64,000 nt of DNA, from assembly GCF_024494595.1 (NCBI RefSeq), contig NZ_JANHDI010000011.1, forward strand, positions 124,001 through 188,000, given 5' to 3'. Numbering within the stretch: the stretch's first letter is position 1; every line of letters begins with the position of its first letter. The stretch comes from Halobellus rarus. Lineage in GTDB: Archaea; Halobacteriota; Halobacteria; Halobacteriales; Haloferacaceae. Both the position numbers and the translations under genes were made by a program. The notes under the pieces are model-generated. The model was not told where the DNA came from, did not search any database, and saw nothing but the letters and a program-made list of their open reading frames with translations. This document shows positions 1 through 64,000 of the stretch, piece after piece.

Positions 1-327
1 TGCGATGTGCGTCTCGTCCCCTTTATCGGGTTCGGCGCCGATCTGGTATTCGAGCCACTGACAGAGTTGGCTTTTCCCGCTTCCCGTCTCGCCGCGGAGG
101 ATGAATATCCGATTGTCGTCATCGACCTTCGATTTGAGGATAGCGTCGCGGAACTCCTCCTGCGTGACGAACTCATCGGTTCCCTCGTGCGGGAAGAGGT
201 AGTCCGCTCGGATCTTGTCGATGTCGATGTGTGTCTTCAGGAACTGTTCACGAGATTTCTGATGGGCTTCCGGCGTCAGATAGTCGCGGACGACGCTATC
301 ATCCCAGATTTTGGGCATCGAGCTCAT
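1..327 (-). CDS. P-loop ATPase, N-terminal part only (window edge)
   Basis: The first 109 residues of a protein that runs off the left edge are visible. A clear Walker A motif (GETGSGKS) lies near residues 79-86 after an 80-residue leader, so this is an ATPase of the AAA+/STAND or helicase-loader kind. Walker B is outside the window. The start codon overlaps the stop of the upstream gene as ATGA, so the two are probably translationally coupled, and this is the third gene of a minus-strand operon starting near 2045. ATPases preceded by two small unknown genes are common in anti-phage modules, but nothing here identifies a known one. The ATPase call is firm; the function is open. Confidence 0.75.
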   Translation of the reverse strand, partial: MSSMPKIWDDSVVRDYLTPEAHQKSREQFLKTHIDIDKIRADYLFPHEGTDEFVTQEEFRDAILKSKVDDDNRIFILRGETGSGKSQLCQWLEYQIGAEPDKGDETHIA

Positions 328-1187
328 TGTGTGATCACCTGCTTGAACTGCGTGAGTGGATACTGATATGCGGGTGAGTCGGGCATCGAGTTAAGGTCAT
401 AATCGGAGACTGAGCGGGAGGTCTGGGTGTGCACGGATTGAGGTAGTGTGACTTCGCTTTTTGCATCGGACAGCCCTCGGAACTCGAGAACATTCTCTGA
501 CTCCATATTCTGAAGGACGTCCGACATCGCAGGATGGACTCGCGGAGTACCAGTCGTCGTCTCGAAGACATCGAAGAAGTTGTCCTCAACCCACGAGAGA
601 GCGCTATATAGGTCAGTCGTGTCTTCCTGTCGCGTATGCAGGTCAAAAAGGTCATAAAGAAGTCGGCGGCACGGACTCAGAATGACGCCACGCGTTTCGG
701 TTTCGGAGACCAACCCGAGTTGCGTGCTAAGTGCCCGCCACATACGGAGTTTCGTCTCGTTCCACGAGAAGTCATACTGATCGAGGCTCCCTTTGACCTG
801 TGGGAGAAGCACGTCGAGAGTGCACGATCGATCGGCAGTGTCGAGGGCGACGTTCTGAATCCGGGTGAGATGATTCTTGGGGTGAGGCTGCTGCCGGAGG
901 TGATAGAGAAGTCGGGGCTCGAAGGGTAGCTCCGGGAAGATCTCGCGGTTCAGTTGCGAGACAACACGATCGTCTCCGTCGCGTTCGACGAGGTCGACCC
1001 CGTGAAGGAAGTCAATGCAGTCTCGGACGTTGTCCTCGTTTTTATGAGCGAAGTCCGAGACGATGTTTTGTACCGTACGGTCGCTGATAAGCGACGTGTA
1101 GATCGATTTCAGTTCCGCCGCACGGACCGTGTTGTAGTTGATCAGCGTCCGATTCGGCTTGTTTACCGCGAAGCGATAGGTGGCCAT
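324..1187 (-). CDS. Hypothetical protein, second gene of ATPase operon
   Basis: A 287-aa acidic soluble protein that I do not recognise. It has no signal peptide, membrane segment or obvious catalytic motif. The N-terminal half is helical and charged and could hold a winged-helix-like fold (inference only). ATG at 1187 lies 3 nt after the stop of the upstream gene, and its own stop overlaps the ATPase start by 4 nt, so the three genes are one transcription unit. Its conserved place beside an ATPase suggests a complex partner or adaptor. Confidence 0.7.
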   Translation of the reverse strand: MATYRFAVNKPNRTLINYNTVRAAELKSIYTSLISDRTVQNIVSDFAHKNEDNVRDCIDFLHGVDLVERDGDDRVVSQLNREIFPELPFEPRLLYHLRQQPHPKNHLTRIQNVALDTADRSCTLDVLLPQVKGSLDQYDFSWNETKLRMWRALSTQLGLVSETETRGVILSPCRRLLYDLFDLHTRQEDTTDLYSALSWVEDNFFDVFETTTGTPRVHPAMSDVLQNMESENVLEFRGLSDAKSEVTLPQSVHTQTSRSVSDYDLNSMPDSPAYQYPLTQFKQVITQ

Positions 1188-1190
1188 AGG

Positions 1191-2045
1191 TTAGCGAAGG
1201 TCTGGGTCGGTCTGCTGGTACTCGTCGAGTTGCGCTTTTTCGAACTCACACACACGAAGTGCATCGAGCATTTGGTTCGCGATCTTCTGGGTTTCACCAC
1301 GTTCTGTCCACGAGCGGAGTGCGTCACGGATGCGCTCGGAGTAGTCTTCGAGAATATTCTCAAGATCGTGTTCGATGAAGTAGTAGATCGGGTCCCAGAC
1401 AGGACTACCCGAGGGAGCGCGCGTATAGTCGTAGATGTTCTCCAGTGTGTCCGCGGGTGCGTCGTGCTGTTTGTGGTGTTCGGACGCACGGTGATAGTGG
1501 AGGTTGCGTGTCTGTGACGCTGGGAGTGCAGAGTCGGCATAGTTCTCAATGTACCGTGCGGAGAGTGTGTTGTAGTCTTTCACTGCGACGTCGTAGTCGT
1601 CGACAATCGATCGCCCCGGTTTCGGAATATACGTCGGGAGGCGTGGTGATGTCGTGTCAGTGACAAGGATGTAGCGTTTCCGCTCTTTGGCAGAGCGTTT
1701 GAGCAATGCGCGGACGAGGTCTTCTTCGCCGTATGCCTCGATACCTTGCTGGGTGGTGATGTGGACGAGGGGGAACTCAACATCATCCACAGAATCCACA
1801 ATGTCCTGTGAGGAGTGATAGGTATAGTCGACTAGTTTGAAGTCGTTATCGAAGACATCTGCGTGGACAACAGTATCAATTCCGAGTTCACCGAAGAACG
1901 GAATACTCCGAAGTTGGGCGCGTGCGTGTTGGCCGCGCTTCTGGAGTTGCGGATCCCGTATGACAACAGTTGGTGTTGTCGTCTGTAGGATATCCTCGAT
2001 GGAAGTCGGATTAGACACATATCCCCGTGGAAAGGGAAATGTCAT
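1191..2045 (-). CDS. Hypothetical protein, first gene of ATPase operon
   Basis: A 284-aa protein of unknown family. The open frame extends upstream to a GTG at 2096, but I chose ATG 2045 because a TATA-like element (GATATAAACC on the minus strand) lies about 25 nt upstream, which predicts a leaderless transcript starting at that ATG. The central part alternates hydrophobic strands and charged helices (for example RYILVTDTT) in a Rossmann-like pattern. The C-terminal third is helical and charged. It leads the operon with the 287-aa protein and the ATPase. Confidence 0.7.
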   Translation of the reverse strand: MTFPFPRGYVSNPTSIEDILQTTTPTVVIRDPQLQKRGQHARAQLRSIPFFGELGIDTVVHADVFDNDFKLVDYTYHSSQDIVDSVDDVEFPLVHITTQQGIEAYGEEDLVRALLKRSAKERKRYILVTDTTSPRLPTYIPKPGRSIVDDYDVAVKDYNTLSARYIENYADSALPASQTRNLHYHRASEHHKQHDAPADTLENIYDYTRAPSGSPVWDPIYYFIEHDLENILEDYSERIRDALRSWTERGETQKIANQMLDALRVCEFEKAQLDEYQQTDPDLR

Positions 2046-2065
2046 AAATCCACGGTTGGAATCGT

Positions 2066-2077
2066 GGTTTATATCAC
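2066..2077 (-). promoter_or_regulatory. TATA box of the ATPase operon
   Basis: GATATAAACC on the minus strand lies about 25 nt upstream of ATG 2045, the standard haloarchaeal spacing for a leaderless mRNA. It decides the start of the first gene. Confidence 0.55.
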
Positions 2078-2365
2078 TGTACTGCGGTTTGGTCACGGAA
2101 GGAGTCCTCCTTGCTGCATAGTGATTCGTGAAACCAGATATCTCTCATCACGTATTAGAATTGTCGTTATAGTTATGATTATTGCAGTACAGAGAAGAGG
2201 ACAGCAGTCAGTCCCGAATATTCCACAGACAAAATACTGCAAATATATTGCAGGAATAGAGGCATCCGAATACTGGTATTTCAACGGTTCGAGAAAAACA
2301 TCAAGACCAAACCGTTGCAGAGTAACGCAACAGTTCTATAGGTGAGACAGGGAGAGAATAGCATA

Positions 2366-3013
2366 ATGCGAACATATATCGCTCCTATTGGCTATGATAG
2401 CACGCGCGTGACACGCCCGATACTCAGCCAAGGTATCGAGCGCGACACTCACATCGACCTCTTGATCCCGACCACAACAACAGACGATAGCCGTGGTGCA
2501 CAAGCTATCGACGACGTTCGTCGGATGGTCGAACAGATCGAACCGAACGTCGATGTCGGGACAACGGAAGTACCACACGACGACTTCGAAGCGGCGATCG
2601 AAGCCTGTGGGTCGCTCATCGACGACGCCAATGGTGAGGTCGTTGTCGTCTTCGGCGGTGGCGCCCGTGATATTTTCTTACCACTCACTGTTGCTGCTCT
2701 CTCGCGAACCCATCAAATCCACGCAAGCTACCAATTCAGCGATATCGACGGCGAGGTCCGGGAGCGTTCCCTCCCCAACCTTACTGCAAACGCACCAGCG
2801 CAGACCAGGTCGACACTCGAAGCTATCAGCACACTCGAGGAACCCGTCTCGCTCACCGCGGTTACTGACGCTGTTGATGTCTCAAAAAGCACCATCACCC
2901 GGCACGTGAAAGTTCTCGAGCGACAGGGGTTGGTCACATCAGAAACACACGGAAAAACGAAGGTCGTCGAGTTGACTACAACGGGTCGTCTACTCCTTTC
3001 ACGGACGTCCTGA
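2366..3013 (+). CDS. Csa3-like CARF-wHTH transcriptional regulator
   Basis: A 215-aa protein with an N-terminal Rossmann/CARF-type sensor (about residues 1-130, opening MRTYIAPIGYD, with the glycine-rich strand VVVVFGGGARDIF near 100) and a C-terminal winged helix (about 145-215: SLTAVTDAVDVSKSTITRHV, then a wing and ELTTTGRLLL). This is the architecture of Csa3 regulators, which are known to sense cyclic oligoadenylate and to control CRISPR or defence genes in archaea. ATG 2366 was chosen over an upstream GTG because the Csa3-type N-terminus begins there. No cas gene or CRISPR array is visible, so it is an orphan that may regulate the flanking island. It could instead belong to the related DUF6293 group of haloarchaeal regulators. 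Confidence 0.75.
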   Translation: MRTYIAPIGYDSTRVTRPILSQGIERDTHIDLLIPTTTTDDSRGAQAIDDVRRMVEQIEPNVDVGTTEVPHDDFEAAIEACGSLIDDANGEVVVVFGGGARDIFLPLTVAALSRTHQIHASYQFSDIDGEVRERSLPNLTANAPAQTRSTLEAISTLEEPVSLTAVTDAVDVSKSTITRHVKVLERQGLVTSETHGKTKVVELTTTGRLLLSRTS

Positions 3014-3084
3014 TCATATCCAGGTAGAACACTTGTTGGCGCTGAATCACCCGCAGGATCATCGTGGAAGGGCTGATCACGCCA

Positions 3085-3426
3085 TCATCTGAAATAGCGA
3101 GCAATCTGTGCGACGAGCGCATACTGTTTGATTCGATGTGTCACAGAGACAGTCTTCCGTGCATCGTCGTATTCGATGACATCGCAAGCTGCAAGTTTTG
3201 GCAGGTGCGTTTGAATGAGAGCATTGTAGGCTGATTCATAATCTTTAGAGCCGACTTGGCGAGGTGGGACACCAAGTTCGATTCCACGAACGATCCGCGC
3301 AAGGTGCCGAACCTCGACCGACGCCTCTTGGTCAAACAAAGAGAGATATACGATGATTAGCAACCGACGTCGGTTTCCGAGTAGATCAAAGAAATCCACC
3401 GGATCAAGCCGGTCGTCAGTATGCAT
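3085..3426 (-). CDS. Small wHTH protein, DUF7344-like
   Basis: A 113-aa protein with the haloarchaeal ArsR-like wHTH layout: a helix with the signature DLLGNRRRLLIIVYL near the N-terminus, a middle region ending HLPKLAACDVIEYDD (recognition helix and wing), and a short C-terminal helix. ATG 3426 was chosen because GAGGTGAG lies 5-12 nt upstream; the longer frame has no such signal. It is probably a DNA-binding regulator. It lies beside a second member of the same family (3743-4069) on the same strand. Confidence 0.7.
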   Translation of the reverse strand: MHTDDRLDPVDFFDLLGNRRRLLIIVYLSLFDQEASVEVRHLARIVRGIELGVPPRQVGSKDYESAYNALIQTHLPKLAACDVIEYDDARKTVSVTHRIKQYALVAQIARYFR

Positions 3427-3742
3427 TACTCTCACCTCGAAGCAGAGTGAGGTGGTAGCGGTTCTGGCGGTTGGAAGTTCGGTCATACATAGAACCACGG
3501 AAGCGAAGGAGTTCGCCTCCGCCCATAACGGGCGAAAAAAAACCGAACGAGAAGAGGGTAAAAGAGGTGGTTTGCGATTGCCGCCGACAGTGACAGCTCT
3601 CTCTTTGAGGAGCGTAGCTTAACTGCTACCGACGACTCATCAGGATAGAACCGAAGACTCAGACCGGGTTAGCTGGCGGGACTTTGGGAGGTACTGAGGA
3701 CCGACACAACTGGCAAAGCCGAGAGACGCTGAATGACATAGG
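3427..3742. other. Gene-free stretch between two wHTH genes
   Basis: I see no coding frame with haloarchaeal character here. Short frames on both strands are shadows. The stretch presumably holds the promoter of the 3085-3426 gene and the 3' end of the 3743-4069 transcript. Confidence 0.4.
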
Positions 3743-4069
3743 TTATGTTTGGCGTTCAGCGCACTGCAGTAGAGTGGCGAGAAACGATACTTCGGCTGTC
3801 GAGATGACCGTCCGACTCTGGCGATCGACAGAAACTACTCCACTCGCTTCTAATTTGGGAAGATGCAGATGTTTGAGCATCACAGACACATCTCGGACGT
3901 GTTCATCGTCGACACGATCTGGAGAGACCTCCGCTTCGAGGGCCGCAACTTGCGTTGCTAGGACCGATTGTTTCTGAGCGCTGTCGGTGCGATCGAGACA
4001 GCAGATGATCACTCGGCGGCGCTCATTGGCGAGCAGCTCGAAGGCCCTCCCCACCGATAATTCACTCAT
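3743..4069 (-). CDS. Small wHTH protein, DUF7344-like
   Basis: A 108-aa wHTH protein with the family opening (ELLANERRRVIICCLDR) and the HLHLPKLEASGVVSVDRQS recognition-helix and wing segment. It is paralogous in layout to the gene at 3085-3426, and both may regulate local genes. The upstream 40 nt are AT-rich (ATTTTTGGTATAT on the plus strand), a likely promoter. Confidence 0.7.
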   Translation of the reverse strand: MSELSVGRAFELLANERRRVIICCLDRTDSAQKQSVLATQVAALEAEVSPDRVDDEHVRDVSVMLKHLHLPKLEASGVVSVDRQSRTVISTAEVSFLATLLQCAERQT

Positions 4070-4598
4070 ACCTATCTGAATTCAGACCAAATACAAAATT
4101 TTTGGTATATGGTTAGTATTGTTCTATTTTCGTCGCATATAATTCGTTAAATTGCACGTTCACACAACACGCAGAGCTAACCGATCGGCGTAGAGCAAGT
4201 TACTCAAGGGCCATCCAGACTGGTGTGGATCACGAATCTAAGGTCCAAACCGGGACTGTTTCGACAAATAACGGTCAGTCCGATCTGTTTGGATATATTC
4301 TGGCCGTCCTAACCCGCCTCATCAGTCCATATATTCTCGAATTGGGCCTGCAGACGAAGTTCACCGCTGTATCTAGGGATCAATCTTATAGCCAGGTACC
4401 GGTCGAACCGTACTAGGACCGTTGATTCACTCGTACTACCACTATCCCAGCCAAATGCAACTGTTTTGCTAATCCGGAGTCGATATGCAATACTCCCGCT
4501 CTCGGGGGCTCGCCAGTCGGGAAAAGCACTTCTTGGTTTTCTCTGATCCACTTAGGCTATGAGGGATGGTCAAATTTTAATAGTTCCTACAGGATATC
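4070..4598. other. Gene-free stretch upstream of wHTH gene and downstream of helicase
   Basis: This AT-richer spacer of about 530 bp has no convincing gene. A minus-strand frame at 4309-4551 (80 aa) lacks a promoter, a recognisable domain and the usual acidic composition. It may be decayed sequence. Confidence 0.4.
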
Positions 4599-7487
4599 TT
4601 AGAATGAGTCACCTATCTCATCGAGAGAGAAATCTGATTCTTCGATTAAGCTACCAGCGGAATTTTGTTCGTATTCGATATCTGTGGGATCCTCGACAAT
4701 GCCGACGAAGACAAGCGACTCACCGAGATAGGTCACTGCATGGTTTGCTTCGTTAACCGTCACGCTCCCACCCCCTTTTTCAGTATAGATGAATGAGGCG
4801 ATATTCTGGTAGCTTTCTGACGCGATAAATTTCCGTCCGTCCTGTGTTCTGGTGAACGGACGGCCTTCAGCATCGACACTGAATTCGAATCCCTCGCTCG
4901 GTCCCGGATACGGGTCGCCTTGTGCTAACTCCTCGGGTTCTGGAATAGTTTGGCTCGTCGGAGGATCGGGGATTTCGTTGTCAGTCGCGGGTCTGAGATG
5001 ACCGGTAATCGCGTCTTCTTCGGTTTCCCAGGTGAGATGGCGCACCTCTGCCTGTGAGAGTTCTTCCCGCCAATCGTATCGCTCAAAGATGCTCGCATCA
5101 ACTGTATCTCGTGCGTAGAGAACGAACAACTCCGCTTGCTTGTTTGGATCTTCGCCGGTCCGAAGGATACGTCCGAGCGTTTGGATGCGTTGTCTGACGC
5201 TTCCCGAGGAGACACGGACGATACCCATATCTGCTGATGGGACGTCAACGCCTTCGATCAGTGCCTTCACACTCAGCATTACGTTTGCAAACCCGTCATC
5301 GCTGAACCACTCGATAGCAAAATCGTTCCAGGCCTTGTTCCGGTGTCCAGAGTGATACATAACGGGACGGTAACTCGCCGTGAAGAACAGTTCTTCCAGT
5401 TTCTCGTCAATACGTTTCAGTGCCGGGTATCGCTCGTAGAGCTGTGCTCGGTCTACGTCTGTCTCGGTGATTTCGCCAGTCCGTGCGTCACGGCCCCGTG
5501 TCTCCTTCGGGGCGACCATTCGCTCCAACTGCTCGATTCGTTCCTGGAAGACAATCGCTTTCTGCTCGTTGGCCACGCTTTCTTCGAGCAACTCCAGCGT
5601 TACGGCTTGCCGAGCGACGGCGTCAGCCACCAATTCTCGCCGCTCCTGTGTGTATTTGAAGTAATCCGAGATCGCTGGCGTCGCCCTGTCAGCATCGTTC
5701 CGTATGACTTGCAGTTTCCGTGAGAAACTCCCGCTGAGTTCGTATAACCGGTTCTGGTACTGTCTCTCGATATCCGTCACGGCGTCAACCACCGCATCGG
5801 TTAACCGCTGGTATGCCATCTGTTCGGCATCGGTGAGTTCAAACCCGACGTAATTAATCCGGAAGTCCGGAATGAGGCCACGACGTTGACCTTCGTCGTA
5901 CGACAGTTCATAATAAATTTCGCCGAGATTAGCCACCAACATCTCGTCTTCGGGACTCCGCTCGTCAGCAGCCGGGTCAGACAACGGGGTCGCAGAAAGA
6001 CCCAAGCTAGCTGTTCTGTGACAGTCGAACACCTTACCGAATGTCTCGCCGGTGTAACGATGACATTCGTCGGCTATGAGCAGATGCTCATTCACATCGG
6101 CCTTCCGAAGCGTCTGTGACAGCGAATCATTTTTCACCGCCGAATTAACGATCGAGACGAGGACCCGACACCCGTCCTCGAACCCGTCGTTGTGCCCATC
6201 GCCAAGCCATCCGATGTCGTCGGTCGGGATACCGAGTGTCTCGACCAGTTCTTCGAGCCACTGATGCAGAAGCACCTTCGTCGGAACGACGACTGTCACC
6301 ACACCGTTTGAGTGGTCGGCGAGCCACTGACGCAGAACTTCCAGAGCCATCACCGTTTTCCCAGCACCGGTCACCACCTGTGCGATACCACGCTCCGAGT
6401 CTGTCTTCTCACCAGTGAACCATTTTGTAGCGGCGTCTTCCTGCCAGTCGTACAGTTCGAACGCTTCGGGAAACGTGTACGCTTGCCGGTCTGGTGCCAT
6501 CGCTTCGAGAGTCGCTCGTGAGAACCCGCTGCCAGCACTTGCCTTCGCTCGCATCGCCGCAGCCTCGGTGTCCGCAGCGGCGATTTGTTCTAACATTGTC
6601 GTTGACAGTCCAGCGAGAGCTCGCGGGGTGAACGAATCGAACTCTGCACAGATGGTGTCACGGAGTTCTCGGCGATGTCGGCGTTGCTCGACGTACGTCT
6701 CTGACCGTTTGAGTTGCGGCTCCGATGTATCCGTCAACACGGACTCGTCGAGGTACTCTCGCCTGGCTGTATCGAGGAGTTGCCGGTGTTGGCTATGCCC
6801 ACCGGACTCACGGTACATATAGTACTTTGCGAGGTCGCGTTTCACTCGATCCGATGGCGGCGATGTGTTCGGCCCTTCCCGCTTGAGCCATTGCTCGAAT
6901 TGCCACAGAATATCCGCATTACGGAAGCGCTCACTGAATCGCTCCGGATTCGTCGTTTCGTACCCACCCTCACGGTTACGCAACGCGCCCATACCCTCCA
7001 ATAGCTGCGGATACCCGCGAATTCCCTCGTCGTTGAACTCGTATCCGTACTTTTCGCCGAGACGCGCCCGGATCGTGCCTCTACGGACTGGCTCGTCCGC
7101 CTGCTTCACGACGTGATGGATATCGTACAATCCCTCAATGCCTTCCGGGAAGGAGCCTTCTAGTGCCCACGATTGCTTGACAGCGTACCAGAGGAATGTC
7201 TCAAAATCCAACTCGTCCGACCGCCAGTCGTGGGCGAACTCGTGAACTGTGACTCCCTCTTGTGTTTGACGCAGGACACCTAGCTGGATGTACGTCGAAA
7301 CGATGCGGCGAAGATACTGCTCAGCGTATTTCTCTCCATCCGGTTTCAGTAACTGTGAGCGAGCGCGACGAACGAATTCGGATTTATCCAGTGGTTCAGT
7401 CGAAGCGATAGCAATGTCGACGAAGCACCGTGCTCTGGCTGCAGTCTCTTCTACGCCGAACAACGGTGGTGGAAAGCGTCGCCCCAT
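4599..7487 (-). CDS. XPB-like superfamily 2 helicase with N-terminal wHTH region and C-terminal beta module
   Basis: A 962-aa DNA helicase/translocase. Residues 1-330 are a helical region with winged-helix-like segments. The helicase core begins at YDWQEDA (about 346). Motif I is VVTGAGKT (371-378), motif II DECH (473-476) and motif III SAT (498-500). The second RecA lobe ends in EGVDVPSADMG and QRIQTLGRILR (motifs V and VI, about 735-775). This set is typical of XPB/type III restriction-like SF2 enzymes. The C-terminus (about 905-933) carries GGGSVTVNEANHAVTYL followed by VFVGIVED, which matches a module duplicated in the 294-aa and 298-aa proteins of this locus. ATG 7487 lies 3 nt after the upstream gene. 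No nuclease motif is visible, so cutting, if any, would come from a partner. Confidence 0.85.
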   Translation of the reverse strand: MGRRFPPPLFGVEETAARARCFVDIAIASTEPLDKSEFVRRARSQLLKPDGEKYAEQYLRRIVSTYIQLGVLRQTQEGVTVHEFAHDWRSDELDFETFLWYAVKQSWALEGSFPEGIEGLYDIHHVVKQADEPVRRGTIRARLGEKYGYEFNDEGIRGYPQLLEGMGALRNREGGYETTNPERFSERFRNADILWQFEQWLKREGPNTSPPSDRVKRDLAKYYMYRESGGHSQHRQLLDTARREYLDESVLTDTSEPQLKRSETYVEQRRHRRELRDTICAEFDSFTPRALAGLSTTMLEQIAAADTEAAAMRAKASAGSGFSRATLEAMAPDRQAYTFPEAFELYDWQEDAATKWFTGEKTDSERGIAQVVTGAGKTVMALEVLRQWLADHSNGVVTVVVPTKVLLHQWLEELVETLGIPTDDIGWLGDGHNDGFEDGCRVLVSIVNSAVKNDSLSQTLRKADVNEHLLIADECHRYTGETFGKVFDCHRTASLGLSATPLSDPAADERSPEDEMLVANLGEIYYELSYDEGQRRGLIPDFRINYVGFELTDAEQMAYQRLTDAVVDAVTDIERQYQNRLYELSGSFSRKLQVIRNDADRATPAISDYFKYTQERRELVADAVARQAVTLELLEESVANEQKAIVFQERIEQLERMVAPKETRGRDARTGEITETDVDRAQLYERYPALKRIDEKLEELFFTASYRPVMYHSGHRNKAWNDFAIEWFSDDGFANVMLSVKALIEGVDVPSADMGIVRVSSGSVRQRIQTLGRILRTGEDPNKQAELFVLYARDTVDASIFERYDWREELSQAEVRHLTWETEEDAITGHLRPATDNEIPDPPTSQTIPEPEELAQGDPYPGPSEGFEFSVDAEGRPFTRTQDGRKFIASESYQNIASFIYTEKGGGSVTVNEANHAVTYLGESLVFVGIVEDPTDIEYEQNSAGSLIEESDFSLDEIGDSF

Positions 7488-7490
7488 AAA

Positions 7491-8375
7491 TCACCAGTCG
7501 ATCGGATCATCCTCCGGGATCTCATCATCAAGATCATTTGCCGGGAGCGATTCGGTGTCTGGGCCATCCACAGTATGGTTGTCGACCTCTGTCTGTGATG
7601 TTTCACCGAGCGAATCAAGCCAACTATCGACTCCGTCACTCTGATCCTCAAATGGATCGGTCAGCGACGGTGGGTCACTAATGGAGAACGGGGTGGCTTC
7701 GACTTGGCCGGCGTAAATTGGGAGTTTCTGGACACCTCCGCGGTCACGTCGAAGGGCAATGAGGTTCTTCACCACTCGTGGAAGTGAATCGAATTCCGCC
7801 CGAGTTTGCGACGGGAGTTTATCTAAGTCAACAAGTGTTAGAACATCGTTCCACGGTGTGACCCGCAAGGAGCCTCCCTGCGGCTTATACCGCGATAATA
7901 TCGTCACTAACTCCTGTGAGAAAAATTCTTGGACTGGATGTCGCTTGTGGGTCTGTGGGTTGTCCCACCAGATCCGCTCAACGCCGGGTCCGAACGAGTA
8001 TTTCGCACCGTCATACACGCTTGGCCAGAAGTCACCAGGTTCCAAGCCATCGGGCTGTACTGGCACACTGAAATCTGGATCCTCTGGCGGGACCAACTCT
8101 CCGTTGAGGTCAAATCTCCCGATCCAGTGGGTCTTGTATTCGTCATCTTCTTCAGCCCGCGTAAGTACATCGTTGCCTTCTGTTATCCGAATACGGCCAC
8201 CGAGGCGTTTGAGTTCGAGTAGTGACTCGATGAGATCCCCAGGAGTAGGCTCTAAGTACAGTCGATCGGTTCCTTGGTAGGCTTGCCACCAGATATCGCC
8301 GTCAGGGTTCGTCCGAAGTCGATAGCCACGGTAATGCTCAGTCCATCTATCGCCGGGTTCGTATCTCGATATCAT
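7491..8375 (-). CDS. Duplicated beta-module protein, partner of the SF2 helicase
   Basis: A 294-aa protein of unknown family with two copies of one module. Copy 1 (about 5-95) has PGDRWTEHYRGYRL, then GGRIRITEGNDVLT and WIGRFD. Copy 2 (about 107-228) has PGDFWPSVYDGAKYSF, GGSLRVTPWNDVLT and LPIYAGQVE. The last 55 residues are acidic and low-complexity. The same module pair makes up the 298-aa protein at the far end of the opposite arm. It is transcribed first in the leftward operon, immediately ahead of the helicase. A TATA sequence 27 nt upstream predicts a leaderless start at 8375. I infer a shared scaffold or nucleic-acid-binding role. Confidence 0.75.
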   Translation of the reverse strand: MISRYEPGDRWTEHYRGYRLRTNPDGDIWWQAYQGTDRLYLEPTPGDLIESLLELKRLGGRIRITEGNDVLTRAEEDDEYKTHWIGRFDLNGELVPPEDPDFSVPVQPDGLEPGDFWPSVYDGAKYSFGPGVERIWWDNPQTHKRHPVQEFFSQELVTILSRYKPQGGSLRVTPWNDVLTLVDLDKLPSQTRAEFDSLPRVVKNLIALRRDRGGVQKLPIYAGQVEATPFSISDPPSLTDPFEDQSDGVDSWLDSLGETSQTEVDNHTVDGPDTESLPANDLDDEIPEDDPIDW

Positions 8376-8401
8376 CGGTAACTGGTGACGGTCAGAAGGA
8401 C

Positions 8402-8414
8402 CGTTTTATAATGT
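8402..8414. promoter_or_regulatory. Shared bidirectional TATA box of the divergent two-helicase locus
   Basis: GTTTTATAATGTA reads as a TATA box on both strands. It lies about 27 nt from the leftward ATG (8375) and about 22-30 nt from an ATG at 8434 on the right, the distances expected for leaderless haloarchaeal transcripts. One core element may therefore drive both arms. Confidence 0.5.
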
Positions 8415-8433
8415 ACTCACAGGGCCGAGATAT

Positions 8434-8472
8434 ATGTCTGACGACAAAATCGAGGGGCGAAAATATACTTGA
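8434..8472 (+). CDS. Twelve-codon upstream ORF or N-terminus lost by frameshift
   Basis: The ATG at the predicted leaderless transcript start opens a 12-residue frame (MSDDKIEGRKYT) whose TGA overlaps the TTG at 8469, the first possible start of the SNF2 frame. It may be a leader peptide that gates SNF2 translation, or the true N-terminus of the SNF2 protein separated by a one-base change. The acidic opening is typical of haloarchaeal protein starts. Both readings are inference. Confidence 0.3.
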   Translation: MSDDKIEGRKYT

Positions 8473-10340
8473 ACACAGGTCTTCGTGCGACGTGGTGTGA
8501 TTATCATACTCTGAAAGCGCAGCGTGACGTTTATCATTTAGGTGCCAGATGGTACGTGCAGATGCCACAAAAGGTGTCGAAATCCGGAACTTCTCCGGAG
8601 CTATCGTATTCTATCGATGACCCTTCGACTGCAGCAGAGGCACTTTCTACCGACACTATCAATGTGACAAGTCATCTCCTCAACGTTCAAGCGCGGGAGT
8701 TTGAAATCGCCCAAGGGCAACAAGAGTTACTCTCCGTCGAGGAGATTAAAGATCGGATCAAACTGCTGGACCACCAACTTCAGGCTGCTCACCGTGCGCT
8801 GTTCAAAATGAGCGGTGGGGCGCTGTTCGCTGACGAAGTTGGACTCGGAAAAACTATCGAGGTTGGAATGGTTCTGAAGGAGATGGATTTCCGAGACACC
8901 CGAGACAGCTTCCTCATCCTGACCCCGGCTCAGCTCGCACCTCAATGGCAGAAAGAACTGGACGAAAAGTTCGGACTGGACTTCGTCTGTAATTACGACG
9001 AGGACTTCTGTGGGTTCGATGCGCACGATAAGATCATAGCGAGTGTCGACACTGCCAAGTCGAAAACCAACAGAGACGATGTCCTCTCACGGCGATGGGA
9101 TGTTGCTGTTCTCGACGAAGCACACTATGTGCGCAACGCGGACACAATGCGGTACGAACTTATGGACGAACTGAGCTATGGGGAGGCGTTCTTTGCAACC
9201 GCGACACCGATTCAAAACGATATTTCAGATCTCTACAACATTATTGATCTCATCCGCCCCGGGATACTCGGAACCAGACAACAGTTCGACAACCGGTACG
9301 TCGTCGATAGTGACGATGCCCAAATCAAACGCAGCGAGGAACTACAAGAGAAACTCAATCGTGTGATGATTCGGAACCGTCGTGAAGAGACAAAAATCGA
9401 TTTCACGAATCGGAACGTCCACACGAACGTTTTTGAGCCTTCAGCGGCGGAAACCCAGTTGTACGACGCTGTCACGGACTATGTTCGGTCGAATTATTCC
9501 AGCGCTGATGCTCGGCACCTAGTGCTGTTCACCTTGCAGAAAGAAGTCGTTTCAAGCCCGTACGCGGTCGATAAGACGATTGAACGGTGGGTGGCTGACA
9601 AAGAAAAGGCCCTCTCAAAACGCGAACGGAACGCGCTGAGAGACATTCAGTCGATAGTCGATGATATCGCTCGGACGACCAAGCAGAAGCGGCTTCGACA
9701 TATCATCGAAACGATTCAGGATCAAATCGGAACGACCAGAGCCGTCGTGTTCACGCAGTTCCGTCCGACTCAAGATGCGATCGCTGACAGTATTCGCGGG
9801 TTAAACCTGCCGGTCCATATTGTGAACGGGGATCTCTCCAGCAAGGGGAAAGAACGGAAAGTGGCGCAGTTCAAAGACGAAGGGGGCATTATGGTTGCCA
9901 CGGACTCGATCAGTGAAGGCCGGAATATGCAGTTCTGTAACGTCTTAGTGAACTATGACTTGCCGTGGAATCCGATGAAAGTCGAACAGCGCATCGGGCG
10001 AGTCGATCGTATCGGGCAAGACCGTGAGGTCCACGTGTTCAATATGGCCTTGGAGGGCACGATCGAGGAACACGTCCTGAACAAACTGTTCGGGAAAATC
10101 GATCTGTTCAACCAGTCCATCGGTGGGCTCCGAGATATCCTCTCCCGGATGGAAAAGTCCGGTTCCGACTTCGAACGAGAGGTATTCGAACAGTTACGGC
10201 ACGCCGACTCTAAAGTCGAACTCGAAAACAACTTCGAGGATATGGCAGTCGATCTTGAACAGAACACTAAAGCTGCGGAGAAAATGAATGATTTCAACCG
10301 CGGTGTGTTCGACGGCTTCGATTTCGGTGAGAGTGTATGA
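8469..10340 (+). CDS. SNF2/RapA-type ATPase
   Basis: A SNF2-family DNA translocase of 623 aa from TTG 8469, or 592 aa from ATG 8562. Motif I is ADEVGLGKT (121-129), the Ia region is LILTPAQLAPQW, motif II LDEAH (215-219), motif III ATATPIQN. The second lobe has VVFTQFRPTQDAIA, ATDSISEGRNMQ and QRIGRVDRIGQ (motifs IV-VI). It resembles the helicase of RapA/HepA-like and DISARM DrmD-like proteins but is short, ending soon after lobe 2. The C-terminal domain such proteins usually carry seems to be the N-terminus of the next gene. The stop overlaps the next start (ATGA). The exact start is uncertain because the transcript start appears to lie at 8434. Confidence 0.88.
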   Translation: MNTGLRATWCDYHTLKAQRDVYHLGARWYVQMPQKVSKSGTSPELSYSIDDPSTAAEALSTDTINVTSHLLNVQAREFEIAQGQQELLSVEEIKDRIKLLDHQLQAAHRALFKMSGGALFADEVGLGKTIEVGMVLKEMDFRDTRDSFLILTPAQLAPQWQKELDEKFGLDFVCNYDEDFCGFDAHDKIIASVDTAKSKTNRDDVLSRRWDVAVLDEAHYVRNADTMRYELMDELSYGEAFFATATPIQNDISDLYNIIDLIRPGILGTRQQFDNRYVVDSDDAQIKRSEELQEKLNRVMIRNRREETKIDFTNRNVHTNVFEPSAAETQLYDAVTDYVRSNYSSADARHLVLFTLQKEVVSSPYAVDKTIERWVADKEKALSKRERNALRDIQSIVDDIARTTKQKRLRHIIETIQDQIGTTRAVVFTQFRPTQDAIADSIRGLNLPVHIVNGDLSSKGKERKVAQFKDEGGIMVATDSISEGRNMQFCNVLVNYDLPWNPMKVEQRIGRVDRIGQDREVHVFNMALEGTIEEHVLNKLFGKIDLFNQSIGGLRDILSRMEKSGSDFEREVFEQLRHADSKVELENNFEDMAVDLEQNTKAAEKMNDFNRGVFDGFDFGESV

Positions 10341-13300
10341 GCGTTGATGACATCAGTACACTCAACCGCTTAGAAATCCGCCGGTTCACTGCGATAACAA
10401 TCGAAGCATACGGAGGCGACGTTGACCGACGCAACGCGGATTCTTGGCAAGTTACACTTCCAGATCCACTCAGTAATCTCGCGGAATCGCCTGACGTTGC
10501 CGTGGTGTTTGACCCGAAAGACCAGCAACCTGGTCGTGATGAAATTCTCGTCCAACCCGGCTCCCTCGCGTTCAATCAATTACTCGAATTAGTAAAACAG
10601 GAGCTCTCAGTCGGTCAACTATACCTTACAGCGGCTGATATGCAGATCACTTTTCCCGACGTTCTCGATGTTTCCGAAACGACGGTGACGATTGACGAAT
10701 TTACTCCAGAGCAGACGGCTGACGCTGTCGCGTTTCATTTTCTGGTCGAGATGGAGAGTGTCTCGTCCTTCCACCGGGAGCGATTCGAAACCGTCACACT
10801 AGACCTAACAAACGGGAGTCCGCAACCCGACCTCACCGAGCGGTTACTAGCCCATACCAGCACGCTCAGCCGGTCTCACGAGACAAGCGATATCAATCCG
10901 GCGGGCGACACAATTGAACAGCGATACACGACAGCTGTCGAGGAGATTGAACGGCGAATCGAAGACGATGCGGCTGAGTTACTTGACGAAGCCACCGAAG
11001 CCGCATCGACTCGGGCGGAAGAAATCAGTGATTTGTACGACCAGCGACGGGAAGAACTCACAGACGAACTGCACGGTTCCGCGTTACGCCAACGACAGAA
11101 ATCGTTCGATAAACGTGAGCGAAACGAGATAGAGGATATGGTCAACCGGCACGATGTTAACGTAAACGTCTCGCTCGTCGGGATAACCTTACTCTCACAC
11201 GACGTTGGGAGCCTCACACTCTCGATTGACGACGGCGAACGTTCTGGTACTGCGGTGGCTCGATACGCACCCGCAACCGGGGACATCATTCGCTTCGACT
11301 GCGCGACCTGTGACACGCCGTTCGATCGACAAACCAGGCCGCAAGTTTGTGGGTGCGGGACTACCGTCTGTGCCGGTTGTATCAACGTCTGTGAGGCGTG
11401 TGGCGACACAGGCTGTCCAAATTGCGACACACCAGTGGCGGCCTGCGAGTTGTGCGGGCGCGTCGAATGTCACCAGTGTGGCTCAGTCTGCGACGAGTGT
11501 GGTAGAGCAGTGTGCACCAACCACATTGAAATATGTGCTGCAACCGACCACTCAACCTGTTTGGCCTGCGGTGAAGACTGTAGTAGCTGCGGGACGTTCC
11601 ACGCTGACTCGCAACTCCACCGGTGCCGTGTTGACGGCGACCTGCACTGTGACGCTCATTCTGGCACCTGTGATGAGTGCGCAGACACGCTTTGTGACGA
11701 TCATCTCCGGTCTTGTACTGCGTGTAAGATAGAGATCTGCCCTGCCGACCGAGTGACTTGTGAGACGTGCGGTGATACCCGCTGTCACGACGACGCCATC
11801 GCTTGTGACGGGTGCGGTGGGTATCACTGTGCTGAATCAGTTGAACGATGTGAGATCTGCACGAACCAATTCGGGACCGCTCATCTCTCTATGTGCGCCA
11901 CCTGTGACCGGAGTGTGTGTGCAACAGACTCCACGACCTGTGGTACCTGCGAAGATACGATTTGTACGGAGCACGCTATTGACTGCGCTGGTTGCAGTGA
12001 CGCGCTGTGCGCCACGCACAGCAACGAGTGTGAGATTTGCGCAGACTCTTTCGGGGCGCGACACCTAGTAGCGTGTGACACGTGCGGTCAAGAAATCTGT
12101 GAGACTGACCGCGGAGAGTGTCGGATCTGCGATGACATCGTCTGTACTGAGGACTCCGCGACCTGCACGGAGTGTAACGATGTCACCTGCCCGAGCCACA
12201 CTGATCCCTGTGATCTGTGTGCCGAAGTGTTCTGTGCTGACCATCTCGACACTTGTGCTACCTGCGGTGACGATATCTGTGAAACTGACCGGATAGAGTG
12301 CGCTGTCTGTGACAGTGTCACCTGTGATGTTCACGCAGAGACGTGTGACACGTGTGAAAAGGACTTATGTCCGGAGCACAGCGACACGTGCGCCACGTGT
12401 GGGGACCTCCTCTGTCCGGCTGACCAATCTCGGTGTACAGACCACGACGCTGTACTCTGCGACACGCACGCCAAGACGTGTGCCCAATGCGAGGAAACGT
12501 ACTGTGTTGACCTCGTTACTGACTGCGGGTACTGTGATGGCGTTGTTTGTCATCACCACGAAGAGACGTGTACCCATTCCAGTGAGACAGTGTGCGCCGA
12601 GCACAACCGGGCCTGCACCGTCTGTGAAGATGCGTTTTGCCCGGCGCACTCCGTCACCGCTGACGATAGCGACGAAGTCCGTTGTCTGGACCACGCAGCT
12701 GAATGTGCTGACTGCGAAAATCCGTTTACTCCCGAGCATCTGGAAGTATGTGATCGATGCGGCGAACACGTCTGTCAGGACGACCGAGCCGGCTGTGCTA
12801 CTTGCGGTGCGGTACTCTGCCAGACGGATCAAATTACGTGTACTGTCGACGGGAAACCACACTGTGCGTCCCACATCGTTCCCTGTGACACGTGCGGTGA
12901 GGGCGTCTGCGACGACCACGTGAAAACCTGTGCACACTGCGGCGATCTGTTATGCGACGATGACGCGACGATATGTACCACGTGTGACGAACCACATTGC
13001 GCGGCCCACACTGAGGAGTGTCTCAGTTGCGATGAACCGCATTGCGTCACTCATTCAGCCACCTGTGCGGAATGCGAGTTCACGTTCTGCATGGATCATG
13101 TAGAGGAGTGTCACAACTGCGGTGACCTCGTCTGCCACACTGACCGAGAAACCTGCGAATCCTGCGGCGAAACAGCGTGTCTCTCACACAGCGCAGACTG
13201 TATCCACTGTAAGGAGAGTTTCTGTGCCGATCACCACTTCCGTTGTGGCACCTGTAATAGCCCAATCTGTGCCGCAGATAGCACCGAATGCGTCGATGAC

Positions 13301-13777
13301 GAGGACCGGCACTGCGACGAGCACATCGCCACGTGCAGTGTCTGCCAACACGAGACCGACCGTGACCAGCCACGCTGTCAGAATCATCTGGAGCAGTGCG
13401 TCATTGACGAGGCGAACCTGTGTTCCGAACATACTCACATTGACCCGGTGCTACAGGAGGCGGTGTGTGCAGAGCACCAAACGACGTGTACCACGTGTCG
13501 ACAGCAGGTCGCCACTGCCGCTGTGGAAAATGGGGAGTGTCGCACCTGTCACGAGTTAGCTGAAAACGACTCACTACAGCCGGATGTCGAGGATGAACTC
13601 CCGGAGTCACTAAGTTTCCGCTCGATGGAGATCAGCACCAATCCGGCGTACGTCGTCGTCCACGGTAAACGGCTCGTTCGGTCGAACGAGACTATCGTGC
13701 TCGAACGCGACACCGGTGACATTATCGAACAGTATCGAACCGGGTTGCTTGCCCGGCTCTCCGGAGGGCGACTATGA
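10337..13777 (+). CDS. Giant cysteine-array (zinc-binding) protein fused to a SNF2-associated domain
   Basis: A 1146-aa protein. Residues 1-185 resemble the strand-rich tail domain that follows the ATPase in many archaeal SNF2 proteins (DVAVVFDPKDQ, then a PG..F.QLLEL segment), so the SNF2 protein may be split over two genes. Residues 190-275 are a charged coiled coil. Residues 322-1071 are an unbroken array with about 43 CxxC motifs in units of roughly 18-20 residues, of the form C-x2-C, a C-x2-D/H pair, then the next C. The tail (1072-1146) is a small globular domain. The array should bind many metal ions, probably zinc, as a long rigid recognition or docking arm. It is coupled by ATGA overlaps to both neighbours. 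I know no named family with this layout. Confidence 0.8.
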   Translation: MSVDDISTLNRLEIRRFTAITIEAYGGDVDRRNADSWQVTLPDPLSNLAESPDVAVVFDPKDQQPGRDEILVQPGSLAFNQLLELVKQELSVGQLYLTAADMQITFPDVLDVSETTVTIDEFTPEQTADAVAFHFLVEMESVSSFHRERFETVTLDLTNGSPQPDLTERLLAHTSTLSRSHETSDINPAGDTIEQRYTTAVEEIERRIEDDAAELLDEATEAASTRAEEISDLYDQRREELTDELHGSALRQRQKSFDKRERNEIEDMVNRHDVNVNVSLVGITLLSHDVGSLTLSIDDGERSGTAVARYAPATGDIIRFDCATCDTPFDRQTRPQVCGCGTTVCAGCINVCEACGDTGCPNCDTPVAACELCGRVECHQCGSVCDECGRAVCTNHIEICAATDHSTCLACGEDCSSCGTFHADSQLHRCRVDGDLHCDAHSGTCDECADTLCDDHLRSCTACKIEICPADRVTCETCGDTRCHDDAIACDGCGGYHCAESVERCEICTNQFGTAHLSMCATCDRSVCATDSTTCGTCEDTICTEHAIDCAGCSDALCATHSNECEICADSFGARHLVACDTCGQEICETDRGECRICDDIVCTEDSATCTECNDVTCPSHTDPCDLCAEVFCADHLDTCATCGDDICETDRIECAVCDSVTCDVHAETCDTCEKDLCPEHSDTCATCGDLLCPADQSRCTDHDAVLCDTHAKTCAQCEETYCVDLVTDCGYCDGVVCHHHEETCTHSSETVCAEHNRACTVCEDAFCPAHSVTADDSDEVRCLDHAAECADCENPFTPEHLEVCDRCGEHVCQDDRAGCATCGAVLCQTDQITCTVDGKPHCASHIVPCDTCGEGVCDDHVKTCAHCGDLLCDDDATICTTCDEPHCAAHTEECLSCDEPHCVTHSATCAECEFTFCMDHVEECHNCGDLVCHTDRETCESCGETACLSHSADCIHCKESFCADHHFRCGTCNSPICAADSTECVDDEDRHCDEHIATCSVCQHETDRDQPRCQNHLEQCVIDEANLCSEHTHIDPVLQEAVCAEHQTTCTTCRQQVATAAVENGECRTCHELAENDSLQPDVEDELPESLSFRSMEISTNPAYVVVHGKRLVRSNETIVLERDTGDIIEQYRTGLLARLSGGRL

Positions 13778-15051
13778 GCAACAGCGACCAATCTTTCTCG
13801 TGGTATAATCCGGAGAGCGTCCGTACGACAGTCGCCAATGGCAAAGCGAAGAGTATCGATCCGAGTCGGATAGCGGAGTATCTGGCACAACGCCAGTTTG
13901 CTGACATCCCGGTGTCCCGCGTCGAACGCATCGTCGATAACATACCGAGTTCTGAGGACACGTCAGCAGCGACAATTGATCTCTCACAACCCGAAGCAAC
14001 GGACGCAGAACCGCGTGCACCCGTAGCGAACCAACTCGCCGTTCACGATCTGGAGTACGTCTCGAACCGCGAGGCTGCTCGACTCATCGGGCTTGCACTC
14101 GAACAATTCGACGGGAACACGGTACGCCCGCCCGGTGCCACACGGGTAGAAACCGACCTTGTCTGGCATCGACAGCAAATGACCGTCGCGTTTCGTATCG
14201 TCCCAATCCCGTCAGGTGCTGTTGATACCAACCACATCGACGCCTTACTGGACGGTACGGTCGTGCCGGATGACGTCAGAAGCCCGTCCGAACTGGCAAT
14301 CGTCACTAATCAAGCGTTCACCGATGAGGCTCTCGATTCCGCCGTTGAACACGACATCCACTGTTTCGATGCCGGGCACGTCGAAGAATGGTTCCGCCGA
14401 GCCAGAATCCCAATGGGCGCCGTCGGTACACTGCTCGAAGACGGTGAATCTCACGATGGACCGCTGACCGACCTCGTCGAACTCCCACCAATTCCGGACC
14501 CGAGGAAGACCGTCGATCCCCTTGAAATCAATCGAGCGTTCGATATCGACTCGCTCACACCGCCTTCCGGAGATGACACCTCGCCCTCTACAGTTGAACG
14601 AACAGACGCGAACCAAGGCAAACAGGACACCGGACTTGGCCGTTCGACTGCCCGAGACGATCCGCTCGGCGGCACTCAACCCCCAGCCGGTGAAACCGGG
14701 ACGCTGTACGCAGACCCTGGTGAAGATGGCGATTTCGAGGCATTCGACCGGTTTGTCGATGAGATCACGGACGGAAACCAGCAATCCAACTCGACTACGG
14801 ATGAAACTGCGAACGCGGGAGCCAAAGAAGCCAACGAGTCAGATGACAAATCAACCACCTATGATGATGTCGACCGGAAAGAACTGTTGTTCGACCTCTT
14901 AGAAGCAACACAAGACGTCGACGGGAGAATGTCTCTGAAAGAGGTGCGAACGCATACCTCGTATCCAGTTGAGTATTATCTGAAAGAGTTCGGCTCGATT
15001 GCGGATGCGTTGGTCGCAGTAAATGTTGAATATTCGGAGGAGTCTCAATGA
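13774..15051 (+). CDS. Mrr-like restriction-endonuclease fold protein with altered active site
   Basis: A 425-aa protein. Residues 85-210 follow the Mrr_cat pattern: a helix (NREAARLIGLALEQF), a strand pair VETDLVWHRQQMTVAFRIV (126-143) and the characteristic LAIVTNQAFTDEALDSA followed by IHCFDAGHVEEWF. Active Mrr enzymes have D...(Q/E)xK; here D128 is kept but the second motif reads AFR (139-141), so catalysis may be lost or altered. Residues 215-370 are an acidic disordered linker. Residues 385-418 (MSLKEVRTHTSYPVEYYLKE, then FGSIADAL) resemble the homing-endonuclease-associated HNR repeat, a DNA-binding element. Overlaps of 4 nt on both sides place it third in the rightward operon. Confidence 0.65.
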   Translation: MSNSDQSFSWYNPESVRTTVANGKAKSIDPSRIAEYLAQRQFADIPVSRVERIVDNIPSSEDTSAATIDLSQPEATDAEPRAPVANQLAVHDLEYVSNREAARLIGLALEQFDGNTVRPPGATRVETDLVWHRQQMTVAFRIVPIPSGAVDTNHIDALLDGTVVPDDVRSPSELAIVTNQAFTDEALDSAVEHDIHCFDAGHVEEWFRRARIPMGAVGTLLEDGESHDGPLTDLVELPPIPDPRKTVDPLEINRAFDIDSLTPPSGDDTSPSTVERTDANQGKQDTGLGRSTARDDPLGGTQPPAGETGTLYADPGEDGDFEAFDRFVDEITDGNQQSNSTTDETANAGAKEANESDDKSTTYDDVDRKELLFDLLEATQDVDGRMSLKEVRTHTSYPVEYYLKEFGSIADALVAVNVEYSEESQ

Positions 15052-15944
15052 CGGCAACACTGAAAGAAGAGTCGACGAGCGTCCCGTTGGAAGATCAGAG
15101 ATCAGTCACGTTGAAACCAGGGAAACCATGGCCGTCCGCGTACCGCGGCTCAAAATACAGTCTCGTCTCTGACGACGACTTTAATGATGCCGTACTCAAA
15201 TGGGAGCAACGCGATCTTGCGATTTACACAGATCCACCGGATGGGTTACGCCGCACGCTCATTCTCCTCGGGAAAAACGGTGGGTACGGGAGTTTCCGAG
15301 TCACTGCTGACAACGAAGTCCTCACGAAAATCAAAGCCGACGAGTACAAACACGTAAATGAAGCCCCAGTCGATAAGGGGTGGATCCCTGTGTACGTCGG
15401 GAAACTCTCAGGCACCCTCGACTTCGATGAAATCGACTCAGACCCACTCACACCTCAGAAGAACCGCATCAAGGTCTGGAAAGGATTCCCATTCCACCAC
15501 GGGGAACGCTGGAGCGTCAGCCAAGACGGGGCCCTATTCTGGAAATGGAAAGACTACCGCTTCGACTCAGCGTTCGACCATCCAGAACTCATCAACGAAT
15601 ATCAAAAATACCGCGGAACAGCCGGTCGCCTCTACATCACAGAAAACGCGCATATTTGGGTAAACATCCCGAAAAACGATATCGCACCAGCGAAACAATC
15701 CGCTGTCCGGAACGCAATCAAAAAGTGGAAACGAGCAGCCGAGCAGGTAGACGATACAGCAACCCTCCGACTAGTCAACCGGCGACTGGTCGCCACGAGC
15801 GGAGACGACGATCCGTCCACCGGCCACTTCCCGATCCACCTTGGACAGCTAAGCGACTTCGACAACGGGGTCATCCCTCGACCAATCGTCGACGAATCAA
15901 GCTACTTCCAAGCCGTTTGCGAATACGAACACGTATGGGAATAA
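15048..15944 (+). CDS. Duplicated beta-module protein, last gene of SNF2 operon
   Basis: A 298-aa protein made of two copies of the module seen in the 294-aa protein of the opposite arm. Copy 1 (about 22-127) has PGKPWPSAYRGSKYSL, YGSFRVTADNEVLT and PVYVGKLSG. Copy 2 (about 150-275) has HGERWSVSQDG, AGRLYITENAHIW and FPIHLGQLSD; its NEVLT-type signature is more diverged. ATGA overlap couples it to the Mrr-like gene. Paralogues at both ends of the locus suggest that each helicase arm has its own copy of a common structural subunit. Confidence 0.75.
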   Translation: MTATLKEESTSVPLEDQRSVTLKPGKPWPSAYRGSKYSLVSDDDFNDAVLKWEQRDLAIYTDPPDGLRRTLILLGKNGGYGSFRVTADNEVLTKIKADEYKHVNEAPVDKGWIPVYVGKLSGTLDFDEIDSDPLTPQKNRIKVWKGFPFHHGERWSVSQDGALFWKWKDYRFDSAFDHPELINEYQKYRGTAGRLYITENAHIWVNIPKNDIAPAKQSAVRNAIKKWKRAAEQVDDTATLRLVNRRLVATSGDDDPSTGHFPIHLGQLSDFDNGVIPRPIVDESSYFQAVCEYEHVWE

Positions 15945-16144
15945 TCAGCTCCGAAGGATTACGACACGGCGCTTGATTTGGGCGTTTTTACGGCCCCAGC
16001 CGGCGATCAGAACCCGAGAGGTCGGTGCTGATCTTACAGATATCGTATCGTTCGACGAAGATTGGAGACGATGCATTTGAGTCCCAGTCTCGGAACTCAA
16101 GGTGCCAACTTCACGCATATGTGGCGAAGCCGAGCGTCCCCCAC

Positions 16145-16687
16145 TCACTTACTGTATACGTCGCCGACCGTGGCGAAGTGATCGACAAGCGTGTCGACGG
16201 CGTCTTCGATGTCAGCTCGTGAGCTGACGTGGTTGTAAAAGACTTTATTCGAGTCGTACGGATTGTTGGAGATCTCCACGGCCCAATCGCCGGCTCGGGT
16301 CTGTTCGACGACACGCGTATCCTTGTCGGTGGCAGCGTTCTTGATTTTGTATCCGAACGCGCGTAACGCGCCGTCGATGTCCGTTCGGTCGTATTCCGTT
16401 GGCGGCATCCAGTACAGGTGGACGTTCAGTTTTTGATTCCCGCTGGGCGAGGCAGGCCCCGTCATTTGATGATTGATCCGGTGGAACGCTAACCCGTTTC
16501 TGGGGCTCTCGCTTGTTTTCACATCGGGGTTCAGTCCCGGTTCGAAGAGGTCGGGCTGGGCATCCACCATTCGTTGATCGAACTGTCGAAGGATCGATTC
16601 GATCTCGGCTTGGAACTGGTCGGTCAACCGGAGTGCTTTCAAGTATCGATCGTTCGTGAGGCCGTTGGTGAGGAAATCGTCTGTCAT
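16145..16687 (-). CDS. Hypothetical protein paired with PD-(D/E)XK nuclease
   Basis: A 180-aa acidic soluble protein of unknown family. It has an amphipathic N-terminal half (FLTNGLTNDRYLKALRLTDQ) and a strand-rich centre (KLNVHLYWMPP, WAVEISNNPY) ending in a helix. ATG 16687 overlaps the stop of the upstream nuclease-like gene by 4 nt, so the two are co-translated and likely form a functional pair, such as an effector with a specificity or immunity partner (inference). Confidence 0.65.
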   Translation of the reverse strand: MTDDFLTNGLTNDRYLKALRLTDQFQAEIESILRQFDQRMVDAQPDLFEPGLNPDVKTSESPRNGLAFHRINHQMTGPASPSGNQKLNVHLYWMPPTEYDRTDIDGALRAFGYKIKNAATDKDTRVVEQTRAGDWAVEISNNPYDSNKVFYNHVSSRADIEDAVDTLVDHFATVGDVYSK

Positions 16688-17781
16688 CGGGTGTTTTGTT
16701 GCTGCAGGTAAGTTAGTTGTCGGTCGATTGTATCGGTGAGCTGGTGTGGGCGAAGTGCCTCGACGACGTTCGCCGGCGAGGCAAACCGTTTCGCGTCGGG
16801 GTGGGACACGAAATTCAGGAGTTGTTGCTCCGCCACGGCGCAGAACAGGTACGCGTTCGCTGCCCAGTGGTCATCCACGATCTCCCCGGCACGCAGGAGC
16901 GTGCGGAGTGCAGTCGTGATATCTCGCCAGTAGCGGACTTCGACTGGGCCTGGATCGGTCCACGGAATACGGAGCTGGCCGTCCGGAGTCTGTTCGACTC
17001 CGGGACTGACAATCGCGTCAAGACGGTTGCGTTTCCGTTCTGGGAGGAGCAATACGTGCGTCCACTCCCGGTCGTCGTAGTGGTGTTCGACGAGTGCGGC
17101 TGTTTCGGCAGTCTTGCCGTAGTTCTCGTCGTCGAGTTTTACTTCGATCGAGATGCCGCGGTCGCCGTAACAAATTAACAGGTCCGCACGGCGTGGTCTC
17201 CCACCAGGGTTCGAGAGGCGTGCCTCCCGAATCACCTCGTCCGGCGGCCCCTCAACTGGAATGTCGAAGAGAGTAGCGATGAGAGCTCCGGCTGGCCGCA
17301 GGAGTTGGGCAAGCCACCGAGACCACGCGACCTCGTTGCTCGGGTGATACGGGCCGCGTGGAGTAGCTCCGTCGCTCACGTCGGTTGCGAGGGGGTCGGT
17401 ATCAAACGGGGCGTTGGAAGCTGACCAGACCGTGTTTGACCGCGCAAGCACTGCTGCAAGCCGAACCGCCGCATCAGTGCCGGTCTGTGCGTACAACTCC
17501 CACCAGTCATCAAGGTCCGCCCACGGGTCTGGTGACTGTTCCTCGGGAAAGACTTGAGACCAGGAGGTGTCGGCTGTCGGTCCGGAGTATCGAGCGGAGG
17601 ATTGCCACCACGAATCTACCTCGCTCCACCAATTGCCAACCCGGTCGCGTTCCACGACCCTGGCACCGTCGGACTGCGATGTGAGGCGGTGTGGCTGCGC
17701 AAGCGTGGCCCACCACGAATCAAGCCCCGCCCAGTCGGCAGGCCGTGCGTCTCTATCCACAAGAGAAGTTACTGTGGCCAT
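16684..17781 (-). CDS. PD-(D/E)XK nuclease-fold protein with W-rich N-terminal repeats
   Basis: A 365-aa protein from ATG 17781 (the frame continues to a TTG six nucleotides upstream). The C-terminal half carries a clean PD-(D/E)XK site: D200 in RRADLLICYG and E213-x-K215 in ISIEVKLDDENYGKT, a restriction-endonuclease-like DNA cleavage fold. The N-terminus has three W-rich repeats (17-29 WAGLDSWWATLAQ, 51-64 WWSEVDSWWQSSAR, 87-99 WADLDDWWELYAQ) spaced about 35 residues apart. These may be peptide-like docking motifs or a short helical repeat. It is coupled to the 180-aa gene and is plausibly a defence nuclease or part of the neighbouring helicase system. Confidence 0.75.
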   Translation of the reverse strand: MATVTSLVDRDARPADWAGLDSWWATLAQPHRLTSQSDGARVVERDRVGNWWSEVDSWWQSSARYSGPTADTSWSQVFPEEQSPDPWADLDDWWELYAQTGTDAAVRLAAVLARSNTVWSASNAPFDTDPLATDVSDGATPRGPYHPSNEVAWSRWLAQLLRPAGALIATLFDIPVEGPPDEVIREARLSNPGGRPRRADLLICYGDRGISIEVKLDDENYGKTAETAALVEHHYDDREWTHVLLLPERKRNRLDAIVSPGVEQTPDGQLRIPWTDPGPVEVRYWRDITTALRTLLRAGEIVDDHWAANAYLFCAVAEQQLLNFVSHPDAKRFASPANVVEALRPHQLTDTIDRQLTYLQQQNTR

Positions 17782-18148
17782 CGACAAAGGTGCTGTGCGA
17801 GAAGTGGCGGTCTGAGATGAAAGCCGACCACAATAGTTACGAACTTTGTGGCAGTGCCTCGCTGACTTCGCTTCACTCTTGACCTAAGGGGAGAATGTCA
17901 TAGAGTGGTTCCTATGCATTCCAATCGTCACGGACTGAATCGTTCAGTCCAGAGGAACGAATTAACACGGCGTGGGTCGAACTATCCAGTGGCTGTCAAG
18001 AACAGCGTGCAAGATACAGAGACTGAATCTCTCAGAAACCTCGTCAGAATAGTCGGTCGAAGTTCACAGAAAACCAGTGACTGGATTCAAAATAGCCTAA
18101 TATGCTAGGAAATTTGGTTCGAAATTCTATCCTCAGCTACCGTGAGAT
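17782..18148. other. Gene-free stretch between nuclease and OB-repeat genes
   Basis: About 370 bp with no supportable gene. It holds the upstream region of the nuclease pair and the 3' end of the 437-aa gene. Confidence 0.4.
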
Positions 18149-19462
18149 TCAGAACTTGTCACGACTGAGCAGGTCGTTCTTTCGTTCGACTTGCTCCGTG
18201 AACGGGTTGTCTGTATCAGTTTGGGGGATCCGTTCGTTGTCGGTTTCTTCTAGAATCCTGCCTTTGATTTCGTTGTGTGAGACATCCGTGATTCGGACTT
18301 TGGCCGTACCTTTGTAATCAGTGTTATGTTCGTTCTCAAGCGTCACACGATACGAGTAAACGGCTGGCTCAGCGTACAGTCCGGTAGGAGACTTCACCAC
18401 TTTAGCTAGCACTTCTCTGCCAACTTCTGGTAACTTCCCACGATACGATTCAACGGTACCCTGAAACGGTGGCTCGTCAGAAGTCAACCGGATATCGATC
18501 TCCCCGTCCAGTAGAATCGGTTCCTTGAACTCAATTTCATAGCGTTCTGCATCGGGTGTGATAGTAGCTGGTGGAGGTTCTCGTTCTACCCTAATTGTGA
18601 GGACATCACCCTCTCCAGGAAGGTCATGGTAGGTGGTAACTCGTCCTTGCATAGGATTATCGATGGTGGTAATCTCAACGGTGATGTCACCAGTTGTGAT
18701 GGGATCATCTTCGAGTTCTATGTCGAACTTGACCCCCTGGTGAATCGCAGAGACGGTGTCGCTATACTGCCTAAGTGTGGTGGTAATGGTGTCGCCTTCA
18801 GAAGGGAGGCCCTCACCGTAGTCAACGATGGTCGCTTGGAGTGGATATGACGCGTCCGTAATTTTAGCGGTAATCGAACCAGCATAAATGGCAGGTTCGT
18901 CTAGCTGGAGTCGGTAGATGCCATCGGTCTGGTTAACGACGGCTGTGGTTTTGTCGGCTGAGGTGGGAATGCTGGCCGTGATGGTATCGCCTTCGTTGGG
19001 AATAGTGATATCGTAGTCGTGAATGGTGGCTGAGATGGCGGGCTGGTCTAAATCGAAGCGTATCTTGACGGTACCAGTTGTAGTGACTAGCGCTGGTTCG
19101 TTCACCGTAAGCGGGGTATCATTGATTTTGACGGTGGTTGAACCTTGTTCGAATTCGGCGTCAAGGAGTTTCGAATGGCGATTTACATTCCCGTCAGTAG
19201 GAATGGGGCCAAAGACCGAGTATTTGTAGAGATTCGCGTAGGGTATGTCGGCGTCAGTACTCTGAATGCGGGCGAATACAGTCTTTCCGACCGCCTTCTT
19301 GCCATTTCGCCCAAAGAATTTATTAGGGACGTTATCGCGTTTGAAGCCGATCTTGTCGAATGGATCGTAGGACTCTGCTGGGGCTGTGAGGATACGGGAC
19401 CCGTTAACGCGGGCGGTATCCGTGATTGTGATTAGTCGGACGTTGTCGGGAAGATTGGTCAT
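18149..19462 (-). CDS. Tandem OB/TRAM-like repeat protein
   Basis: A 437-aa protein. After an N-terminal domain of about 90 residues, it contains about five diverged repeats of 60-70 residues. Each is a run of beta strands centred on a signature such as ATIVDYGEGLPSEGDTIT, ATIHDYDITIPNEGDTIT and GRVTTYHDLPGEGDVLTI, then PFQGTVESYRGKLPEVGREV and a partial last unit. The pattern of a glycine-started strand, a loop with a conserved EGD and a closing strand suggests OB-fold/TRAM-like nucleic-acid-binding domains (inference from strand pattern). It has no signal peptide or membrane segment. It stands alone, with an AT-rich promoter region just upstream on the minus strand. Confidence 0.65.
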   Translation of the reverse strand: MTNLPDNVRLITITDTARVNGSRILTAPAESYDPFDKIGFKRDNVPNKFFGRNGKKAVGKTVFARIQSTDADIPYANLYKYSVFGPIPTDGNVNRHSKLLDAEFEQGSTTVKINDTPLTVNEPALVTTTGTVKIRFDLDQPAISATIHDYDITIPNEGDTITASIPTSADKTTAVVNQTDGIYRLQLDEPAIYAGSITAKITDASYPLQATIVDYGEGLPSEGDTITTTLRQYSDTVSAIHQGVKFDIELEDDPITTGDITVEITTIDNPMQGRVTTYHDLPGEGDVLTIRVEREPPPATITPDAERYEIEFKEPILLDGEIDIRLTSDEPPFQGTVESYRGKLPEVGREVLAKVVKSPTGLYAEPAVYSYRVTLENEHNTDYKGTAKVRITDVSHNEIKGRILEETDNERIPQTDTDNPFTEQVERKNDLLSRDKF

Positions 19463-19702
19463 AGGTGCGATTTGGGGTGGGAATAAGGCCTACTGAGTTG
19501 TCTATATGTATGTTTACAACTAGCAATACACATATATTTCGGTGGGAACGTTCTTATCGGCGTTTATAAGTAAGGATATGCAGAGATCAGTAAGATGAAT
19601 TACTAATATACACCCAGGAGTTCGTACCCTATATTTCAGAGAAAAGCGTGCTGAACCCCACCAACTTAGAGATGTCTCTCGGGGGACCCGTGCAAGATAC
19701 GC

Positions 19703-19873
19703 GTTGTGTATGCAGCAAGTCGCGTTGAACATCAATGGAATCCGATAGAACGGCTATCGATACCTGCGCAAGCGCACTCTAACGGGAGGTTCAACGATCA
19801 AGAGTGTAAGAAACTCTTTGTGAATCGTTCTATGACACCCTCCTACGAGGTTATTTACAGAATTCGCCGTGGT
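19703..19873 (+). pseudogene. Decayed transposase C-terminus (IS630-like)
   Basis: A short frame reads HQWNPIERL followed by SNGRFNDQECKKLF and a serine-rich end. This is recognisable as the third catalytic region (NPxE) and tail of an IS630/ISH-type DDE transposase. The upstream catalytic parts are absent. It is a remnant at the right edge of the gene-poor stretch 19463-19878, where I see nothing else. Confidence 0.35.
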
Positions 19874-19878
19874 ACGTA

Positions 19879-20616
19879 TCAACTGATGCGGTCCGTTGGA
19901 CGGCGGTACGTGTCGTCGAGAGCAGACCCGCCCAGGGCCCGGTAAAGTGCAATCAGGTCGGCGACGTCGCTCGTACAGTAGTCCTCGAAAAGTCGTGTGA
20001 GTTCCCGGTGGACGCTGGTTGACTCGATCCCGGCTTCGACGTTGTCGACGTACCGTTCGCCGATGACTCGCCCGATGTGTTTCCCTTGTACGGCAGGCCC
20101 ATCGACATCCGAGAGGTACGAGTCGGGCAAGTCGTAATCGTCGTACCACACACTTTGGTTGTCGATCCCGGCGAGGTCGTAGGCTTTCCAGTCCGGGAGG
20201 ATGTGTTGGTCGTCCCAGAGTTCGGCGGCGTATTCGTCGGCGGCGGCGAGTGCCACGTCGATGTGGTTCTCGAACAGCGCTTCGGTTCGTTCTCGTACCG
20301 CAGTGTCGGCTGTAGCGTCGAGGTCACGAGCCCAGGTGAGCAAGTGCTTGCCGTCGAACCACGTCCCGTTGTACGTGAGGAATCGGTCGATCGGCCGCCG
20401 ACCACACCATTCGAACAGTCGTTCGAAGAGGTCGATCGTGTACGCGTCGTCCCAGCCGCCACGTCGGAACAACACGTCGGTTTCTGGCGTCGCGTCTAAC
20501 TCCTCGGCGTACGCGAGGCCGACAGCGACCCACTCGTAGTACCGTGAGTCGTTCGTGTTCTCTGGCGGTTCTTCGAACGGGCTTGCCGTCTCGATATCGA
20601 GGACGAGTGTGGACAT
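19879..20616 (-). CDS. DEDD-type 3'-5' exonuclease-like protein (PolB exonuclease-related)
   Basis: A 245-aa single-domain RNase H-fold protein. Exo I is LVLDIETAS with D7 and E9, Exo II sits at FLTYNGTWFDGKHL (about 79-92) and Exo III at DYCTSDVADLIALY near residue 215. This is the layout of the predicted 3'-5' exonucleases related to the PolB proofreading domain. It probably degrades or trims single-stranded DNA or RNA. It is worth noting beside the PolB at 27337-29502, which lacks these motifs. ATG 20616 is the only reasonable start. It is transcribed away from the 138-aa gene. Confidence 0.75.
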   Translation of the reverse strand: MSTLVLDIETASPFEEPPENTNDSRYYEWVAVGLAYAEELDATPETDVLFRRGGWDDAYTIDLFERLFEWCGRRPIDRFLTYNGTWFDGKHLLTWARDLDATADTAVRERTEALFENHIDVALAAADEYAAELWDDQHILPDWKAYDLAGIDNQSVWYDDYDLPDSYLSDVDGPAVQGKHIGRVIGERYVDNVEAGIESTSVHRELTRLFEDYCTSDVADLIALYRALGGSALDDTYRRPTDRIS

Positions 20617-20777
20617 CGTAACAGGAACCTCCGCGCAGACGTGTCGAGTGACGCGACGCGGTTGGGTTGATAGTGGCGGTACTCTTCGCTTTGCAGGACC
20701 CGTGACGATCCTGACGTTCGTACTGAATATGAATTGGAAAAATTATAGGAGTTAAATTTATTACTTGGAAGTATATA

Positions 20778-21194
20778 TTGGGAGACGTGAGGTCTCACAC
20801 GGAGTCAACGCCACAGAATGAGACGCCGACGCAGTTGTACCGGATTCACAACAGTATCCCGTACAGTAGTGCGAACCGGATCCGGACGTGCGACACGCTG
20901 GCCGACGGCGCGACCGCCGTAGGGGCGACTGCGTACTACCGATACAGGCAAACGCCTGCCGAAAACGTCGTCGCCGCACATCCAGACGGATGGGCGACGG
21001 CGATGCACCTCGGGTCGCTAACGATGACGGCGGTATCGCTTGAGGCGGTACCAGCTGATATCCTCACCAAAGTGCAGGCGGTCACTGACTGTGACGTGGA
21101 GTCGTACTCGCTGCTCGTGTTGGGGCGGCCACCAACGAGTCCGAATCAGTCACTCGAATCGTACGACGACCACGCCAATGACACCGACGAATAG
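20778..21194 (+). CDS. Hypothetical protein
   Basis: A 138-aa soluble protein I cannot place. The body (RIHNSIPYSSANRIRTCDTL, then AVGATAYYRYRQTPAENVVAAHPDGW) looks like an alpha/beta fold, and the end is disordered and acidic. No ATG lies at the front. An AT-rich box (AATTTATTACTT, about 20754-20765) about 20 nt upstream suggests a leaderless TTG start at 20778. Codon use is normal for the region. Confidence 0.5.
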   Translation: MGDVRSHTESTPQNETPTQLYRIHNSIPYSSANRIRTCDTLADGATAVGATAYYRYRQTPAENVVAAHPDGWATAMHLGSLTMTAVSLEAVPADILTKVQAVTDCDVESYSLLVLGRPPTSPNQSLESYDDHANDTDE

Positions 21195-21214
21195 CCGGCG
21201 AGGTTTGCTTTGTG

Positions 21215-21385
21215 CTACGTGTCGTCGGCGATGTAGATCAGCGTCTGCATATCGATCATCGACGCGTTACCGGTGTACTCCTCGATTTTCGTCAAGAGGT
21301 CCTCGACCTCGGGACCACCCACCTGTTTCAGTGAGAGAGTTCTGGGATTTGCGTCTCCAGCGAGAATGAACGATTTTACTTTCAC
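21215..21385 (-). CDS. Small hypothetical protein, 56 aa
   Basis: The minus strand holds a GTG-started frame opening VKVKSFILAGDANPRTLSLK and containing GGPEVEDLLTKIEEYTGN, ending at TAG 21217-21215. Amphipathic helices and acidic residues make it look genuine. It could also be the 3' end of an older gene cut by the adjacent IS element, since its start lies within 20 bp of the left hairpin of that element. Confidence 0.4.
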   Translation of the reverse strand: MKVKSFILAGDANPRTLSLKQVGGPEVEDLLTKIEEYTGNASMIDMQTLIYIADDT

Positions 21386-21435
21386 TGTGGATGGCTGACG
21401 TTCATACCCGAAGCGAAGGTATGCTAAAGTGGCTG

Positions 21436-22776
<1,341 letters not shown>

Positions 22777-22796
22777 CTGAAACTCCCACGGATGAA

Positions 22797-22826
22797 ACCC
22801 CGTCGTCCACAACGGGGAGGATGTCA
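22797..22826 (+). other. Right-end hairpin of the IS element / candidate omega RNA 3' scaffold
   Basis: CCCCGT and ACGGGG flank a short loop, followed by AGGATGTCA at the element end. In tnpB-only elements the RNA covering this end acts as the guide scaffold, with the sequence just outside used as guide. Here that sequence would be the orc1/cdc6 remnant. The RNA itself is inferred. Confidence 0.4.
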
Positions 22827-22830
22827 TATC

Positions 22831-23126
22831 AATTGCTGGCGCAACTACGCCCGATTCTGGACGTTCTATCAGATCCTTTAGGAGCTCAGTGCGACGACCG
22901 ACATTCACGGGCAATCACCGCCGCACGACGACCCGAGAACAGTCGTCATTCTCAACGATATCGACCAACTGGGGGATCCCAGCGTCATCTATGAGGGTCA
23001 CAGCCTCCCACAGTTCGCGATCATCTGCATTGTGAACCGGGAAGAGGAACTGTTTGATGGTCGGAACGCAGCAGTATCAGTTCCTATCTGCTCCGAACAC
23101 ATCGATAGAGATGTGTCTCGGCGTTA
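22831..23126 (+). pseudogene. orc1/cdc6 remnant (internal fragment)
   Basis: The frame reads [16 protein letters not shown], then a stop, then [18 protein letters not shown] and HSLPQFAIICIVNREEEL. It matches the ATPase core of the intact orc1/cdc6 about 0.7 kb downstream (NCWRNYTRFRTLYQIL, PRTVVILDEVDQLEDPSV, HSLPQFAIICIANKEEEL). It has an in-frame TAG, an internal deletion of about ten residues and a mutated Walker B (NDID for DEVD). Only the middle of the gene survives. It ends at TAA 23124-23126, which is also the first arm of a 41-bp inverted repeat. Confidence 0.85.
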
Positions 23127-23164
23127 ACCAACAATGGATAATGTCACTCCCATATGTTGGTTAA
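23124..23164. repeat. 41-bp inverted repeat, site A (upstream of orc1/cdc6)
   Basis: TTAACCAACA at 23124-23133 and TGTTGGTTAA at 23155-23164 form a perfect 10-bp inverted repeat with a 21-bp spacer. This is the first of eight such sites in the window. The left arm supplies the stop codon of the orc1/cdc6 remnant. The intact orc1/cdc6 starts 175 bp downstream. Confidence 0.85.
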
Positions 23165-23339
23165 GGACGCCACGGTAGTGCTGGAACTTCCGGAAAGCTG
23201 CCTCTCCCCATCTCCACAAATTCAGGGAATTTGGTTCCTAACGAGCAGTATTTTCGTGAAGCCACGATTCTATGAGAGGTACTTTCCGGAAACAACCCGG
23301 ATACGTTTTTGTGGGTTGCACAGAAACTCTCTCGCATCT
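23165..23339. other. Upstream region of orc1/cdc6, possible origin element
   Basis: Two copies of TTCCGGAAA (23188-23196 and 23284-23292, the second within TTTCCGGAAAC) resemble the core of archaeal origin recognition boxes. There is no strong AT-rich unwinding stretch, so an origin here is only a possibility. Confidence 0.3.
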
Positions 23340-24368
23340 ATGATCCGCGATGCTCGCGTCCTCCGTGCCGGGTTTGTGCCACGGGAAATTGAGCATCGCG
23401 ACGCCGAAGTCAACCACCTCTCTAGTGTCCTCGAACCGATCACAAACGGCAAACCAGCCGACACGGCCGTCGTGACTGGCCCCAGCGGGGCCGGCAAAAC
23501 CTGCATCTCAAAATTCGTCACTGAACGCCTTCGTGAGGAAGTGCTGGCTGTTGAGAGTACTTACGTGAATTGCTGGCGTAACTACACCCGATTTCGGACG
23601 CTCTACCAGATCCTCGACGATCTCGGCGCCACCATCGACATCCACCGGCAGTCGACGCCGCATGACGAACTCGTCGACCGTCTACAGCAGCACGACGGCC
23701 CGCGAACGGTCGTCATCCTCGACGAGGTCGACCAATTGGAGGACCCCAGCGTCATCTACGACCTCCACAGCCTCCCGCAGTTCGCGATCATCTGCATCGC
23801 GAACAAGGAAGAGGAGCTGTTCAGCCGCGTCGACGACCGCCTCGTGAGCCGCCTGCGCTCCAGCGAGCACGTCCGGATGGACAAGTACCACGACGAGCAG
23901 TTGTACGACATACTGAGTGCGCGGGCGAAGTGGGGACTCGACGAGGACGTCATCACCGACGACCAACTCTATCGCATCGCCGATGCGGCCGCCGGCGACG
24001 CCCGCCTCGCAATCGGCATCCTCCGAACAGCGGCCAGCAAGGCCGACCGCGAGAACCACGAGCGGATCACCGACGACATTCTTCTGGATGCCGCCGAAGA
24101 TGCTCGGGCCCAGATTAAGCAGAAGAGCCTCGACTCGCTCACGCCGCACCAGCGCGTCGTCTACGACATCGTGCGCGAGCACGGCCCGGTCGGGCCAAGT
24201 GAGATCCACGAGCACTACACTAAGGAGGTCGATGACCCCCGGACGAAACGGACCGTCCGGACGTACCTCTCCAAGATGAAGCAGTACAATCTCCTCAAGG
24301 CGGAGGGCACGAGTCGGGATCGAGAGTACTCACTCGTCGATTCGGCCGCTGCGTCGCCGATGCAGTGA
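23340..24368 (+). CDS. orc1/cdc6: Orc1/Cdc6 replication initiator
   Basis: A 342-aa origin-binding AAA+ ATPase. Walker A is GPSGAGKT (47-54), Walker B VVILDEVDQL (around 125-133), sensor 1 AIICIANKEEEL, then an arginine-rich DRLVSRLRSSEHV segment. Residues from about 265 form the C-terminal winged helix (SLDSLTPHQRVVYDIVREH, ending with MKQYNLLKAEGTSRDREYSL). I chose ATG 23340; the open frame runs upstream to 23154 through sequence unlike the family. It binds origin boxes, recruits MCM and starts replication. It lies 175 bp after a 41-bp inverted repeat and beside a dead relative. Confidence 0.88.
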   Translation: MIRDARVLRAGFVPREIEHRDAEVNHLSSVLEPITNGKPADTAVVTGPSGAGKTCISKFVTERLREEVLAVESTYVNCWRNYTRFRTLYQILDDLGATIDIHRQSTPHDELVDRLQQHDGPRTVVILDEVDQLEDPSVIYDLHSLPQFAIICIANKEEELFSRVDDRLVSRLRSSEHVRMDKYHDEQLYDILSARAKWGLDEDVITDDQLYRIADAAAGDARLAIGILRTAASKADRENHERITDDILLDAAEDARAQIKQKSLDSLTPHQRVVYDIVREHGPVGPSEIHEHYTKEVDDPRTKRTVRTYLSKMKQYNLLKAEGTSRDREYSLVDSAAASPMQ

Positions 24369-24433
24369 CCGTAGCGCCGTCGAGTAGGCATATCCCGCAT
24401 CGATCCGGCCTGGACGGAAGTTCTATGTATCGG

Positions 24434-24449
24434 TATCTCTATAGAGATA
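24434..24449. promoter_or_regulatory. Perfect 16-bp palindrome upstream of HTH/nucleotidyltransferase operon
   Basis: TATCTCTATAGAGATA is a perfect palindrome 44 bp upstream of ATG 24493. It overlaps the only TATA-like sequence, as expected for an autoregulatory operator of a toxin-antitoxin pair. Confidence 0.5.
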
Positions 24450-24492
24450 ACTAATGGCGAGATCGTCAAGTCGGACAGAAGGCTATTCAATA

Positions 24493-25170
24493 ATGTCCGA
24501 ATTAATGGATGCTACAGCTGCAAAGATTGTCTTGGCAGTTCAGCGTGGCGATTCTATTAATCGCATCGCGAGCAAGATCGACGTCTCGTACTCGTGGGTG
24601 TACGACTGGATTGAGCGGTTAGATGACGCAGACATTATCGCTAAAACCGATAATGGAATTCAGGTCGTCGACCACAAGATGCGCCAGCAGTACGCCGAGA
24701 TGATGGCTGCGTTGTACAGCCGCGACACCATCTCCCAAGAGGATGCGTACGTCATCCCACACTTCGCCGGGATGGAGTTTGCGTACACGGAAATTGACGC
24801 GGCGTACGTCTGGACGCACGGCGGCTACCAAATCGCGCGGAACCACGACGACTATCCGGTGTTCATCGAAGTGCACGACCGTGACGTCGAACGTTGGATT
24901 GCGTTCTTCCAGCGGTTTGGCGTCGATGCGACGATCAACGAGCGCCCGGACGCCAGCGATGTCAACGGGAACGTCCACTATGTGTTGTTCCCGAGGACCA
25001 ACGGTATCGACGCCGAGTGGGTCGACGGTAACCCCGTCATCCCGTTGGACGACGCCATTGCTCAGATGATAGAGAATCGCCCGGCGTACGAGCCCGCCTT
25101 GGAGATCATCGCCGACGAGTACGACAGGGACATCGATACGTCGCACCACAGCGCGATGAGCACAACCTAA
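24493..25170 (+). CDS. HTH protein, putative antitoxin of an AbiE-like pair
   Basis: A 225-aa protein with an N-terminal helix-turn-helix (AAKIVLAVQRGDSINRIASK, then IDVSYSWVYDWIERL) and a C-terminal mixed domain rich in aromatic and acidic residues. ATG 24493 gives the natural start SELMDATAAK; an upstream ATG at 24454 is possible. The gene precedes a nucleotidyltransferase by 13 nt, the order of type IV toxin-antitoxin systems in which the HTH partner represses the operon. The palindrome at 24434-24449 is a likely operator. Confidence 0.7.
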   Translation: MSELMDATAAKIVLAVQRGDSINRIASKIDVSYSWVYDWIERLDDADIIAKTDNGIQVVDHKMRQQYAEMMAALYSRDTISQEDAYVIPHFAGMEFAYTEIDAAYVWTHGGYQIARNHDDYPVFIEVHDRDVERWIAFFQRFGVDATINERPDASDVNGNVHYVLFPRTNGIDAEWVDGNPVIPLDDAIAQMIENRPAYEPALEIIADEYDRDIDTSHHSAMSTT

Positions 25171-25183
25171 CAGAGGCAATAGA

Positions 25184-25870
25184 ATGAGTCTTCCCGAGCG
25201 TCAATCCGAACTCATCGACACGCACCGCGCGGTACAGGACGCCGAACTGCCGTATGTTCTCGTTGGCGGCTGGGCAGTTTCCGCGTTTCAAACCCGGTTC
25301 ACGACCGATATCGACACCGTGATCCCGGACACTGCACTCGACGACTACGACACTCTCCTTCGTGACTTCGGATACGAGAAACAGTTCGAGCAGGATGTCT
25401 CGAACGAGTACGACGGTCGAATGATCCAGTACGCGAAACCGGTCGGAGAGAACGAAGTCAAGTTCGAGGCACTCGTGGATGCGATGGGATGTCGACAGAC
25501 GGACGCAGAGTGGTCGTACCGCTATCTTCACGAACACAGTACGATCGAAGCACTCGATGTCGCCGAAGGCCTCGACGGGCGAATCCCGGAACCGGCCCTG
25601 CTGTTCGCGATGAAACTCCACAGCGGCCGGAAGGCCGATACCCGTGACCTGGTCGTGATCAGCTTGCGTGCGGACTTCAACCGTATTGAGCGACACCTCC
25701 ATCGTGGCGACCCCGAGAAGCTCAAGAGACAGATCGAAATGGTGCTGGATCAACTCCAACAGAAGGGGTTCGAAGACTCGTTCAAAGGTGTCTTCCGACA
25801 AGAAGAGCTGCCAGCAGACGCGATTAACAACCTTGTTTCGTTCCTGTCCGAGCAGCGAGATCAACTGTAA
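25184..25870 (+). CDS. Nucleotidyltransferase, putative AbiEii-like toxin
   Basis: A 228-aa protein with the minimal nucleotidyltransferase signature: YVLVGGWAVSAF at residues 22-33 (GG motif), then RFTTDIDTVI with the paired aspartates. Later, a helix with AMKLHSGRKADTRDL fits the conserved K/D region of AbiEii/DUF6036 toxins. Such toxins transfer nucleotides to tRNA or other targets and are held in check by the adjacent HTH partner. It is co-transcribed with the gene at 24493. Its stop lies 5 bp before a 41-bp inverted repeat. Confidence 0.75.
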   Translation: MSLPERQSELIDTHRAVQDAELPYVLVGGWAVSAFQTRFTTDIDTVIPDTALDDYDTLLRDFGYEKQFEQDVSNEYDGRMIQYAKPVGENEVKFEALVDAMGCRQTDAEWSYRYLHEHSTIEALDVAEGLDGRIPEPALLFAMKLHSGRKADTRDLVVISLRADFNRIERHLHRGDPEKLKRQIEMVLDQLQQKGFEDSFKGVFRQEELPADAINNLVSFLSEQRDQL

Positions 25871-25874
25871 GATA

Positions 25875-25914
25875 TTAACCAACAGACGACACGGAGCACC
25901 AGTTTGTTGGTTAA
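25875..25914. repeat. 40-bp inverted repeat, site B
   Basis: TTAACCAACA (25875-25884) and TGTTGGTTAA (25905-25914), spacer 20 bp. It lies directly after the nucleotidyltransferase stop and 168 bp before the RecA-like gene. Confidence 0.85.
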
Positions 25915-26081
25915 GTAATCAGCGCCGGCTGAACCCGGTCTCTGGAAACGTTCTCGGAAACAGTCGGAACAGCCGCAGAAAGTCGATGACAGAGGATGGG
26001 GACAGTATCTGTCTCGTGTCTTCCCTGAAACGCGGAAGCTACACGCCGCGGCTTATCGGGAGTGTGGACCTCTAGTCGAGT

Positions 26082-27026
26082 ATGGAAGAACACGCAACGT
26101 CGAACCGATTGGCGGTGGACCAGCCGACACGGGGCGCTGACCGCAATCGGTCCCTTGCTGACCAGGCCGATCCGGCTACAGACGAGATGCTACTCCCTTC
26201 ACTCGAGGACGGCATCACGCTGCTTGACGTTGAGGGAGGTCGCGGCGTCCCGATCCTGCAGTCGCTCGTGCTCGACCATCTCCTCCTGCACGACGGGCCC
26301 GCCTTCTGGGTCGACGCAAATGGCCACGCGACAACGACGACACTCGCCCAAATCGCGCCTAGTCAACGGTTGCTCAACCGAATCCACGTCGCACGCGGAT
26401 TTACCGCCTACCAGCACTACGGCGCCGTCTGTGATCTCCCGCCAGCGGTGAACAAGTCGATCCAGATGTCCACCACCGACGCCGGGGAAGCAGGTCGAGG
26501 GGAACCGAGTCGTGACGAGGATACGTCGCCCCACACGCCCGCCCTCATCGTCGCCCCGGCCATCGACGCCCAGTACCGCGCCGACGATACTCTCAGTGAG
26601 ACCCATACGAAAACCCTCCAGGCCCGAACCCTCGCCCGGTTGGCGACCTACGCCGAGGGGTACGACATCCCGGTGCTCATCACCCGGGCACAGCGCGACG
26701 AATTCACCGAGTCAATCGCGACGGTCGCCGACCACCATCTGGAGTGCGAGCAGACTCGGATGGGGCCACGGGTCGTCGGCAAAGACTTCGAGACGCTCGT
26801 CTATCCCGTCGACGACGGCGCGTACTACCAGACGACGTTCGCGTACTGGCGGCAGCTGCTCGCGGCACGCGCCACGCAGGTCGGCGTGGAACCGACAACG
26901 CCGACGCCGTCGACGCCGACTCCGGATGGTGTCGGGACAGGCGTCACAGCTGACGGTGAGACGGTGGCGGCCACTACGGACCCCCTGCTCGATGCGTGGA
27001 CCGCGACCGGGACAGGAGGCCGATAG
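26082..27026 (+). CDS. RecA/RadB-like protein without a P-loop, PolB partner
   Basis: A 314-aa protein with RecA-superfamily strand order: a degenerate P-loop region (DVEGGRGVPILQSLVLDHLL, lacking GKT), an aromatic strand (GPAFWVDANGHATTTTLAQI), a hydrophobic Walker B-like strand (PALIVAPAID) and a later strand with DIPVLITRAQ. The C-terminal 60 residues are a Pro/Thr-rich tail. With no Walker A it probably binds DNA or acts as a mediator without hydrolysing ATP. It starts a tight operon (2-nt gap, then overlap) ending in PolB, so a role in repair synthesis or plasmid replication is likely. The RecA assignment is inference. Confidence 0.55.
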   Translation: MEEHATSNRLAVDQPTRGADRNRSLADQADPATDEMLLPSLEDGITLLDVEGGRGVPILQSLVLDHLLLHDGPAFWVDANGHATTTTLAQIAPSQRLLNRIHVARGFTAYQHYGAVCDLPPAVNKSIQMSTTDAGEAGRGEPSRDEDTSPHTPALIVAPAIDAQYRADDTLSETHTKTLQARTLARLATYAEGYDIPVLITRAQRDEFTESIATVADHHLECEQTRMGPRVVGKDFETLVYPVDDGAYYQTTFAYWRQLLAARATQVGVEPTTPTPSTPTPDGVGTGVTADGETVAATTDPLLDAWTATGTGGR

Positions 27027-27028
27027 CG

Positions 27029-27334
27029 ATGGGGCGCACAAACCCGACGTACCGGGATGCGCTCCGGGCCATCGAAGAGCGGTGGGCGGAGTTCCGCCGG
27101 GCACTGCGGCGTCGCGACCAGCCGCGCTTCGACCGGCTGTTCGAGTACGCCCGCGAGCACGCCGACGCGAGCGGGCTGTTGAACCACCAAAATCCGCTGC
27201 TGCCGGCGCTGCTCAGCATCGATCTCGAACAGGAGGCCCGCCTCGACGACCACGAGGAACGCCTCGAGGAGCTCGAAGCCGCGGTCGCAGCACGCGATGA
27301 TCAAGAGAGTGCCCCACCGGACTCGAACCCGTGA
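27029..27334 (+). CDS. Small coiled-coil protein between RecA-like and PolB genes
   Basis: A 101-aa charged helical protein. The first half (YRDALRAIEERWAEFRRALR) and the last third (DHEERLEELEAAVAARDD) are coiled-coil-like. ATG 27029 lies 2 nt after the upstream stop, and its own TGA overlaps the PolB GTG as GTGA. It is probably a small subunit or bridging factor of the polymerase operon. No family is recognised with confidence. Confidence 0.7.
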   Translation: MGRTNPTYRDALRAIEERWAEFRRALRRRDQPRFDRLFEYAREHADASGLLNHQNPLLPALLSIDLEQEARLDDHEERLEELEAAVAARDDQESAPPDSNP

Positions 27335-27336
27335 CG

Positions 27337-29502
27337 ATGCCGTTCAGTATCGACTTTCTGGACGACGGCCGCGTCCTGGAGTGGGAGGCAACCGCTGACG
27401 GCGCCGTCGCGACCGAGCGCGAAGACTACACCCCACGCTTCTACGTCGCCCCTCGCGACCCAGCGTCCGACATCGACCTCACGACACTCCAATCGGTGTA
27501 CGACCAGCACCCGGATGTCGTCGCGACCGAGATGGTTGCGCGACGCCCCGGCTTTCGACGAGACGAGGAGGCCGTTCTCGCCGTCGACGTCGCCCACATC
27601 GACCGCGTCACCCCACTCGCCCGGCAGGCACGCCAGCTGTCGGACTATCCAGTCGGGGATCTCGCCTGTTTCAACGTCGACTTCTCGCGAGAGTTCCGGT
27701 ACTGTCTGGAGACCGGCGCCGATCCGACGCCGGCGAGCGAGCTGTCGACGCTCCGGCTCAGCGTCCCAGTGACCGAAACGAGCAACGACGTCTACGGCGA
27801 GCTGACCGTCGCCGGCGATACTGTTACCGGCTCGCCGACGGATCTCCTGACCGCCGTCCAGAGGGCGCTCGACGCGCACGATCCGGACGTCCTGGTCTGC
27901 TCGACGAGCGAGATCGTCCCGACCCTGTACGAGATGGCGACGGACGCCGGCGTCGACGACTTCTCGCTGAGTCGGTGGCCGGACGTCGACTACCAGCAGC
28001 TCGCGAGCCGGTCGACGTACTCGAGCTATGGTCGCGTCGGCCACTCGCCGGCACGGTACAACGTGCCCGGCCGGGCGATCATCGACGAATCGAACACGTT
28101 CTTCTACGGGGAGGCGAACCTCGAGGGCGTCCTCGACCTCGTGTCGCGCTCGAAAAAGCCCGTCCAGGAGCTCGCGTGGGCGTCAATCGGGAACGTCCTC
28201 ACGGCGATCCAAATCTGTGAGGCCAACGACCGCGGCGTCCTCGTCCCGTGGAACTCCTGGCGCCACGAGTTCTACAAGTCGATGGGGACGCTCCACGATG
28301 CCGACCGCGGCGGCTTCATCTTCGCACCCGAGGTCGGCCTCCACGAGAACGTCCACGAACTCGACTTCTCCTCGTTGTATCCGAACATCATCTGTACCCG
28401 GAACGTCTCGCCGGACGTCATCCGGTGTACCTGCCACAGCGACCGCGACGACGTCCCCGGCCTCGGATACTCGATCTGCGACGACCGGGGCTACCTCGTC
28501 GACGTGCTACAGCCGATCATCGACGCTCGCGACGAGATCAAGGCGGCCATCCGTCGCGAGAAGGAACGGGACGACCCCGACGAGGACCGGCTGACGGAAC
28601 TCGAGGGACGGTCGGGAGCGCTGAAGTGGATCCTCGTCGCCTGCTTCGGCTATCAGGGGTTCAGCAACGCGAAGTTCGGCCGCATCGAGTGCCACGAAGC
28701 GATCAACGCGTTCGCTCGCGAGATTCTCCTGACGGCGAAACAGCGACTGGAAGCTGGCGGCTGGCGGGTCGTCCACGGCATCGTCGACTCCATCTGGGTG
28801 ACCCCGGACCCTGACGTCGACGACGAGAATCGCGAGGACCTCCAGACACTCGCAACGGAGATCACCGACTGCGTTGAGATTCGGCTCGAACACGAAGCCC
28901 ACTACGACTGGGTGGCGTTCGTCCCACAGCGCGAGACCGACGCCGGCGCGCTGACGAAGTACTTCGGGAAGGTCGCCGGCGACGACGACTTCAAGATCAG
29001 AGGCATCGAAGCCCGGCAGCGCTCGACCCCGCCGTTCATCGAGGACGTCCAGCGGGACTGTCTCGAACGGCTCGACGCGACTCGATCTCCGGACGCCGTA
29101 CTCGACTGTCTTCAGGACGCGATCAAGCGCCTCCACGCTGGGACGGTGCCGGTCGAGCAGCTCGTCGAACGGAATCGTGTCTCCAAGCCGCTGGGAGGGT
29201 ACACGCAGAACACACAGAACGTGGCGGCGCTGAAGCGGGCTCGGGACCAAGACCTCGCCATCCACCCGGGACAGGATATCGAGTACGTAGTTGTCGACGA
29301 CGAGAAATGCTCGCGAGAGCGGGTCGCGTTGGCCCACGAAGAGATTGAGTCGTACGATGCGTCGTACTACGAGACGCAACTCGTCAGAGCTGTCGAGAGT
29401 GTGCTGGCACCGCTTGGCTGGGATCGGACAGAGATTCGACGCGAGATCGCGGAAACTCGGGAAACGGACCTAGCCGCCTTCACCGAGATTAAGAGGGGTT
29501 AA
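27337..29502 (+). CDS. polB: Family B DNA polymerase, exonuclease-degenerate plasmid type
   Basis: A 721-aa polymerase from ATG 27337; a coupled GTG start at 27331 adds two residues. Motif A is ELDFSSLYPNII (about 341-352), motif B is K...ACFGYQGFSNAKFG (about 430-448) and motif C is HGIVDSIWV (about 480-488). Motif C keeps the second aspartate of the usual DTDS but has I-V in place of D-T. In the N-terminal domain the usual Exo I (DIET) position reads LRLSVPVTE and Exo II reads VLVCSTSEI, so proofreading is probably absent. Families with these changes may act in translesion or repair synthesis, or may be structural. The stop TAA lies in the arm of a 41-bp repeat. Confidence 0.85.
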   Translation: MPFSIDFLDDGRVLEWEATADGAVATEREDYTPRFYVAPRDPASDIDLTTLQSVYDQHPDVVATEMVARRPGFRRDEEAVLAVDVAHIDRVTPLARQARQLSDYPVGDLACFNVDFSREFRYCLETGADPTPASELSTLRLSVPVTETSNDVYGELTVAGDTVTGSPTDLLTAVQRALDAHDPDVLVCSTSEIVPTLYEMATDAGVDDFSLSRWPDVDYQQLASRSTYSSYGRVGHSPARYNVPGRAIIDESNTFFYGEANLEGVLDLVSRSKKPVQELAWASIGNVLTAIQICEANDRGVLVPWNSWRHEFYKSMGTLHDADRGGFIFAPEVGLHENVHELDFSSLYPNIICTRNVSPDVIRCTCHSDRDDVPGLGYSICDDRGYLVDVLQPIIDARDEIKAAIRREKERDDPDEDRLTELEGRSGALKWILVACFGYQGFSNAKFGRIECHEAINAFAREILLTAKQRLEAGGWRVVHGIVDSIWVTPDPDVDDENREDLQTLATEITDCVEIRLEHEAHYDWVAFVPQRETDAGALTKYFGKVAGDDDFKIRGIEARQRSTPPFIEDVQRDCLERLDATRSPDAVLDCLQDAIKRLHAGTVPVEQLVERNRVSKPLGGYTQNTQNVAALKRARDQDLAIHPGQDIEYVVVDDEKCSRERVALAHEEIESYDASYYETQLVRAVESVLAPLGWDRTEIRREIAETRETDLAAFTEIKRG

Positions 29503-29539
29503 CCAACACTGTCGAGGTATAGCGAGAGTTGTTGGTTAA
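29499..29539. repeat. 41-bp inverted repeat, site C (polB 3' end)
   Basis: TTAACCAACA (29499-29508) and TGTTGGTTAA (29530-29539), spacer 21 bp. The left arm supplies the polB stop codon. What follows is non-coding repeat DNA. Confidence 0.85.
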
Positions 29540-29585
29540 TGATGAGTGGAGACACGGAAGGGAGCTGGAGAGAATACCCCGCCCA

Positions 29586-30630
29586 CACACCCCTCGTCCA
29601 GAGGGAAAACCAATCAGAGGTGTGGGGTGAGGTCCACGGGAAATAGGGGTTCTCGTGAGAGAAGATCAGAAAGAATCACGGAAAGACTGCCTGAGACGGG
29701 AGAAAGCGGAAGAAATGGAACAGCGAACACGAGCATCAGTTCGAAACCACCCGGACGAATGCCGTCTTCGTCCTCTTCCCTGTGCTAAATGCACTTGGGG
29801 GAATGGTAAAAGGTAGGTGGTAATAAAACTTCTATGTAATACTATGTATATTGGTATGTTTAGAGGATCTTCGACTGTATGACGATTGCTGTTAGAGGGA
29901 TACTCGTCTCACGTCTTGTGATTTCGGTACTTCCCAGCCGACTCGTCGTGTGGTTTCCGCCGAGCCAACCGAGGGCCTCTCGTAGCGTTTCACTCTGGAC
30001 GAGGGGTGTGAGGGTTCGATTCTGTTGTCTATGTATTGTGAAACGTTGAACGAACAATCGTCGTTCTGACTATTCGCCAACCAGCAAAGCCGAAATCGGG
30101 ATTGGTATCTTCCGATCTCCCTCGTCAACCGGGATCAGGACACACAATACCGACAGTTCCGATTGCACCCTGCTTTACTTCGGTTGGAGATCTGACCTGC
30201 ATCTTCACTCTTGACTGGGGTGCCGACGAACGTTCGTCGCCATCACTCGAAGTTCACTCTCCACTCCAGCTCGTCACACCGGCGTTTCACTCTGGACGAG
30301 GGGTGTGTGCCGTGCGTCAGACGTCCAGTGCCGTTGTGTCCTCTCAGAGATATGATTGATTTCTTCGTTCGGGAGATACACTCTGGACGGGGGGTGTCGT
30401 CTCAACCAAGTACGCTGTTCACCGGATGGAGGGTAATTCACTCTTGACCAGGGGTGTGTCAAACCCGCTCTAGTCCGGCGTTTTCACTCTGGATTAGGGG
30501 TGCCGGTCTGCGTCGTTAACTCTCACTCCGAATCCGATTTCACTCGGGACCGACTCGACCCTTTGTGAGGATGATACGCCAGCGACAAAACATCAGAAGA
30601 CGACCATAGCCCGATTTACACTCTGGTCGA
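29586..30630. repeat. Orphan origin-type iteron array
   Basis: The stretch 29540-30630 has no supportable gene. It holds about eight direct copies and one inverted copy of a roughly 20-bp repeat, CACTCTGGACGAGGGGTGTG: inverted at 29586-29603; direct at about 29991, 30206, 30288, 30379, 30439, 30485, a weak one at 30541, and one cut at 30619-30630 by the adjacent IS. The ACTC core followed by a GGGGTGT string matches the style of haloarchaeal origin recognition boxes and of the array at 50.5-52.7 kb. An AT-rich patch lies at about 29815-29885. No orc1/cdc6 adjoins, so it is an orphan or split origin. Confidence 0.6.
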
Positions 30631-31328
30631 GGGTAGTGTTTATTTTGGAGCATTGAACCAGGCGGCAAATGCTTGGAGCCAATTTTCGGCAGTTTGCGGT
30701 TCGACGTGACTGAAACAGTTTGAGAACGAGGAAGTTCTGCGTTTGAGTTCTCGAAAAATTCGTTCGATGGCATTCCGATTTCCATTTCGTTCAGTTTGAA
30801 ATCGGAGGCCAGCTCTGGCCAGCGCAGTTTGGAGGTGTTGAGCGCCGTCAACCAGAAACACAGCAGATTCGACATTGTGTTTCTGGCGGAGTTCTCGCAG
30901 AAAAGTCTCAGTTAATGCAGTCGTTGTTGTGGAAAATAGCCGCAGATGCAGCAGATCTTTTCTGTTGGGATCGGCGGCGGCGTACAGCCAGAATTGCTCG
31001 TCATTGATTCGAATCACAGTTTCGTCGAGCGCAACGTGATTCGGGCTTCGCCCATCTGTGGGCTGTAAATCGGTCTTCTGCACCCAATCGTGGATTGCCT
31101 TGCGAGAACGCTCGACACCCAACTCTTCGAGAATAGAGACGGTATTCGACAGCGAGAGGCCCGCTAACTGGAGTTGAATACCGAGCTTCATTGCACGCTC
31201 GGGTGTCCGTTGTCGCTCCACAAAATCCAAATCAATCCAGTCTGTACATCCGCTGAGGCGGTTGATTTTTGGCATAGAGCACCACAAAATCACACCGCCT
31301 CACTCTTCATCCTTAACTAAACACGACC
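30631..31328 (-). mobile_element. IS6-like insertion sequence, copy 1 (intact transposase)
   Basis: The ends read GGGTAGTGTTTA on the left and the reverse complement of GGTCGTGTTTAG on the right, as in copy 2 at 37669-38421. It sits inside the last iteron of the orphan array. The flanking 8 bp differ (CTGGTCGA against ACTAATTA), so the target duplication is missing. That suggests a later deletion, inversion or exchange at one side. Confidence 0.8.
30640..31275 (-). CDS. IS6-family DDE transposase
   Basis: A 211-aa transposase starting MPKINRLSGCTDW. It has an N-terminal helical DNA-binding part (LGIQLQLAGLSLSNTVSILE, then AIHDWVQK) and the catalytic triad: D in ALDETVIRI, D in FLVDGAQHL and E in NAIERIFRELKRRT. 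The length is normal and the frame open. It could mobilise or fuse replicons by cointegrate formation and could act on the damaged copy 2, which has matching ends. Confidence 0.85.
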   Translation of the reverse strand: MPKINRLSGCTDWIDLDFVERQRTPERAMKLGIQLQLAGLSLSNTVSILEELGVERSRKAIHDWVQKTDLQPTDGRSPNHVALDETVIRINDEQFWLYAAADPNRKDLLHLRLFSTTTTALTETFLRELRQKHNVESAVFLVDGAQHLQTALARAGLRFQTERNGNRNAIERIFRELKRRTSSFSNCFSHVEPQTAENWLQAFAAWFNAPK

Positions 31329-31456
31329 ACTAATTAATACGGACTCATAAACAAATACGGTATAGGATCGCCCCCAAACCGGATTTGTATTATGACCGAA
31401 ATTAGATCATTCGAATTCTTTACACGGGCCACACAGGCTGTTAGACGGTGTAGTGG

Positions 31457-32938
31457 TTAGGTATCTGGCCACCGCTCGATGTAGACCGTTTTTTCAGTGT
31501 AGAATTGTATCATATCCTCTCCCTGTGCGTGAAGATCTCCAAAGAAGGACTGTTTGCGTCCTCCAAAGTGGAAGAAAGCCATAGGTGCTGACGTCCCGAC
31601 ATTTACTCCGAGATTGCCTGCTTCGGCTTCGTGGCGATATTTTCGAGCGTCGGCCCCACGACTGGTAAACAAGCTTGCCGCATTACCAAACTCACTTTGA
31701 TTGAGTATGTCAATTGCTTCGTCGAGGTCTTCTGCGGAGATGAGTCCAAGTACTGGACCAAAGATTTCCTCTTGAGCTATTGTGTGGTCCGGTGAGACAT
31801 CACGGAATATCGTTGGACCAACGAAATTACCATTTTCGTAATCTGAAACGGTAATATTGCGTCCGTCCAAGAGGAGTTCGGCGCCTTCCTGAACGCCTGT
31901 CTGAATCAATTCTTGCACGCGCTGTGTGTGCTCCGGTGTGATTAGAGCCCCGATATCCGTGTCCTCATTCAGTCCCCACCCGACTATTTGCGATTCAGCC
32001 TCAGCCAGGACAAGGTCAACAAATTCCTCGTAAACCGACTCCTCGACCAGTGCGACGTCGTTTGCGAGACAACGCTCACCTCCACAAGCAAAGGACGAGG
32101 AAACAGTCTTTTCAGCTGCGAAATCGAGATCTGCTGTTTCTGTGACGATTACGTGGTTCTTCGCTCCTCCCTGTGCTTGTACTCGTTTTCCGTTCGCTGC
32201 TGCCTTTTCGTAGACGTGTTCTGCGATAGGCGTCGAACCGACGAAAGAAGCGCCAACGATACCGTCGTGTTCGAGTAGACCGTTCACAGTATCTGGTCCG
32301 CCGTGGATTAGCTGAACAACTCCGTCCGGCAAGTCAGTCCGAGCCAACAGTTCGACGAGGCGCTGAGGAACGAGTGGATCCTGCTCACTGGGTTTAAGCA
32401 CGAAGGCGTTCCCTGTGGCGATCGCATAAGGGAGAAACCACAAGGGGATCATACCAGGGAAATTGAATGGTGTTATCGCAGTATACACCCCTAGCGGTTG
32501 TCGAACCGCACTCTCATCGATATCTGGTGCGGCATTTTCGAGTGTCCCGGACTGCATCATCGACGGGATCCCGGTCGCAACCTCCACATTCTCGATACCG
32601 CGGCGAAGTTCACCACGTGCTTCGTCCAGTGTTTTACCGTGGTCCTCTACGAGCAGCCTTGCAAGATCGTCGAGTTCCTCCTCGAGAAGTTGTTTATACT
32701 GGAAGAATGGTTGGATCCGGTCTTCCACGGGCCTCCTTCGCCACGTATTGAAAGCTTCTTCCGCAGTCCGGACTGCCTCGTCAATATCTTCGCGTGAACT
32801 GAACCAGACGCGTGCGATTTCTTCTCCGGACGCCGGATTAACGATTTGCTGCTCCTCACCGCCAGTAGGTGTTTTCCATTCACCGTCGATGTAGTTCTGT
32901 ACTCCACCGGATTCGGTCAGGTTCGCTGGTCGCTGCAC
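31457..32938 (-). CDS. mmsA: CoA-acylating (methyl)malonate-semialdehyde dehydrogenase family
   Basis: A 493-aa aldehyde dehydrogenase of the MmsA/IolA type. It shows the NAD-binding TPFNFPGMIPLW segment, GGAKNHVIV, the catalytic cysteine C290 in GGERCLA, and the family tail FGGRKQSFFGDLHAQG followed by FYTEKTVYIERW. MmsA enzymes oxidise malonate or methylmalonate semialdehyde to acetyl- or propionyl-CoA. GTG 32938 is preferred because a TATA box (TTTATAAATATACG) lies about 25 nt upstream, predicting a leaderless mRNA. It is the aldehyde-oxidising step of the catabolic cluster; related semialdehydes are possible substrates. Confidence 0.85.
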   Translation of the reverse strand: MQRPANLTESGGVQNYIDGEWKTPTGGEEQQIVNPASGEEIARVWFSSREDIDEAVRTAEEAFNTWRRRPVEDRIQPFFQYKQLLEEELDDLARLLVEDHGKTLDEARGELRRGIENVEVATGIPSMMQSGTLENAAPDIDESAVRQPLGVYTAITPFNFPGMIPLWFLPYAIATGNAFVLKPSEQDPLVPQRLVELLARTDLPDGVVQLIHGGPDTVNGLLEHDGIVGASFVGSTPIAEHVYEKAAANGKRVQAQGGAKNHVIVTETADLDFAAEKTVSSSFACGGERCLANDVALVEESVYEEFVDLVLAEAESQIVGWGLNEDTDIGALITPEHTQRVQELIQTGVQEGAELLLDGRNITVSDYENGNFVGPTIFRDVSPDHTIAQEEIFGPVLGLISAEDLDEAIDILNQSEFGNAASLFTSRGADARKYRHEAEAGNLGVNVGTSAPMAFFHFGGRKQSFFGDLHAQGEDMIQFYTEKTVYIERWPDT

Positions 32939-32956
32939 AACTGATAAATTACTCGT

Positions 32957-32970
32957 ATATTTATAAAATA
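32957..32970 (-). promoter_or_regulatory. TATA box of the aldehyde dehydrogenase gene
   Basis: TTTATAAATATACG on the minus strand lies about 25 nt upstream of GTG 32938 and supports that non-ATG start. Confidence 0.5.
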
Positions 32971-33010
32971 TCCGATCAAGTCCACCGGCCCTCTTTAGTT
33001 ACCAACTGAA

Positions 33011-34249
33011 TCAAGTCCGTCTGGGACTCTCCGGGGACAGAGCGTCATCGTATACGTCGATAAACAGGGCTTCGATCTCGTCTTTAGTTGGCTTTCGAGG
33101 ATTGTTGTCTGGTGATCCGGAGTCGATTGCGTCTTGAGCCATCTTCGGTACTATACTGAGAAACTCCTCGCGTTCGGGGACGTCTCCGAAGTCATCGAGA
33201 TAGGTCGCGAGACCAACGTCGGTGCAAAGTTCTCGAACGACGTCTGCTGCGGCTTTCGCAGCCTCGCGGTCTGGGTCTGAGTCGTCGGCTGCCTCAAAGA
33301 GACGTGCGATCTCAGCATATTTACCAGGCGCACCGACTGCAGAAAATTCCATAATGTATGGGAGTAAGAGTGCGTTAGCGAGACCGTGCGGGATATGTAA
33401 TTGTGCACCGAGTGGCCGAGCCATCCCGTGGACGAGCGCCACTGAAGAATTTGTGAAAGCCTGACCGGCCTGCAGTTGGCCAATCATCATATCGGTTCGC
33501 GCATCGATATCATCCCCGTTAGCCCATACCTTGGGGAATGACCGTGCAATCCGTCGAATTGCAGCCCGCGCAAAATCATCTGAAACGCTGTAGGATTTCA
33601 CTGAAACGAATGCCTCGATTGCGTGCGTCAGGGCGTCGATACCTGTGAAGGCGGTGTGGCTCTTTGGCAATGATAGTGTGAGGTACGGGTCTTCGATTGC
33701 TACGTCAGGGACCACATTTTCTGACACGATGATGAACTTCGTTGTGGTTTCAGTGTCGGTTAGGACGATTGTTCGTGTCGCTTCACTCCCCGTCCCTGCC
33801 GTTGTATTAACCGCGATGAGTGGTGGAGTCGGATTCGGAACACCCTCATAACTGCTCTTGTCCACACTAAATGAGCGAATCTCACCTTCGTTCGTCGCAA
33901 GCACGCCGACTGCCTTGCCGACGTCAATCGATGAACCACCGCCAAGCGTGACTACGACGTCACACTCTTCGGCTTCCCACAGGTCGTATGCATCCTCAAC
34001 GTTTTCTACAGTCGGATCCGAGCGAACGTCCGTGAACGGTATTACATCGACTCCGGCTGACTCGAGTTCGTTGATGACTGTTTCGCCGTGAATGTCGTAG
34101 ATTTGCTGAGTGGCGACGACAAGAGCTGTATCTCCATACAGTGTTGCATAATCTTTGACCTCTTTGACGGCATCAAGTCCGACGACCATCCGGGACGGTG
34201 AAACAACTACCCGCGGTCCTCGCGAGGGTGTTGGATATTCTAACTCCAT
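33011..34249 (-). CDS. Iron-containing alcohol dehydrogenase
   Basis: A 412-aa group III (Fe-dependent) alcohol dehydrogenase. It has the nucleotide site VVTLGGGSSIDVGKA (about 100-114), TTAGTGSEAT, and metal-ligand regions GIDALTHAIEAF and HGMARPLGAQLHIPHG with the conserved histidines. It probably interconverts a small aldehyde or hydroxyacid and the matching alcohol or keto compound with NAD(P)H. A TATA-like TTAATATATAATT sits about 25-30 nt upstream of ATG 34249. It lies 72 nt upstream of the aldehyde dehydrogenase in the same direction, each with its own promoter. Confidence 0.85.
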   Translation of the reverse strand: MELEYPTPSRGPRVVVSPSRMVVGLDAVKEVKDYATLYGDTALVVATQQIYDIHGETVINELESAGVDVIPFTDVRSDPTVENVEDAYDLWEAEECDVVVTLGGGSSIDVGKAVGVLATNEGEIRSFSVDKSSYEGVPNPTPPLIAVNTTAGTGSEATRTIVLTDTETTTKFIIVSENVVPDVAIEDPYLTLSLPKSHTAFTGIDALTHAIEAFVSVKSYSVSDDFARAAIRRIARSFPKVWANGDDIDARTDMMIGQLQAGQAFTNSSVALVHGMARPLGAQLHIPHGLANALLLPYIMEFSAVGAPGKYAEIARLFEAADDSDPDREAAKAAADVVRELCTDVGLATYLDDFGDVPEREEFLSIVPKMAQDAIDSGSPDNNPRKPTKDEIEALFIDVYDDALSPESPRRT

Positions 34250-35208
34250 TCCGGGTATGAAATCATCAATTATATATTAAAAGGATCGGGTATTTACAAA
34301 AATTTCTGGTATACTGTCTCCGATATTAGATATTGAGCGGTATACGTGTCTGGAGAAGATTACACAAAATACCTCAGATCGAGGTTGATCAGCAGACTCA
34401 ATCATCTTGATTTATTCTTTTCAGCTGCAAGTTGATACGACTTCTTCAATCAAGTGTCTACACGAATTAGAATCTGTCTTCGCTCTCAGACCGTTGGCGT
34501 AAGCCAGTAGTCGAATTTGTGATCCCAGTCAAACTAAGGGCGAGGGTTACATATTCACGATTATTTTAAAGTTGTATTTATCTTATACCAGCAGAAAAAT
34601 TCAGATAACAAGAGTACACTTGTGACTAATGATAGAATATTACATAGCTTAAGATTCACAAGGAGCTTCCAGAGTGATCCAGGAACTGATGTCACAATCG
34701 TACGCCTGTGATTATCACCTCTATTGTATCGATCTCACGATGTCGTCTGCAGGCGGTGAATTTTTTTCTAGCGCTTTATATGATAATATCAAATCAAGAA
34801 ATGCAAAAAAGTTCACGCGAACGCACAAAAGCCAACATCCCCCCAACGTGTGAAAATCCCGAGATAGATTTTCAGTTAACCGAGGTAGATGGAAGCCGAG
34901 CGTTTACTGATGGTGGGATTCAGCGACCACAAAACTGGCCTCGGTTAGCCCCAGTTATTTGAAGAGACCCGAACCTGATATGCGACCTCGAGAATCACTC
35001 ACAGACTCACTTTGAACCCTTTCGTCGTAAGGTGCGGATCAACTGGTAGACAGCTCCCGGGGGAGGATCTATCCACAGAAAGAATTATACCAATCGACCA
35101 ATCTCATAGAATCACAATCCGTGGTCAGAAGCCCAAGTAATCGGTGGGGGTTTTGTACACCATCATCTCTCATCACCGATCCACGGAGAAAGCAGATACA
35201 CAAATAAA
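34250..35208. other. AT-rich divergent intergenic region
   Basis: About 960 bp between two divergently read metabolic genes. The only frame of note (34708-34962, 84 aa) has no promoter or family signal. The composition is markedly AT-rich, and the stretch contains the leftward dehydrogenase promoter. It may be a decayed gene. Confidence 0.4.
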
Positions 35209-36270
35209 ATGAAAGCACTCGTGACTGCCAACCTGAGCGAAGAGGGACTGGATACCTTGAAAAATCAGATGGGGATTGATGTAGATTACCGGCCCATACA
35301 GGAACGTGATGGGCGACTGCCACCAGAAAAACTGGAAACCTTACTCCAGGGTGTCGACATCTTTGTAGTTGGTTATGAGGGAGTCTCTGCCGATCTGATG
35401 GACTCAACGGATCTCGAAATAATCGCGTGCCCACGAGGGGGCCCCGACGCAAACATCAATATCGAAGCTGCAACGGAGAGAAATATTCCGGTCCTCTATA
35501 CCCCTGGTCGAAACGCTGAAAGCGTTGCTGATTTCACTCTGGGGCTACTGCTCGGGGCCGTTCGACATATCGCTCATTCCCATCATCTACTGCACGAAGG
35601 GGTTTACACGGGGGACCCAGTTGAAGACACATCCACTGGGGGAGAGCGTGAAGACGTCGTATGGGGAGTCGCAAAAGGGTCCCCTTATGCGGAACTGAAG
35701 GGTGTGGAACTGAATGGCAGAACTCTTGGGATCATCGGGTTCGGTGCGATTGGTCAAAAAGTAGCCCAACGTGCACAGGGCTTCGGGATGGATGTCATCG
35801 CATATGATCCGTACGTTGATGACGACACATTGTACGACCGAGACGTCGAAAGGGTTAACGTGGACACATTGTGTCGCCGATCAGATGTCATAACCGTTCA
35901 CGCGGTCGTTACAGAAGAGACACGTGGCCTGCTTGGGGAAGAAGAGTTCTCTCTGATGAAAGATTCAGCATACTTCGTCAACACGGCCAGAGCATCTATT
36001 GCTGACCAAGATGCACTGATTCAAGCACTCGAGAATGACAATCTCGGCGGCGCTGCGTTGGATGTATACGATATGGAACCGATACCTGAGGATCACGCTC
36101 TGTTTCAACTAGATAGTGTGGTCACGACACCACATATAGCGGCGGCAACGACCGATGTGATTAACCGCCACAGTCAGATGATCGTCTCAGATCTCGAAAT
36201 CCTGCTCAACGGAGACCATCCGAATCACATCGCTAACGAGCAGGTGCTCGAACAATCGCTCGAATCGTAA
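35209..36270 (+). CDS. D-isomer-specific 2-hydroxyacid dehydrogenase
   Basis: A 353-aa NAD-dependent oxidoreductase. The Rossmann fingerprint is GIIGFGAIGQKVAQRAQGFG (about 173-192), the catalytic arginine region VNTARASIADQDAL, the acid DVYDMEPIPEDH and the catalytic histidine in TTPHIAAAT. It resembles phosphoglycerate and glycerate dehydrogenase-like enzymes, so the substrate is probably a phosphorylated or polyhydroxy 2-hydroxyacid. It stands alone between two gene-free stretches within the catabolic island. Confidence 0.85.
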   Translation: MKALVTANLSEEGLDTLKNQMGIDVDYRPIQERDGRLPPEKLETLLQGVDIFVVGYEGVSADLMDSTDLEIIACPRGGPDANINIEAATERNIPVLYTPGRNAESVADFTLGLLLGAVRHIAHSHHLLHEGVYTGDPVEDTSTGGEREDVVWGVAKGSPYAELKGVELNGRTLGIIGFGAIGQKVAQRAQGFGMDVIAYDPYVDDDTLYDRDVERVNVDTLCRRSDVITVHAVVTEETRGLLGEEEFSLMKDSAYFVNTARASIADQDALIQALENDNLGGAALDVYDMEPIPEDHALFQLDSVVTTPHIAAATTDVINRHSQMIVSDLEILLNGDHPNHIANEQVLEQSLES

Positions 36271-36427
36271 TCGTCGCCTGGTCCCACTAACTGCGAGATA
36301 CTGGCTCACAGATATTTCCCGGTTCCGTGAGTTGACGCTCAAGAAACGAGATTAGACGAGTGACATCCCAACCGGGTTCGGTTTGCAGACTCTCTCGAAT
36401 ATTCCGCGTCGCAAAACAGTAAGTCTG

Positions 36428-37621
36428 CTACCGCTCTGGAGATCTAAAGTACCATTCGTACTCTTGGATGAACGTCGTAATGTCTTCGAACGTCGGTGGT
36501 TCTCCATTCCTCACAAACCACCCAGCGACAGTACTGGCTACAATTAGTGATGATCCCGGGTCAAGTCCCTGTAGTTTCCCCAGCGCAAACCCAGCAGCGA
36601 AGTGATCCCCTGCGCTGGTTGTGATCTCTGGATCCGTTGTCCTTGGTGATTCGATCCGGATCGCTTCCTCATCATTTACGAAAACACTATGATCGATGGC
36701 GTGACCAGCGAATTCGGTCACACCAAGTTCTTCCCGCACAACCTCTGCGGCCTCACGGAAAGAGAGGTCCTCCGCTTTAGCACCACGGAATGCTGTGGCA
36801 ATAGCGTAGGTTTCTACCCGATTTGCACTCATCGTCACCGGAATCGCATCGTCGAGCCGGGTTAGGGGTTCTGCCCCTTGCAAGATCTCTTCGTTTGGTA
36901 GTTGACGCACGTCAAAGGGATCAATTAGCAAAAATTTCGGAGGATCATCCAAAAGCGGAAACACGTCTTCTCGGAGTCCGTCCCAGATTCCCGGCATTGA
37001 TGTAATAATAGCCCAATAGCCGAGTCCCAACATTCGGGCTCCATCGATATGATTGGCCAAGGACTCGATTTCCACCCTGTCAATAATCATTTCCCAATCG
37101 AGTTCTCGCAGTGTCCCGGTGTCACTCAGCATAAGCTTGTGTTCTCCGAACTCTACGGCGTCGGTATACCCCGGTTCTGCAATCGATATGAAGGTTTGGT
37201 GACCGAATTCTTCCTCAAATGCATCCACCATCGGCTGTCCGAACGTTCCAACAGCGGTTACGTCGAAACCAAGACGGTCGTACGCACGACCCACGTGTGC
37301 TGTATGACCACCCGTTCTCATTCCGGTTGTCGTCCACTCAACCGTAAGCGAACTATCGTTCTCGGCTGACTCAACAATCTGATTCCCCAATTCCAGTAAG
37401 TTCGAGTGGGTCTCGTATGATCCTCCGATCCGTTCCGTGATCGTCTCTTTAACTCGGTCTATGAAACCATCAAATCCGAACGCCACGTGTCCACGTTCGA
37501 TATCAGATGGTAACGAGGAACGACAGCGCTGCAAATGCGTAGCGGTTTCGGCATCAAGCCCGCCTCCATCAGGGCGGTACGGACCATATCTTCCATTCGC
37601 ACTGCCGGAATTGCGCTCCAT
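36428..37621 (-). CDS. PfkB-family carbohydrate kinase
   Basis: A 397-aa sugar kinase from ATG 37621; the frame extends upstream into the adjacent IS, which is not coding here. The N-terminus has HVAFGFDGFIDRVKE, the middle GMRTGGHTAHVGRAYDRLGF (substrate-binding glycines), and the C-terminus the PfkB signature TSAGDHFAAGFALG with the catalytic aspartate. It should phosphorylate a ketose or sugar acid before aldolase cleavage. An IS6 copy ends 47 bp upstream of the start and may have replaced or altered its promoter. Confidence 0.8.
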   Translation of the reverse strand: MERNSGSANGRYGPYRPDGGGLDAETATHLQRCRSSLPSDIERGHVAFGFDGFIDRVKETITERIGGSYETHSNLLELGNQIVESAENDSSLTVEWTTTGMRTGGHTAHVGRAYDRLGFDVTAVGTFGQPMVDAFEEEFGHQTFISIAEPGYTDAVEFGEHKLMLSDTGTLRELDWEMIIDRVEIESLANHIDGARMLGLGYWAIITSMPGIWDGLREDVFPLLDDPPKFLLIDPFDVRQLPNEEILQGAEPLTRLDDAIPVTMSANRVETYAIATAFRGAKAEDLSFREAAEVVREELGVTEFAGHAIDHSVFVNDEEAIRIESPRTTDPEITTSAGDHFAAGFALGKLQGLDPGSSLIVASTVAGWFVRNGEPPTFEDITTFIQEYEWYFRSPER

Positions 37622-37677
37622 AGCGAACCAGACAGGCCAGAAGGTAAAAATGTGTGGGTTGGCCGGTTGGGTAGTGT

Positions 37678-38368
37678 TTAGTTTGGAGCATTGAGCCAGG
37701 CAGCAAATGCTTGGAGCCAATTTTCGGCGGTTTGTGGCTCAACGTGACTGAAGCAGTTTGAGAACGAGGAAGTTCTGCGTTTGAACTCGCAGAAAATACG
37801 CTCGATGGCGTTCCGATTTCCATTTCGTTCTGTTTGAAATCGGAGTCCAGCTCTGGCCAGCGCAGTTTGGAGGTGTTGAGCGCCATCGACCAGAAATACG
37901 GCAGATTCGACATTGTGTTTCTGGCGAAGTTCTCGGAGAAAGATCTCGGTTAATGCGGTCGTTGTAGTCGCAAACAACCGCAGGTGCAGCAGCTCGTTCG
38001 TCTCGGGATCGGCGGCATTCACGAGAGCTCTGCTCTCGTGAGTCAACCAGAACACTCTGCGTTCTGGTCACAGCATACAGCCAGAATTGCTGATCGTTGA
38101 TCCGAATCACCGTTTCGTCAACCGCAACGTGATTCGGGCTTTGACCCTCTGTAGACTGTAAATCGGCCTTCTGCACCCAATCGTGGATGGCTTTGCGAGA
38201 TCGCTCGACGCCCAACTCTTCGAGAACAGAGACGGTATTCGACAGCGACAGCCCCGCTAACTGCAGGTGAATACCGAGCTTTATCGCACGCTCGGGTGTC
38301 CGCTGTCGTTCCACAAAATCCAAATCAATCCAGTCCGTACATCTGCTGAGGCGGTTGATTTTTGCCAT
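37678..38368 (-). pseudogene. IS6-family transposase interrupted by a 55-nt insert
   Basis: The N-terminal part (MAKINRLSRCTDWIDLDF to DETVIRINDQQFWLYA) and the C-terminal part (NELLHLRLFATTTTALTE to WLQAFAAWLNAPN) are each close to copy 1 but lie in different frames. The break falls exactly where about 60 nt replace 5 nt of copy 1. All three catalytic residues remain. It is non-autonomous, but its ends are probably still usable by copy 1. Confidence 0.85.
38017..38076. repeat. Double-hairpin insertion inside IS6 copy 2
   Basis: Two hairpins in a row: CACGAGAGC / GCTCTCGTG with a TCT loop (38020-38040), and CCAGAAC / GTTCTGG with a 7-nt loop (38047-38067). Against copy 1 this is a net gain of 55 nt. 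Adjacent short palindromes of this kind resemble the minimal ends of IS200/IS605 elements or palindrome-associated mini-elements. Confidence 0.6.
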
Positions 38369-38658
38369 AGATCAGCAGAAAATCACACCGCCTCACTCTT
38401 CATCCTTAACTAAACACGACCGGCCGGTTTTGCAATGTCCATATAATGACCGAGGAGCAGGCGGCGGTAGTTTCTCCGAGCCTTTGCGAAGAATAGCGTC
38501 GCACCCCGGATTTCAGAATATGGGAGTCTGTGGAATTAGAGACGATATCCAGATCGTCGAAATCCGGGTGCAGGCATTTTCCTCTAATTCTATTAGCCGA
38601 CGCAGCCCTCCGACTGTGCAGCAAAAGCTTTATTTTCTCTGTCGTTCGATTGGCACCG

Positions 38659-39441
38659 ATGTCAATCCTTGACGAATTCAGACTTGAAGGCCAAACGGCG
38701 GTAATTACGGGCGGAAATCGCGGGATTGGGCGTTCTATTGCAAATGCCTACGCCGAACTCGGGGCGAATATTGTTGTTGCGAACCGGGATGAACAAGTGG
38801 GTGAAAAAGCAGCTTCGGAGATCGCGGATAGTTACGACGTTACAACCCAACAGGTCTCTGTCGACGTCAGTGAAGAAGAACAAGTCCGTGAGTTGTCTAA
38901 AACTGTAGTCGACGAGTTCGGCAAGATAGATATCCTCGTGAACAATGCGGGGGTTACCAACAACACGGCTGCCGAGAACCTAACGTTAGACGAGTGGAAC
39001 CACGTTCTCGACATCAACCTAACTGGCACATTCCTCTGTTCCCGTCATATAGGCGAACAGATGATCGACGGCGGCGGAGGTGGTACGATTGTGAACCTTT
39101 CGTCAATTGCGGCGTACATCGCTAGCAATCCCCAGCCGCAAATTGCGTATCATACATCCAAAGGTGGGGTGAAGCAGTTCACGAAGCAACTCGCATCGGA
39201 GTGGGCGGAGTATGACATTCGAGTCAATGCAATCGCCCCCGGTTATATCCGAACCGAGATGGTTGATGAGGTTCTCCGTACCGACGACGAGTTGGCAAGC
39301 ACTTGGCGGTCCGAGATGTTACAGGACGAGATTATGGGACCGGATTGTCTCAAAGGTGCAGCTGTCTTACTGGCCTCCGATGCGGGACGATATATGACAG
39401 GCGAAACCATCGTCGTCGACGGCGGATACCTCGCCCGGTAA
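38659..39441 (+). CDS. SDR-family oxidoreductase
   Basis: A 260-aa classical short-chain dehydrogenase. The cofactor site is ITGGNRGIGRSIANA (about 14-28), then NNAGVTNNT, the catalytic YHTSKGG (Y-x3-K), and the C-terminal MTGETIVVDGGYL. Such enzymes oxidise sugars, polyols or sugar acids with NAD(P). ATG 38659 lies about 27 nt after CTTTATTTT, fitting a leaderless start; the frame's extension to 38530 is not family sequence. It is probably the first oxidation step of the pathway, just ahead of the ABC importer genes. Confidence 0.85.
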   Translation: MSILDEFRLEGQTAVITGGNRGIGRSIANAYAELGANIVVANRDEQVGEKAASEIADSYDVTTQQVSVDVSEEEQVRELSKTVVDEFGKIDILVNNAGVTNNTAAENLTLDEWNHVLDINLTGTFLCSRHIGEQMIDGGGGGTIVNLSSIAAYIASNPQPQIAYHTSKGGVKQFTKQLASEWAEYDIRVNAIAPGYIRTEMVDEVLRTDDELASTWRSEMLQDEIMGPDCLKGAAVLLASDAGRYMTGETIVVDGGYLAR

Positions 39442-39654
39442 GTCCTCGGAGACAATTGAAACTGGCTGTCTTTTGAGGGATGCTGTACTGACCCCTCACC
39501 TATACCCGAACCGACCGTACGCCAGCCAATTCCGGTCCGTACTCTCCCCGCGTCTGAGCAGACCTCCCGGTGTAACTCTTTCCAACCGAATTCATCTTAG
39601 ATTATCTCGAAACTCGTGGAAAAATTTATATACTAATTGTTCATTGAGATGCGT

Positions 39655-41172
39655 ATGGTCAAATCCGACCAGACCAGTGAGAGGGTTAGTTCTAAAAACA
39701 GGCGGCGGTTTTTACAGAAAGCGGGCGCGGCAGGGGTTACACTAATCGGAACCTCACTGGCCGGCTGTTCAGGCGGAGGTGGGAACGGCGACGGTGGCGG
39801 AACCGCTGGAGATTCTGGTGGAAGTTCCTCAGGGGTTCTTGACGCCTCCGAACCTGCAGACAAAATCAATTGGATCTCCCAGGACTATGCCTCAAGTCAG
39901 GCGATCAAAGATCTGATTCCAGAGTTCGAAGAGGAAACCGGAATCACAGTGGAAACCACCTTCCTCCCGTTCAATAACTATCAAGAAAAATTCACCCAAG
40001 ATCTTCGATCGGGAGCTGGACAGTACGACGTTGCACACTCGGATCCCTACCAAATTGCATCGACATATTACCCAAATCTTCAACCACTCGGGCCCCTGGC
40101 GAACGATCCAGAGATAAAAGATATCCCGAACGGACTTGATGACTTCCAAGATGTCCACGTCGTGGGTGCTGGTCGATTCGGGTCCGACCAGGAATTGTAT
40201 ACGCTTCCGTTCGATTGTCCCACGCTGATGCTGGTCTACAGAAAAGACATCATAGATCAGTACAAGGACCAAGCTGAGAGTGACCTTGGATTCCCGTTTG
40301 AGCCCGGTAAGGAGCGCACGTACGAAGAGTACAAACAGATGGGTGAGTGGATGAATGAGAATGTTGACGAGGTGGAAGCCGGGATCGGTCATCAGGCGGC
40401 ACAACACGATGCATTGCAGTGTGACTTCCACCAATACTTCTGGGCAAACGGGGGCACGTCGTTTGAGTGGGACGGTGGCAGTTACAGCGGGACGCTCGAA
40501 AACCTCAGGAATCATCCGGCAAGCGAGAATGTCACTCCAAGCTACAGCACCAATACTGATCTCGCCACCTCATACAAAGAAATTATTGAGGTCGCACACC
40601 CAGGAAGCACCTCTTGGGATTGGAATGACCTGAACTCTGCGTTCGCAAACGGTGAGGTTGCGATGTGTCCCCAGTGGACCGTGTTCAATCCCGTTCTGCA
40701 GAACCCGGACAACAGCGAAGTGGCCGGCAAAATTGAATGGTCACTTGCTCCCTCCGGATCCGAGCGCAGCGGAAATCTCTGGGGAGGTACGGGTCTCGGC
40801 ATCAACGGTGCAATCAGCGATTCCCGGAAACTCGCTGCGTGGAAATTTATCACGTGGGCGACATCGCCAGACGTTCAGCGTCGGGCGGTGATGAACGGCG
40901 GTGGCGCTCCGACACGAGCGTCTGTGTATGAGATGGATGAAATCGTGGCTGAACGCGAGAAACCGGGTACCGAGAGCCAAACGCCCACGATCGTTCCACC
41001 TGTGCTCGAGGCGTGGAAACCCGAAAACACGCTTCAACGCCCTCACTTAGCTGGATGGCCGGAACTTAACAACGCTGTGTATTCGAATGTCAATTCGGCC
41101 CTGACAGGTGGGCAGTCTATGTCGGATGCGCTGTCTGCAGTGGACGAAGATTGGTCGGGCACCCTCAGCTAA
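39655..41172 (+). CDS. ABC transporter sugar-binding lipoprotein (TAT)
   Basis: A 505-aa extracellular solute-binding protein of the family 1 (maltose/glycerol-3-phosphate) type. The N-terminus has a twin-arginine signal (NRRRFLQKAGAAG) and a lipobox LAGC, followed by the usual Gly/Ser-rich halophilic linker. The mature part has DLIPEFEEETGITVETTF near the start, an interior WANGGT segment and the late WKFITWATSPDVQRRAVMNG typical of the family. A TATA-like AATTTATATACTA about 25 nt upstream favours ATG 39655 (ATG 39649 is possible). It delivers the substrate to the two permeases that follow. Confidence 0.87.
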   Translation: MVKSDQTSERVSSKNRRRFLQKAGAAGVTLIGTSLAGCSGGGGNGDGGGTAGDSGGSSSGVLDASEPADKINWISQDYASSQAIKDLIPEFEEETGITVETTFLPFNNYQEKFTQDLRSGAGQYDVAHSDPYQIASTYYPNLQPLGPLANDPEIKDIPNGLDDFQDVHVVGAGRFGSDQELYTLPFDCPTLMLVYRKDIIDQYKDQAESDLGFPFEPGKERTYEEYKQMGEWMNENVDEVEAGIGHQAAQHDALQCDFHQYFWANGGTSFEWDGGSYSGTLENLRNHPASENVTPSYSTNTDLATSYKEIIEVAHPGSTSWDWNDLNSAFANGEVAMCPQWTVFNPVLQNPDNSEVAGKIEWSLAPSGSERSGNLWGGTGLGINGAISDSRKLAAWKFITWATSPDVQRRAVMNGGGAPTRASVYEMDEIVAEREKPGTESQTPTIVPPVLEAWKPENTLQRPHLAGWPELNNAVYSNVNSALTGGQSMSDALSAVDEDWSGTLS

Positions 41173-41254
41173 GCAGTCGTAGCACATCCGCATTCGCTTC
41201 TCGACTGACACTAATGATAATATTTTTTAATCAGAGTATTTCATACAAAAGCGT

Positions 41255-42208
41255 ATGGTCAATTTAGAGAACATCACCCGTCTCGAAGACGCCAAACGGG
41301 ATCACCTCAAGTCGACAGAGGAATCGTTTATAGAAAGGCTCCCAATTTCGTTTGAGATGCTTCTTCTACTCCCGAGCATCCTCGTGCTCGGGGTGCTCAG
41401 TATCATCCCGCTGGTTACTTTGTTGTGGCTCTCAGTTATGGAAGGGGTACTCTCGCCGACTGATACAGCCACATTTGCCGGGATACAGAACTACAGAGCA
41501 ATATTCACTAATAGTTCAATTATCGAATCGTGGCGAGTGACGGGGATCTACCTATTCGTTTCACTTGGCCTTCAGATATCGCTAGGGACAATGGTGGCGG
41601 TAGCTCTTGATCGGGTGAAGTATATCGACGACCTACTCACCAGCATCGTTCTGATGCCGATGCTGATCGCTCCAGTCATCGTCGGGTTCCTTTGGGCTTT
41701 CCTTCTTGACCCTTCGTTTGGACTCTATACGTATCTGCTCAACCAACTTGGATTCTATACCCAATCACCGATGTTTAGTGACTCGGTTGGGGCTATGATT
41801 GCAGTTATCGTGATGGATACTTGGCAGTGGACGCCTTTGGTCTCACTAATCTTGTTGGCGAGACTGAAGTCGATCCCACAAGGCCTCTATGAGGCTGCGC
41901 GAGTCGATGGGGCGTCCTTCATTTCGGAGTTCAGATATATTGAACTCCCGATGTTGCAGTCCGCATTTGTGATAGCGCTTCTTCTCCGTTCGATGGACTT
42001 GATGCGGTTTTTCACAAAAATCTTCATCACCACAGAAGGCGGTCCCGGTAGCAGCACGAAGATCATCGGTTACTTCGTCTACGAACAGACGCTACGGTTC
42101 GGGAATCTTGGAACGGGGTCGGCTCTCGGAGTGGTTATGCTAGTAGTCACGATATTGATGGGCCTCTTCTTCGTAGAGGCTATCATGGGAGGTGCCGGCG
42201 ATGAGTGA
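41255..42208 (+). CDS. ABC sugar transporter permease 1 (UgpA/MalF-like)
   Basis: A 317-aa inner-membrane permease with six predicted membrane helices, starting with LLLLPSILVLGVLSIIPLVT. The EAA-type cytoplasmic loop EAARVDGASFISEFRYIELP (about 210-229) docks the ATPase. Its stop overlaps the next permease start by 8 nt, so the pair is made together. AT-rich DNA ahead of ATG 41255 (ATATTTTTTAATC) may give a second promoter within the importer operon. Confidence 0.88.
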   Translation: MVNLENITRLEDAKRDHLKSTEESFIERLPISFEMLLLLPSILVLGVLSIIPLVTLLWLSVMEGVLSPTDTATFAGIQNYRAIFTNSSIIESWRVTGIYLFVSLGLQISLGTMVAVALDRVKYIDDLLTSIVLMPMLIAPVIVGFLWAFLLDPSFGLYTYLLNQLGFYTQSPMFSDSVGAMIAVIVMDTWQWTPLVSLILLARLKSIPQGLYEAARVDGASFISEFRYIELPMLQSAFVIALLLRSMDLMRFFTKIFITTEGGPGSSTKIIGYFVYEQTLRFGNLGTGSALGVVMLVVTILMGLFFVEAIMGGAGDE

Positions 42209-43061
42209 AACGTCTACGGGCGAAATGGATATTGGAATGGGAACCGCTCTTCGTCGAGCGCTGCCGTATCTATTCTTAATGCTGTTCGCTTTCTGGACTC
42301 TCGTTCCAATCGTCTGGATGATTCTCTCGTCACTAAAATATCAGACGGGAATGTTTGAGATGCCTCCCACGATTATCTTCGACCCGAATCTCACAAACTA
42401 TCACGATGTGTTGGTTGGAGATACACCCGTTGTCAGCAATATCACGAATAGTGTCATCGTTGCTGTCGCTAGCACCGCGGTTGCGACATTCTTTGGCGCA
42501 ATCGGTGGGTATGGACTCTCCCGAACCGATATCAGCGGCAAAAAGCATCTCGCATTCTGGATCATCAGTACGCGTATGGCTCCGATGGCCGTTGTCATCG
42601 TCCCACTGTGGTTCCTATTCAGATACGCAGACCTTCTCGGCACCCGTGTCGGGCTCGTTATCGTATACAGCACATTCAACGTGCCATTCGCTATCTGGTT
42701 GATGCGGTCGTTCTTCGACGAGATCCCTGTCTCGATTGAAGAAGCTGCAATAGTCGACGGAGCGACCCGGTGGGAAGCGTTCAGATACGTTTCACTTCCG
42801 TTGGCCGCTCCAGGACTCGGCGCAACAGCAATCATTTCTCTCATCTTTGCCTGGAATGACTTCCTCTTCGCTCTCGTCTTTACCGGGCAGGATACACAGA
42901 CACTTCCGGTTGCAGTAGCCTCTATGCAATCACTCGGAGGCTTAGGCTGGGGAACGATTTTCGCTTCAGGGACACTCGTGATAATCCCTGTCGCCGTGTT
43001 CGGGTATATCGTTCGTGACTACCTGGTCAGTGGTCTGAGTATGGGTGCAGTCAAAGAATAA
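42201..43061 (+). CDS. ABC sugar transporter permease 2 (UgpE/MalG-like)
   Basis: A 286-aa permease with about six membrane segments. The N-terminal helix is LPYLFLMLFAFWTLVPIVWM, and the EAA motif EEAAIVDGATRWEAFRYVSLP (about 180-200) contacts the ATPase. The short C-terminal end RDYLVSGLSMGAVKE is conserved in MalG/UgpE proteins. ATG 42201 lies inside the end of the first permease gene. It forms the heterodimeric channel with that protein. Confidence 0.88.
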   Translation: MSETSTGEMDIGMGTALRRALPYLFLMLFAFWTLVPIVWMILSSLKYQTGMFEMPPTIIFDPNLTNYHDVLVGDTPVVSNITNSVIVAVASTAVATFFGAIGGYGLSRTDISGKKHLAFWIISTRMAPMAVVIVPLWFLFRYADLLGTRVGLVIVYSTFNVPFAIWLMRSFFDEIPVSIEEAAIVDGATRWEAFRYVSLPLAAPGLGATAIISLIFAWNDFLFALVFTGQDTQTLPVAVASMQSLGGLGWGTIFASGTLVIIPVAVFGYIVRDYLVSGLSMGAVKE

Positions 43062-43122
43062 CGGTCACAGGTATTAAGACAGTAGCTAAAATACCAGTTT
43101 ACAACAACACATTACACAAACT

Positions 43123-44274
43123 ATGGCTTCAGTAACACTTGACAACGTAAGCAAAGTCTTCGACGAAGATATCGTCGCGGTCGACAACATCTCCCTGAAT
43201 ATCAACGATGGGGAGTTCGTGGTCATCGTTGGACCCTCAGGATCGGGCAAAAGTACGACGCTGAGAATGGTCGCTGGGTTAGAGACACCATCTGATGGCG
43301 ATATTTATATTGGATCGGACAATGTGACTGGGGGATCTGCGAGAACGCGAGATATCGCGATGGTGTTCCAAAATTACGCCCTCTATCCCCATATGACTGT
43401 CCAGGAAAATATTGGATTTGGACTGAAACTCTCCACGACACTGGATCAGTCAGAAATTGATGACCGGGTGAATGAAGTTGCCGACCTCTTGGGGATTGAA
43501 CCGCTGCTCGATAAAGAACCGAAGGAACTCTCCGGTGGCCAACAACAACGTGTTGCGCTCGGACGGGCTATTGTTCGATATCCCGAGGCATTCCTCTTCG
43601 ACGAACCTCTGTCAAACCTCGACGCTAAACTCCGGAATGAGATGCGGACTGAAATAAAACGGCTCCAGCAGGAGCTTGAGGTGACATCAATATATGTCAC
43701 CCACAATCAGGCAGAGGCTATGACTATGGCTGATAGAGTCGTTGTGATGCACGAAGGCCAGATCCAGCAGGTCGGGACTCCTGAAGAGATATATGAAGAC
43801 CCCGCGAACCGTTTCGTTGCAGAGTTCATCGGGGAACCATCGATGAACTGTGTCGCTGTGGACGTGGAAGTCGGTCCGGATAGCGTCGTGCTGAAAAATA
43901 CTCGCTCTGAAACAGACTTCGAATACCGCCTTCCACCGGAGATGGCGGACCATATTGGACTCGCCGAGGGTGACTCTGTCACTGCCGGTGTCCGACCCGA
44001 AGATATCGTCTTTGTTAATCCAGAAGACGACCGCAAGAATACGATGGGCATCGAAGTGAATGTTTTTGAGCCGATGGGGAGCGATAATTATCATTACTTC
44101 TCCGTCGCCGGACAAGAATGGACAGGCCGTACAGGGTCATCGAAGGAGTACAGTGCGGGTGAAAATGTGCAGATCACATTCGACTTGGATGATCTCTATC
44201 TCTTCGATGAACACGGCAAAACCCTGAAATCAAAAGGCGTTGGAGTGGAGGCTTCTCACGCACCAGAGGCCTGA
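43123..44274 (+). CDS. ABC sugar transporter ATP-binding protein (UgpC/MalK-like)
   Basis: A 383-aa ATPase subunit. Walker A is GPSGSGKST (about 37-45), the Q-loop MVFQNYALYPHMTV, the signature LSGGQQQRVALGRAIV, Walker B AFLFDEPLSNLDAKL and the H-loop YVTHNQAEAM. Residues from about 240 form the TOBE/regulatory domain seen in MalK/UgpC. It powers the importer and completes a full set with the binding protein and two permeases. The 61-nt gap from the second permease is AT-rich. Confidence 0.9.
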   Translation: MASVTLDNVSKVFDEDIVAVDNISLNINDGEFVVIVGPSGSGKSTTLRMVAGLETPSDGDIYIGSDNVTGGSARTRDIAMVFQNYALYPHMTVQENIGFGLKLSTTLDQSEIDDRVNEVADLLGIEPLLDKEPKELSGGQQQRVALGRAIVRYPEAFLFDEPLSNLDAKLRNEMRTEIKRLQQELEVTSIYVTHNQAEAMTMADRVVVMHEGQIQQVGTPEEIYEDPANRFVAEFIGEPSMNCVAVDVEVGPDSVVLKNTRSETDFEYRLPPEMADHIGLAEGDSVTAGVRPEDIVFVNPEDDRKNTMGIEVNVFEPMGSDNYHYFSVAGQEWTGRTGSSKEYSAGENVQITFDLDDLYLFDEHGKTLKSKGVGVEASHAPEA

Positions 44275-44660
44275 AATCTACCGTGTCAGAGTGAACAGTG
44301 TTGTGAGCTATTCAATCCAGTTCGATTAACATCCATTCGGATCAAGGTTATCAGGTCGAAATGGCGATCTTATGATGCCAACCGTCTCTGAGTCAAGCCC
44401 TAAGCAATTCGCCTTGCTTATCTACAGATTGCTTTATGCGACCGCTCGGCAGCTAACTCATCAGGAACCGGGACTTTGTTCCACAGCAACAAGCCCGGAA
44501 CTACAATTGGATACCTAACTTCACCGCTGGTTAGGGCGTTAGTTGCCGATCTACTTCCGCCAACTCAATTCTGTCTGCCCATCCGGTGGACTTCTGAAAT
44601 GGACACGGACCAGTCAGAAATTATGCCACTGCTTCTGCCATCAGCTGTACGCCAGGCACT
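44275..44660. other. Gene-free stretch between importer ATPase and IS copy 3
   Basis: About 385 bp without a supportable gene. A short plus-strand frame (44476-44670) runs into the IS end and has no family signal. Confidence 0.4.
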
Positions 44661-45316
44661 GTTCAGATAAGATCAAAAAGTGAGGCGGTCGTAGTTCGTT
44701 GGTGCCTATGCAAGAACCAGACCGCCTCATCGGATGTAGCGACTTTCCGGAGTAGAGTTTGTGGAGCGAGAGGCGACGTCCGAGCCGGCGATGAGTCTGG
44801 GTATCCAACTGCATTTGGCGGGATTATCGCTGTCGGATACCGTCTCAGTCCTCGCTGGCCTGGGTGTCGATCGGTGTCGCTCGACCGTTCACAACTGGAT
44901 TCAGAAGGCCGATCTACAGCCAACAGAGGGGCAGAATCCGAAGTACGTCGTGGTTGATGAGACCGTAATTCGCGTGAATGACCAGCGCTACTGGCTGTTT
45001 GCTGCGGTCGACCCCGACACGAATCGCCTGCTGCACGTGCGGCTGTTCCCGACCAGAACTTCCGCGCTGACCGAGATGTTTCTGGTCGATGGCGCACCCC
45101 GGCTGCAGGCGGCCTGCCAACGCCACTCGCTCCGATTCCAACACGTCACCCACGGGAATCGCAACGCGTCGAACGCGTCTTCAAAGAGCTGAAACGCCGA
45201 ACTGAAGCCTTCGCGAACCACTTCAGACACGCTGATCCCAACACCGCAGAAACCTGGCTGCAAGCGTTCGCCGTCTGCTTCAATCAGCTAATCTGAACAA
45301 TGTCTTAAATCTGAAC
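44661..45316 (+). mobile_element. IS6-like insertion sequence, copy 3 (different subtype, dead)
   Basis: Short terminal inverted repeats GTTCAGAT (44661-44668) and ATCTGAAC (45309-45316) bound a broken transposase related to, but clearly diverged from, copies 1 and 2. I find no matching flanking duplication. Confidence 0.65.
44708..45296 (+). pseudogene. IS6-family transposase with frameshifts and deletion
   Basis: The pieces read MQEPDRLIGCSDFPE then a stop, FVEREATSEPAMSLGIQLHL to NDQRYWLFAAVDPDTNRLL, FLVDGAPRLQAACQR, and finally, in another frame, the ELKRRTEAFANHF-type tail. About 14 residues are missing before FLVDGA, and frames shift near 44750 and 45165. The catalytic residues D, D and E can be located, but no single protein can be made. 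Confidence 0.8.
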
Positions 45317-45368
45317 CCTAATCTTTTAGTACTTGTTCTCTGTTCGTTCGATAGAAAGGTATACTCCG

Positions 45369-46172
45369 ATGAGTGAATACGACCTGCTAGATACGAAATC
45401 AGGTAATTCTGTCGTCGCAGCAATCGACCACGGACTCAGTCTCGGTGCAGCGGAGGGCTTTCGTGATCCCGAAGCAACGTTGCAGTCGATTCTGAAAGGT
45501 GGACCAGATGCCGTTTTGGTGGGCCCTCACTTTGCACGGCACTACAATGCCCTAATCAAAGATGCCGGTGTAGACACGGTCGTGACGGCAGATATCGTTT
45601 CCAGTTCGACAAGGCCCGGATTCGACGACGGTCAAGATATCTGGACCCCAGGGTTCGACACAGAGTTGCTATTGGATCTTGATCCGAAGGGCGTGAAGAT
45701 CGTCCTCGTCTTTGGTCGCGACGATAGACAGATGTTCGTCCGCAATCTCTCATATATTGCTAAGATGGCCGAAGAGCTACGTGGAACAGATATTCCGCTC
45801 GTGGTGGAACCCGTAATGTGGGGTAGTCGTGTGCCGACAGAACTTGAGACCCATCCGGAATACGTTTCACGGGCTGCGCGAATGGCCTGGGAGTACGGTG
45901 CAGATATCCTGAAGTTACCGTATACCGGTGATCCTGTAACTTTCGAGCCCATCGTCAAGAATGCCCCAATTCCAGTTATGATCCTCGGTGGACCGAATAC
46001 CGGTAGCACCCTGGAGATGCTTACAGGCGTGGAGGGGGCAATTGCGTCCGGCGCTCGGGGAATAATGATCGGTCGATCGATCTGGAAAACAGATGATCCT
46101 ACAAGCGTTGTTAGGGCACTTGAGGGGATTGTCCACGACGGCAAGTCGGCAGACGACGTCTGGGACGTGTGA
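45369..46172 (+). CDS. Class I (DeoC/FbaB/LsrF-like) aldolase
   Basis: A 267-aa TIM-barrel aldolase. It shows AAIDHGLSLG (about 17-26) at the first strand, ADIVSSSTRPG, VEPVMWGSRVP, the Schiff-base lysine K182 in ADILKLPYTG, and a phosphate-binding end ILGGPNTGS followed by GARGIMIGRSIW. It probably cleaves a phosphorylated ketose or keto acid to dihydroxyacetone phosphate or glyceraldehyde-3-phosphate plus an aldehyde, which would feed the aldehyde dehydrogenase of this cluster. ATG 45369 is chosen over an upstream in-frame start because the family begins there. The relatives fructose-bisphosphate aldolase, LsrF and aminosugar aldolase cannot be separated by eye. Confidence 0.82.
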   Translation: MSEYDLLDTKSGNSVVAAIDHGLSLGAAEGFRDPEATLQSILKGGPDAVLVGPHFARHYNALIKDAGVDTVVTADIVSSSTRPGFDDGQDIWTPGFDTELLLDLDPKGVKIVLVFGRDDRQMFVRNLSYIAKMAEELRGTDIPLVVEPVMWGSRVPTELETHPEYVSRAARMAWEYGADILKLPYTGDPVTFEPIVKNAPIPVMILGGPNTGSTLEMLTGVEGAIASGARGIMIGRSIWKTDDPTSVVRALEGIVHDGKSADDVWDV

Positions 46173-46762
46173 GAGGATAGAGCTTTTGAGTCCGAATACA
46201 GATCGCTAACCCGACCAGAATATTCGCAAAACTAAGGGCCGTTTTACCTCTCCCACTAGAGGCCTTCACCGAAGTACGCCCATAGCCATCTCCTATTAGT
46301 ATGGATTGTACATCTCAACCTACTTTATGTCAGAAAAATATATTATAATTGATCAATACTCCCAGTCGGTATAACTACCGTCAATGAACTTGTGCTGTTG
46401 AAAACAACCGACAAATATTTATCAATAAATATACTTTAATTTTGGAAGAATTGATCTCTGACATATTCAATATGGAGGTCATTTGACCAAGAATAGAAAC
46501 GTAAATGGGGGCGCTCCGCGAATTTGATTCACATAAATACCAGTCTATTATGCGGGTATGAGTGCTATCAGATGGTCTAAGGGATAGTAGACAGCAATAC
46601 TATGGTTGGGGTGGACGCTCGCGGCTAGAACCATATTACCAAAACATTTCATATATGACTGTCACACAAGTGCCACCCTTCACTCAAGTTCAGCCACTTC
46701 TTAACCTAGTTTACGAACCCCGATCAAGAACTATTCATAAACCTGTCACGATCCAATCGGAA
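46173..46762. other. AT-rich gene-free stretch
   Basis: About 590 bp with very AT-rich patches around 46330-46450 and no coding frame I can support. It probably includes the aldolase transcript end and old IS debris. Confidence 0.4.
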
Positions 46763-47445
46763 GGGTGTCAAGGTTAGAAGATCGCATTGTGAAATGCTGC
46801 GAAGGCTTTGACCCAGCGGTCGACCGATTCCAGGAGCTATAGTGGGGGGAACCGGTTGTAGAAGAGCTGGTTCGGTATTTTAGCAGGCCGAACCACGCTT
46901 CGACGAGAGACCGTTCCCCCACGTTTCTCGGCGTGACTCACAAAGATCAAGGTCGTCAAGCGGCCAGTTGTACCACGGACCGCGATCGACGAGTACAACG
47001 GGATCGCCGCGACATCGCTTCAGTACTTGCTTGATGAACAGCAACGCGTCGAGGTCAGATCTCCCGGGCGAGACCTCGATGTGGACGACTTCGAACGTCT
47101 CCACATCGATCGCTGCCCAGACGTAGACCTCGGTCTTTTCGACTTTCAGCTTCGTTTCATCGATTGCGACCGTCGAGTGGTGATCGGGGACGGGATCGAA
47201 CAGGTGCGCCAGTTTGTGATACCACTGGCGCACGGCCTCATACGACCGCCCGATCACCTTCTCCACGCGGCGATACGACAAGCCGGCGTGAGACAAGAAC
47301 GCTGCCTCAACACGCTGCTCCGTCGGCGTACCTTCACGCGAAAATATTTTTTTCCTCGCGTGCTTTCTCAACCACGAGGCCAATCATTGCTGAGTCACCT
47401 ACTTACCCTTGCTCGGCCGCTTCCTTCACGCTAAGGTTGACACCC
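46763..47445 (-). mobile_element. DDE insertion sequence (IS6/ISH-type), dead copy
   Basis: Imperfect terminal repeats GGGTGTCAAGGTTAG (46763-46777) and the reverse complement of GGGTGTCAACCTTAG (47431-47445) enclose a transposase frame. No target duplication is evident. The right end lies about 50 bp from the DeoR start, next to its promoter. Confidence 0.7.
46785..47383 (-). pseudogene. DDE transposase with C-terminal frameshift and stop
   Basis: The main frame has the HTH-like RRVEKVIGRSYEAVRQWYHK, the first catalytic D in VAIDETKLKVEK and the second in PVVLVDRGPWYNWPL. After RRETWG the reading shifts at a run of G residues near 46915. The rest (SLVEAWFGLLKYRT with the catalytic E, then FYNRFPPL, a stop, and SVDRWVKAFAAFHNA) lies in another frame. 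It is not functional as it stands. Confidence 0.8.
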
Positions 47446-47464
47446 TCGCGTATGGTAGAAGACA

Positions 47465-47475
47465 ATTTTATATTT
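47465..47475 (+). promoter_or_regulatory. TATA box of the DeoR-type regulator gene
   Basis: TTTTATATTTA lies about 25 nt before ATG 47497 and predicts a leaderless mRNA. Confidence 0.5.
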
Positions 47476-47496
47476 ATCTCGCTAAAACATTAGGTA

Positions 47497-48252
47497 ATGC
47501 TACCAGAAAAGCGTCGAGAATATATTGTCGAACTCGTTATAGAAGAAAATGGGTGTACCGTTTCAGAATTAGCTGAAGAACTGGATATATCCGAAACGAC
47601 GGTGCGACGTGATTTAGATGAACTTGCAGATAGAAATTCGATCAACCGGACTCACGGGGGCGCTGTTCCAGTTGTTGAACGTCTTTCAGACTACGAACGA
47701 CGGACGATTCAGAACCGAGAGGCTAAGGAGACTATTGCAAAACGAGCTGTAAAAGAAATACATAACGAACAAGTAGTACTTCTTGATGCCGGATCTACGA
47801 CACAGGCAATTGGAAGCGAAATTCCCAAAGACTACAATATTTCCGTAGTCACCAATAATCCACCTGTAGCATCACGACTTGCGGAAGCAGAAACAGAAGT
47901 CTTCCTCACCGGTGGACGATATAACGAAGATCATAATTTCTTGGTTGGGCGACTCGCCGAAGAAGCTATCGAACAGATGAATTTTGATTTGGCTTTCATC
48001 GGAGTAGAAGGAATCCATTCTGATGGGCTAACGACGGTATTCAACGATGCTGCCAGGATAAAGGAACTAATGGTCAAAAATAGTCGTCGAGTGGTTGTCG
48101 TCGCTGATCACTCGAAGATCGGCGCGCGGTCTGTTATTCAGTTTGCGGACCTTTCAGACGTTGATATGGTGATCACTGATAAACCTATAGCCCACGACCT
48201 CAGGGAGAGTCTAGTCGAAGCTGGTATTGAGGTAACTGATGATCTCGACTAA
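47497..48252 (+). CDS. DeoR/GlpR-family transcriptional regulator
   Basis: A 251-aa regulator. The N-terminal HTH (CTVSELAEELDISETTVRRD, about 20-39) is followed by the DeoR sensor domain with its conserved phosphosugar-binding segments VVLLDAGSTTQAIGSEI (about 92-108), FLTGGRYNEDHNFLVG and the late VVVADHSKIG. Haloarchaeal GlpR proteins of this type repress sugar and polyol genes until a phosphorylated intermediate binds. It lies at the end of the catabolic island and probably controls its promoters. Confidence 0.85.
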   Translation: MLPEKRREYIVELVIEENGCTVSELAEELDISETTVRRDLDELADRNSINRTHGGAVPVVERLSDYERRTIQNREAKETIAKRAVKEIHNEQVVLLDAGSTTQAIGSEIPKDYNISVVTNNPPVASRLAEAETEVFLTGGRYNEDHNFLVGRLAEEAIEQMNFDLAFIGVEGIHSDGLTTVFNDAARIKELMVKNSRRVVVVADHSKIGARSVIQFADLSDVDMVITDKPIAHDLRESLVEAGIEVTDDLD

Positions 48253-48470
48253 TCTGTCATTATCGACTCGTTCCGACTCACTGCTGGCAGTCTCCTCGTC
48301 TTCGATGCAGTCATCATCGTAGTTTTCGCGTACTGGATAGCCGTGTGGCGATTCGATGGTCACTCACTGTCGATGTAACCGCTCTCAACGGATGTACGCA
48401 CGCTTTTGATTTTGGACGTGTCGTCGCGCTGAGGGTAGCTCAACGAATGTGGGGCGGCGGTCTCGTATGT

Positions 48471-48776
48471 TCACAGCCGGGATTGGATCTGGACTTCGGT
48501 GGTGTTGATACGGTCGTAGGTCCACGTTAGGCGAACGCGGTCGCGACCACTGGTGACGTCGCTATCACTGTCGCGGGGGATGCTAAATTCGGCCTCGAAC
48601 ATCCAGACGAACCCGCGCTCGTCGACGACAGCTGTCATCTCGTAATCGGTGACTGTGTCGGGAAGAGCGGCCGGTCGTCCCGTGCCGCGGAGTCGATACC
48701 GATCTTCTGCGGCGTCGGTTGGGACAGCGCTAACCGAATTCTCGGGGGATGAAGCATCGGTTAGCGCGTAGCCCAA
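48471..48776 (-). pseudogene. C-terminal fragment of a haloarchaeal lipoprotein-like protein
   Basis: About 100 residues read as a strand-rich domain (DTVTDYEMTAVVDERGFVW, then RVRLTWTYDRINTTEVQI). This is the style of the C-terminal half of secreted haloarchaeal DUF7537-like lipoproteins. No signal peptide or credible start (only TTG) is present, so it looks N-terminally truncated. It may be a small intact gene of unknown function. Confidence 0.4.
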
Positions 48777-48788
48777 TCACGTAGAGTA

Positions 48789-49175
48789 ATGACCGGAGAG
48801 AGAACCTGCGTCGAATTCGACGCTCCGAATACCCGCGTCAAACGAGTCGACAGCGCCGTTGAAATCCTCGATACCTCGCGGACTCGGTTTCTGCTCAACG
48901 CCTTGAAAGACAAACTCGAAGAACTCACAACCGACGGGGAATTCTGCCGACGACTGAGCGACGTCTACTACGACGGCCGTGTTGATTATGAGACCGTCGA
49001 AGCGCTTCTCGGCCGTAACGAGGCGAGGCGGTTGAAACTCCTCCGAGCGTCGATTGACCAGACGTCCGCCATACCCGAACTCAAGAATGATCTCCCGAGC
49101 AATGATGCCTTCTACGACGGCGAGGTTTCCGAATGGACCCCCTCGAATTTGTCTGAATCCTCTGACAGCGCCTAA
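48789..49175 (+). CDS. Hypothetical protein
   Basis: A 128-aa acidic soluble protein with a basic N-terminal patch (APNTRVKRVDSAVEILDTSR) and helical middle (FLLNALKDKLEELTTDGEF), then DYETVEALLGRNEARRLKLL. The composition suits an antitoxin or regulator, but no partner toxin adjoins and no family is recognised. It lies between the catabolic island and an IS sitting in a 41-bp repeat. Confidence 0.55.
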   Translation: MTGERTCVEFDAPNTRVKRVDSAVEILDTSRTRFLLNALKDKLEELTTDGEFCRRLSDVYYDGRVDYETVEALLGRNEARRLKLLRASIDQTSAIPELKNDLPSNDAFYDGEVSEWTPSNLSESSDSA

Positions 49176-49314
49176 AGACCGGGATATGCGGTATGTAACC
49201 AAATTGTGGCGCGTATATCTTCAAGAGTGAAGCGAAGGGGTTTGTCAAAGAGGCCGGCTTTCACAGCATATCGGTAGCAGGCTAGCGGTCACTGCTACGT
49301 ATTAACCAACATAC

Positions 49315-50435
49315 GTTGGTCTTTTCACCTCCAATGCGACTCATCAAGGTCGAACCCAGCCCATCTGACAAAGGATCTGAGTAGTTCTGGTCGGTCTTGC
49401 ACTGATCGGAGTGATCGATCGAGTCGCGCTTTGAGCGCGGCGAGATCCGTGGGCACGTAGTTCGCAAGGTCGTCGTATTTCACCGATTTCCAGACCTGTT
49501 CGACTGGATTGAAATCTGGCGCGTATGTCGGGAGGTACTGGATGTCGATGGCGACCTTGGGAGCCATCGGCCATCCAGGTGTTGTCATCATTCTTGCTGT
49601 CGGTTTGTGCGCCGGGTAATTGTCCCAGATGAGAATACAATCTTGTCCTCGTTGGTTGAATAAATCGCGTAGCAAGAACGCCATTTGTTCGCTATCGACG
49701 CTTTTCTCAGAGAGCCAATAATCCAAGACGGCCTCACCGGTTTTCGGTGCGACTGTCAGGGCTGCAATCGCACGTATACTTTGCCAACTTCCCGAGTTTC
49801 GGTGGATTGGTGTTTTTCCACGCGGTGCCCACGTTCGTCGAACCGTGGACTGCATTCAGACGGTACTCTCGTCGAGAAACACGAGTGCAAGGTCGTTCAC
49901 TCGCGCTTTTTTTCAAGTGTCGGGATCATCTCTTGTTTCCAGCGACGAATCGCGTTCGCATCGCGCTTGAGAGCGCGTTGCTCGGGTTTCTGGCAACTCC
50001 AGCCCATTTTCTGGAGATATCGCCAGACTGTTGTTTGGCCGACAGAGACATCGAATTCTTGTTCAATCACCATCACGATGCGTTTGAGCGTCCAGAGATC
50101 AGTATCGAACCCATAGGCTTGCGGCCCCTCTTCGAGGAGGGCCGCAAGCGCTGTCAGCTGTTCGTCCGATAACTTTGTCGACGGGCCGCCTTTGACCGGG
50201 TTTAAGGTGAGGCCAGCGTCGCCACCGGCTTCGTAGGCGTCTCTCCAGGGATAAACCGAGCTAGGCCAGACGTCAACAACTTGTGCAACCTCGGAGACGC
50301 TGTGACCTAGCCGAAGCAAGGCGACGGCAAGCCGTCGCCGCGCTTCTAACTCCATTTGCGTTCCAACTGGTTGTGTCACAACGCTAGAGAAACATTCTCC
50401 GAGGATATCTCCCTTTCTCATCCGTAAAGACCAAC
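49315..50435 (-). mobile_element. IS630-family insertion sequence inside a 41-bp repeat site
   Basis: The ends GTTGGTCTTT (49315-49324) and AAAGACCAAC (50426-50435) are 10-bp perfect terminal inverted repeats. Their outer GTTGGT resembles the repeat arm itself. The element carries a two-part transposase on the minus strand. Confidence 0.75.
49325..50355 (-). pseudogene. IS630-family transposase in two frames
   Basis: The first part (from ATG 50355, 152 aa) has the HTH region LAVALLRLGHSVSEVAQVV and a winged part KMGWSCQKPEQRAL, ending in LEKKRE. The second part (49325-49855) holds WDNYPAHKPT (second catalytic D) and NPVEQVWKSVK (catalytic E). The first D (FLDEST) lies between them, in the frame of the second part, followed by a TGA. 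A run of seven A residues at the junction could allow frameshifting as in other IS630 elements, but the extra in-frame TGA argues that this copy is dead. Confidence 0.75.
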
Positions 50436-50494
50436 AATTGTTGGTTAATTTCGATGTAATTCCCATCATTCGGATTTGTAGACTGTGAACGGTA

Positions 50495-51113
50495 CCACAC
50501 ACACCCCGGGTGTCGAGTGTAAATCGACAGGTCGGTGGGTTGCTACTCGGTAGTCTTCGATACAGTCGGTATTGTTAGATGGCGCTTTCTCGGACAAGAA
50601 GCCTTAATATCCTATTTTATAGCAGTCTTACTACTACTATCTATAAACAGTTTATATATTTTATTATGCAGGCAATAATAAATCAGGAATTAGGCGCTAT
50701 AAGAAGCCTTAGAGTGCTATAGATATTAATAGTATCTCTTTTATAAGCAAACGACAGAGAAGAAGACAGGACCTTTCAGCAGAATATCAGATGATTAGTA
50801 ACCGTCTTAGAACCTCTTTCTTAGCTGTTCACGGTATACATTCTCGTGTTAACCGCCTTTCTGTACGCTTTAACGATGGGTGAGTAGAGCTGACACAGCT
50901 ACCGTGGACAATTTACACTCGACACCCGGGGTGTGTGTCTTCAAGCACGTACGTTTCTCGCCAACTGAAACATCGGGAAGTTACCAGTGTTACACTCGAC
51001 ACCTGGAGGGGCGATCTATTATTCCTTCTTCCTGAAATACACTCTCCTATTCCTGCCTTCTAGTCCCTGTAAGCAGTGTATTACAGCATTTACACTCGAC
51101 GGGTGGTGTGTGG
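50495..51113. repeat. Replication origin: inverted origin boxes flanking an AT-rich stretch
   Basis: No gene lies here. One long box (TTTACACTCGAC with GGGGTGTGTGT) is on the minus strand at 50495-50523 and a near-identical one on the plus strand at 50912-50939, facing each other over about 390 bp. Within this, 50590-50780 is extremely AT-rich (for example TTATATATTTTATTATG) and repeats AAGAAGCCTTA, a good unwinding element. Further plus-strand boxes are at 50989-51013 and 51089-51113, directly upstream of orc1/cdc6. Inverted boxes with a G-string around an AT-rich core, next to orc1/cdc6, are the standard haloarchaeal origin layout. Confidence 0.85.
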
Positions 51114-51188
51114 TGAAGACATAGTTTTATATGGTATACCGACTGTCGTGTGTAATATGAGGCGGACGCTCCGAGGTCGATTATTCAG

Positions 51189-52418
51189 ATGAGTAACGAG
51201 AAACAAAGTTCTCTCGACTCAATTTGGGAAAGCGAGGATCCGGTTTTTGCTGACAAAGAACTCCTCGACATCGAACATATTCCAGACGAAGAGCGGATTA
51301 TTGGACGTGAGGATGAGATATCTAATCTTGCCAACAGTATTCATCCTGCAATCAGGGGTGGAAAGCCTAGAAATACGTTGATCTACGGAAAGACAGGGAC
51401 TGGAAAAAGTCTCGTGGCTAAACACGTTACTCAAAGTGCCGAAAATTTTGCTCACGAGCAGGGTACGAGACTCGATCGCGCATATATCGATTGTACTCAA
51501 GCAACGACAGAAACACAGGTCGTTATCAAACTCGCTCGAATATTTAACCGACCAGATGAAACAGATGTCTCCGTACCACTTTCTGGGTTATCGACGAATG
51601 CGTACTACGATCGTCTTTGGCAGATTCTCGATACCCTCCACGACGTCGTTATCATCATTCTTGATGAAGTCGACAAACTCCAAGAGAACAACGTGCTAAT
51701 GCAACTCTCCCGAGCTGGGGAAGCTGGAAAGATTGATTCATGTAAGGTAGGGATCCTCGCGATTAGCAACAAAATCTCGTTTAAAGATTCCCTGGATGAG
51801 CGAGTCCTAAGTAGTCTCCAAGAGCGTGAGTTTATTTTTCCGCCCTACGACGCAAACCAACTTCGCGAAATTATGCGTCATCGTCAAGATGCATTTCGCG
51901 AAGGAGCTCTTACCGGTGACGTGATTCCTCTTGCGGCTGCGTTTGCTGCACAGGAACACGGTGACGCTCGAAAGGCACTAGACATTCTTCGAAATGCAGG
52001 TGAGCTCGCGAAAGACGATGATAGTGACGTTGTCCGGGAAGAACATGTCCGAAATGCGCGTGAGAAAGCGGATGTCGATCGATTCTCTAAGCTGCTTCAA
52101 GACCAGCCAACACAATCGAAAGCTGCAGTGTACGCTCTTTCATTGCTTGCGGACGGGAGCAAACAGGAAGAATTCCCCACCCGTGAAATCTATGAACGAT
52201 ATGAGCAACTCACTGAATCGCTGGATATTGACCCTCTCTCACAAAGGCGGATGTCTGACCGGTTGAACGAACAGGCCTTTCTCGATATTCTTGGTGTCAC
52301 AGATCGAGTTGGTCGTGGCCGTGGCAAGGGGATGACCAATTTCTACTACCTCCTTGAGGAGCCTGAAGTCGTACAAAGTGCTATTGAAACTGATCAGCGG
52401 TTCTCGCCTAACGGATAA
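51189..52418 (+). CDS. orc1/cdc6: Orc1/Cdc6 replication initiator of the adjoining origin
   Basis: A 409-aa AAA+ origin-binding protein of normal length. It has a family N-terminus (IIGREDEISNLANSIHPAIR), Walker A GKTGTGKS (67-74), Walker B VIIILDEVDKLQ (about 155-166), sensor 1 GILAISNKISF, the arginine segment DERVLSSLQEREF, and a C-terminal winged helix (AAVYALSLLADGSKQEEFPT to TNFYYLLEE). Origin boxes of one sequence family lie on both sides (50495-51113 and 52427-52690), so it very probably binds them. It is only distantly related to the initiator at 23340. Confidence 0.92.
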   Translation: MSNEKQSSLDSIWESEDPVFADKELLDIEHIPDEERIIGREDEISNLANSIHPAIRGGKPRNTLIYGKTGTGKSLVAKHVTQSAENFAHEQGTRLDRAYIDCTQATTETQVVIKLARIFNRPDETDVSVPLSGLSTNAYYDRLWQILDTLHDVVIIILDEVDKLQENNVLMQLSRAGEAGKIDSCKVGILAISNKISFKDSLDERVLSSLQEREFIFPPYDANQLREIMRHRQDAFREGALTGDVIPLAAAFAAQEHGDARKALDILRNAGELAKDDDSDVVREEHVRNAREKADVDRFSKLLQDQPTQSKAAVYALSLLADGSKQEEFPTREIYERYEQLTESLDIDPLSQRRMSDRLNEQAFLDILGVTDRVGRGRGKGMTNFYYLLEEPEVVQSAIETDQRFSPNG

Positions 52419-52426
52419 TTCATAAT

Positions 52427-52690
52427 TTTACACTCGACAGTTGGGGTGTCTCACTCTGTTTCTCGGGATGGCTCATCCCGAGAATTTTCATATGGCATCT
52501 ATACGCTGTGGAACGCAGTTTAACACCCATTTACACTCGACACCCGGGGTGATCTGTCCTTCCTGTTCTGACGGCATATCATTACGCTGGTCGGTTTGTC
52601 TGAGGGCGAAATCATAATGTAGTCTTCACCGGCACGGGAAAAGGGTCAAAATAATAGAATTTCATATCGCACACGGGGTGTGTTGACCCC
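52427..52690. repeat. Downstream origin boxes
   Basis: TTTACACTCGAC-type boxes occur at 52427-52450 and 52530-52552, with a partial one (CACACGGGGTGTG) near 52671. They share the sequence of the upstream boxes, so the initiator gene lies inside its own box cluster. The stretch 52419-52712 has no gene. Confidence 0.8.
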
Positions 52691-52712
52691 AAGATCGCGT
52701 CAGTCATCCGTC

Positions 52713-53039
52713 CTACTCGTCGGGATTAACTGGTGATTTATACTTGGATTTAACTTGGTCTCCATCCCGCCACTGCCAGTAGTAGTAGTAGCGATTATTG
52801 TTGATCTCCTTAATCGTGATTGTGGCCTTCGACGGGACATCGTCCGGAAGATCGTCCGGCCGCTCGTCAATCCCGGCGTCATCCGATTCCTCCTCGAGGA
52901 GGGACTCGCGAGCTTTGTGTTCTGCCAACTCCTCGGCGTAGCGTGCGACGTGCTGGAGTTGGTCCTGAGAGTAGCCGTTGAGTGTGTTGACGATACCTGT
53001 CGGGAGTTCCGCCGGCGGCGTCGGTGGCTCGTAGGACAT
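52713..53039 (-). CDS. DUF6788-like small protein
   Basis: A 108-aa protein from ATG 53039 (SYEPPTPPAELPTGIVNTL). Its C-terminus has the motif RYYYYWQWRDGDQVKSKY, typical of haloarchaeal DUF6788-type plasmid proteins; the rest is helical and acidic. The function is unknown. A 41-bp inverted repeat ends 17 bp upstream of the start, making this gene the clearest candidate for control by that repeat. Confidence 0.65.
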   Translation of the reverse strand: MSYEPPTPPAELPTGIVNTLNGYSQDQLQHVARYAEELAEHKARESLLEEESDDAGIDERPDDLPDDVPSKATITIKEINNNRYYYYWQWRDGDQVKSKYKSPVNPDE

Positions 53040-53055
53040 CAGCGGTCGCCTCGTA

Positions 53056-53096
53056 TTAACCAACAAAGGGCGTATCGGCATAGATTTGTTGGTTAA
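53056..53096. repeat. 41-bp inverted repeat, site E
   Basis: TTAACCAACA (53056-53065) and TGTTGGTTAA (53087-53096), spacer 21 bp, 17 bp upstream of the DUF6788-like start and 42 bp after the stop of the wHTH gene. Confidence 0.85.
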
Positions 53097-53138
53097 CGGG
53101 ATATCATCTAGCAAACTATTCGGGAATAGAACGCCCCA

Positions 53139-53552
53139 TTAGATATCGTCGGGACGGGGCGCGTTCTCGTACTTGACCATCTTCTCGGGCTTATCGGCGA
53201 TAGTGTCGTAGATCTGCTGGAGCGTCTCTTCAGCGGCGAGCAGGTTGTGTTCCGCTAGGAACTCCCGACCCTCTTCGGAAAGACCGTAGAACTTCCAAGG
53301 GTAGCCCTGCTGGCGCTGGTTGTCGTCCAGGGCGACCTCCTTGACGATGCCGGCGTCGATGAGTTTCTGAATGTGCTTGTAGACGGTGGCATCGCTCACG
53401 CTGGGATTGAGTTCCTCGAGTTCGTACATCGAGGGGAGCTGCTCGGGATGCTGGAGGATGTTGTTGATCAGCGCGAACCGCGTCTGCTGAGTAACGAAGT
53501 GAATGAGTTCCCGTGGTGTCGTGTTCTCACCGTTACCAAGGCCATCGTCCAT
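53139..53552 (-). CDS. PadR-like winged-helix regulator
   Basis: A 137-aa DNA-binding protein with the wHTH segment SMYELEELNPSVSDATVYKH, IQKLIDAGIVKEV, and a wing WKFYGLSEEGREFL, then a C-terminal dimerisation helix. ATG 53552 was chosen: the longer frame needs a TTG, and a perfect palindrome lies 29-52 bp upstream of ATG 53552, where the promoter should be. It is probably autoregulated through that palindrome. Confidence 0.75.
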   Translation of the reverse strand: MDDGLGNGENTTPRELIHFVTQQTRFALINNILQHPEQLPSMYELEELNPSVSDATVYKHIQKLIDAGIVKEVALDDNQRQQGYPWKFYGLSEEGREFLAEHNLLAAEETLQQIYDTIADKPEKMVKYENAPRPDDI

Positions 53553-53580
53553 ATCCGTGTGTTCAACCGAGTAGACCAAA

Positions 53581-53604
53581 GTAGTTTACTCCAGAGTAAA
53601 CTAC
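53581..53604. promoter_or_regulatory. Perfect palindromic operator of the PadR-like gene
   Basis: GTAGTTTACTC and its exact reverse complement are separated by CA. The site overlaps the expected promoter of the regulator gene and lies between it and the SWIM gene, so it is a likely autoregulatory operator. Confidence 0.6.
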
Positions 53605-53637
53605 CGAGCAGAAGCGACTGAGGAGCAAGACAGGAGC

Positions 53638-54456
53638 TTACGCCTGTAGTGGAAGGTGACCATCTGGACGTGGGACCTGCCCCTGTTTGATTTCGTAATC
53701 GACGCGACGCATATGTTTGCAGCCACCGTCTGGCGTGCGCTGCTGCCAATCGGGACAGGTACAGGATTGCCCGATGATATCGACTTCGTACCGATTTCCG
53801 GACGCAGCCAGGACTTCGTAGCGACCACCCTTGGCGAGTAGGGAGACGGTCATCGCTTCCTCGACAGCGCGTTTCGTTCGTGGCTCGAGATCCTCAGCCG
53901 AAGTGGAGCCATCCGAGACGAGCATTCGGTCGCGAACGTCTCCCGCCTGTCCTCCGTCTGGAGCGACAGCGCCGCCAGTCTCCTGAATCCGGTTTTCCAA
54001 GAGTGCTTCCGCAAGGTTCCCCTCCGGCCAGAGAAAGTGGACTTCTCGTCGCTCTCGATGGTCGTAGGAGCCACAGTCAGCGGCACTACCTTCCCAGACC
54101 CGCCATGCCCCCAGCGCGGCCATCACGATGAGGATGACCCGGGGAACCGTTGTCTGGTCCTCAGGGTAGAATACTCGAAAGCGCGTACAGTCGTCCTGTG
54201 GCGGTACTGTGTCCCACCACTCGACGTCGGAACCCCAGCTGTCGTACATCGCTTGATCTCGGCCGTATCTGACCGTCACGCCATCAACCTGCGGGACCTC
54301 CTCGGGGATCGAGTTGGCATCGCCTTCGAGGAGTCGGAGTACGGCATACCGGAGATACTCGTGTGCAGGGGAATCCTTGGCTTTGGCGACCTGGTCGTAC
54401 TGTTCTGCAACCCGCTCAGCTTCTACCAGAACAGCTCTAAGATGTCGCTCTGTCAT
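53638..54456 (-). CDS. SWIM zinc-finger protein
   Basis: A 272-aa protein from ATG 54456 (MTERHLRAVLVEAERVAEQY). The C-terminus carries a SWIM motif, CTCPDWQQRTPDGGCKHM (C-x-C then C-x-H), a zinc-binding DNA or protein interaction fold common on haloarchaeal plasmids. The middle is strand-rich and aromatic (YDSWGSDVEWWDTVPP). A GC-rich leader stem-loop and a 41-bp inverted repeat lie in the 100 bp upstream. It is probably a plasmid maintenance or regulatory protein. Confidence 0.75.
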   Translation of the reverse strand: MTERHLRAVLVEAERVAEQYDQVAKAKDSPAHEYLRYAVLRLLEGDANSIPEEVPQVDGVTVRYGRDQAMYDSWGSDVEWWDTVPPQDDCTRFRVFYPEDQTTVPRVILIVMAALGAWRVWEGSAADCGSYDHRERREVHFLWPEGNLAEALLENRIQETGGAVAPDGGQAGDVRDRMLVSDGSTSAEDLEPRTKRAVEEAMTVSLLAKGGRYEVLAASGNRYEVDIIGQSCTCPDWQQRTPDGGCKHMRRVDYEIKQGQVPRPDGHLPLQA

Positions 54457-54479
54457 GATTCGGTGAAGGCTGGAATGCG

Positions 54480-54506
54480 CCTCCGCCCCTCGGCGGGCGC
54501 TCAAAA
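54480..54506 (-). promoter_or_regulatory. GC-rich leader motif 1 (SWIM gene)
   Basis: On the minus strand TTTTTGAGCGCCC is followed by GAGGGGCGGAGG, able to form a stem 25-50 nt upstream of the start. It belongs to a motif family also found before ArdC, the 115-aa gene, the 73-aa gene and the DUF932-like gene. Confidence 0.5.
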
Positions 54507-54508
54507 AC

Positions 54509-54549
54509 TTAACCAACGCACCAGCCATAGATCCCAGGTTGTTGGTTAA
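54509..54549. repeat. 41-bp inverted repeat, site F
   Basis: TTAACCAACG (54509-54518) and TGTTGGTTAA (54540-54549), spacer 21 bp, between the AbiEii-like gene end and the SWIM gene start. The tenth base of the left arm departs from consensus. Confidence 0.85.
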
Positions 54550-54606
54550 ACACCAGAGTTCCGGATGCGGCACCCATCGGCCATCGACACCGATATCGGC
54601 CGTTGC

Positions 54607-55410
54607 CTACGACGATCCCTGTTGGGAGATCGCCGTATCCAACTGTTCCCAGACCATCTCGAACGCCGGCGGATCACCGGTCAGGTCCGGCAGCGTGGTC
54701 TCCCACTGGTGGCGGATCGTTTCTTGTTGCTCGTCCGGAAGTCCGTCGCTCAGATCAACGGTGAGCCCATCGTGTTTGCACTTTGCCTCGAAGGCAGGCC
54801 CCACGTCGGCAAAGTTGATCGTGACCGAATCGGTTTCGAGCAACTGATAGAGGTCGTAGTAGTCACGGGCGGCCCCGCGCTGATAGATCGCCCGGAGCTT
54901 TTCGGCGAAGATCTCCTCGACGCTGTACGCTTGGAGGTCGAATTCGGGCACGTCTTCGTACGCGTGAGTGTGCTGAACAGGATCGAAAGCGACGTGCTCG
55001 TCGACCATCACGTCGATGCTGGTCGTGTTGGGGTGGTTGAGGACGGCGCGGTACTGAATGCTGATGTCGACGTAGTGGGTCGGGTAGTGTTCCTGCTGGG
55101 ATTCGTGATGCTCCCGTATCTCGAATTCGATGCCAGAGCGGTCGGCAATCGTATCGAGGACCGTTCGGAGTTCCTGTTTGGACCCCTGGTACTCTCCTTC
55201 GACGCCAAAATCGAGGTCCTCCGAGAATCGCCACGATTGCGGGAAATACAGTTTGGATAGCGCGGTCCCACCTTTGAACAGGAGGTTGTCGCCGTAGTCG
55301 CTCGTGAAGATACCCCAGAGGAGCCACGAATTGACGTAGTTCTTTTCGGCGTATCCTTGCCGAACGCCCAGTTCCCGAGCGAGAATACGGAGCCGATCTT
55401 GACTGATCAT
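54607..55410 (-). CDS. AbiEii/AbiGii-family nucleotidyltransferase toxin
   Basis: A 267-aa protein with the family motifs LLFKGGTALSKLYF (about 43-56), RFSEDLDFGVEG (paired aspartates), and the later EEIFAEKLRAIYQRGAARDYYDLYQLL with the catalytic K and D. Known AbiEii toxins transfer pyrimidine nucleotides to tRNA ends and arrest growth or abort phage infection. The start lies 5 nt after the stop of the AbiEi-like gene, the canonical antitoxin-toxin order. Confidence 0.85.
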   Translation of the reverse strand: MISQDRLRILARELGVRQGYAEKNYVNSWLLWGIFTSDYGDNLLFKGGTALSKLYFPQSWRFSEDLDFGVEGEYQGSKQELRTVLDTIADRSGIEFEIREHHESQQEHYPTHYVDISIQYRAVLNHPNTTSIDVMVDEHVAFDPVQHTHAYEDVPEFDLQAYSVEEIFAEKLRAIYQRGAARDYYDLYQLLETDSVTINFADVGPAFEAKCKHDGLTVDLSDGLPDEQQETIRHQWETTLPDLTGDPPAFEMVWEQLDTAISQQGSS

Positions 55411-55415
55411 CGCGA

Positions 55416-56246
55416 TCAGGACTCCGTCGGCTCCAGCGTGGCTGACTCGACGTTGATCCGGAGGCGATACGTGCTGTTGGTCGACCCGGTGTCGGGTCGC
55501 GTCGGGTCTAGTGGGGAATAGCCACTCGTGAACGACGCGACGAGCTCCTCGCGGGCGGGGAGGTCGATGCCGAGCTGGTCGGCGAGGTAGACGATCCGCT
55601 TGGTCGCAGCGCCGTTATCGAGACGCTCGAGGTACTCGCCGACCGTGTCCCAGTCGCAATCCCGTTCGTCGGCAGTTCGCATCGCGGTTGCGAGTTCCCG
55701 AAGGCCACCGCAGAACTCGGGGTGGTCCGCACAGTCGACCAGCGTCTTCTCCAGGTCGCTGACCTGAACGGCCGTGCCCTCGATCGATGTTGGCTCAAAG
55801 CCGAAGAATTTCCGCTCGGTGACTGTCGTGACGCGGTACGGGACGCCGTGGATCTCCCGGCTTTGCGCTCGGGTCGGCGTAACGACATACACCGTCCGGG
55901 GGACCTGTTCGGTCAGTCCGTGGTGGCTGAGGGCGCTGTAGTAGCCGATGTACATCGGCTCGGCGACGTGGGCGGCGATGAGGTACTCGTGGGTCGTGTA
56001 TACGGCGTCCTCGCCGGCTGTGAGTGGGATGATGAGATACGTGCCCGGGAAAAGCCGGTCGAGCCAGCCCTTCTCGGTGAGCCGGGAGGCGATCTCGCGG
56101 GCGGTGTTTGGGGGGACCTCCAGCGTCGTCTCGATGTCGTCGACGGAGATGATCTGGTGACCCGCGCCAGCGAGTCGTGCAAGGAGTCGACTTTCTCGAG
56201 TCGAGAGGCCCTGCCGTATATTTTGCGATTGTTCTATGGTACTCAT
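55416..56246 (-). CDS. AbiEi-like antitoxin/transcriptional regulator
   Basis: A 276-aa protein. The N-terminal wHTH (LSTRESRLLARLAGAGHQII, then TTLEVPPNTAREIASRL) is followed by AbiEi-type strand segments (LIAAHVAEPMYIGYYSALSH, RTVYVVTPTRAQSREIHG) and a C-terminal domain with EKTLVDCADHPEFCGGL. Such proteins repress their operon and neutralise the nucleotidyltransferase toxin. ATG 56246 fits the family start (MSTIEQSQNIRQGLSTRESR); upstream codons are not needed. A 41-bp repeat lies 80 bp upstream. Confidence 0.82.
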   Translation of the reverse strand: MSTIEQSQNIRQGLSTRESRLLARLAGAGHQIISVDDIETTLEVPPNTAREIASRLTEKGWLDRLFPGTYLIIPLTAGEDAVYTTHEYLIAAHVAEPMYIGYYSALSHHGLTEQVPRTVYVVTPTRAQSREIHGVPYRVTTVTERKFFGFEPTSIEGTAVQVSDLEKTLVDCADHPEFCGGLRELATAMRTADERDCDWDTVGEYLERLDNGAATKRIVYLADQLGIDLPAREELVASFTSGYSPLDPTRPDTGSTNSTYRLRINVESATLEPTES

Positions 56247-56325
56247 ACCTGCGTTTCCTACATAGAGTATAAACACGGGCCTGCTTTAGCCTTGCGACTG
56301 CCGCGGATGACGGAGACGAGCAGAC

Positions 56326-56368
56326 TTAACCAACGAAATTGGTGGGTGTAGAACCGAGTGTTGGTTAA
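56326..56368. repeat. 43-bp inverted repeat, site G
   Basis: TTAACCAACG (56326-56335) and TGTTGGTTAA (56359-56368), spacer 23 bp, the longest of the set. It begins 5 bp after the ArdC stop and lies 80 bp upstream of the AbiEi-like start. Confidence 0.85.
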
Positions 56369-56372
56369 GGGT

Positions 56373-57305
56373 TCAAGCGCCGTCTTCGACTACGTCGATG
56401 AGCTCTTCTGCTGTGGAACTGATCCGGTCGAGACGGTCGCGAACGATCTCGGGATCGTCCGACTCCCACGCGGCTAGGTAGAACGCCGACCCGCTGGTGT
56501 CCAACCCACAGTACCGCCCGACGACGTAGGCGACCGCCTCGGCCTCGACTTCGCGTTTCGACCGTTCGGTGTCGTCGTCAACGTGGAAATGAAGCAGGGC
56601 GTGGGCGTACTCGTGGATCAACGTCCGCGCAAGGTCAGCCTCGTTCTCCCGATCACGTACTTCGACCCGCGGTTGCATATCGACGAGACTCAGCTGCTCG
56701 CAGATACCTTTCGCCTCGCCGTGCGTCCACTCCTCGGCTGGAACAATTCGCACCGTCACGCCGAGGTCGTCAGCGGCGTCAGTCAACTGTTCGACGAGGT
56801 CGCCGGCGTCCCCGGTCGCTTCCGTGTCCAGGTTGGGAAGCGGCTCGCCTTCGGTCTGAGAGATGTCGAACACCGGCGCAGGCTTGAACCCGACGAGGCC
56901 CTCCGACCACTTCTCGGGCGGCGTCTCGTCGTACTCACAGTCACTGTCCTCGTGGTAGCTCGGCGAGTTCTCGCACTCTGGACACTGCTTCGTGATGATC
57001 GGCGCCCAGATCCAGATGGCCGACTCCCCCTCCTGGACGTGCCGGTCGAACTCCTCCTGCCACGTCCGGTAGCCCGCCACCCGGGTTGCCTTCGGGTACT
57101 GCCGCTTGATGAGGAGCGTGTTTCGATACGAGTAGTCGTGGAAGCGACTCTGTACGTCGAGCCATTCTTGGAACTCTTCGCTGGCCTGCGCGTCGTCGAC
57201 GCCGGCGACGAGGTCGTCGATCCACTGTTCGATGGTACTGTTCATCTCGTCTGATCGCGTGTCGGTCTGGTCGAAGGAGACCGACGAGTCTCTGGTCGTG
57301 GACAT
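56373..57305 (-). CDS. ardC: ArdC-like anti-restriction metalloprotein
   Basis: A 310-aa protein from ATG 57305. The N-terminal part has the ArdC ssDNA-binding pattern (WIDDLVAGVDDAQASEEFQE, FHDYSYRNTLLIKRQYP, RVAGYRTWQEEF), interrupted by a Cys/His insert (CPECENS to DCEYDE) that could bind zinc. The C-terminal zincin-like peptidase domain has LIHEYAHALLHF (HExxH) and a downstream E in REVEAEAVAYVVG. ArdC proteins protect incoming plasmid DNA from host restriction, which fits a mobile replicon. Confidence 0.82.
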   Translation of the reverse strand: MSTTRDSSVSFDQTDTRSDEMNSTIEQWIDDLVAGVDDAQASEEFQEWLDVQSRFHDYSYRNTLLIKRQYPKATRVAGYRTWQEEFDRHVQEGESAIWIWAPIITKQCPECENSPSYHEDSDCEYDETPPEKWSEGLVGFKPAPVFDISQTEGEPLPNLDTEATGDAGDLVEQLTDAADDLGVTVRIVPAEEWTHGEAKGICEQLSLVDMQPRVEVRDRENEADLARTLIHEYAHALLHFHVDDDTERSKREVEAEAVAYVVGRYCGLDTSGSAFYLAAWESDDPEIVRDRLDRISSTAEELIDVVEDGA

Positions 57306-57348
57306 AGTGGTCACTGAATCTGACTAACGCGATTTCGCTAGTTCAGAA

Positions 57349-57376
57349 CGCGCCGCACCCCCTCAAGGGCGGATGA
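57349..57376 (-). promoter_or_regulatory. GC-rich leader motif 2 (ArdC gene)
   Basis: On the minus strand CATCCGCCC is followed by TTGAGGGGGTGCGGCG, 44-70 nt upstream of the ArdC start. It matches the leader motif family of this backbone, with a shorter T run. Confidence 0.4.
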
Positions 57377-57392
57377 ACAACCTCGAGGAACG

Positions 57393-57740
57393 CTATCGAA
57401 GCTCGGCTGTATCGTCCGCGAAGCCGACCGTGACGAGATACTCGAGGAACTCGTCGAACCGATCCACGTCGCTGGGCGTGTCGGTCGCGAGGTGGCGGGC
57501 CCACTCGACTGCCCACTGAAACGCAGGATCAGCTCCGCCCTTGCCGTGAATGTACCACCAGCGCGCCGCTTTCAGTACGACGAGCGGGTTCGTCGGCGGC
57601 TCTGTACTCGCCAGCGCACGGGTCAGCGACTGGATCTCCTCGGGAACGTCGGTTGCGTGGACGTCGCCGGACTGCGTGTTCGCGATATCGACGGGAATCT
57701 CGTCGATCGAGACATCGCTCGGAGACTGTTGTTGACTCAC
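57393..57740 (-). CDS. Hypothetical plasmid-backbone protein
   Basis: A 115-aa protein of unknown family. A disordered N-terminal 40 residues precede a helical domain (NPLVVLKAARWWYIHGKGGA, then FQWAVEWARHLAT). GTG 57740 was chosen because AGGTGA lies 5 nt upstream; a GTG nine nucleotides earlier is possible. It lies upstream of ArdC on the same strand, and a GC-rich leader motif sits just before it. Confidence 0.6.
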   Translation of the reverse strand: MSQQQSPSDVSIDEIPVDIANTQSGDVHATDVPEEIQSLTRALASTEPPTNPLVVLKAARWWYIHGKGGADPAFQWAVEWARHLATDTPSDVDRFDEFLEYLVTVGFADDTAELR

Positions 57741-57769
57741 GGAAATCACCTGACAGCGAGGGCGTTCGC

Positions 57770-57802
57770 TGAAGCCCTCACCCTCTCAGGGGGCGAAAAA
57801 AC
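57770..57802 (-). promoter_or_regulatory. GC-rich leader motif 3 (115-aa gene)
   Basis: On the minus strand TTTTTTCGCCCCC is followed by TGAGAGGGTGAGGGC, 30-62 nt upstream of the GTG start. It is the same motif family as upstream of the SWIM and DUF932-like genes. Confidence 0.5.
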
Positions 57803-57827
57803 AATCCACAGTCGGTCCGACGATGTC

Positions 57828-58595
57828 TCAGCGGCCGATGGTGCCCTGGCGCGTGACCGGTGCGTCCGGGTTGATGCTGAACGCAACGATGGTGGCGTCC
57901 TCGGTTGCAGTGACGGCCACGTCGTCGTCGTCGCCGGTCACGAGTGCGCTCTCGGTGTACCCGACCGGCTCATCGCCGACCTCGACGGCCCCGTCGAACA
58001 CGTACAGGTAGGTGTGGCGGCCCGATTGCGACGGGAGCGTGGTCGTGGCCCCGGCGGCGAGGCGGCAGTCGTAGAAGTCGACGTCGTTCCGAACGTACAG
58101 CGGGACGTCGGTGCCCTCGGGGCCGAACAGGTGGCGCCACTCGCCGGCGACCGGGTCGGGGATCGGCTCGTGCTGGATGCCCGGGTCGAGGTCGAGGCTG
58201 TGTGGCCGGACGAAGATCTGGAGCATCCGTAGCGGCGGGTCGTCGGCGAGCGTCTCCTCGGAATGCCAGAAGCCGCTGCCGGCGTTCATCACCATCAGAT
58301 GATCGGGATCGGTGGCCAACTGGTTGCCCTGGCGGTCGTCGTGGCGCATCACGCCGTCGGGAACCCACGAGATGATCTCCTCGTTTGTGTGCTGGTGCAT
58401 TCGGATCAGGGTTCCGGGGTCCATGAACGACTCGACGACGGTCGCCAAGGGCCCGTACCCGTGGTCGTCGTGATCGGGGACGGCACGGCCGGGAAAGTTG
58501 AAGTGGATCCGAAACTTGCCCTGGTTCTGCGAGATATCCGTTCGCGGCGCCGTGTAGATACGAGAGTGGGTCTGTGCGGAAGGCGACTCGTCCAT
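57828..58595 (-). CDS. Pirin-family protein
   Basis: A 255-aa bicupin from ATG 58595 (MDESPSAQTHSRIYTAPRTD). It has pirin motifs: the metal-binding histidines in IRMHQHTNEEIISWV, followed by MVMNAGSGFWHSEE, LRMLQIFVRP and the C-terminal cupin with RHTYLYVFDGAVEV. Pirins act as quercetinase-like oxygenases or redox-sensitive cofactors. Why it sits on a mobile backbone is unclear; it is flanked by genes of the plasmid type. Confidence 0.82.
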   Translation of the reverse strand: MDESPSAQTHSRIYTAPRTDISQNQGKFRIHFNFPGRAVPDHDDHGYGPLATVVESFMDPGTLIRMHQHTNEEIISWVPDGVMRHDDRQGNQLATDPDHLMVMNAGSGFWHSEETLADDPPLRMLQIFVRPHSLDLDPGIQHEPIPDPVAGEWRHLFGPEGTDVPLYVRNDVDFYDCRLAAGATTTLPSQSGRHTYLYVFDGAVEVGDEPVGYTESALVTGDDDDVAVTATEDATIVAFSINPDAPVTRQGTIGR

Positions 58596-58646
58596 TACCT
58601 TGTGTAGTCGCTCACCCGAAAAATGGGTTCTGCGGGACAAGTCGGC

Positions 58647-60209
58647 TTAACATCCAGTCGTATCGGCAGCCCCTCTATTTTCCTTTTGACAATTACAGAG
58701 CGCTGACTCGACGGAGAAGATAGCCTCTGGAAGCCCCATACCCCGCTCTTCACACGCGTATGCGGTAAGCCGGGTCAGGTACTGCGTCCTCTCCCGCAAC
58801 TCTGCGCCACCGACACTGTCCAGCCCAAACACGTGTTCTAAGCCCCGCCGAGGGCCGTTTGAGTTCACATATTCGTATCGGAGCTGGGTCGGCGCTAGCC
58901 ATTCGTAATCCAGCGCTTGTACGACCACTTCAAGGAAATCGAATGCCGCCAGTCGTTGGAAGGAATACACGCTCTCCTTGATTTGTTTTAGAGCATCTAA
59001 GAACGGAGCATCCTGATCCAAGTCATCAAGGAAGTCGGTAAACGAGGAGTTAACATCTGCTGCGAAGGTTGCCATTGATTCTACAAGAATTTCTGCCTCG
59101 TGGGGTCCGTATCTTTCTCCTGTTTCACGCCGTCTACCTGCATTTCGTGGGATATTGCTACGATGTCCATGGGGCCAGCCGCTGGAGTTGTGAAGGTCGT
59201 CAAAAACACCCGATAGGGTCTCCAGGACTTCATCGCTCGTTGTTAATTCGGAGAGGCTCCGGACACCTAAGCCCGAATCAGTAACGAGAGCTTTGGGGAC
59301 TTCAAGTGACCATCCTCCAGAGACATAAGAGAATGCTGCTAGCACTTCTTGTTCGGTAGAGAGGTTATGATCGTCGATGAATGCGCCGAAGTCGGAAAAC
59401 GACGAGGGAGGTCGGAGCTCTGCATCGAAATCCTTGAACCCCGGCTCGCTCGAAAGTGACGCTCCGTACAGGTGTCGAGCGTCACCTGTCTGGTGGGCTT
59501 CGAGTAATTCGTCTCTTCTATCTTTGGTCATTTGAACTGGACCTCGATACCATACCATGTGGATGTCGATTCCGTCCGAATCGAAGAACGGAATGCGCTT
59601 TTCATCGGGTCCTAACGACCCTTCTGGGAGAGAAAGTGGTACGGCAGTGTCGTACAGTTCTGATTCGTCAGGATCTCCAAGCAGCATCAGGAGGTTGGAA
59701 TCCTGTTCGGGGCGGCGCAGGTGAGCGTTGTTGGAAAACGGAGATTGCTCATTCTCCGGTAGGTTCCGATATTCCTCGATGGAAATCGGATCCCGCTGAA
59801 GTCGAAAATGTCCGAATACGTACCCGCCCCAGCCGTCGTTAATCCAGTACCGCTGCCGCCTTCCATTCTCGAAATCTAACGTTCCATAGAAGAAGAGGTA
59901 ATCCCCCTGTGAGAGTTTCTCTAATTGGCTGGTCTTCGTACTCCCGGGATCAGCGAACGTGTAATGCTCACCGCCCGGAAGTTCCGGGAATTCGGGATCA
60001 AAATGTGTAACTGCATCCTCAGACCCAGCAATAATGCTCTTGTCGTAACCAATATCAGAATATGTTGGCCAGTCAACAGCGTCCTCATACTTTTCGGTAA
60101 TTGGCAGGTACTCAAACGACCCATCGGCGAAAATCGGGCCCCTACCGAGAGGCTCCCCAGTCTGGGACCCGACATTAATTGCCACGGCTGCTACCTTATC
60201 GGACTCCAT
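58647..60209 (-). CDS. Nmad3-like plus thymine-pyrophosphorylase-like protein
   Basis: A 520-aa protein from ATG 60209. The N-terminal 220 residues match the style of nucleotide modification associated domain 3: AAVAINVGSQ, GRGPIFADGSFEYLPI, HYTFADPGS, LSQGDYLFFYGTLDFE, WGGYVFGHFRL, then FSNNAHLRRPE and LLMLLGDPDESELYDTAVPL. The C-terminal 150 residues (RLAAFDFLEVVVQALDYEWL, NGPRRGLEHVFG, VESALCNCQKE) resemble clade 3 of the alpha-glutamyl/putrescinyl thymine pyrophosphorylase families predicted in phage base-modification systems. Both assignments rest on motif memory. It may make, read or remove a hypermodified base. Confidence 0.55.
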   Translation of the reverse strand: MESDKVAAVAINVGSQTGEPLGRGPIFADGSFEYLPITEKYEDAVDWPTYSDIGYDKSIIAGSEDAVTHFDPEFPELPGGEHYTFADPGSTKTSQLEKLSQGDYLFFYGTLDFENGRRQRYWINDGWGGYVFGHFRLQRDPISIEEYRNLPENEQSPFSNNAHLRRPEQDSNLLMLLGDPDESELYDTAVPLSLPEGSLGPDEKRIPFFDSDGIDIHMVWYRGPVQMTKDRRDELLEAHQTGDARHLYGASLSSEPGFKDFDAELRPPSSFSDFGAFIDDHNLSTEQEVLAAFSYVSGGWSLEVPKALVTDSGLGVRSLSELTTSDEVLETLSGVFDDLHNSSGWPHGHRSNIPRNAGRRRETGERYGPHEAEILVESMATFAADVNSSFTDFLDDLDQDAPFLDALKQIKESVYSFQRLAAFDFLEVVVQALDYEWLAPTQLRYEYVNSNGPRRGLEHVFGLDSVGGAELRERTQYLTRLTAYACEERGMGLPEAIFSVESALCNCQKENRGAADTTGC

Positions 60210-60369
60210 GTGACAGTGCAAAAAGTATCGAATACTTCAAATTATTGTCGACCCGATGGAATCCATACTGTCGAAAGCAGTTGTCTCTCTTCTTTTGCGT
60301 ATCTTCTCAACTCGTGAAGGTCGCCGCTGGCCACCCTGCGCCCCTCCAGAGAGGCCGATAAACCATATA

Positions 60370-60410
60370 TTAACCAACAATACTGGGAGCTATCCGTTTC
60401 CGTTGGTTAA
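60370..60410. repeat. 41-bp inverted repeat, site H
   Basis: TTAACCAACA (60370-60379) and CGTTGGTTAA (60401-60410), spacer 21 bp, one mismatch in the inner base. It lies 6 bp after the stop of the 73-aa gene and 160 bp upstream of the Nmad3-like gene. Confidence 0.85.
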
Positions 60411-60415
60411 TTACA

Positions 60416-60637
60416 TCACTCATTTTCGGCCTCACGAAGATCAGCTGCCTTGCGGTCGAGTCGCTTCAGAATCGGCGTGCGGTTCTGGTGAGCGTTCTCG
60501 TACGCGACGCATTCCCGGAGCGTCTCCATATCGGGGATCGTCGCGATTCCGGCCTCAATCAGGCGATGATTCGGCGCCTCGAGGCGTTTCTCAGGCGGGA
60601 ACTCGTCGTCTTCGTCGTTATCCGTAGACTGACCCAT
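60416..60637 (-). CDS. Small acidic hypothetical protein
   Basis: A 73-aa protein from ATG 60637 (MGQSTDNDEDDEFPPEKRLE) with an acidic disordered front and a helical body (DMETLRECVAYENAHQNRTP, ILKRLDRKAADLREAE). The family is unknown but of the small haloarchaeal plasmid kind. A GC-rich leader motif lies 12-37 nt upstream. Confidence 0.6.
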   Translation of the reverse strand: MGQSTDNDEDDEFPPEKRLEAPNHRLIEAGIATIPDMETLRECVAYENAHQNRTPILKRLDRKAADLREAENE

Positions 60638-60648
60638 CTCTGTTGGCC

Positions 60649-60674
60649 TCCACCCCACGAGGGCGAGAGAAACA
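60649..60674 (-). promoter_or_regulatory. GC-rich leader motif 4 (73-aa gene)
   Basis: On the minus strand GTTTCTCTCGCCC is followed by TCGTGGGGTGGAGG, directly upstream of the start. It is a member of the backbone leader family. Confidence 0.45.
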
Positions 60675-60702
60675 AATTGCCGACTACAGCATCGTCGCGA
60701 CG

Positions 60703-61908
60703 TCAGCTCATCGCGTCCTGGAACCGCTCACGGAGCGCGTCCTCCCGTTCCTCGAACTGGTCGACCTTCTCCTGCAGGTCGTCGCTGACGCACTCGATGC
60801 TCGCCAGCGCTCGCTCGCCGGCGAGCGACGCCTGCGACCCGTCGTCGCCCTCCGCCTCCAGTTGCTCCTCGTAGGCACGCTCGACACGCTCGATGGTGCC
60901 CTCTGGGTTGAACAGAATGTCGTTGGCCGTGCGAACGTAGCCGTCCAGCGATGCGCCCTCCTTGCCCTGGAAGAAGTGCGTGAGCGCGTACGTGGCGCCG
61001 GAATGCAGCGTCCACATATCGATTTCGACGGGTGAGGCCGCGTTGGCCTCAGCATCGCTCGCAGCGCGCTCGGCCAGGTAGTCCGGGAAGCCGAGCAGCC
61101 TGTAGAACTCCGTGACGGTGAACGGCAGCTCCGAGAAGTCGAGGTCGATGTCCTGGGCGTCACGGATGAACTTGAAGAGGTCGTCGGCGACGAGTTCGAC
61201 CTGTGCGAGAATCTCTTCCCACCAGGTGCGGAAGTTCCGCACGTCGCCGACGTGCTTGATGACCTCCTTGTCGGTGAGCGACCGCATCGTATTCGAACAG
61301 TACCCATCCTGGGCGAATCCCTCCACGTAGACAGCGTGTTCGCCGAAGAAGTCGTAGCCCGACGTGACGCCCATCGTGATCGGGTCCGACCGGCCGGGAA
61401 GGCGCACCTCAAGGCCGTCGAACATGATGTCCATGTGGACCTCGCCCCCGCCCCGGTAGCGACGAATCTCGCCGAACATCACGTTACCCAGGGGCGTCCC
61501 GTCGATGGTCTCCTCGCGGAGGACCTCCTCCAGTGGCCCGTAGACGTCGACGGGGTTGATGATCGCGTACGAGTCGGTGGGCACGTGGAACAACGGGTCT
61601 TTCTCTGCGTCCCCATCTCGGGCCTGCTCCCGAGCGCGACTCGGCTCCACGAGCGCATTGAACCGCTTCGTCTCGACCCACTCGTCGGTGTAGGGATTCC
61701 GGTAGGCCACGGTCGTCTCGGCGGCCTGCGGGAGGTCGCGGATCGCCTCGGCGAAGGTCACAGGGTTTTCGCCCCCGCGACGCTGTCGGTACCACTCGGG
61801 CAGTTCGGTGTCGGTCCGTCCATCGACGCCAGCGAAGATGGTTCTCGACTCTGGGTCTTTCATCTCAGTCACCTCGACGCAGGAACGCTCATTGACGGCC
61901 GTCTGCAT
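60703..61908 (-). CDS. DUF932-like plasmid protein
   Basis: A 401-aa protein with the layout of DUF932 phage/plasmid-like proteins: a central strand-rich part (YAIINPVDVYGPLEEVLREE, GNVMFGEIRRYRGGGEVHMD, MGVTSGYDFFGEHAVYVEG) followed by a helical C-terminal half (TWWEEILAQVELVADDLFKF) and a coiled-coil end. These proteins are abundant on plasmids and phages but have no established function. ATG 61908 is preceded by a strong GC-rich leader motif. Confidence 0.7.
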   Translation of the reverse strand: MQTAVNERSCVEVTEMKDPESRTIFAGVDGRTDTELPEWYRQRRGGENPVTFAEAIRDLPQAAETTVAYRNPYTDEWVETKRFNALVEPSRAREQARDGDAEKDPLFHVPTDSYAIINPVDVYGPLEEVLREETIDGTPLGNVMFGEIRRYRGGGEVHMDIMFDGLEVRLPGRSDPITMGVTSGYDFFGEHAVYVEGFAQDGYCSNTMRSLTDKEVIKHVGDVRNFRTWWEEILAQVELVADDLFKFIRDAQDIDLDFSELPFTVTEFYRLLGFPDYLAERAASDAEANAASPVEIDMWTLHSGATYALTHFFQGKEGASLDGYVRTANDILFNPEGTIERVERAYEEQLEAEGDDGSQASLAGERALASIECVSDDLQEKVDQFEEREDALRERFQDAMS

Positions 61909-61916
61909 CGTCTCGC

Positions 61917-61946
61917 GCCCTGCGCCCCTCCGCCGGGCGCAAAAAC
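61917..61946 (-). promoter_or_regulatory. GC-rich leader motif 5 (DUF932-like gene)
   Basis: On the minus strand TTTTTGCGCCC, a short loop and GAGGGGCGCAGGG form a near-perfect stem 11-38 nt upstream of the start. This is the clearest example of the motif family. Confidence 0.55.
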
Positions 61947-62026
61947 AACGTGATCTGCTGAGAATGGGAGATAGCTAACCGAATTTCACCAGCCCCAGAG
62001 CGGCATCGAGGCAAGATCCGCAATTC

Positions 62027-63451
62027 TCAGGATTGTCGCCAATGATAGATTCGGTAACCGGCAGCGAAGACGGTGAGAGCAGCCATAGCGAGGACTGCCC
62101 GACCCTTGTTAGTGTAGAGGAGCTGCTCAATTGTCAGGTGCCATCGGCATGCATTCTTCTGAAGACCTGGCTCCGGATACGTGCTGGTAGTGATCCGTGC
62201 ATCAAGCCAAGAGTCGAGAGAGGTACCGGCTACCGATTCAACGATTTGTTTGAAATCGGTGTAAGTCACGGTCCCTTCGTGCGTGTTAATGCGATAAACC
62301 ACGTCGTCTAGGGAACGTTGCCCGTTGGTCTCGTTCTGAATACGTTGATCTAGTGCTGACAACACGACAGCACCTTTCCGGTACTGGCCCTGATCGTTTG
62401 GCCCCCATCGACTCTGATTGCTGAGTACAACCTGGCCCATCCGTGTTCGACTGACGTTCCAGAAGTAGTACGTGTACTCGCACGGGCCAGCGTATTGTTG
62501 CCGGGTAGTAAGTTCAACAGCATAGTATGATGCACTCGCTTCTGTGAACCACCACATGCGGTCCCCAAGAAGAACGGACGTATTGGCTACAAACAGCTGT
62601 CGTGTATGCACATACTCATGCAGCCACGTATTTGCCGGGATCACCCCGCCGCGAAACTCAGAGCTAAAATCAAAGGTCGCCGAATCATGAACCCAGAACT
62701 CGTGGGTTTGTGCAGCCCCGCCACGTCGGATTGGATCCGTCACAGCATATGCGTTAATATAGGAATAACGCGGTCCAACATCGAATTGACGGGACGCTGA
62801 GGCAAGTGAATCGACAATGCTACTGGGGGATTCGGACAGATTAGCAGCTCGCGGTACGATGAGCCGAACGTCTTGACAGCCTGCTGTAGCCGTATAGATA
62901 GTGTTCGGACCAGCGAGGATGAACTGGTCGCCAACGAATCCCTGTCCAGCAAAGGTGAGATTCGTGGCCGGAGAATGGCTTGGAACCGGGAAGAATCCCC
63001 AGCGCGGTGTCGCAGCGTATTCATGGTCCTCCTTTCGGGGCGCTGGCTGGTTGATGACTGTCAACGTCAGTTGCGGTCGTCGTGTTTCTCCATCCCACTG
63101 GAAAGAATATCCTATGTCGGATGACAGATTAGCGAACCCAGTTGCGTTTACAACTCTGACACCGCGATTGTAGTGGGTCGTCGTGAGACCTACCCAGAAC
63201 TCATCGACTGAAGACAGGTTTCGATATGTAATGGTGAGATTCTGGGTGTTCTGGTCGTATGACAAGCGACCAGTGACGTTCGCGTCGCCACGTGGCACCG
63301 AAACCCCGTCTTGTAGAGCGATATCGGATCGCGGATTTATACACGAGTCAGATTTTGATTGTTCTTGGGCAGTACCTGTATCACTGAAAGATATTGGAGT
63401 AATCAGAATGCTGCAGAGTACGAGAAGCGCGAAAAGATAGGCACGCCTCAT
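62027..63451 (-). CDS. Exported, membrane-anchored gluzincin-type metallopeptidase
   Basis: A 474-aa protein. The N-terminus is a Sec-type signal (MRRAYLFALLVLCSILITPI). The catalytic region has WLHEYVHTRQLF (HExxH) and, about 25 residues later, WWFTEASASYYAVEL (the third zinc ligand E), the M1/M61-like arrangement. The C-terminus has one membrane helix (AVLAMAALTVFAAGYRIYHW), so the enzyme would face the outside of the cell. Several N-x-S/T sites occur, consistent with a glycosylated surface protein. The substrate is unknown. Confidence 0.8.
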   Translation of the reverse strand: MRRAYLFALLVLCSILITPISFSDTGTAQEQSKSDSCINPRSDIALQDGVSVPRGDANVTGRLSYDQNTQNLTITYRNLSSVDEFWVGLTTTHYNRGVRVVNATGFANLSSDIGYSFQWDGETRRPQLTLTVINQPAPRKEDHEYAATPRWGFFPVPSHSPATNLTFAGQGFVGDQFILAGPNTIYTATAGCQDVRLIVPRAANLSESPSSIVDSLASASRQFDVGPRYSYINAYAVTDPIRRGGAAQTHEFWVHDSATFDFSSEFRGGVIPANTWLHEYVHTRQLFVANTSVLLGDRMWWFTEASASYYAVELTTRQQYAGPCEYTYYFWNVSRTRMGQVVLSNQSRWGPNDQGQYRKGAVVLSALDQRIQNETNGQRSLDDVVYRINTHEGTVTYTDFKQIVESVAGTSLDSWLDARITTSTYPEPGLQKNACRWHLTIEQLLYTNKGRAVLAMAALTVFAAGYRIYHWRQS

Positions 63452-63693
63452 AATCGTAGTATAGTTGCGGGTTTGTTATAAACGCCCAGACCTGAACGGC
63501 TCGAATCTGCTTGGAAGGGCACGCTCTTTGCACACCCGCACCATCCTGTCGGAAGTTTAGATTCGCCCTGCAAACCGCAAGCGAGGTGGTACTACGACCA
63601 GTTAGCCAACCCGATGAGTCGGGTAGAGTAGCTATCGGAGTGTTCGTGTACTGAAACCCTTTATTCCTCCTTTAGCCTGATGATGAGTTTGCA

Positions 63694-63825
63694 TCACGAG
63701 TCAGTACTGTCAGTCTGATCTTGCCGGTCGTTGTACCGCTCCAGTTCGCGACCGATTTTCTCGAGCGCCTCGACCCCGCGTTCGAGCAGCTGGTGGGTGA
63801 CTCGCGACAACCGAAGCGTCTCCAT
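63694..63825 (-). CDS. Small helical protein, 43 aa
   Basis: An ATG-started frame overlaps the stop of the upstream gene by one base (TGATG). It encodes METLRLSRVTHQLLERGVEA and a helical, charged continuation EKIGRELERYNDRQ. Translational coupling and composition support a real small gene. The function is unknown; it is perhaps a partner of the upstream protein. The gap 63452-63693 has nothing else. Confidence 0.5.
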   Translation of the reverse strand: METLRLSRVTHQLLERGVEALEKIGRELERYNDRQDQTDSTDS

Positions 63826-64000
63826 CAGCACTCCCCCTCCGGTGGCTCGATGAGGTTGTCGCTCTCGTCGACCAGGGACCGGATAGCCTGCTCGACATCG
63901 GCATCGTCCGAAACCGTCCGGCTCGCCAGGGGTGCCGGATAGGCGCGATCGCCCTGATTACAGAGGACGGTCAGCCAGCCGTCGGTTCCCTCCCCGAGCA
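63825..64000 (-). CDS. C-terminal part of a hypothetical protein (window edge)
   Basis: The last 57 residues of a protein entering from the right edge are visible (LGEGTDGWLTVLCNQGDRAY, then TVSDDADVEQAIRSLVDESD and a final EPPEGEC). It looks like the end of a small acidic plasmid protein. The start is outside the window. It is coupled to the 43-aa gene. Confidence 0.5.
   Translation of the reverse strand, partial: LGEGTDGWLTVLCNQGDRAYPAPLASRTVSDDADVEQAIRSLVDESDNLIEPPEGEC

What the first reader, a model, noticed from the sequence alone, without database searches (positions are those of the whole stretch)
4599..15944. Undescribed divergent two-helicase system: SF2 helicase arm plus SNF2 / Cys-array / Mrr-like arm
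Six tightly packed genes diverge from one shared TATA box. Each arm has a DNA motor and a copy of the same duplicated small-module protein, and the rightward arm adds a 43-CxxC protein and an Mrr-fold protein. The gene set does not match DISARM (no DUF1998, PLD or methylase), BREX (no PglX or PglZ), Dnd, Zorya, Gabija or classical type I-III restriction as I know them. Two translocases, a metal-rich recognition arm and a nuclease-fold subunit beside a CARF regulator and a PD-(D/E)XK pair suggest a new anti-mobile-element or chromatin-remodelling system.
Basis: partly seen in the sequence, partly recalled or inferred. Interest (0 to 1): 0.88.

Follow-up and report, generated by a model that had tools for sequence, protein, structure and literature searches.

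The report
Composite two-helicase haloarchaeal defence locus
In about 6% of salt-loving archaea, a plasmid-prone cassette joins two DNA-motor modules, one derived from known virus-restriction helicases whose nuclease has died while its zinc array has grown, and the other built around a previously unnamed repeated protein domain; it is probably an undescribed defence system against viruses or plasmids.

Summary
The six-gene observation is real, and it recurs. Substantial F copies occur in 23 of 391 haloarchaeal genomes, and A accompanies F in 22. The long C-D-E-F arm occurs in 15 genomes, 14 of them with A.

(1) The arms are two separable modules. B-F-A also stands alone (8 genomes), beside PbeC/PbeD, DndC, pAgo or NERD genes. 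C-D-E stands alone as a compact triad (5 inspected). A still simpler C-D0 pair sits beside the DUF499 and DUF1156 genes of BREX-related/Hma restriction systems.
(2) C plus the D N-terminus is one BrxHII/RapA-type SNF2 helicase split over two genes. Its zinc array grows from 2 CxxC (pair) to 16 (triad) to 33-48 (with A/B/F).
(3) E has an Mrr fold. The active-site Q-x-K is intact in the triad but lost in every A/B/F-linked copy, so it is not a working nuclease there.
(4) A, B and F share one unnamed domain, five copies in all, found nowhere else in 197 genomes of the phylum.

No gene reaches a named system's cut-off, and I found no published description. Defence is inferred from neighbours, patchiness, plasmids and decay; mechanism is untested. 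Best reading: a new composite defence system, a new variant of a known kind.

The parts
4599..7487 (-). Gene A: SF2 helicase, 962 aa (XPB/Rad25 and ResIII type); Walker A GAGKT and DECH invariant in orthologues
   Evidence: Pfam ResIII 2.9e-22, Helicase_C 1.9e-7; PADLOC PbeA 3.8e-44 over the helicase region; nearest solved XPBII/Rad25; alignment A4
4683..4946 (-). Copy of the shared module at the C-terminus of A (aa about 848-935)
   Evidence: hhalign to B module 1: 93%, E 2.9e-7, unrelated control segments under 2%; recovered again by the module profile at 2.5e-19
7491..8375 (-). Gene B: two copies of the shared module (8100-8366 and 7680-8057), 294 aa
   Evidence: B1-B2 98%, E 1.9e-13; no Pfam, PADLOC, NCBIfam or PHROG match
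8376..8561 (.). Divergent intergenic region; C probably starts at ATG 8562; TATA-like TTATAAAA on - strand (towards B) and ATATAT on + strand (towards C)
   Evidence: Comparison with the close relative L060 and others
8469..10340 (+). Gene C: SNF2/Swi2 helicase core, 623 aa as listed (about 592 from ATG 8562)
   Evidence: SNF2-rel 9.4e-33; DrmD 254 bits, below the cut-offs; hhalign to BrxHII 100%, 8.3e-43
10337..13777 (+). Gene D: aa 1-320 post-helicase domain of BrxHII/RapA type; aa about 322-1071 zinc array of 44 CxxC with 15-residue period (about 11300-13549); short C-terminal domain
   Evidence: hhalign of D N-term/D0 profile to BrxHII post-helicase region 97%, 3.7e-11; Cys counts and periodicity; alignment A6
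13774..15051 (+). Gene E: Mrr/PD-(D/E)XK fold with degenerate active site (core about aa 92-210), 425 aa
   Evidence: Alignment of long E with intact short E: Q-x-K becomes A/G/S-x-K/R/H/L/A
15048..15944 (+). Gene F: two module copies (first at 15087-15425); the second half carries a nearly invariant His/Glu set H151, E153, H178, E180, E199, H202
   Evidence: F1-B2 98%, 1.2e-14; F2-B2 91%; conservation in 32 F sequences; model pLDDT 88.6

Best explanation
It is a composite defence-type system made from two modules. Module I (C-D-E) is a Swi2/Snf2 DNA translocase of the BrxHII/RapA/Hma type, split into a motor (C) and a post-motor subunit (D). D has grown a long 15-residue-period zinc array, and an Mrr-type nuclease subunit (E) was added that later lost its catalytic residues. 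Module II (A-B-F) is a second, XPB/Res-like SF2 translocase (A) that carries one copy of a new domain, plus two proteins (B, F) that carry two copies each. F is duplicated and one copy is fixed in the C-D-E operon, so I infer it links the two motors into one assembly. Inferred action: the C-D zinc arm and dead-nuclease subunit recognise or hold invading DNA or its replication complex, and the A-B-F motor acts on it. Because no conventional active nuclease was recognised in the six proteins, I favour a non-cleaving outcome (stripping or stalling replication or transcription on the invader) over classical cutting. Shown: gene set, recurrence, homologies, loss of E's motif, array growth, the shared domain. 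Inferred: complex formation, DNA as target, defence, the non-cleaving outcome.
For: Recurrent unit: A in 22 of 23 F genomes, long C-D-E-F with A in 14 of 15. Shared domain in A, B and F and nowhere else in 197 genomes. F splits into a C-D-E-linked clade (0.90) and a B-F-A-linked clade (1.0). C+D equals a split BrxHII-type helicase; simplest pair beside DUF499/DUF1156. E intact in all six compact copies, degenerate in all long copies; CxxC 2 to 16 to 33-48. Defence neighbours: PbeC/PbeD and an SF2 helicase, DndC, pAgo, NERD, AddAB-like UvrD/PD-(D/E)XK. On plasmids; patchy, about 6% of genomes; several decayed copies. PbeABCD, a haloarchaeal system with an A-like helicase, blocks virus replication without visible cleavage (PMC6459918).
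Against: No functional data. Neighbour genes may only reflect shared islands. No viral or phage-encoded counterpart of F was found. A hidden nuclease in A's N-terminus or F's His/Glu set is not excluded, so the non-cleaving step is weak. That the two arms form one complex is inferred from linkage and the shared F only.
Confidence: 0.6

Rival explanations
1. Two independent defence systems that sit together: a B-F-A system and a C-D-E(-F) system, sharing an island and a regulatory region but not a machine.
For: Both modules occur apart (8 B-F-A genomes; 5 inspected compact C-D-E); in L058 AddAB-like genes lie between them, in L057 PbeC/PbeD and other genes do.
Against: Long C-D-E-F is with A in 14 of 15 genomes; A-B next to C-D-E-F has lost its own F and appears to rely on the F of the other arm; E has degenerated only in the combined form.
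Confidence: 0.22
2. F (second half) or the A N-terminus is an unrecognised nuclease or hydrolase, so the system is an ATP-dependent restriction system that cuts DNA.
For: H151-G-E153, H178-x-E180 and E199-x-x-H202 are invariant or nearly so in 32 F sequences; the known relatives of these helicases mostly work with a nuclease.
Against: No Pfam or PHROG match; Foldseek finds no significant fold; residues may be structural.
Confidence: 0.3
3. A chromosome-maintenance or transcription complex (RapA-like RNA polymerase recycling, or plasmid maintenance) rather than defence.
For: C is near RapA; some C-D0 pairs lie beside ParA/ParB or Orc1/Cdc6 on plasmids.
Against: Absent from about 94% of haloarchaeal genomes, repeatedly decayed, in defence neighbourhoods; the pair form accompanies DUF499/DUF1156 RM-like genes.
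Confidence: 0.12

Closest known systems
DUF499-centred BREX-Related (BR) systems, also named Hma (PMC12839542)
   Same: SNF2 helicase with BrxHII/RapA-type post-helicase domain; the simplest C-D0 relatives sit beside DUF499 ATPase and DUF1156 methylase; PADLOC HmaA matches C at 5e-51
   Different: No DUF499 ATPase or DUF1156 methylase at compact or combined loci; helicase split in two genes; zinc array, dead Mrr and the A-B-F module added
BREX type 3 helicase BrxHII, and DISARM DrmD
   Same: C is 32% identical to the BrxHII core in the profile alignment; D N-terminus matches the BrxHII post-helicase region
   Different: None of the six proteins is a PglZ, BrxC, PglX or other DISARM component; scores far below the DrmD cut-offs (254 against 950, 242 against 610 bits)
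PbeABCD (CxC ABC ATPase/DndE-anchored systems; PMC6459918, PMC10853773)
   Same: A matches PbeA over the helicase region (3.8e-44); B-F-A lies directly beside PbeC/PbeD and an SF2 helicase in two genomes
   Different: A has no PLD domain match; B and F match no Pbe protein; no PbeC or PbeD at combined loci of the window type
Zorya ZorD (SNF2 helicase with Mrr-like nuclease)
   Same: SNF2 motor coupled to an Mrr-type nuclease, as in the compact C-D-E triad
   Different: Separate genes, zinc array, none of the six proteins matches ZorA/ZorB; E inactive in the combined form
Archaeal XPB/XPBII (Rad25) helicases
   Same: Nearest solved relatives of A's core (3.5e-22)
   Different: A adds about 340 aa N-terminally and the shared module C-terminally; found only in this accessory system

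Membership tests
BREX-Related (BR/Hma) system | SNF2 helicase of BrxHII type | tested here: met
   (split over C and D)
BREX-Related (BR/Hma) system | DUF499 AAA+ ATPase in the locus | tested here: not met
   tblastn with DUF499: no hit in the window or combined/compact loci; hits only beside the C-D0 pair
BREX-Related (BR/Hma) system | N6-adenine methylase (DUF1156) in the locus | tested here: not met
   no hit in the window or combined/compact loci (one separate weak hit downstream of B-F-A in L078)
DISARM | DrmD helicase at the family cut-off | tested here: not met
   NF038318 253.7 bits against 950; NF038317 242 against 610
DISARM | DrmA/DrmB(DUF1998)/DrmC(PLD)/methylase | tested here: not met
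   None of the six proteins matches DUF1998, PLD or methylase in Pfam
PbeABCD | PbeA: HKD/PLD nuclease fused to SF2 helicase | tested here: not met
   A matches only the helicase part; no PLD match
PbeABCD | PbeC (CxC ABC ATPase) and PbeD (DndE-like) | tested here: not met
   Absent among the six genes and, by tblastn, from the window; present beside B-F-A only in L036 and L057
Zorya | ZorD at the family cut-off | tested here: not met
   NF041790 97 bits against 1500
Mrr-type active restriction nuclease (E) | D...(D/E/Q)-x-K catalytic motif | tested here: not met
   Intact in six short E; lost in all long E including the window
Sliding-clamp (PCNA-like) fold for the shared module | Significant structural match to a clamp | tested here: inconclusive
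   Many clamps listed but only Foldseek E 0.3-1.6 and Z about 3
Any antiviral defence system | Measured protection against virus or plasmid | not testable with these tools
   Needs an experiment

The most novel reading that the evidence does not exclude
A nuclease-free defence machine in which two DNA translocases of different families are yoked by a new five-copy domain (possibly a clamp-like ring around DNA), with the former Mrr nuclease kept only as a DNA-reading subunit and a long repeated zinc rod as the recognition arm, stopping invaders by stalling or stripping replication or transcription complexes.
Probability: 0.2. Interest if true: 0.9.

Novelty: new variant of a known kind. Interest (0 to 1): 0.68.

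Why it matters
It gives a readable series from a known restriction helicase pair to a triad with an active nuclease, and then to a larger complex in which the nuclease is dead and the zinc array has grown about twentyfold. This makes testable whether ATP-dependent defence can switch from cutting to a non-cutting mode, a question already raised by PbeABCD. It also defines an unnamed protein domain that appears to be diagnostic of one system.

Tried and rejected
(1) Named system: PADLOC, NCBIfam, Pfam and PHROGs give only helicase-core matches far below cut-offs. (2) E as an active nuclease: rejected by the motif comparison. (3) First profile test of the D N-terminus against BrxHII gave only 1.6%; it used the full D N-terminus, and half of those BrxHII translations came from the wrong strand. 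Trimmed and corrected it gave 72%, and with the C-D0 proteins added 97%, 3.7e-11. (4) Fold of B/F: the whole F model and the single-module model gave no significant PDB or viral match; recurring PCNA/9-1-1/beta-clamp rows are Foldseek E 0.3-1.6 and Z about 3, below the level the tool calls meaningful, so only a hint. (5) Viral relatives: none in IMG/VR by the F profile or in phage records by F, D N-term or D0, although PHROG 36169 matches the D N-terminus (1.4e-9). (7) Literature: no paper in the library was found that describes this gene set.
Full report
OBSERVATION. The six genes are present exactly as described: A and B leftward, C, D, E and F rightward, with 4-base overlaps inside the right arm. 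A is an SF2 helicase of ResIII type and C an SNF2 helicase. D holds 136 cysteines and 44 CxxC motifs, at a strict period: 27 of 43 intervals are 15 residues and 6 are 30. One correction concerns the promoter. The first 31 codons of the listed C frame are not conserved, so C probably starts at ATG 8562, and the gap to B (about 187 bases) holds separate TATA-like elements; a single shared TATA box is not shown.

RECURRENCE. A search of 194 haloarchaeal genomes with F gave 16. A profile search of 391 gave 24, 23 of them substantial copies. A was found in 22 of those 23, full length in 21. The long form of E was found in 15 genomes, all with F and 14 with A. A fetch of surrounding DNA and mapping showed three arrangements: A-B diverging from C-D-E-F (the window type; once colinear, L033); a B-F-A operon without C-D-E (8 genomes); and both B-F-A and C-D-E-F (L045, L057, L058). 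A public scan found only Halobacteria, among them Halorientalis, Haloarcula, Haloferax, Halopenitus, Halarchaeum, Halorussus, Halorubrum and Haloquadratum. Copies lie on plasmids of Halorhabdus, Haloferax, Halobaculum, Natrinema and others.

THE SHARED MODULE. Profile comparison of halves of B and F and of the C-terminus of A shows one domain in five copies: B1-B2 98% (1.9e-13), B1-F1 97.5%, B2-F1 98% (1.2e-14), B2-F2 91%, B1-A 93% (2.9e-7); unrelated segments used as controls gave under 2%. A profile of the module (A7) searched over 197 genomes of the phylum hit only A, B and F of the three genomes that carry the system. It matches nothing in Pfam, PADLOC, NCBIfam or PHROGs. Models are confident (F: pLDDT 88.6; module: 89.8, all five models alike), a beta-beta-beta-alpha-beta-beta-(alpha)-beta arrangement. 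No fold match is significant. Sliding clamps recur in the lists (Foldseek E 0.3-1.6, Z about 3); this is a hint only. F splits into two well-separated clades, one linked to C-D-E and one to B-A. In the window type the B-A-linked F is gone, so F of the right arm appears to serve both. Its second half carries a nearly invariant His/Glu set that could be a metal or active site.

THE C-D-E ARM. Short E homologues led to compact C-D-E triads in other haloarchaea with no A, B or F. There E (about 217 aa) has the intact Mrr motif GDxGVDVVW...QAK in six of six copies; in every long E the Q is A, G or S and the K often R, H, L or A. D of the triad is 675-676 aa with 16 CxxC; D of the combined system has 33-48 in near-complete copies. 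C of the two forms is 54-59% identical. A still simpler form was found on haloarchaeal plasmids: C (54-58%) followed by a 385-397 aa protein homologous to the D N-terminus over its length (99.9%, 5.6e-38) and ending in one zinc ribbon of 1-2 CxxC. This pair sits beside a DUF1156 methylase, a DUF499 ATPase and often an AddAB-like pair; the DUF proteins match the NCBIfam anti-phage-associated families, though below cut-off. Those are the parts of the DUF499-centred BREX-Related (Hma) systems of PMC12839542. The D N-terminus plus D0 profile matches the post-helicase region of haloarchaeal BrxHII at 97% (3.7e-11), and C matches the BrxHII core at 100%; so C plus the D N-terminus is one BrxHII/RapA-type helicase split in two genes. 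Cyanobacterial plasmids carry a distant pair (C 33%; partner weakly similar). No DUF499 or DUF1156 gene lies at the window-type or compact loci in the DNA examined. The direction of the series (pair, triad, combined) is an inference from distribution; I did not root it with a tree.

CONTEXT. B-F-A lies beside a PbeC-type CxC ATPase, a DndE-like protein and an SF2 helicase (L036, L057); beside DndC (L041); beside a pAgo and a PLD-like gene (L042); and beside a NERD protein and a ribbon-helix-helix-like protein (L038-L040, L063). AddAB-like UvrD and PD-(D/E)XK genes occur near seven of about 29 loci, although such an AddA is present in only 21 of 97 genomes, so chance neighbourhood would give far fewer than one. 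Decayed copies are frequent (L037, L043, L044, L051/L065, L059, L073, L075; a transposase-like gene interrupts L060). Patchiness, plasmids, decay and such neighbours are the usual marks of defence genes, not of housekeeping genes.

MECHANISM. Both motors keep Walker motifs invariant. No conventional active nuclease was recognised among the six proteins. PbeABCD, which has an A-like helicase, halts virus DNA replication without visible cleavage (PMC6459918), though PMC10853773 disputes the absence of cleavage and expects its HKD domain to cut. I therefore favour, with modest confidence, a translocase-based block in which the zinc arm and dead Mrr subunit bind and the A-B-F motor acts. A hidden nuclease in F or A is the main rival.

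NOVELTY. No family cut-off is reached and no paper found in the library describes the set. Arm by arm, the right arm is a remodelled BREX-Related/Hma helicase and the left arm a new SF2 module; together they are a new variant of helicase-based defence, with a new domain.

Noticed in passing
window 324-3013: A Csa3-type CARF/HTH regulator (2342-3013; Csa3_N 1.3e-12) beside two unannotated genes (1191-2096, 324-1187). The same three genes occur together at L037 12242-15127, close to a decayed F/C copy, followed there by a ~1016-aa gene.
   Followed up: partly
   Followed up: partly
L046 188-3241: E is fused to at least eight HNH_repeat (homing endonuclease associated) domains plus helix-hairpin-helix; the window E has one weak copy at its C-terminus.
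   Followed up: partly
L042 7738-12499: A long pAgo (847 aa) and a PLD-like protein with a P-loop-like segment form a likely operon immediately upstream of B-F-A in Natrinema pellirubrum.
   Followed up: partly
L038 9292-12424 (also L039, L040, L063): A NERD-like protein and a ribbon-helix-helix-like protein precede B-F-A with 92-100% identity in four genomes, suggesting recent transfer of the whole cassette.
   Followed up: no
L036 4955-16712: Cassette of a ~1034-aa ATPase, a 470-aa protein, a 256-aa protein, an SF2 helicase, PbeC and PbeD directly upstream of B-F-A; possibly another composite.
   Followed up: partly
L108-L117: Haloarchaeal C-D0 helicase pair beside DUF499, DUF1156 and AddAB-like genes looks like a split-helicase, haloarchaeal version of the BREX-Related/Hma system.
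   Followed up: partly
own genome C24:171149-174049: A full BrxHII-type helicase (1925 bits) is present elsewhere in the same genome.
   Followed up: no

Follow-up and report, generated by a model that had tools for sequence, protein, structure and literature searches.

A 49-unit cysteine array with a 15-residue period in a haloarchaeal protein encoded beside an SNF2-family ATPase

Gene content of the locus

The window—the whole 64,000-nucleotide stretch of Halobellus rarus DNA that was analyzed—carries a gene for a protein with an extended cysteine array, and this gene belongs to a set of six. The genes for a helicase and a 294-aa protein run divergently from those for an SNF2 ATPase, the array protein, an Mrr-like protein and a 298-aa protein. 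This six-gene order recurs in about 12 other genomes, which are haloarchaeal. ATGA junctions are present between the SNF2 and array genes and at the next two. The genes, and the parts of the array protein, are:

4599..7487, minus strand: SF2 helicase related to PbeA, without the HKD nuclease motif
7491..8375, minus strand: 294-aa protein, distantly paralogous to the 298-aa protein (E 2e-5)
8469..10340, plus strand: SNF2-family ATPase of the RapA/DrmD/HmaA type; its stop overlaps the start of the array gene as ATGA
10337..13777, plus strand: Cys-array protein, 1146 aa, with an N-terminal RapA-C-like region, the array and a C-terminal beta domain
10337..11299, plus strand: residues 1-321, an alpha/beta region with a helical hairpin and beta strands, the equivalent of the post-motor region of RapA/BrxHII-type SNF2 proteins
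11300..11578, plus strand: residues 322-414, a RING-like entry module (C-x2-C-x12-C-x-C/GH-x-x-VC-x2-C) that is the counterpart of the terminal zinc finger in short relatives
11579..13333, plus strand: residues 415-999, 39 consecutive 15-residue units (CxxC-x4-Cxx[HDC]-x3) in unbroken register
13334..13549, plus strand: residues 1000-1071, the array end, terminal zinc-finger-like (CxxC...CxxC)
13550..13774, plus strand: residues 1072-1146, a C-terminal beta domain that is conserved among array forms
13774..15051, plus strand: Mrr_cat-like protein, which, like its counterparts in all six-gene relatives, has lost the catalytic QxK positions
15048..15944, plus strand: conserved 298-aa protein

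The SNF2 open reading frame begins with TTG at 8469, and its homologues align from residue 32-42; judged from these alignments, the true start probably lies some 30-40 codons inside, at an ATG near 8562. The 298-aa protein is encoded in 15 of the 15 genomes with a long array. It also occurs in about 12 genomes beyond these; thus, the helicase/294/298 set probably exists apart from the array operon. In a Haloquadratum MAG (L078, 12924-15047), a second 294/298/helicase set directly follows a complete SNF2-to-298 block.

A three-gene version of the locus encodes an SNF2 protein, a 675-aa array protein (13-15 units) and an Mrr protein of 216-220 aa. The Mrr active site has the form D...QxK/ExK: D...QAK is kept in the three-gene Mrr proteins, and the QxK is gone in 13 of 13 six-gene rows. 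The HxKxxxxD motif was found neither in the window helicase nor in ten of its relatives. The six-gene set has no recognizable active nuclease left, which suggests that the system may interfere with its target without cutting DNA.

The window holds further genes outside the operon. A two-gene pair lies at 16145-17787 on the minus strand; one member, a 367-aa protein (16684-17787), contains a PD-(D/E)xK-like stretch (RADLLI...ISIEVKLD) and has no Pfam match. Of 382 genomes, 26 encode relatives of it, which mostly lie away from the operon and, in one locus (L079), near it. We weighed this protein as a candidate for the missing nuclease and rejected it, as it is found elsewhere without the operon. 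A Csa3-type CRISPR-linked regulator (Csa3_N, E 1.3e-12) is encoded at 2342-3013 on the plus strand; no cas genes were recognized among the nearby genes scanned. The segment at 21591-29502, with an IS605 OrfB/TnpB-type transposase, an Orc1/Cdc6-like initiator and a family B DNA polymerase, is a plasmid or integrated-element setting. Finally, positions 53146-57800 share about 89-91% identity with segments of haloarchaeal plasmids and include ArdC-like and AbiEi/AbiEii genes.

Period and metal-site pairing of the array

The initial annotation described a cysteine array of about 750 residues with about 43 CxxC motifs. Such an array does exist: residues 322-1071 (nucleotides 11300-13549) hold 136 cysteines and 44 C-x2-C motifs, as compared to 24.4±4.1 in shuffles of the same composition. 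The proposed period of 18-20 residues, however, was incorrect. Another cysteine stands exactly 15 residues further on for 109 of the 136, and the autocorrelation has its maxima at 15, 30 and 45 (109, 110 and 103 pairs); the period is therefore 15 residues. A dynamic-programming parse likewise followed this period, yielding 49 units whose register is unbroken over residues 415-999. The unit is C-x2-C-x4-C-x2-[HDC]-x3; its fourth ligand is H in 61%, D in 21% and C in 10%, and by position it reads C1-x2-C4-G/D-x-x-hydrophobic8-C9-x2-[H/D/C]12-x3. Pfam, NCBIfam and PADLOC have no family for the array. Nor does it appear in the literature searched, the coverage of which excluded most subscription papers. 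A search for tandem repeats in the DNA returned only trivial 9-10 base pairs of copies, indicating that the repeats are old.

Among relatives, the number of units ranges from about 13 to 53; at least a dozen further genomes encode long versions, with 39-53 units. Of the 31 internal indels of at least 10 residues that separate the window protein from eleven relatives, 28 are exact multiples of 15. Across relatives of 32-81% identity, most cysteine ligands do not vary, and the other positions evolve fast. In the closest full relative (L036 of genome G290, 6973-15160), both the SNF2 and the array gene are broken by gaps of about 1.5 kb, which are probably insertion elements. The copies in G314 and G319 are also truncated.

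The ligands of the presumptive metal sites were paired by covariation. In 21 array proteins we divided each unit into a half-unit a, with C1 and C4, and a half-unit b, with C9 and H12, and compared the joint ligand losses of the half-units with 2000 permutations. Half-unit a of one unit and half-unit b of the next lost at least one ligand each in 40 cases, against 12.7±3.0 expected (maximum 24 in the 2000 permutations); both ligands were lost in each half in 15 cases, against 1.2±1.1. The same signal was evident among eight divergent representatives (17 vs. 4.7; for both ligands, 8 vs. 0.4). The clear excess was confined to this spacing of a(n) with b(n+1): in the same test of 21 proteins, neither the within-unit (lag 1) nor the RING-style (lag 2) pairing of half-units had a comparable excess. 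Each metal site thus joins two consecutive units, and the predicted site is C-x2-C-x19-C-x2-[H/D], spanning neighbors.

Under this pairing rule, the window protein has 36 predicted four-ligand sites and six with three ligands, in keeping with the earlier suggestion of a solenoid-like array with dozens of metal sites. We infer the metal from the type of ligand: it is probably zinc. Apparently, then, about 40 zinc ions staple 49 near-identical turns into one long rod.

Fold of the array and origin of the protein

AlphaFold2, run without zinc on 24 and 15 sequences, gave a mean pLDDT of 82.7 and a pTM of 0.37 for the whole protein, and a pLDDT of 91.3 and a pTM of 0.62 for residues 316-609 alone. 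In the model, the array repeats a strand-knuckle-strand-turn every 15 residues. Its nearest solved folds in the VIA comparison are FYVE and FYVE-like fingers, which superpose on three units over 45-53 residues at 2.1-3.0 Å with Z of 5-6, a range in which common arrangements also turn up and which is weak taken alone. FYVE heads the VIA list, and the absence of other folds from that list carries no weight. A Foldseek search of the PDB with the array alone returned nothing under E 0.001.

The FYVE match can nonetheless be read in terms of ligands. It covers residues 428-472, exactly three units, with knuckles at 430, 445, 453 and 468 and the ligand pairs in P1-P4 order. In FYVE domains, knuckles 1 and 3 share one zinc and knuckles 2 and 4 the other. 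Applied to the array, this rule pairs 430 with 453 and 445 with 468, the same pairing obtained from covariation; the cross-braced arrangement of FYVE is hence found in the array both by ligand loss and by superposition. From the agreement of these two independent lines, we conclude that the modeled array is best described as a series of overlapping cross-braces, in which each metal would fill site two of one module and site one of the module after it. The pairing is the FYVE/RING cross-brace, continuing from unit to unit without end. We regard this structure of the array as well supported.

The array therefore shares with the binuclear treble-clef fingers of the FYVE/RIM type and of RING two CxxC-type knuckles around a beta hairpin (C-x2-C-G-x-x-hydrophobic-C-x2-C/H), cross-braced. 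It differs from them in that every site is common to two overlapping modules and in that the brace continues for 49 units, whereas the known cross-braced zinc fingers are closed, with two zincs per module. The whole protein did not match the Pfam FYVE model up to E 1, and the phosphoinositide-binding motif of FYVE, R(R/K)HHCR, is absent from the 1146-residue sequence. Some likeness to RING is seen at the start of the array. In relatives, the spacing there (CxxGHVVCxxC) fits roughly the RING consensus, C-x2-C-x(9-39)-C-x(1-3)-H-x(2-3)-C-x2-C-x(4-48)-C-x2-C. Residues 322-394 weakly matched the RINGs of Hakai, MAT1 and TRIM32 in phmmer (E 0.012-0.062), and VIA gave RING/FYVE matches to residues 1-53 of the array model; Pfam RING had no match in the array protein. 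Of the idea that the repeats might belong to a FYVE/RING family, then, the local topology stands, as any three units resemble FYVE; membership does not, for want of a match to either family model and because the sites belong to overlapping modules.

The N-terminal part of the protein points to its origin. Residues 1-291 resemble the part of E. coli RapA beyond the motor in Foldseek (8spg, E 7.3e-5, probability 1.00) and in VIA (Z 9.6, 247 residues, rmsd 6.2 Å); the post-motor C-terminal fold of RapA is present there as a distant likeness only. The C-terminal part of the PADLOC BrxHII profile matches residues 13-240 (E 0.0034). Short haloarchaeal relatives of about 390-430 aa lack the array and carry one terminal zinc finger; the HMM of this short family places its second domain at residues 251-349, and hhalign aligns the family with the C-terminal part of SNF2 proteins that in bacteria form a single chain (E 1.2e-4, probability 55%). 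The bacterial chains are about 920-970 aa long, as against haloarchaeal pairs of about 585 and 390 aa. Given that the bacterial relatives are single chains and that the SNF2 gene adjoins the array gene through ATGA, the computed origin of the protein is that of a split gene: it is most likely the C-terminal half of a RapA/BrxHII-type SNF2 ATPase, now detached. An SNF2 fusion in one locus (L132) was only apparent, caused by a run of N. Comparison of the two forms suggests that the array grew from the terminal zinc finger of the short form and that it arose once; in the SNF2 tree, short and array forms separate by a single change, with supports of 79-90 on the separating branches.

The unit itself is not confined to haloarchaea. 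In other families of the same phylum (taken as methanogens; L160-L164), proteins of about 540-560 aa combine zinc ribbons with an Mrr_cat domain, whose D...ECK looks intact, and with a short Cys array of 15-residue period; they possibly offer a simpler model for the array's role. Proteins on two viral contigs end in short arrays of 15-residue period (L168, 12542-13930, 462 aa; L212, 5392-6630, 412 aa), and models of giant-virus proteins match the array by fold (Foldseek E down to 1.9e-10). These methanogen and phage arrays differ from the haloarchaeal ones in having about 5-10 units (by eye) and other partner domains. Many further viral pattern matches were discarded as low-complexity Cys runs. 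The whole array protein had no relatives in an alignment scan of viral contigs, nor in phages, and an initial scan of genome contigs with it as query gave no match. What is confined to haloarchaea is the length of the array and its SNF2 setting.

Proposed function and comparison with known systems

On balance, we lean towards the following reading: the split-off SNF2 half, with its zinc-stapled rod of overlapping cross-braces, is the docking or recognition arm of a six-gene system against foreign DNA. The array protein would work with the SNF2 motor encoded just upstream. The CxxC of one unit and the Cxx[H/D] of the next would hold one ion, probably zinc, stapling the units into a presumably stiff rod, and this rod may keep a partner protein, or nucleoprotein of the invader, away from the motor. 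Arrest of the invader, without cutting, could then fall to the motor together with the second helicase and the Mrr-like subunit, which lacks its catalytic residues. We infer the defense role from the families of the neighboring genes, the patchy distribution, the plasmid location and the broken copies; broken copies and plasmid settings are typical of defense loci.

Two alternatives turn on the charge of the array. The initial annotation had proposed that the array reads DNA or modified bases; acting in the manner of TAL or zinc-finger repeats, it would give the SNF2 motor sequence specificity. The repeats do adjoin a DNA motor, and methanogens have Mrr nucleases with short arrays fused to them. 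However, the array is strongly acidic, with 20% D+E and 4% K+R (the latter below that of neighboring proteins), which favors a protein partner over direct reading of DNA, and the non-ligand positions of orthologous units are just 15-29% identical. We thus consider direct reading unlikely. The same acidity, in a long and regular rod attached to the partner of a motor, would suit a mimic of DNA that occupies the SNF2 motor or a DNA-binding protein of the invader, whether as auto-inhibition or as counter-mimicry. Yet haloarchaeal proteins are acidic in general, and the short methanogen array is near neutral in charge; mimicry, too, is improbable in our estimation.

The remaining alternatives concern the cysteines and their number. 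With 136 cysteines and dozens of predicted sites, the array might be a metallothionein-like metal store, or the redox or metal sensor that had earlier been suggested, switching the activity of the operon. The strict register, the His/Asp fourth ligand, the paired loss of site halves and the confident folded model instead indicate structural sites, conserved as such inside an SNF2/nuclease-type operon in which no metal-related gene was recognized, and we regard this explanation as very unlikely. The RING-like first module could make the protein a ligase scaffold that recruits the ubiquitin-like (SAMP) conjugation machinery, as the matches of residues 322-394 and the RING rows of the VIA list would allow; with E values of only 0.01-0.06 and no E2- or Ubl-like gene recognized in the operon, we consider this very unlikely. 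Finally, the varying unit number could reflect neutral expansion of a repeat that has no specific function. Against this stand the near-invariant cysteines and a dN/dS of about 0.11 in the array, near the 0.09 of residues 1-321 (window vs. its 81% relative), and we give neutral expansion the least credence of all.

A further step may be entertained tentatively, as a possibility short of an expectation: the array would represent a new class of repeat protein, an open-ended cross-braced zinc solenoid with each zinc in two treble-clef modules, serving as the long target-recognition arm of a nuclease-less, SNF2-driven archaeal defense. Should the cross-brace be able to extend over dozens of units, the result would be a zinc-stapled rod, extendable in 15-residue steps, that would be useful for understanding and designing repeat proteins. 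With its two motors and its inactive nuclease, the haloarchaeal cluster is a candidate for a form of immunity that leaves DNA uncut.

Among validated defense systems, none matches the six-gene set, and the likenesses of the set to known systems are partial. The helicase is related to PbeA of PbeABCD/CxC-DndE (E 3.8e-44). PbeA is a fusion of HKD and SF2 domains for which the HKD motif is defining (PMC10853773); the helicase of the operon is without this motif, and no PbeB, C, D or Dnd genes were seen in the operon. For the SNF2 protein, the closest motor families are BREX BrxHII, DISARM DrmD and HmaA (PADLOC E down to 4e-76), but the operon is without the other genes of BREX, DISARM and Hma. 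The SNF2 protein falls below the NCBIfam cutoff for DrmD (253.7 of 950 bits), with no drm neighbors among the flanking genes scanned, and the methylase and AAA+ ATPase genes of Hma/DUF1156-DUF499 are absent from the operon; both kinds of gene lie beside some short-form relatives (L063, L070, L072), where the methylase-type genes belong to a different system. E. coli RapA, the SNF2 recycler of RNA polymerase, is akin to this pair both in its post-motor part, which residues 1-291 resemble, and in the RapA-like SNF2 neighbor, which scores below the cutoff of the NCBIfam RapA equivalog (152.8 of 576 bits). RapA, however, is one chain rather than two genes and has no Cys array. The likeness to SNF2 helicases of the BrxHII type lies in their C-terminal half, which can be aligned to the N-terminus of the array protein and to the short family.
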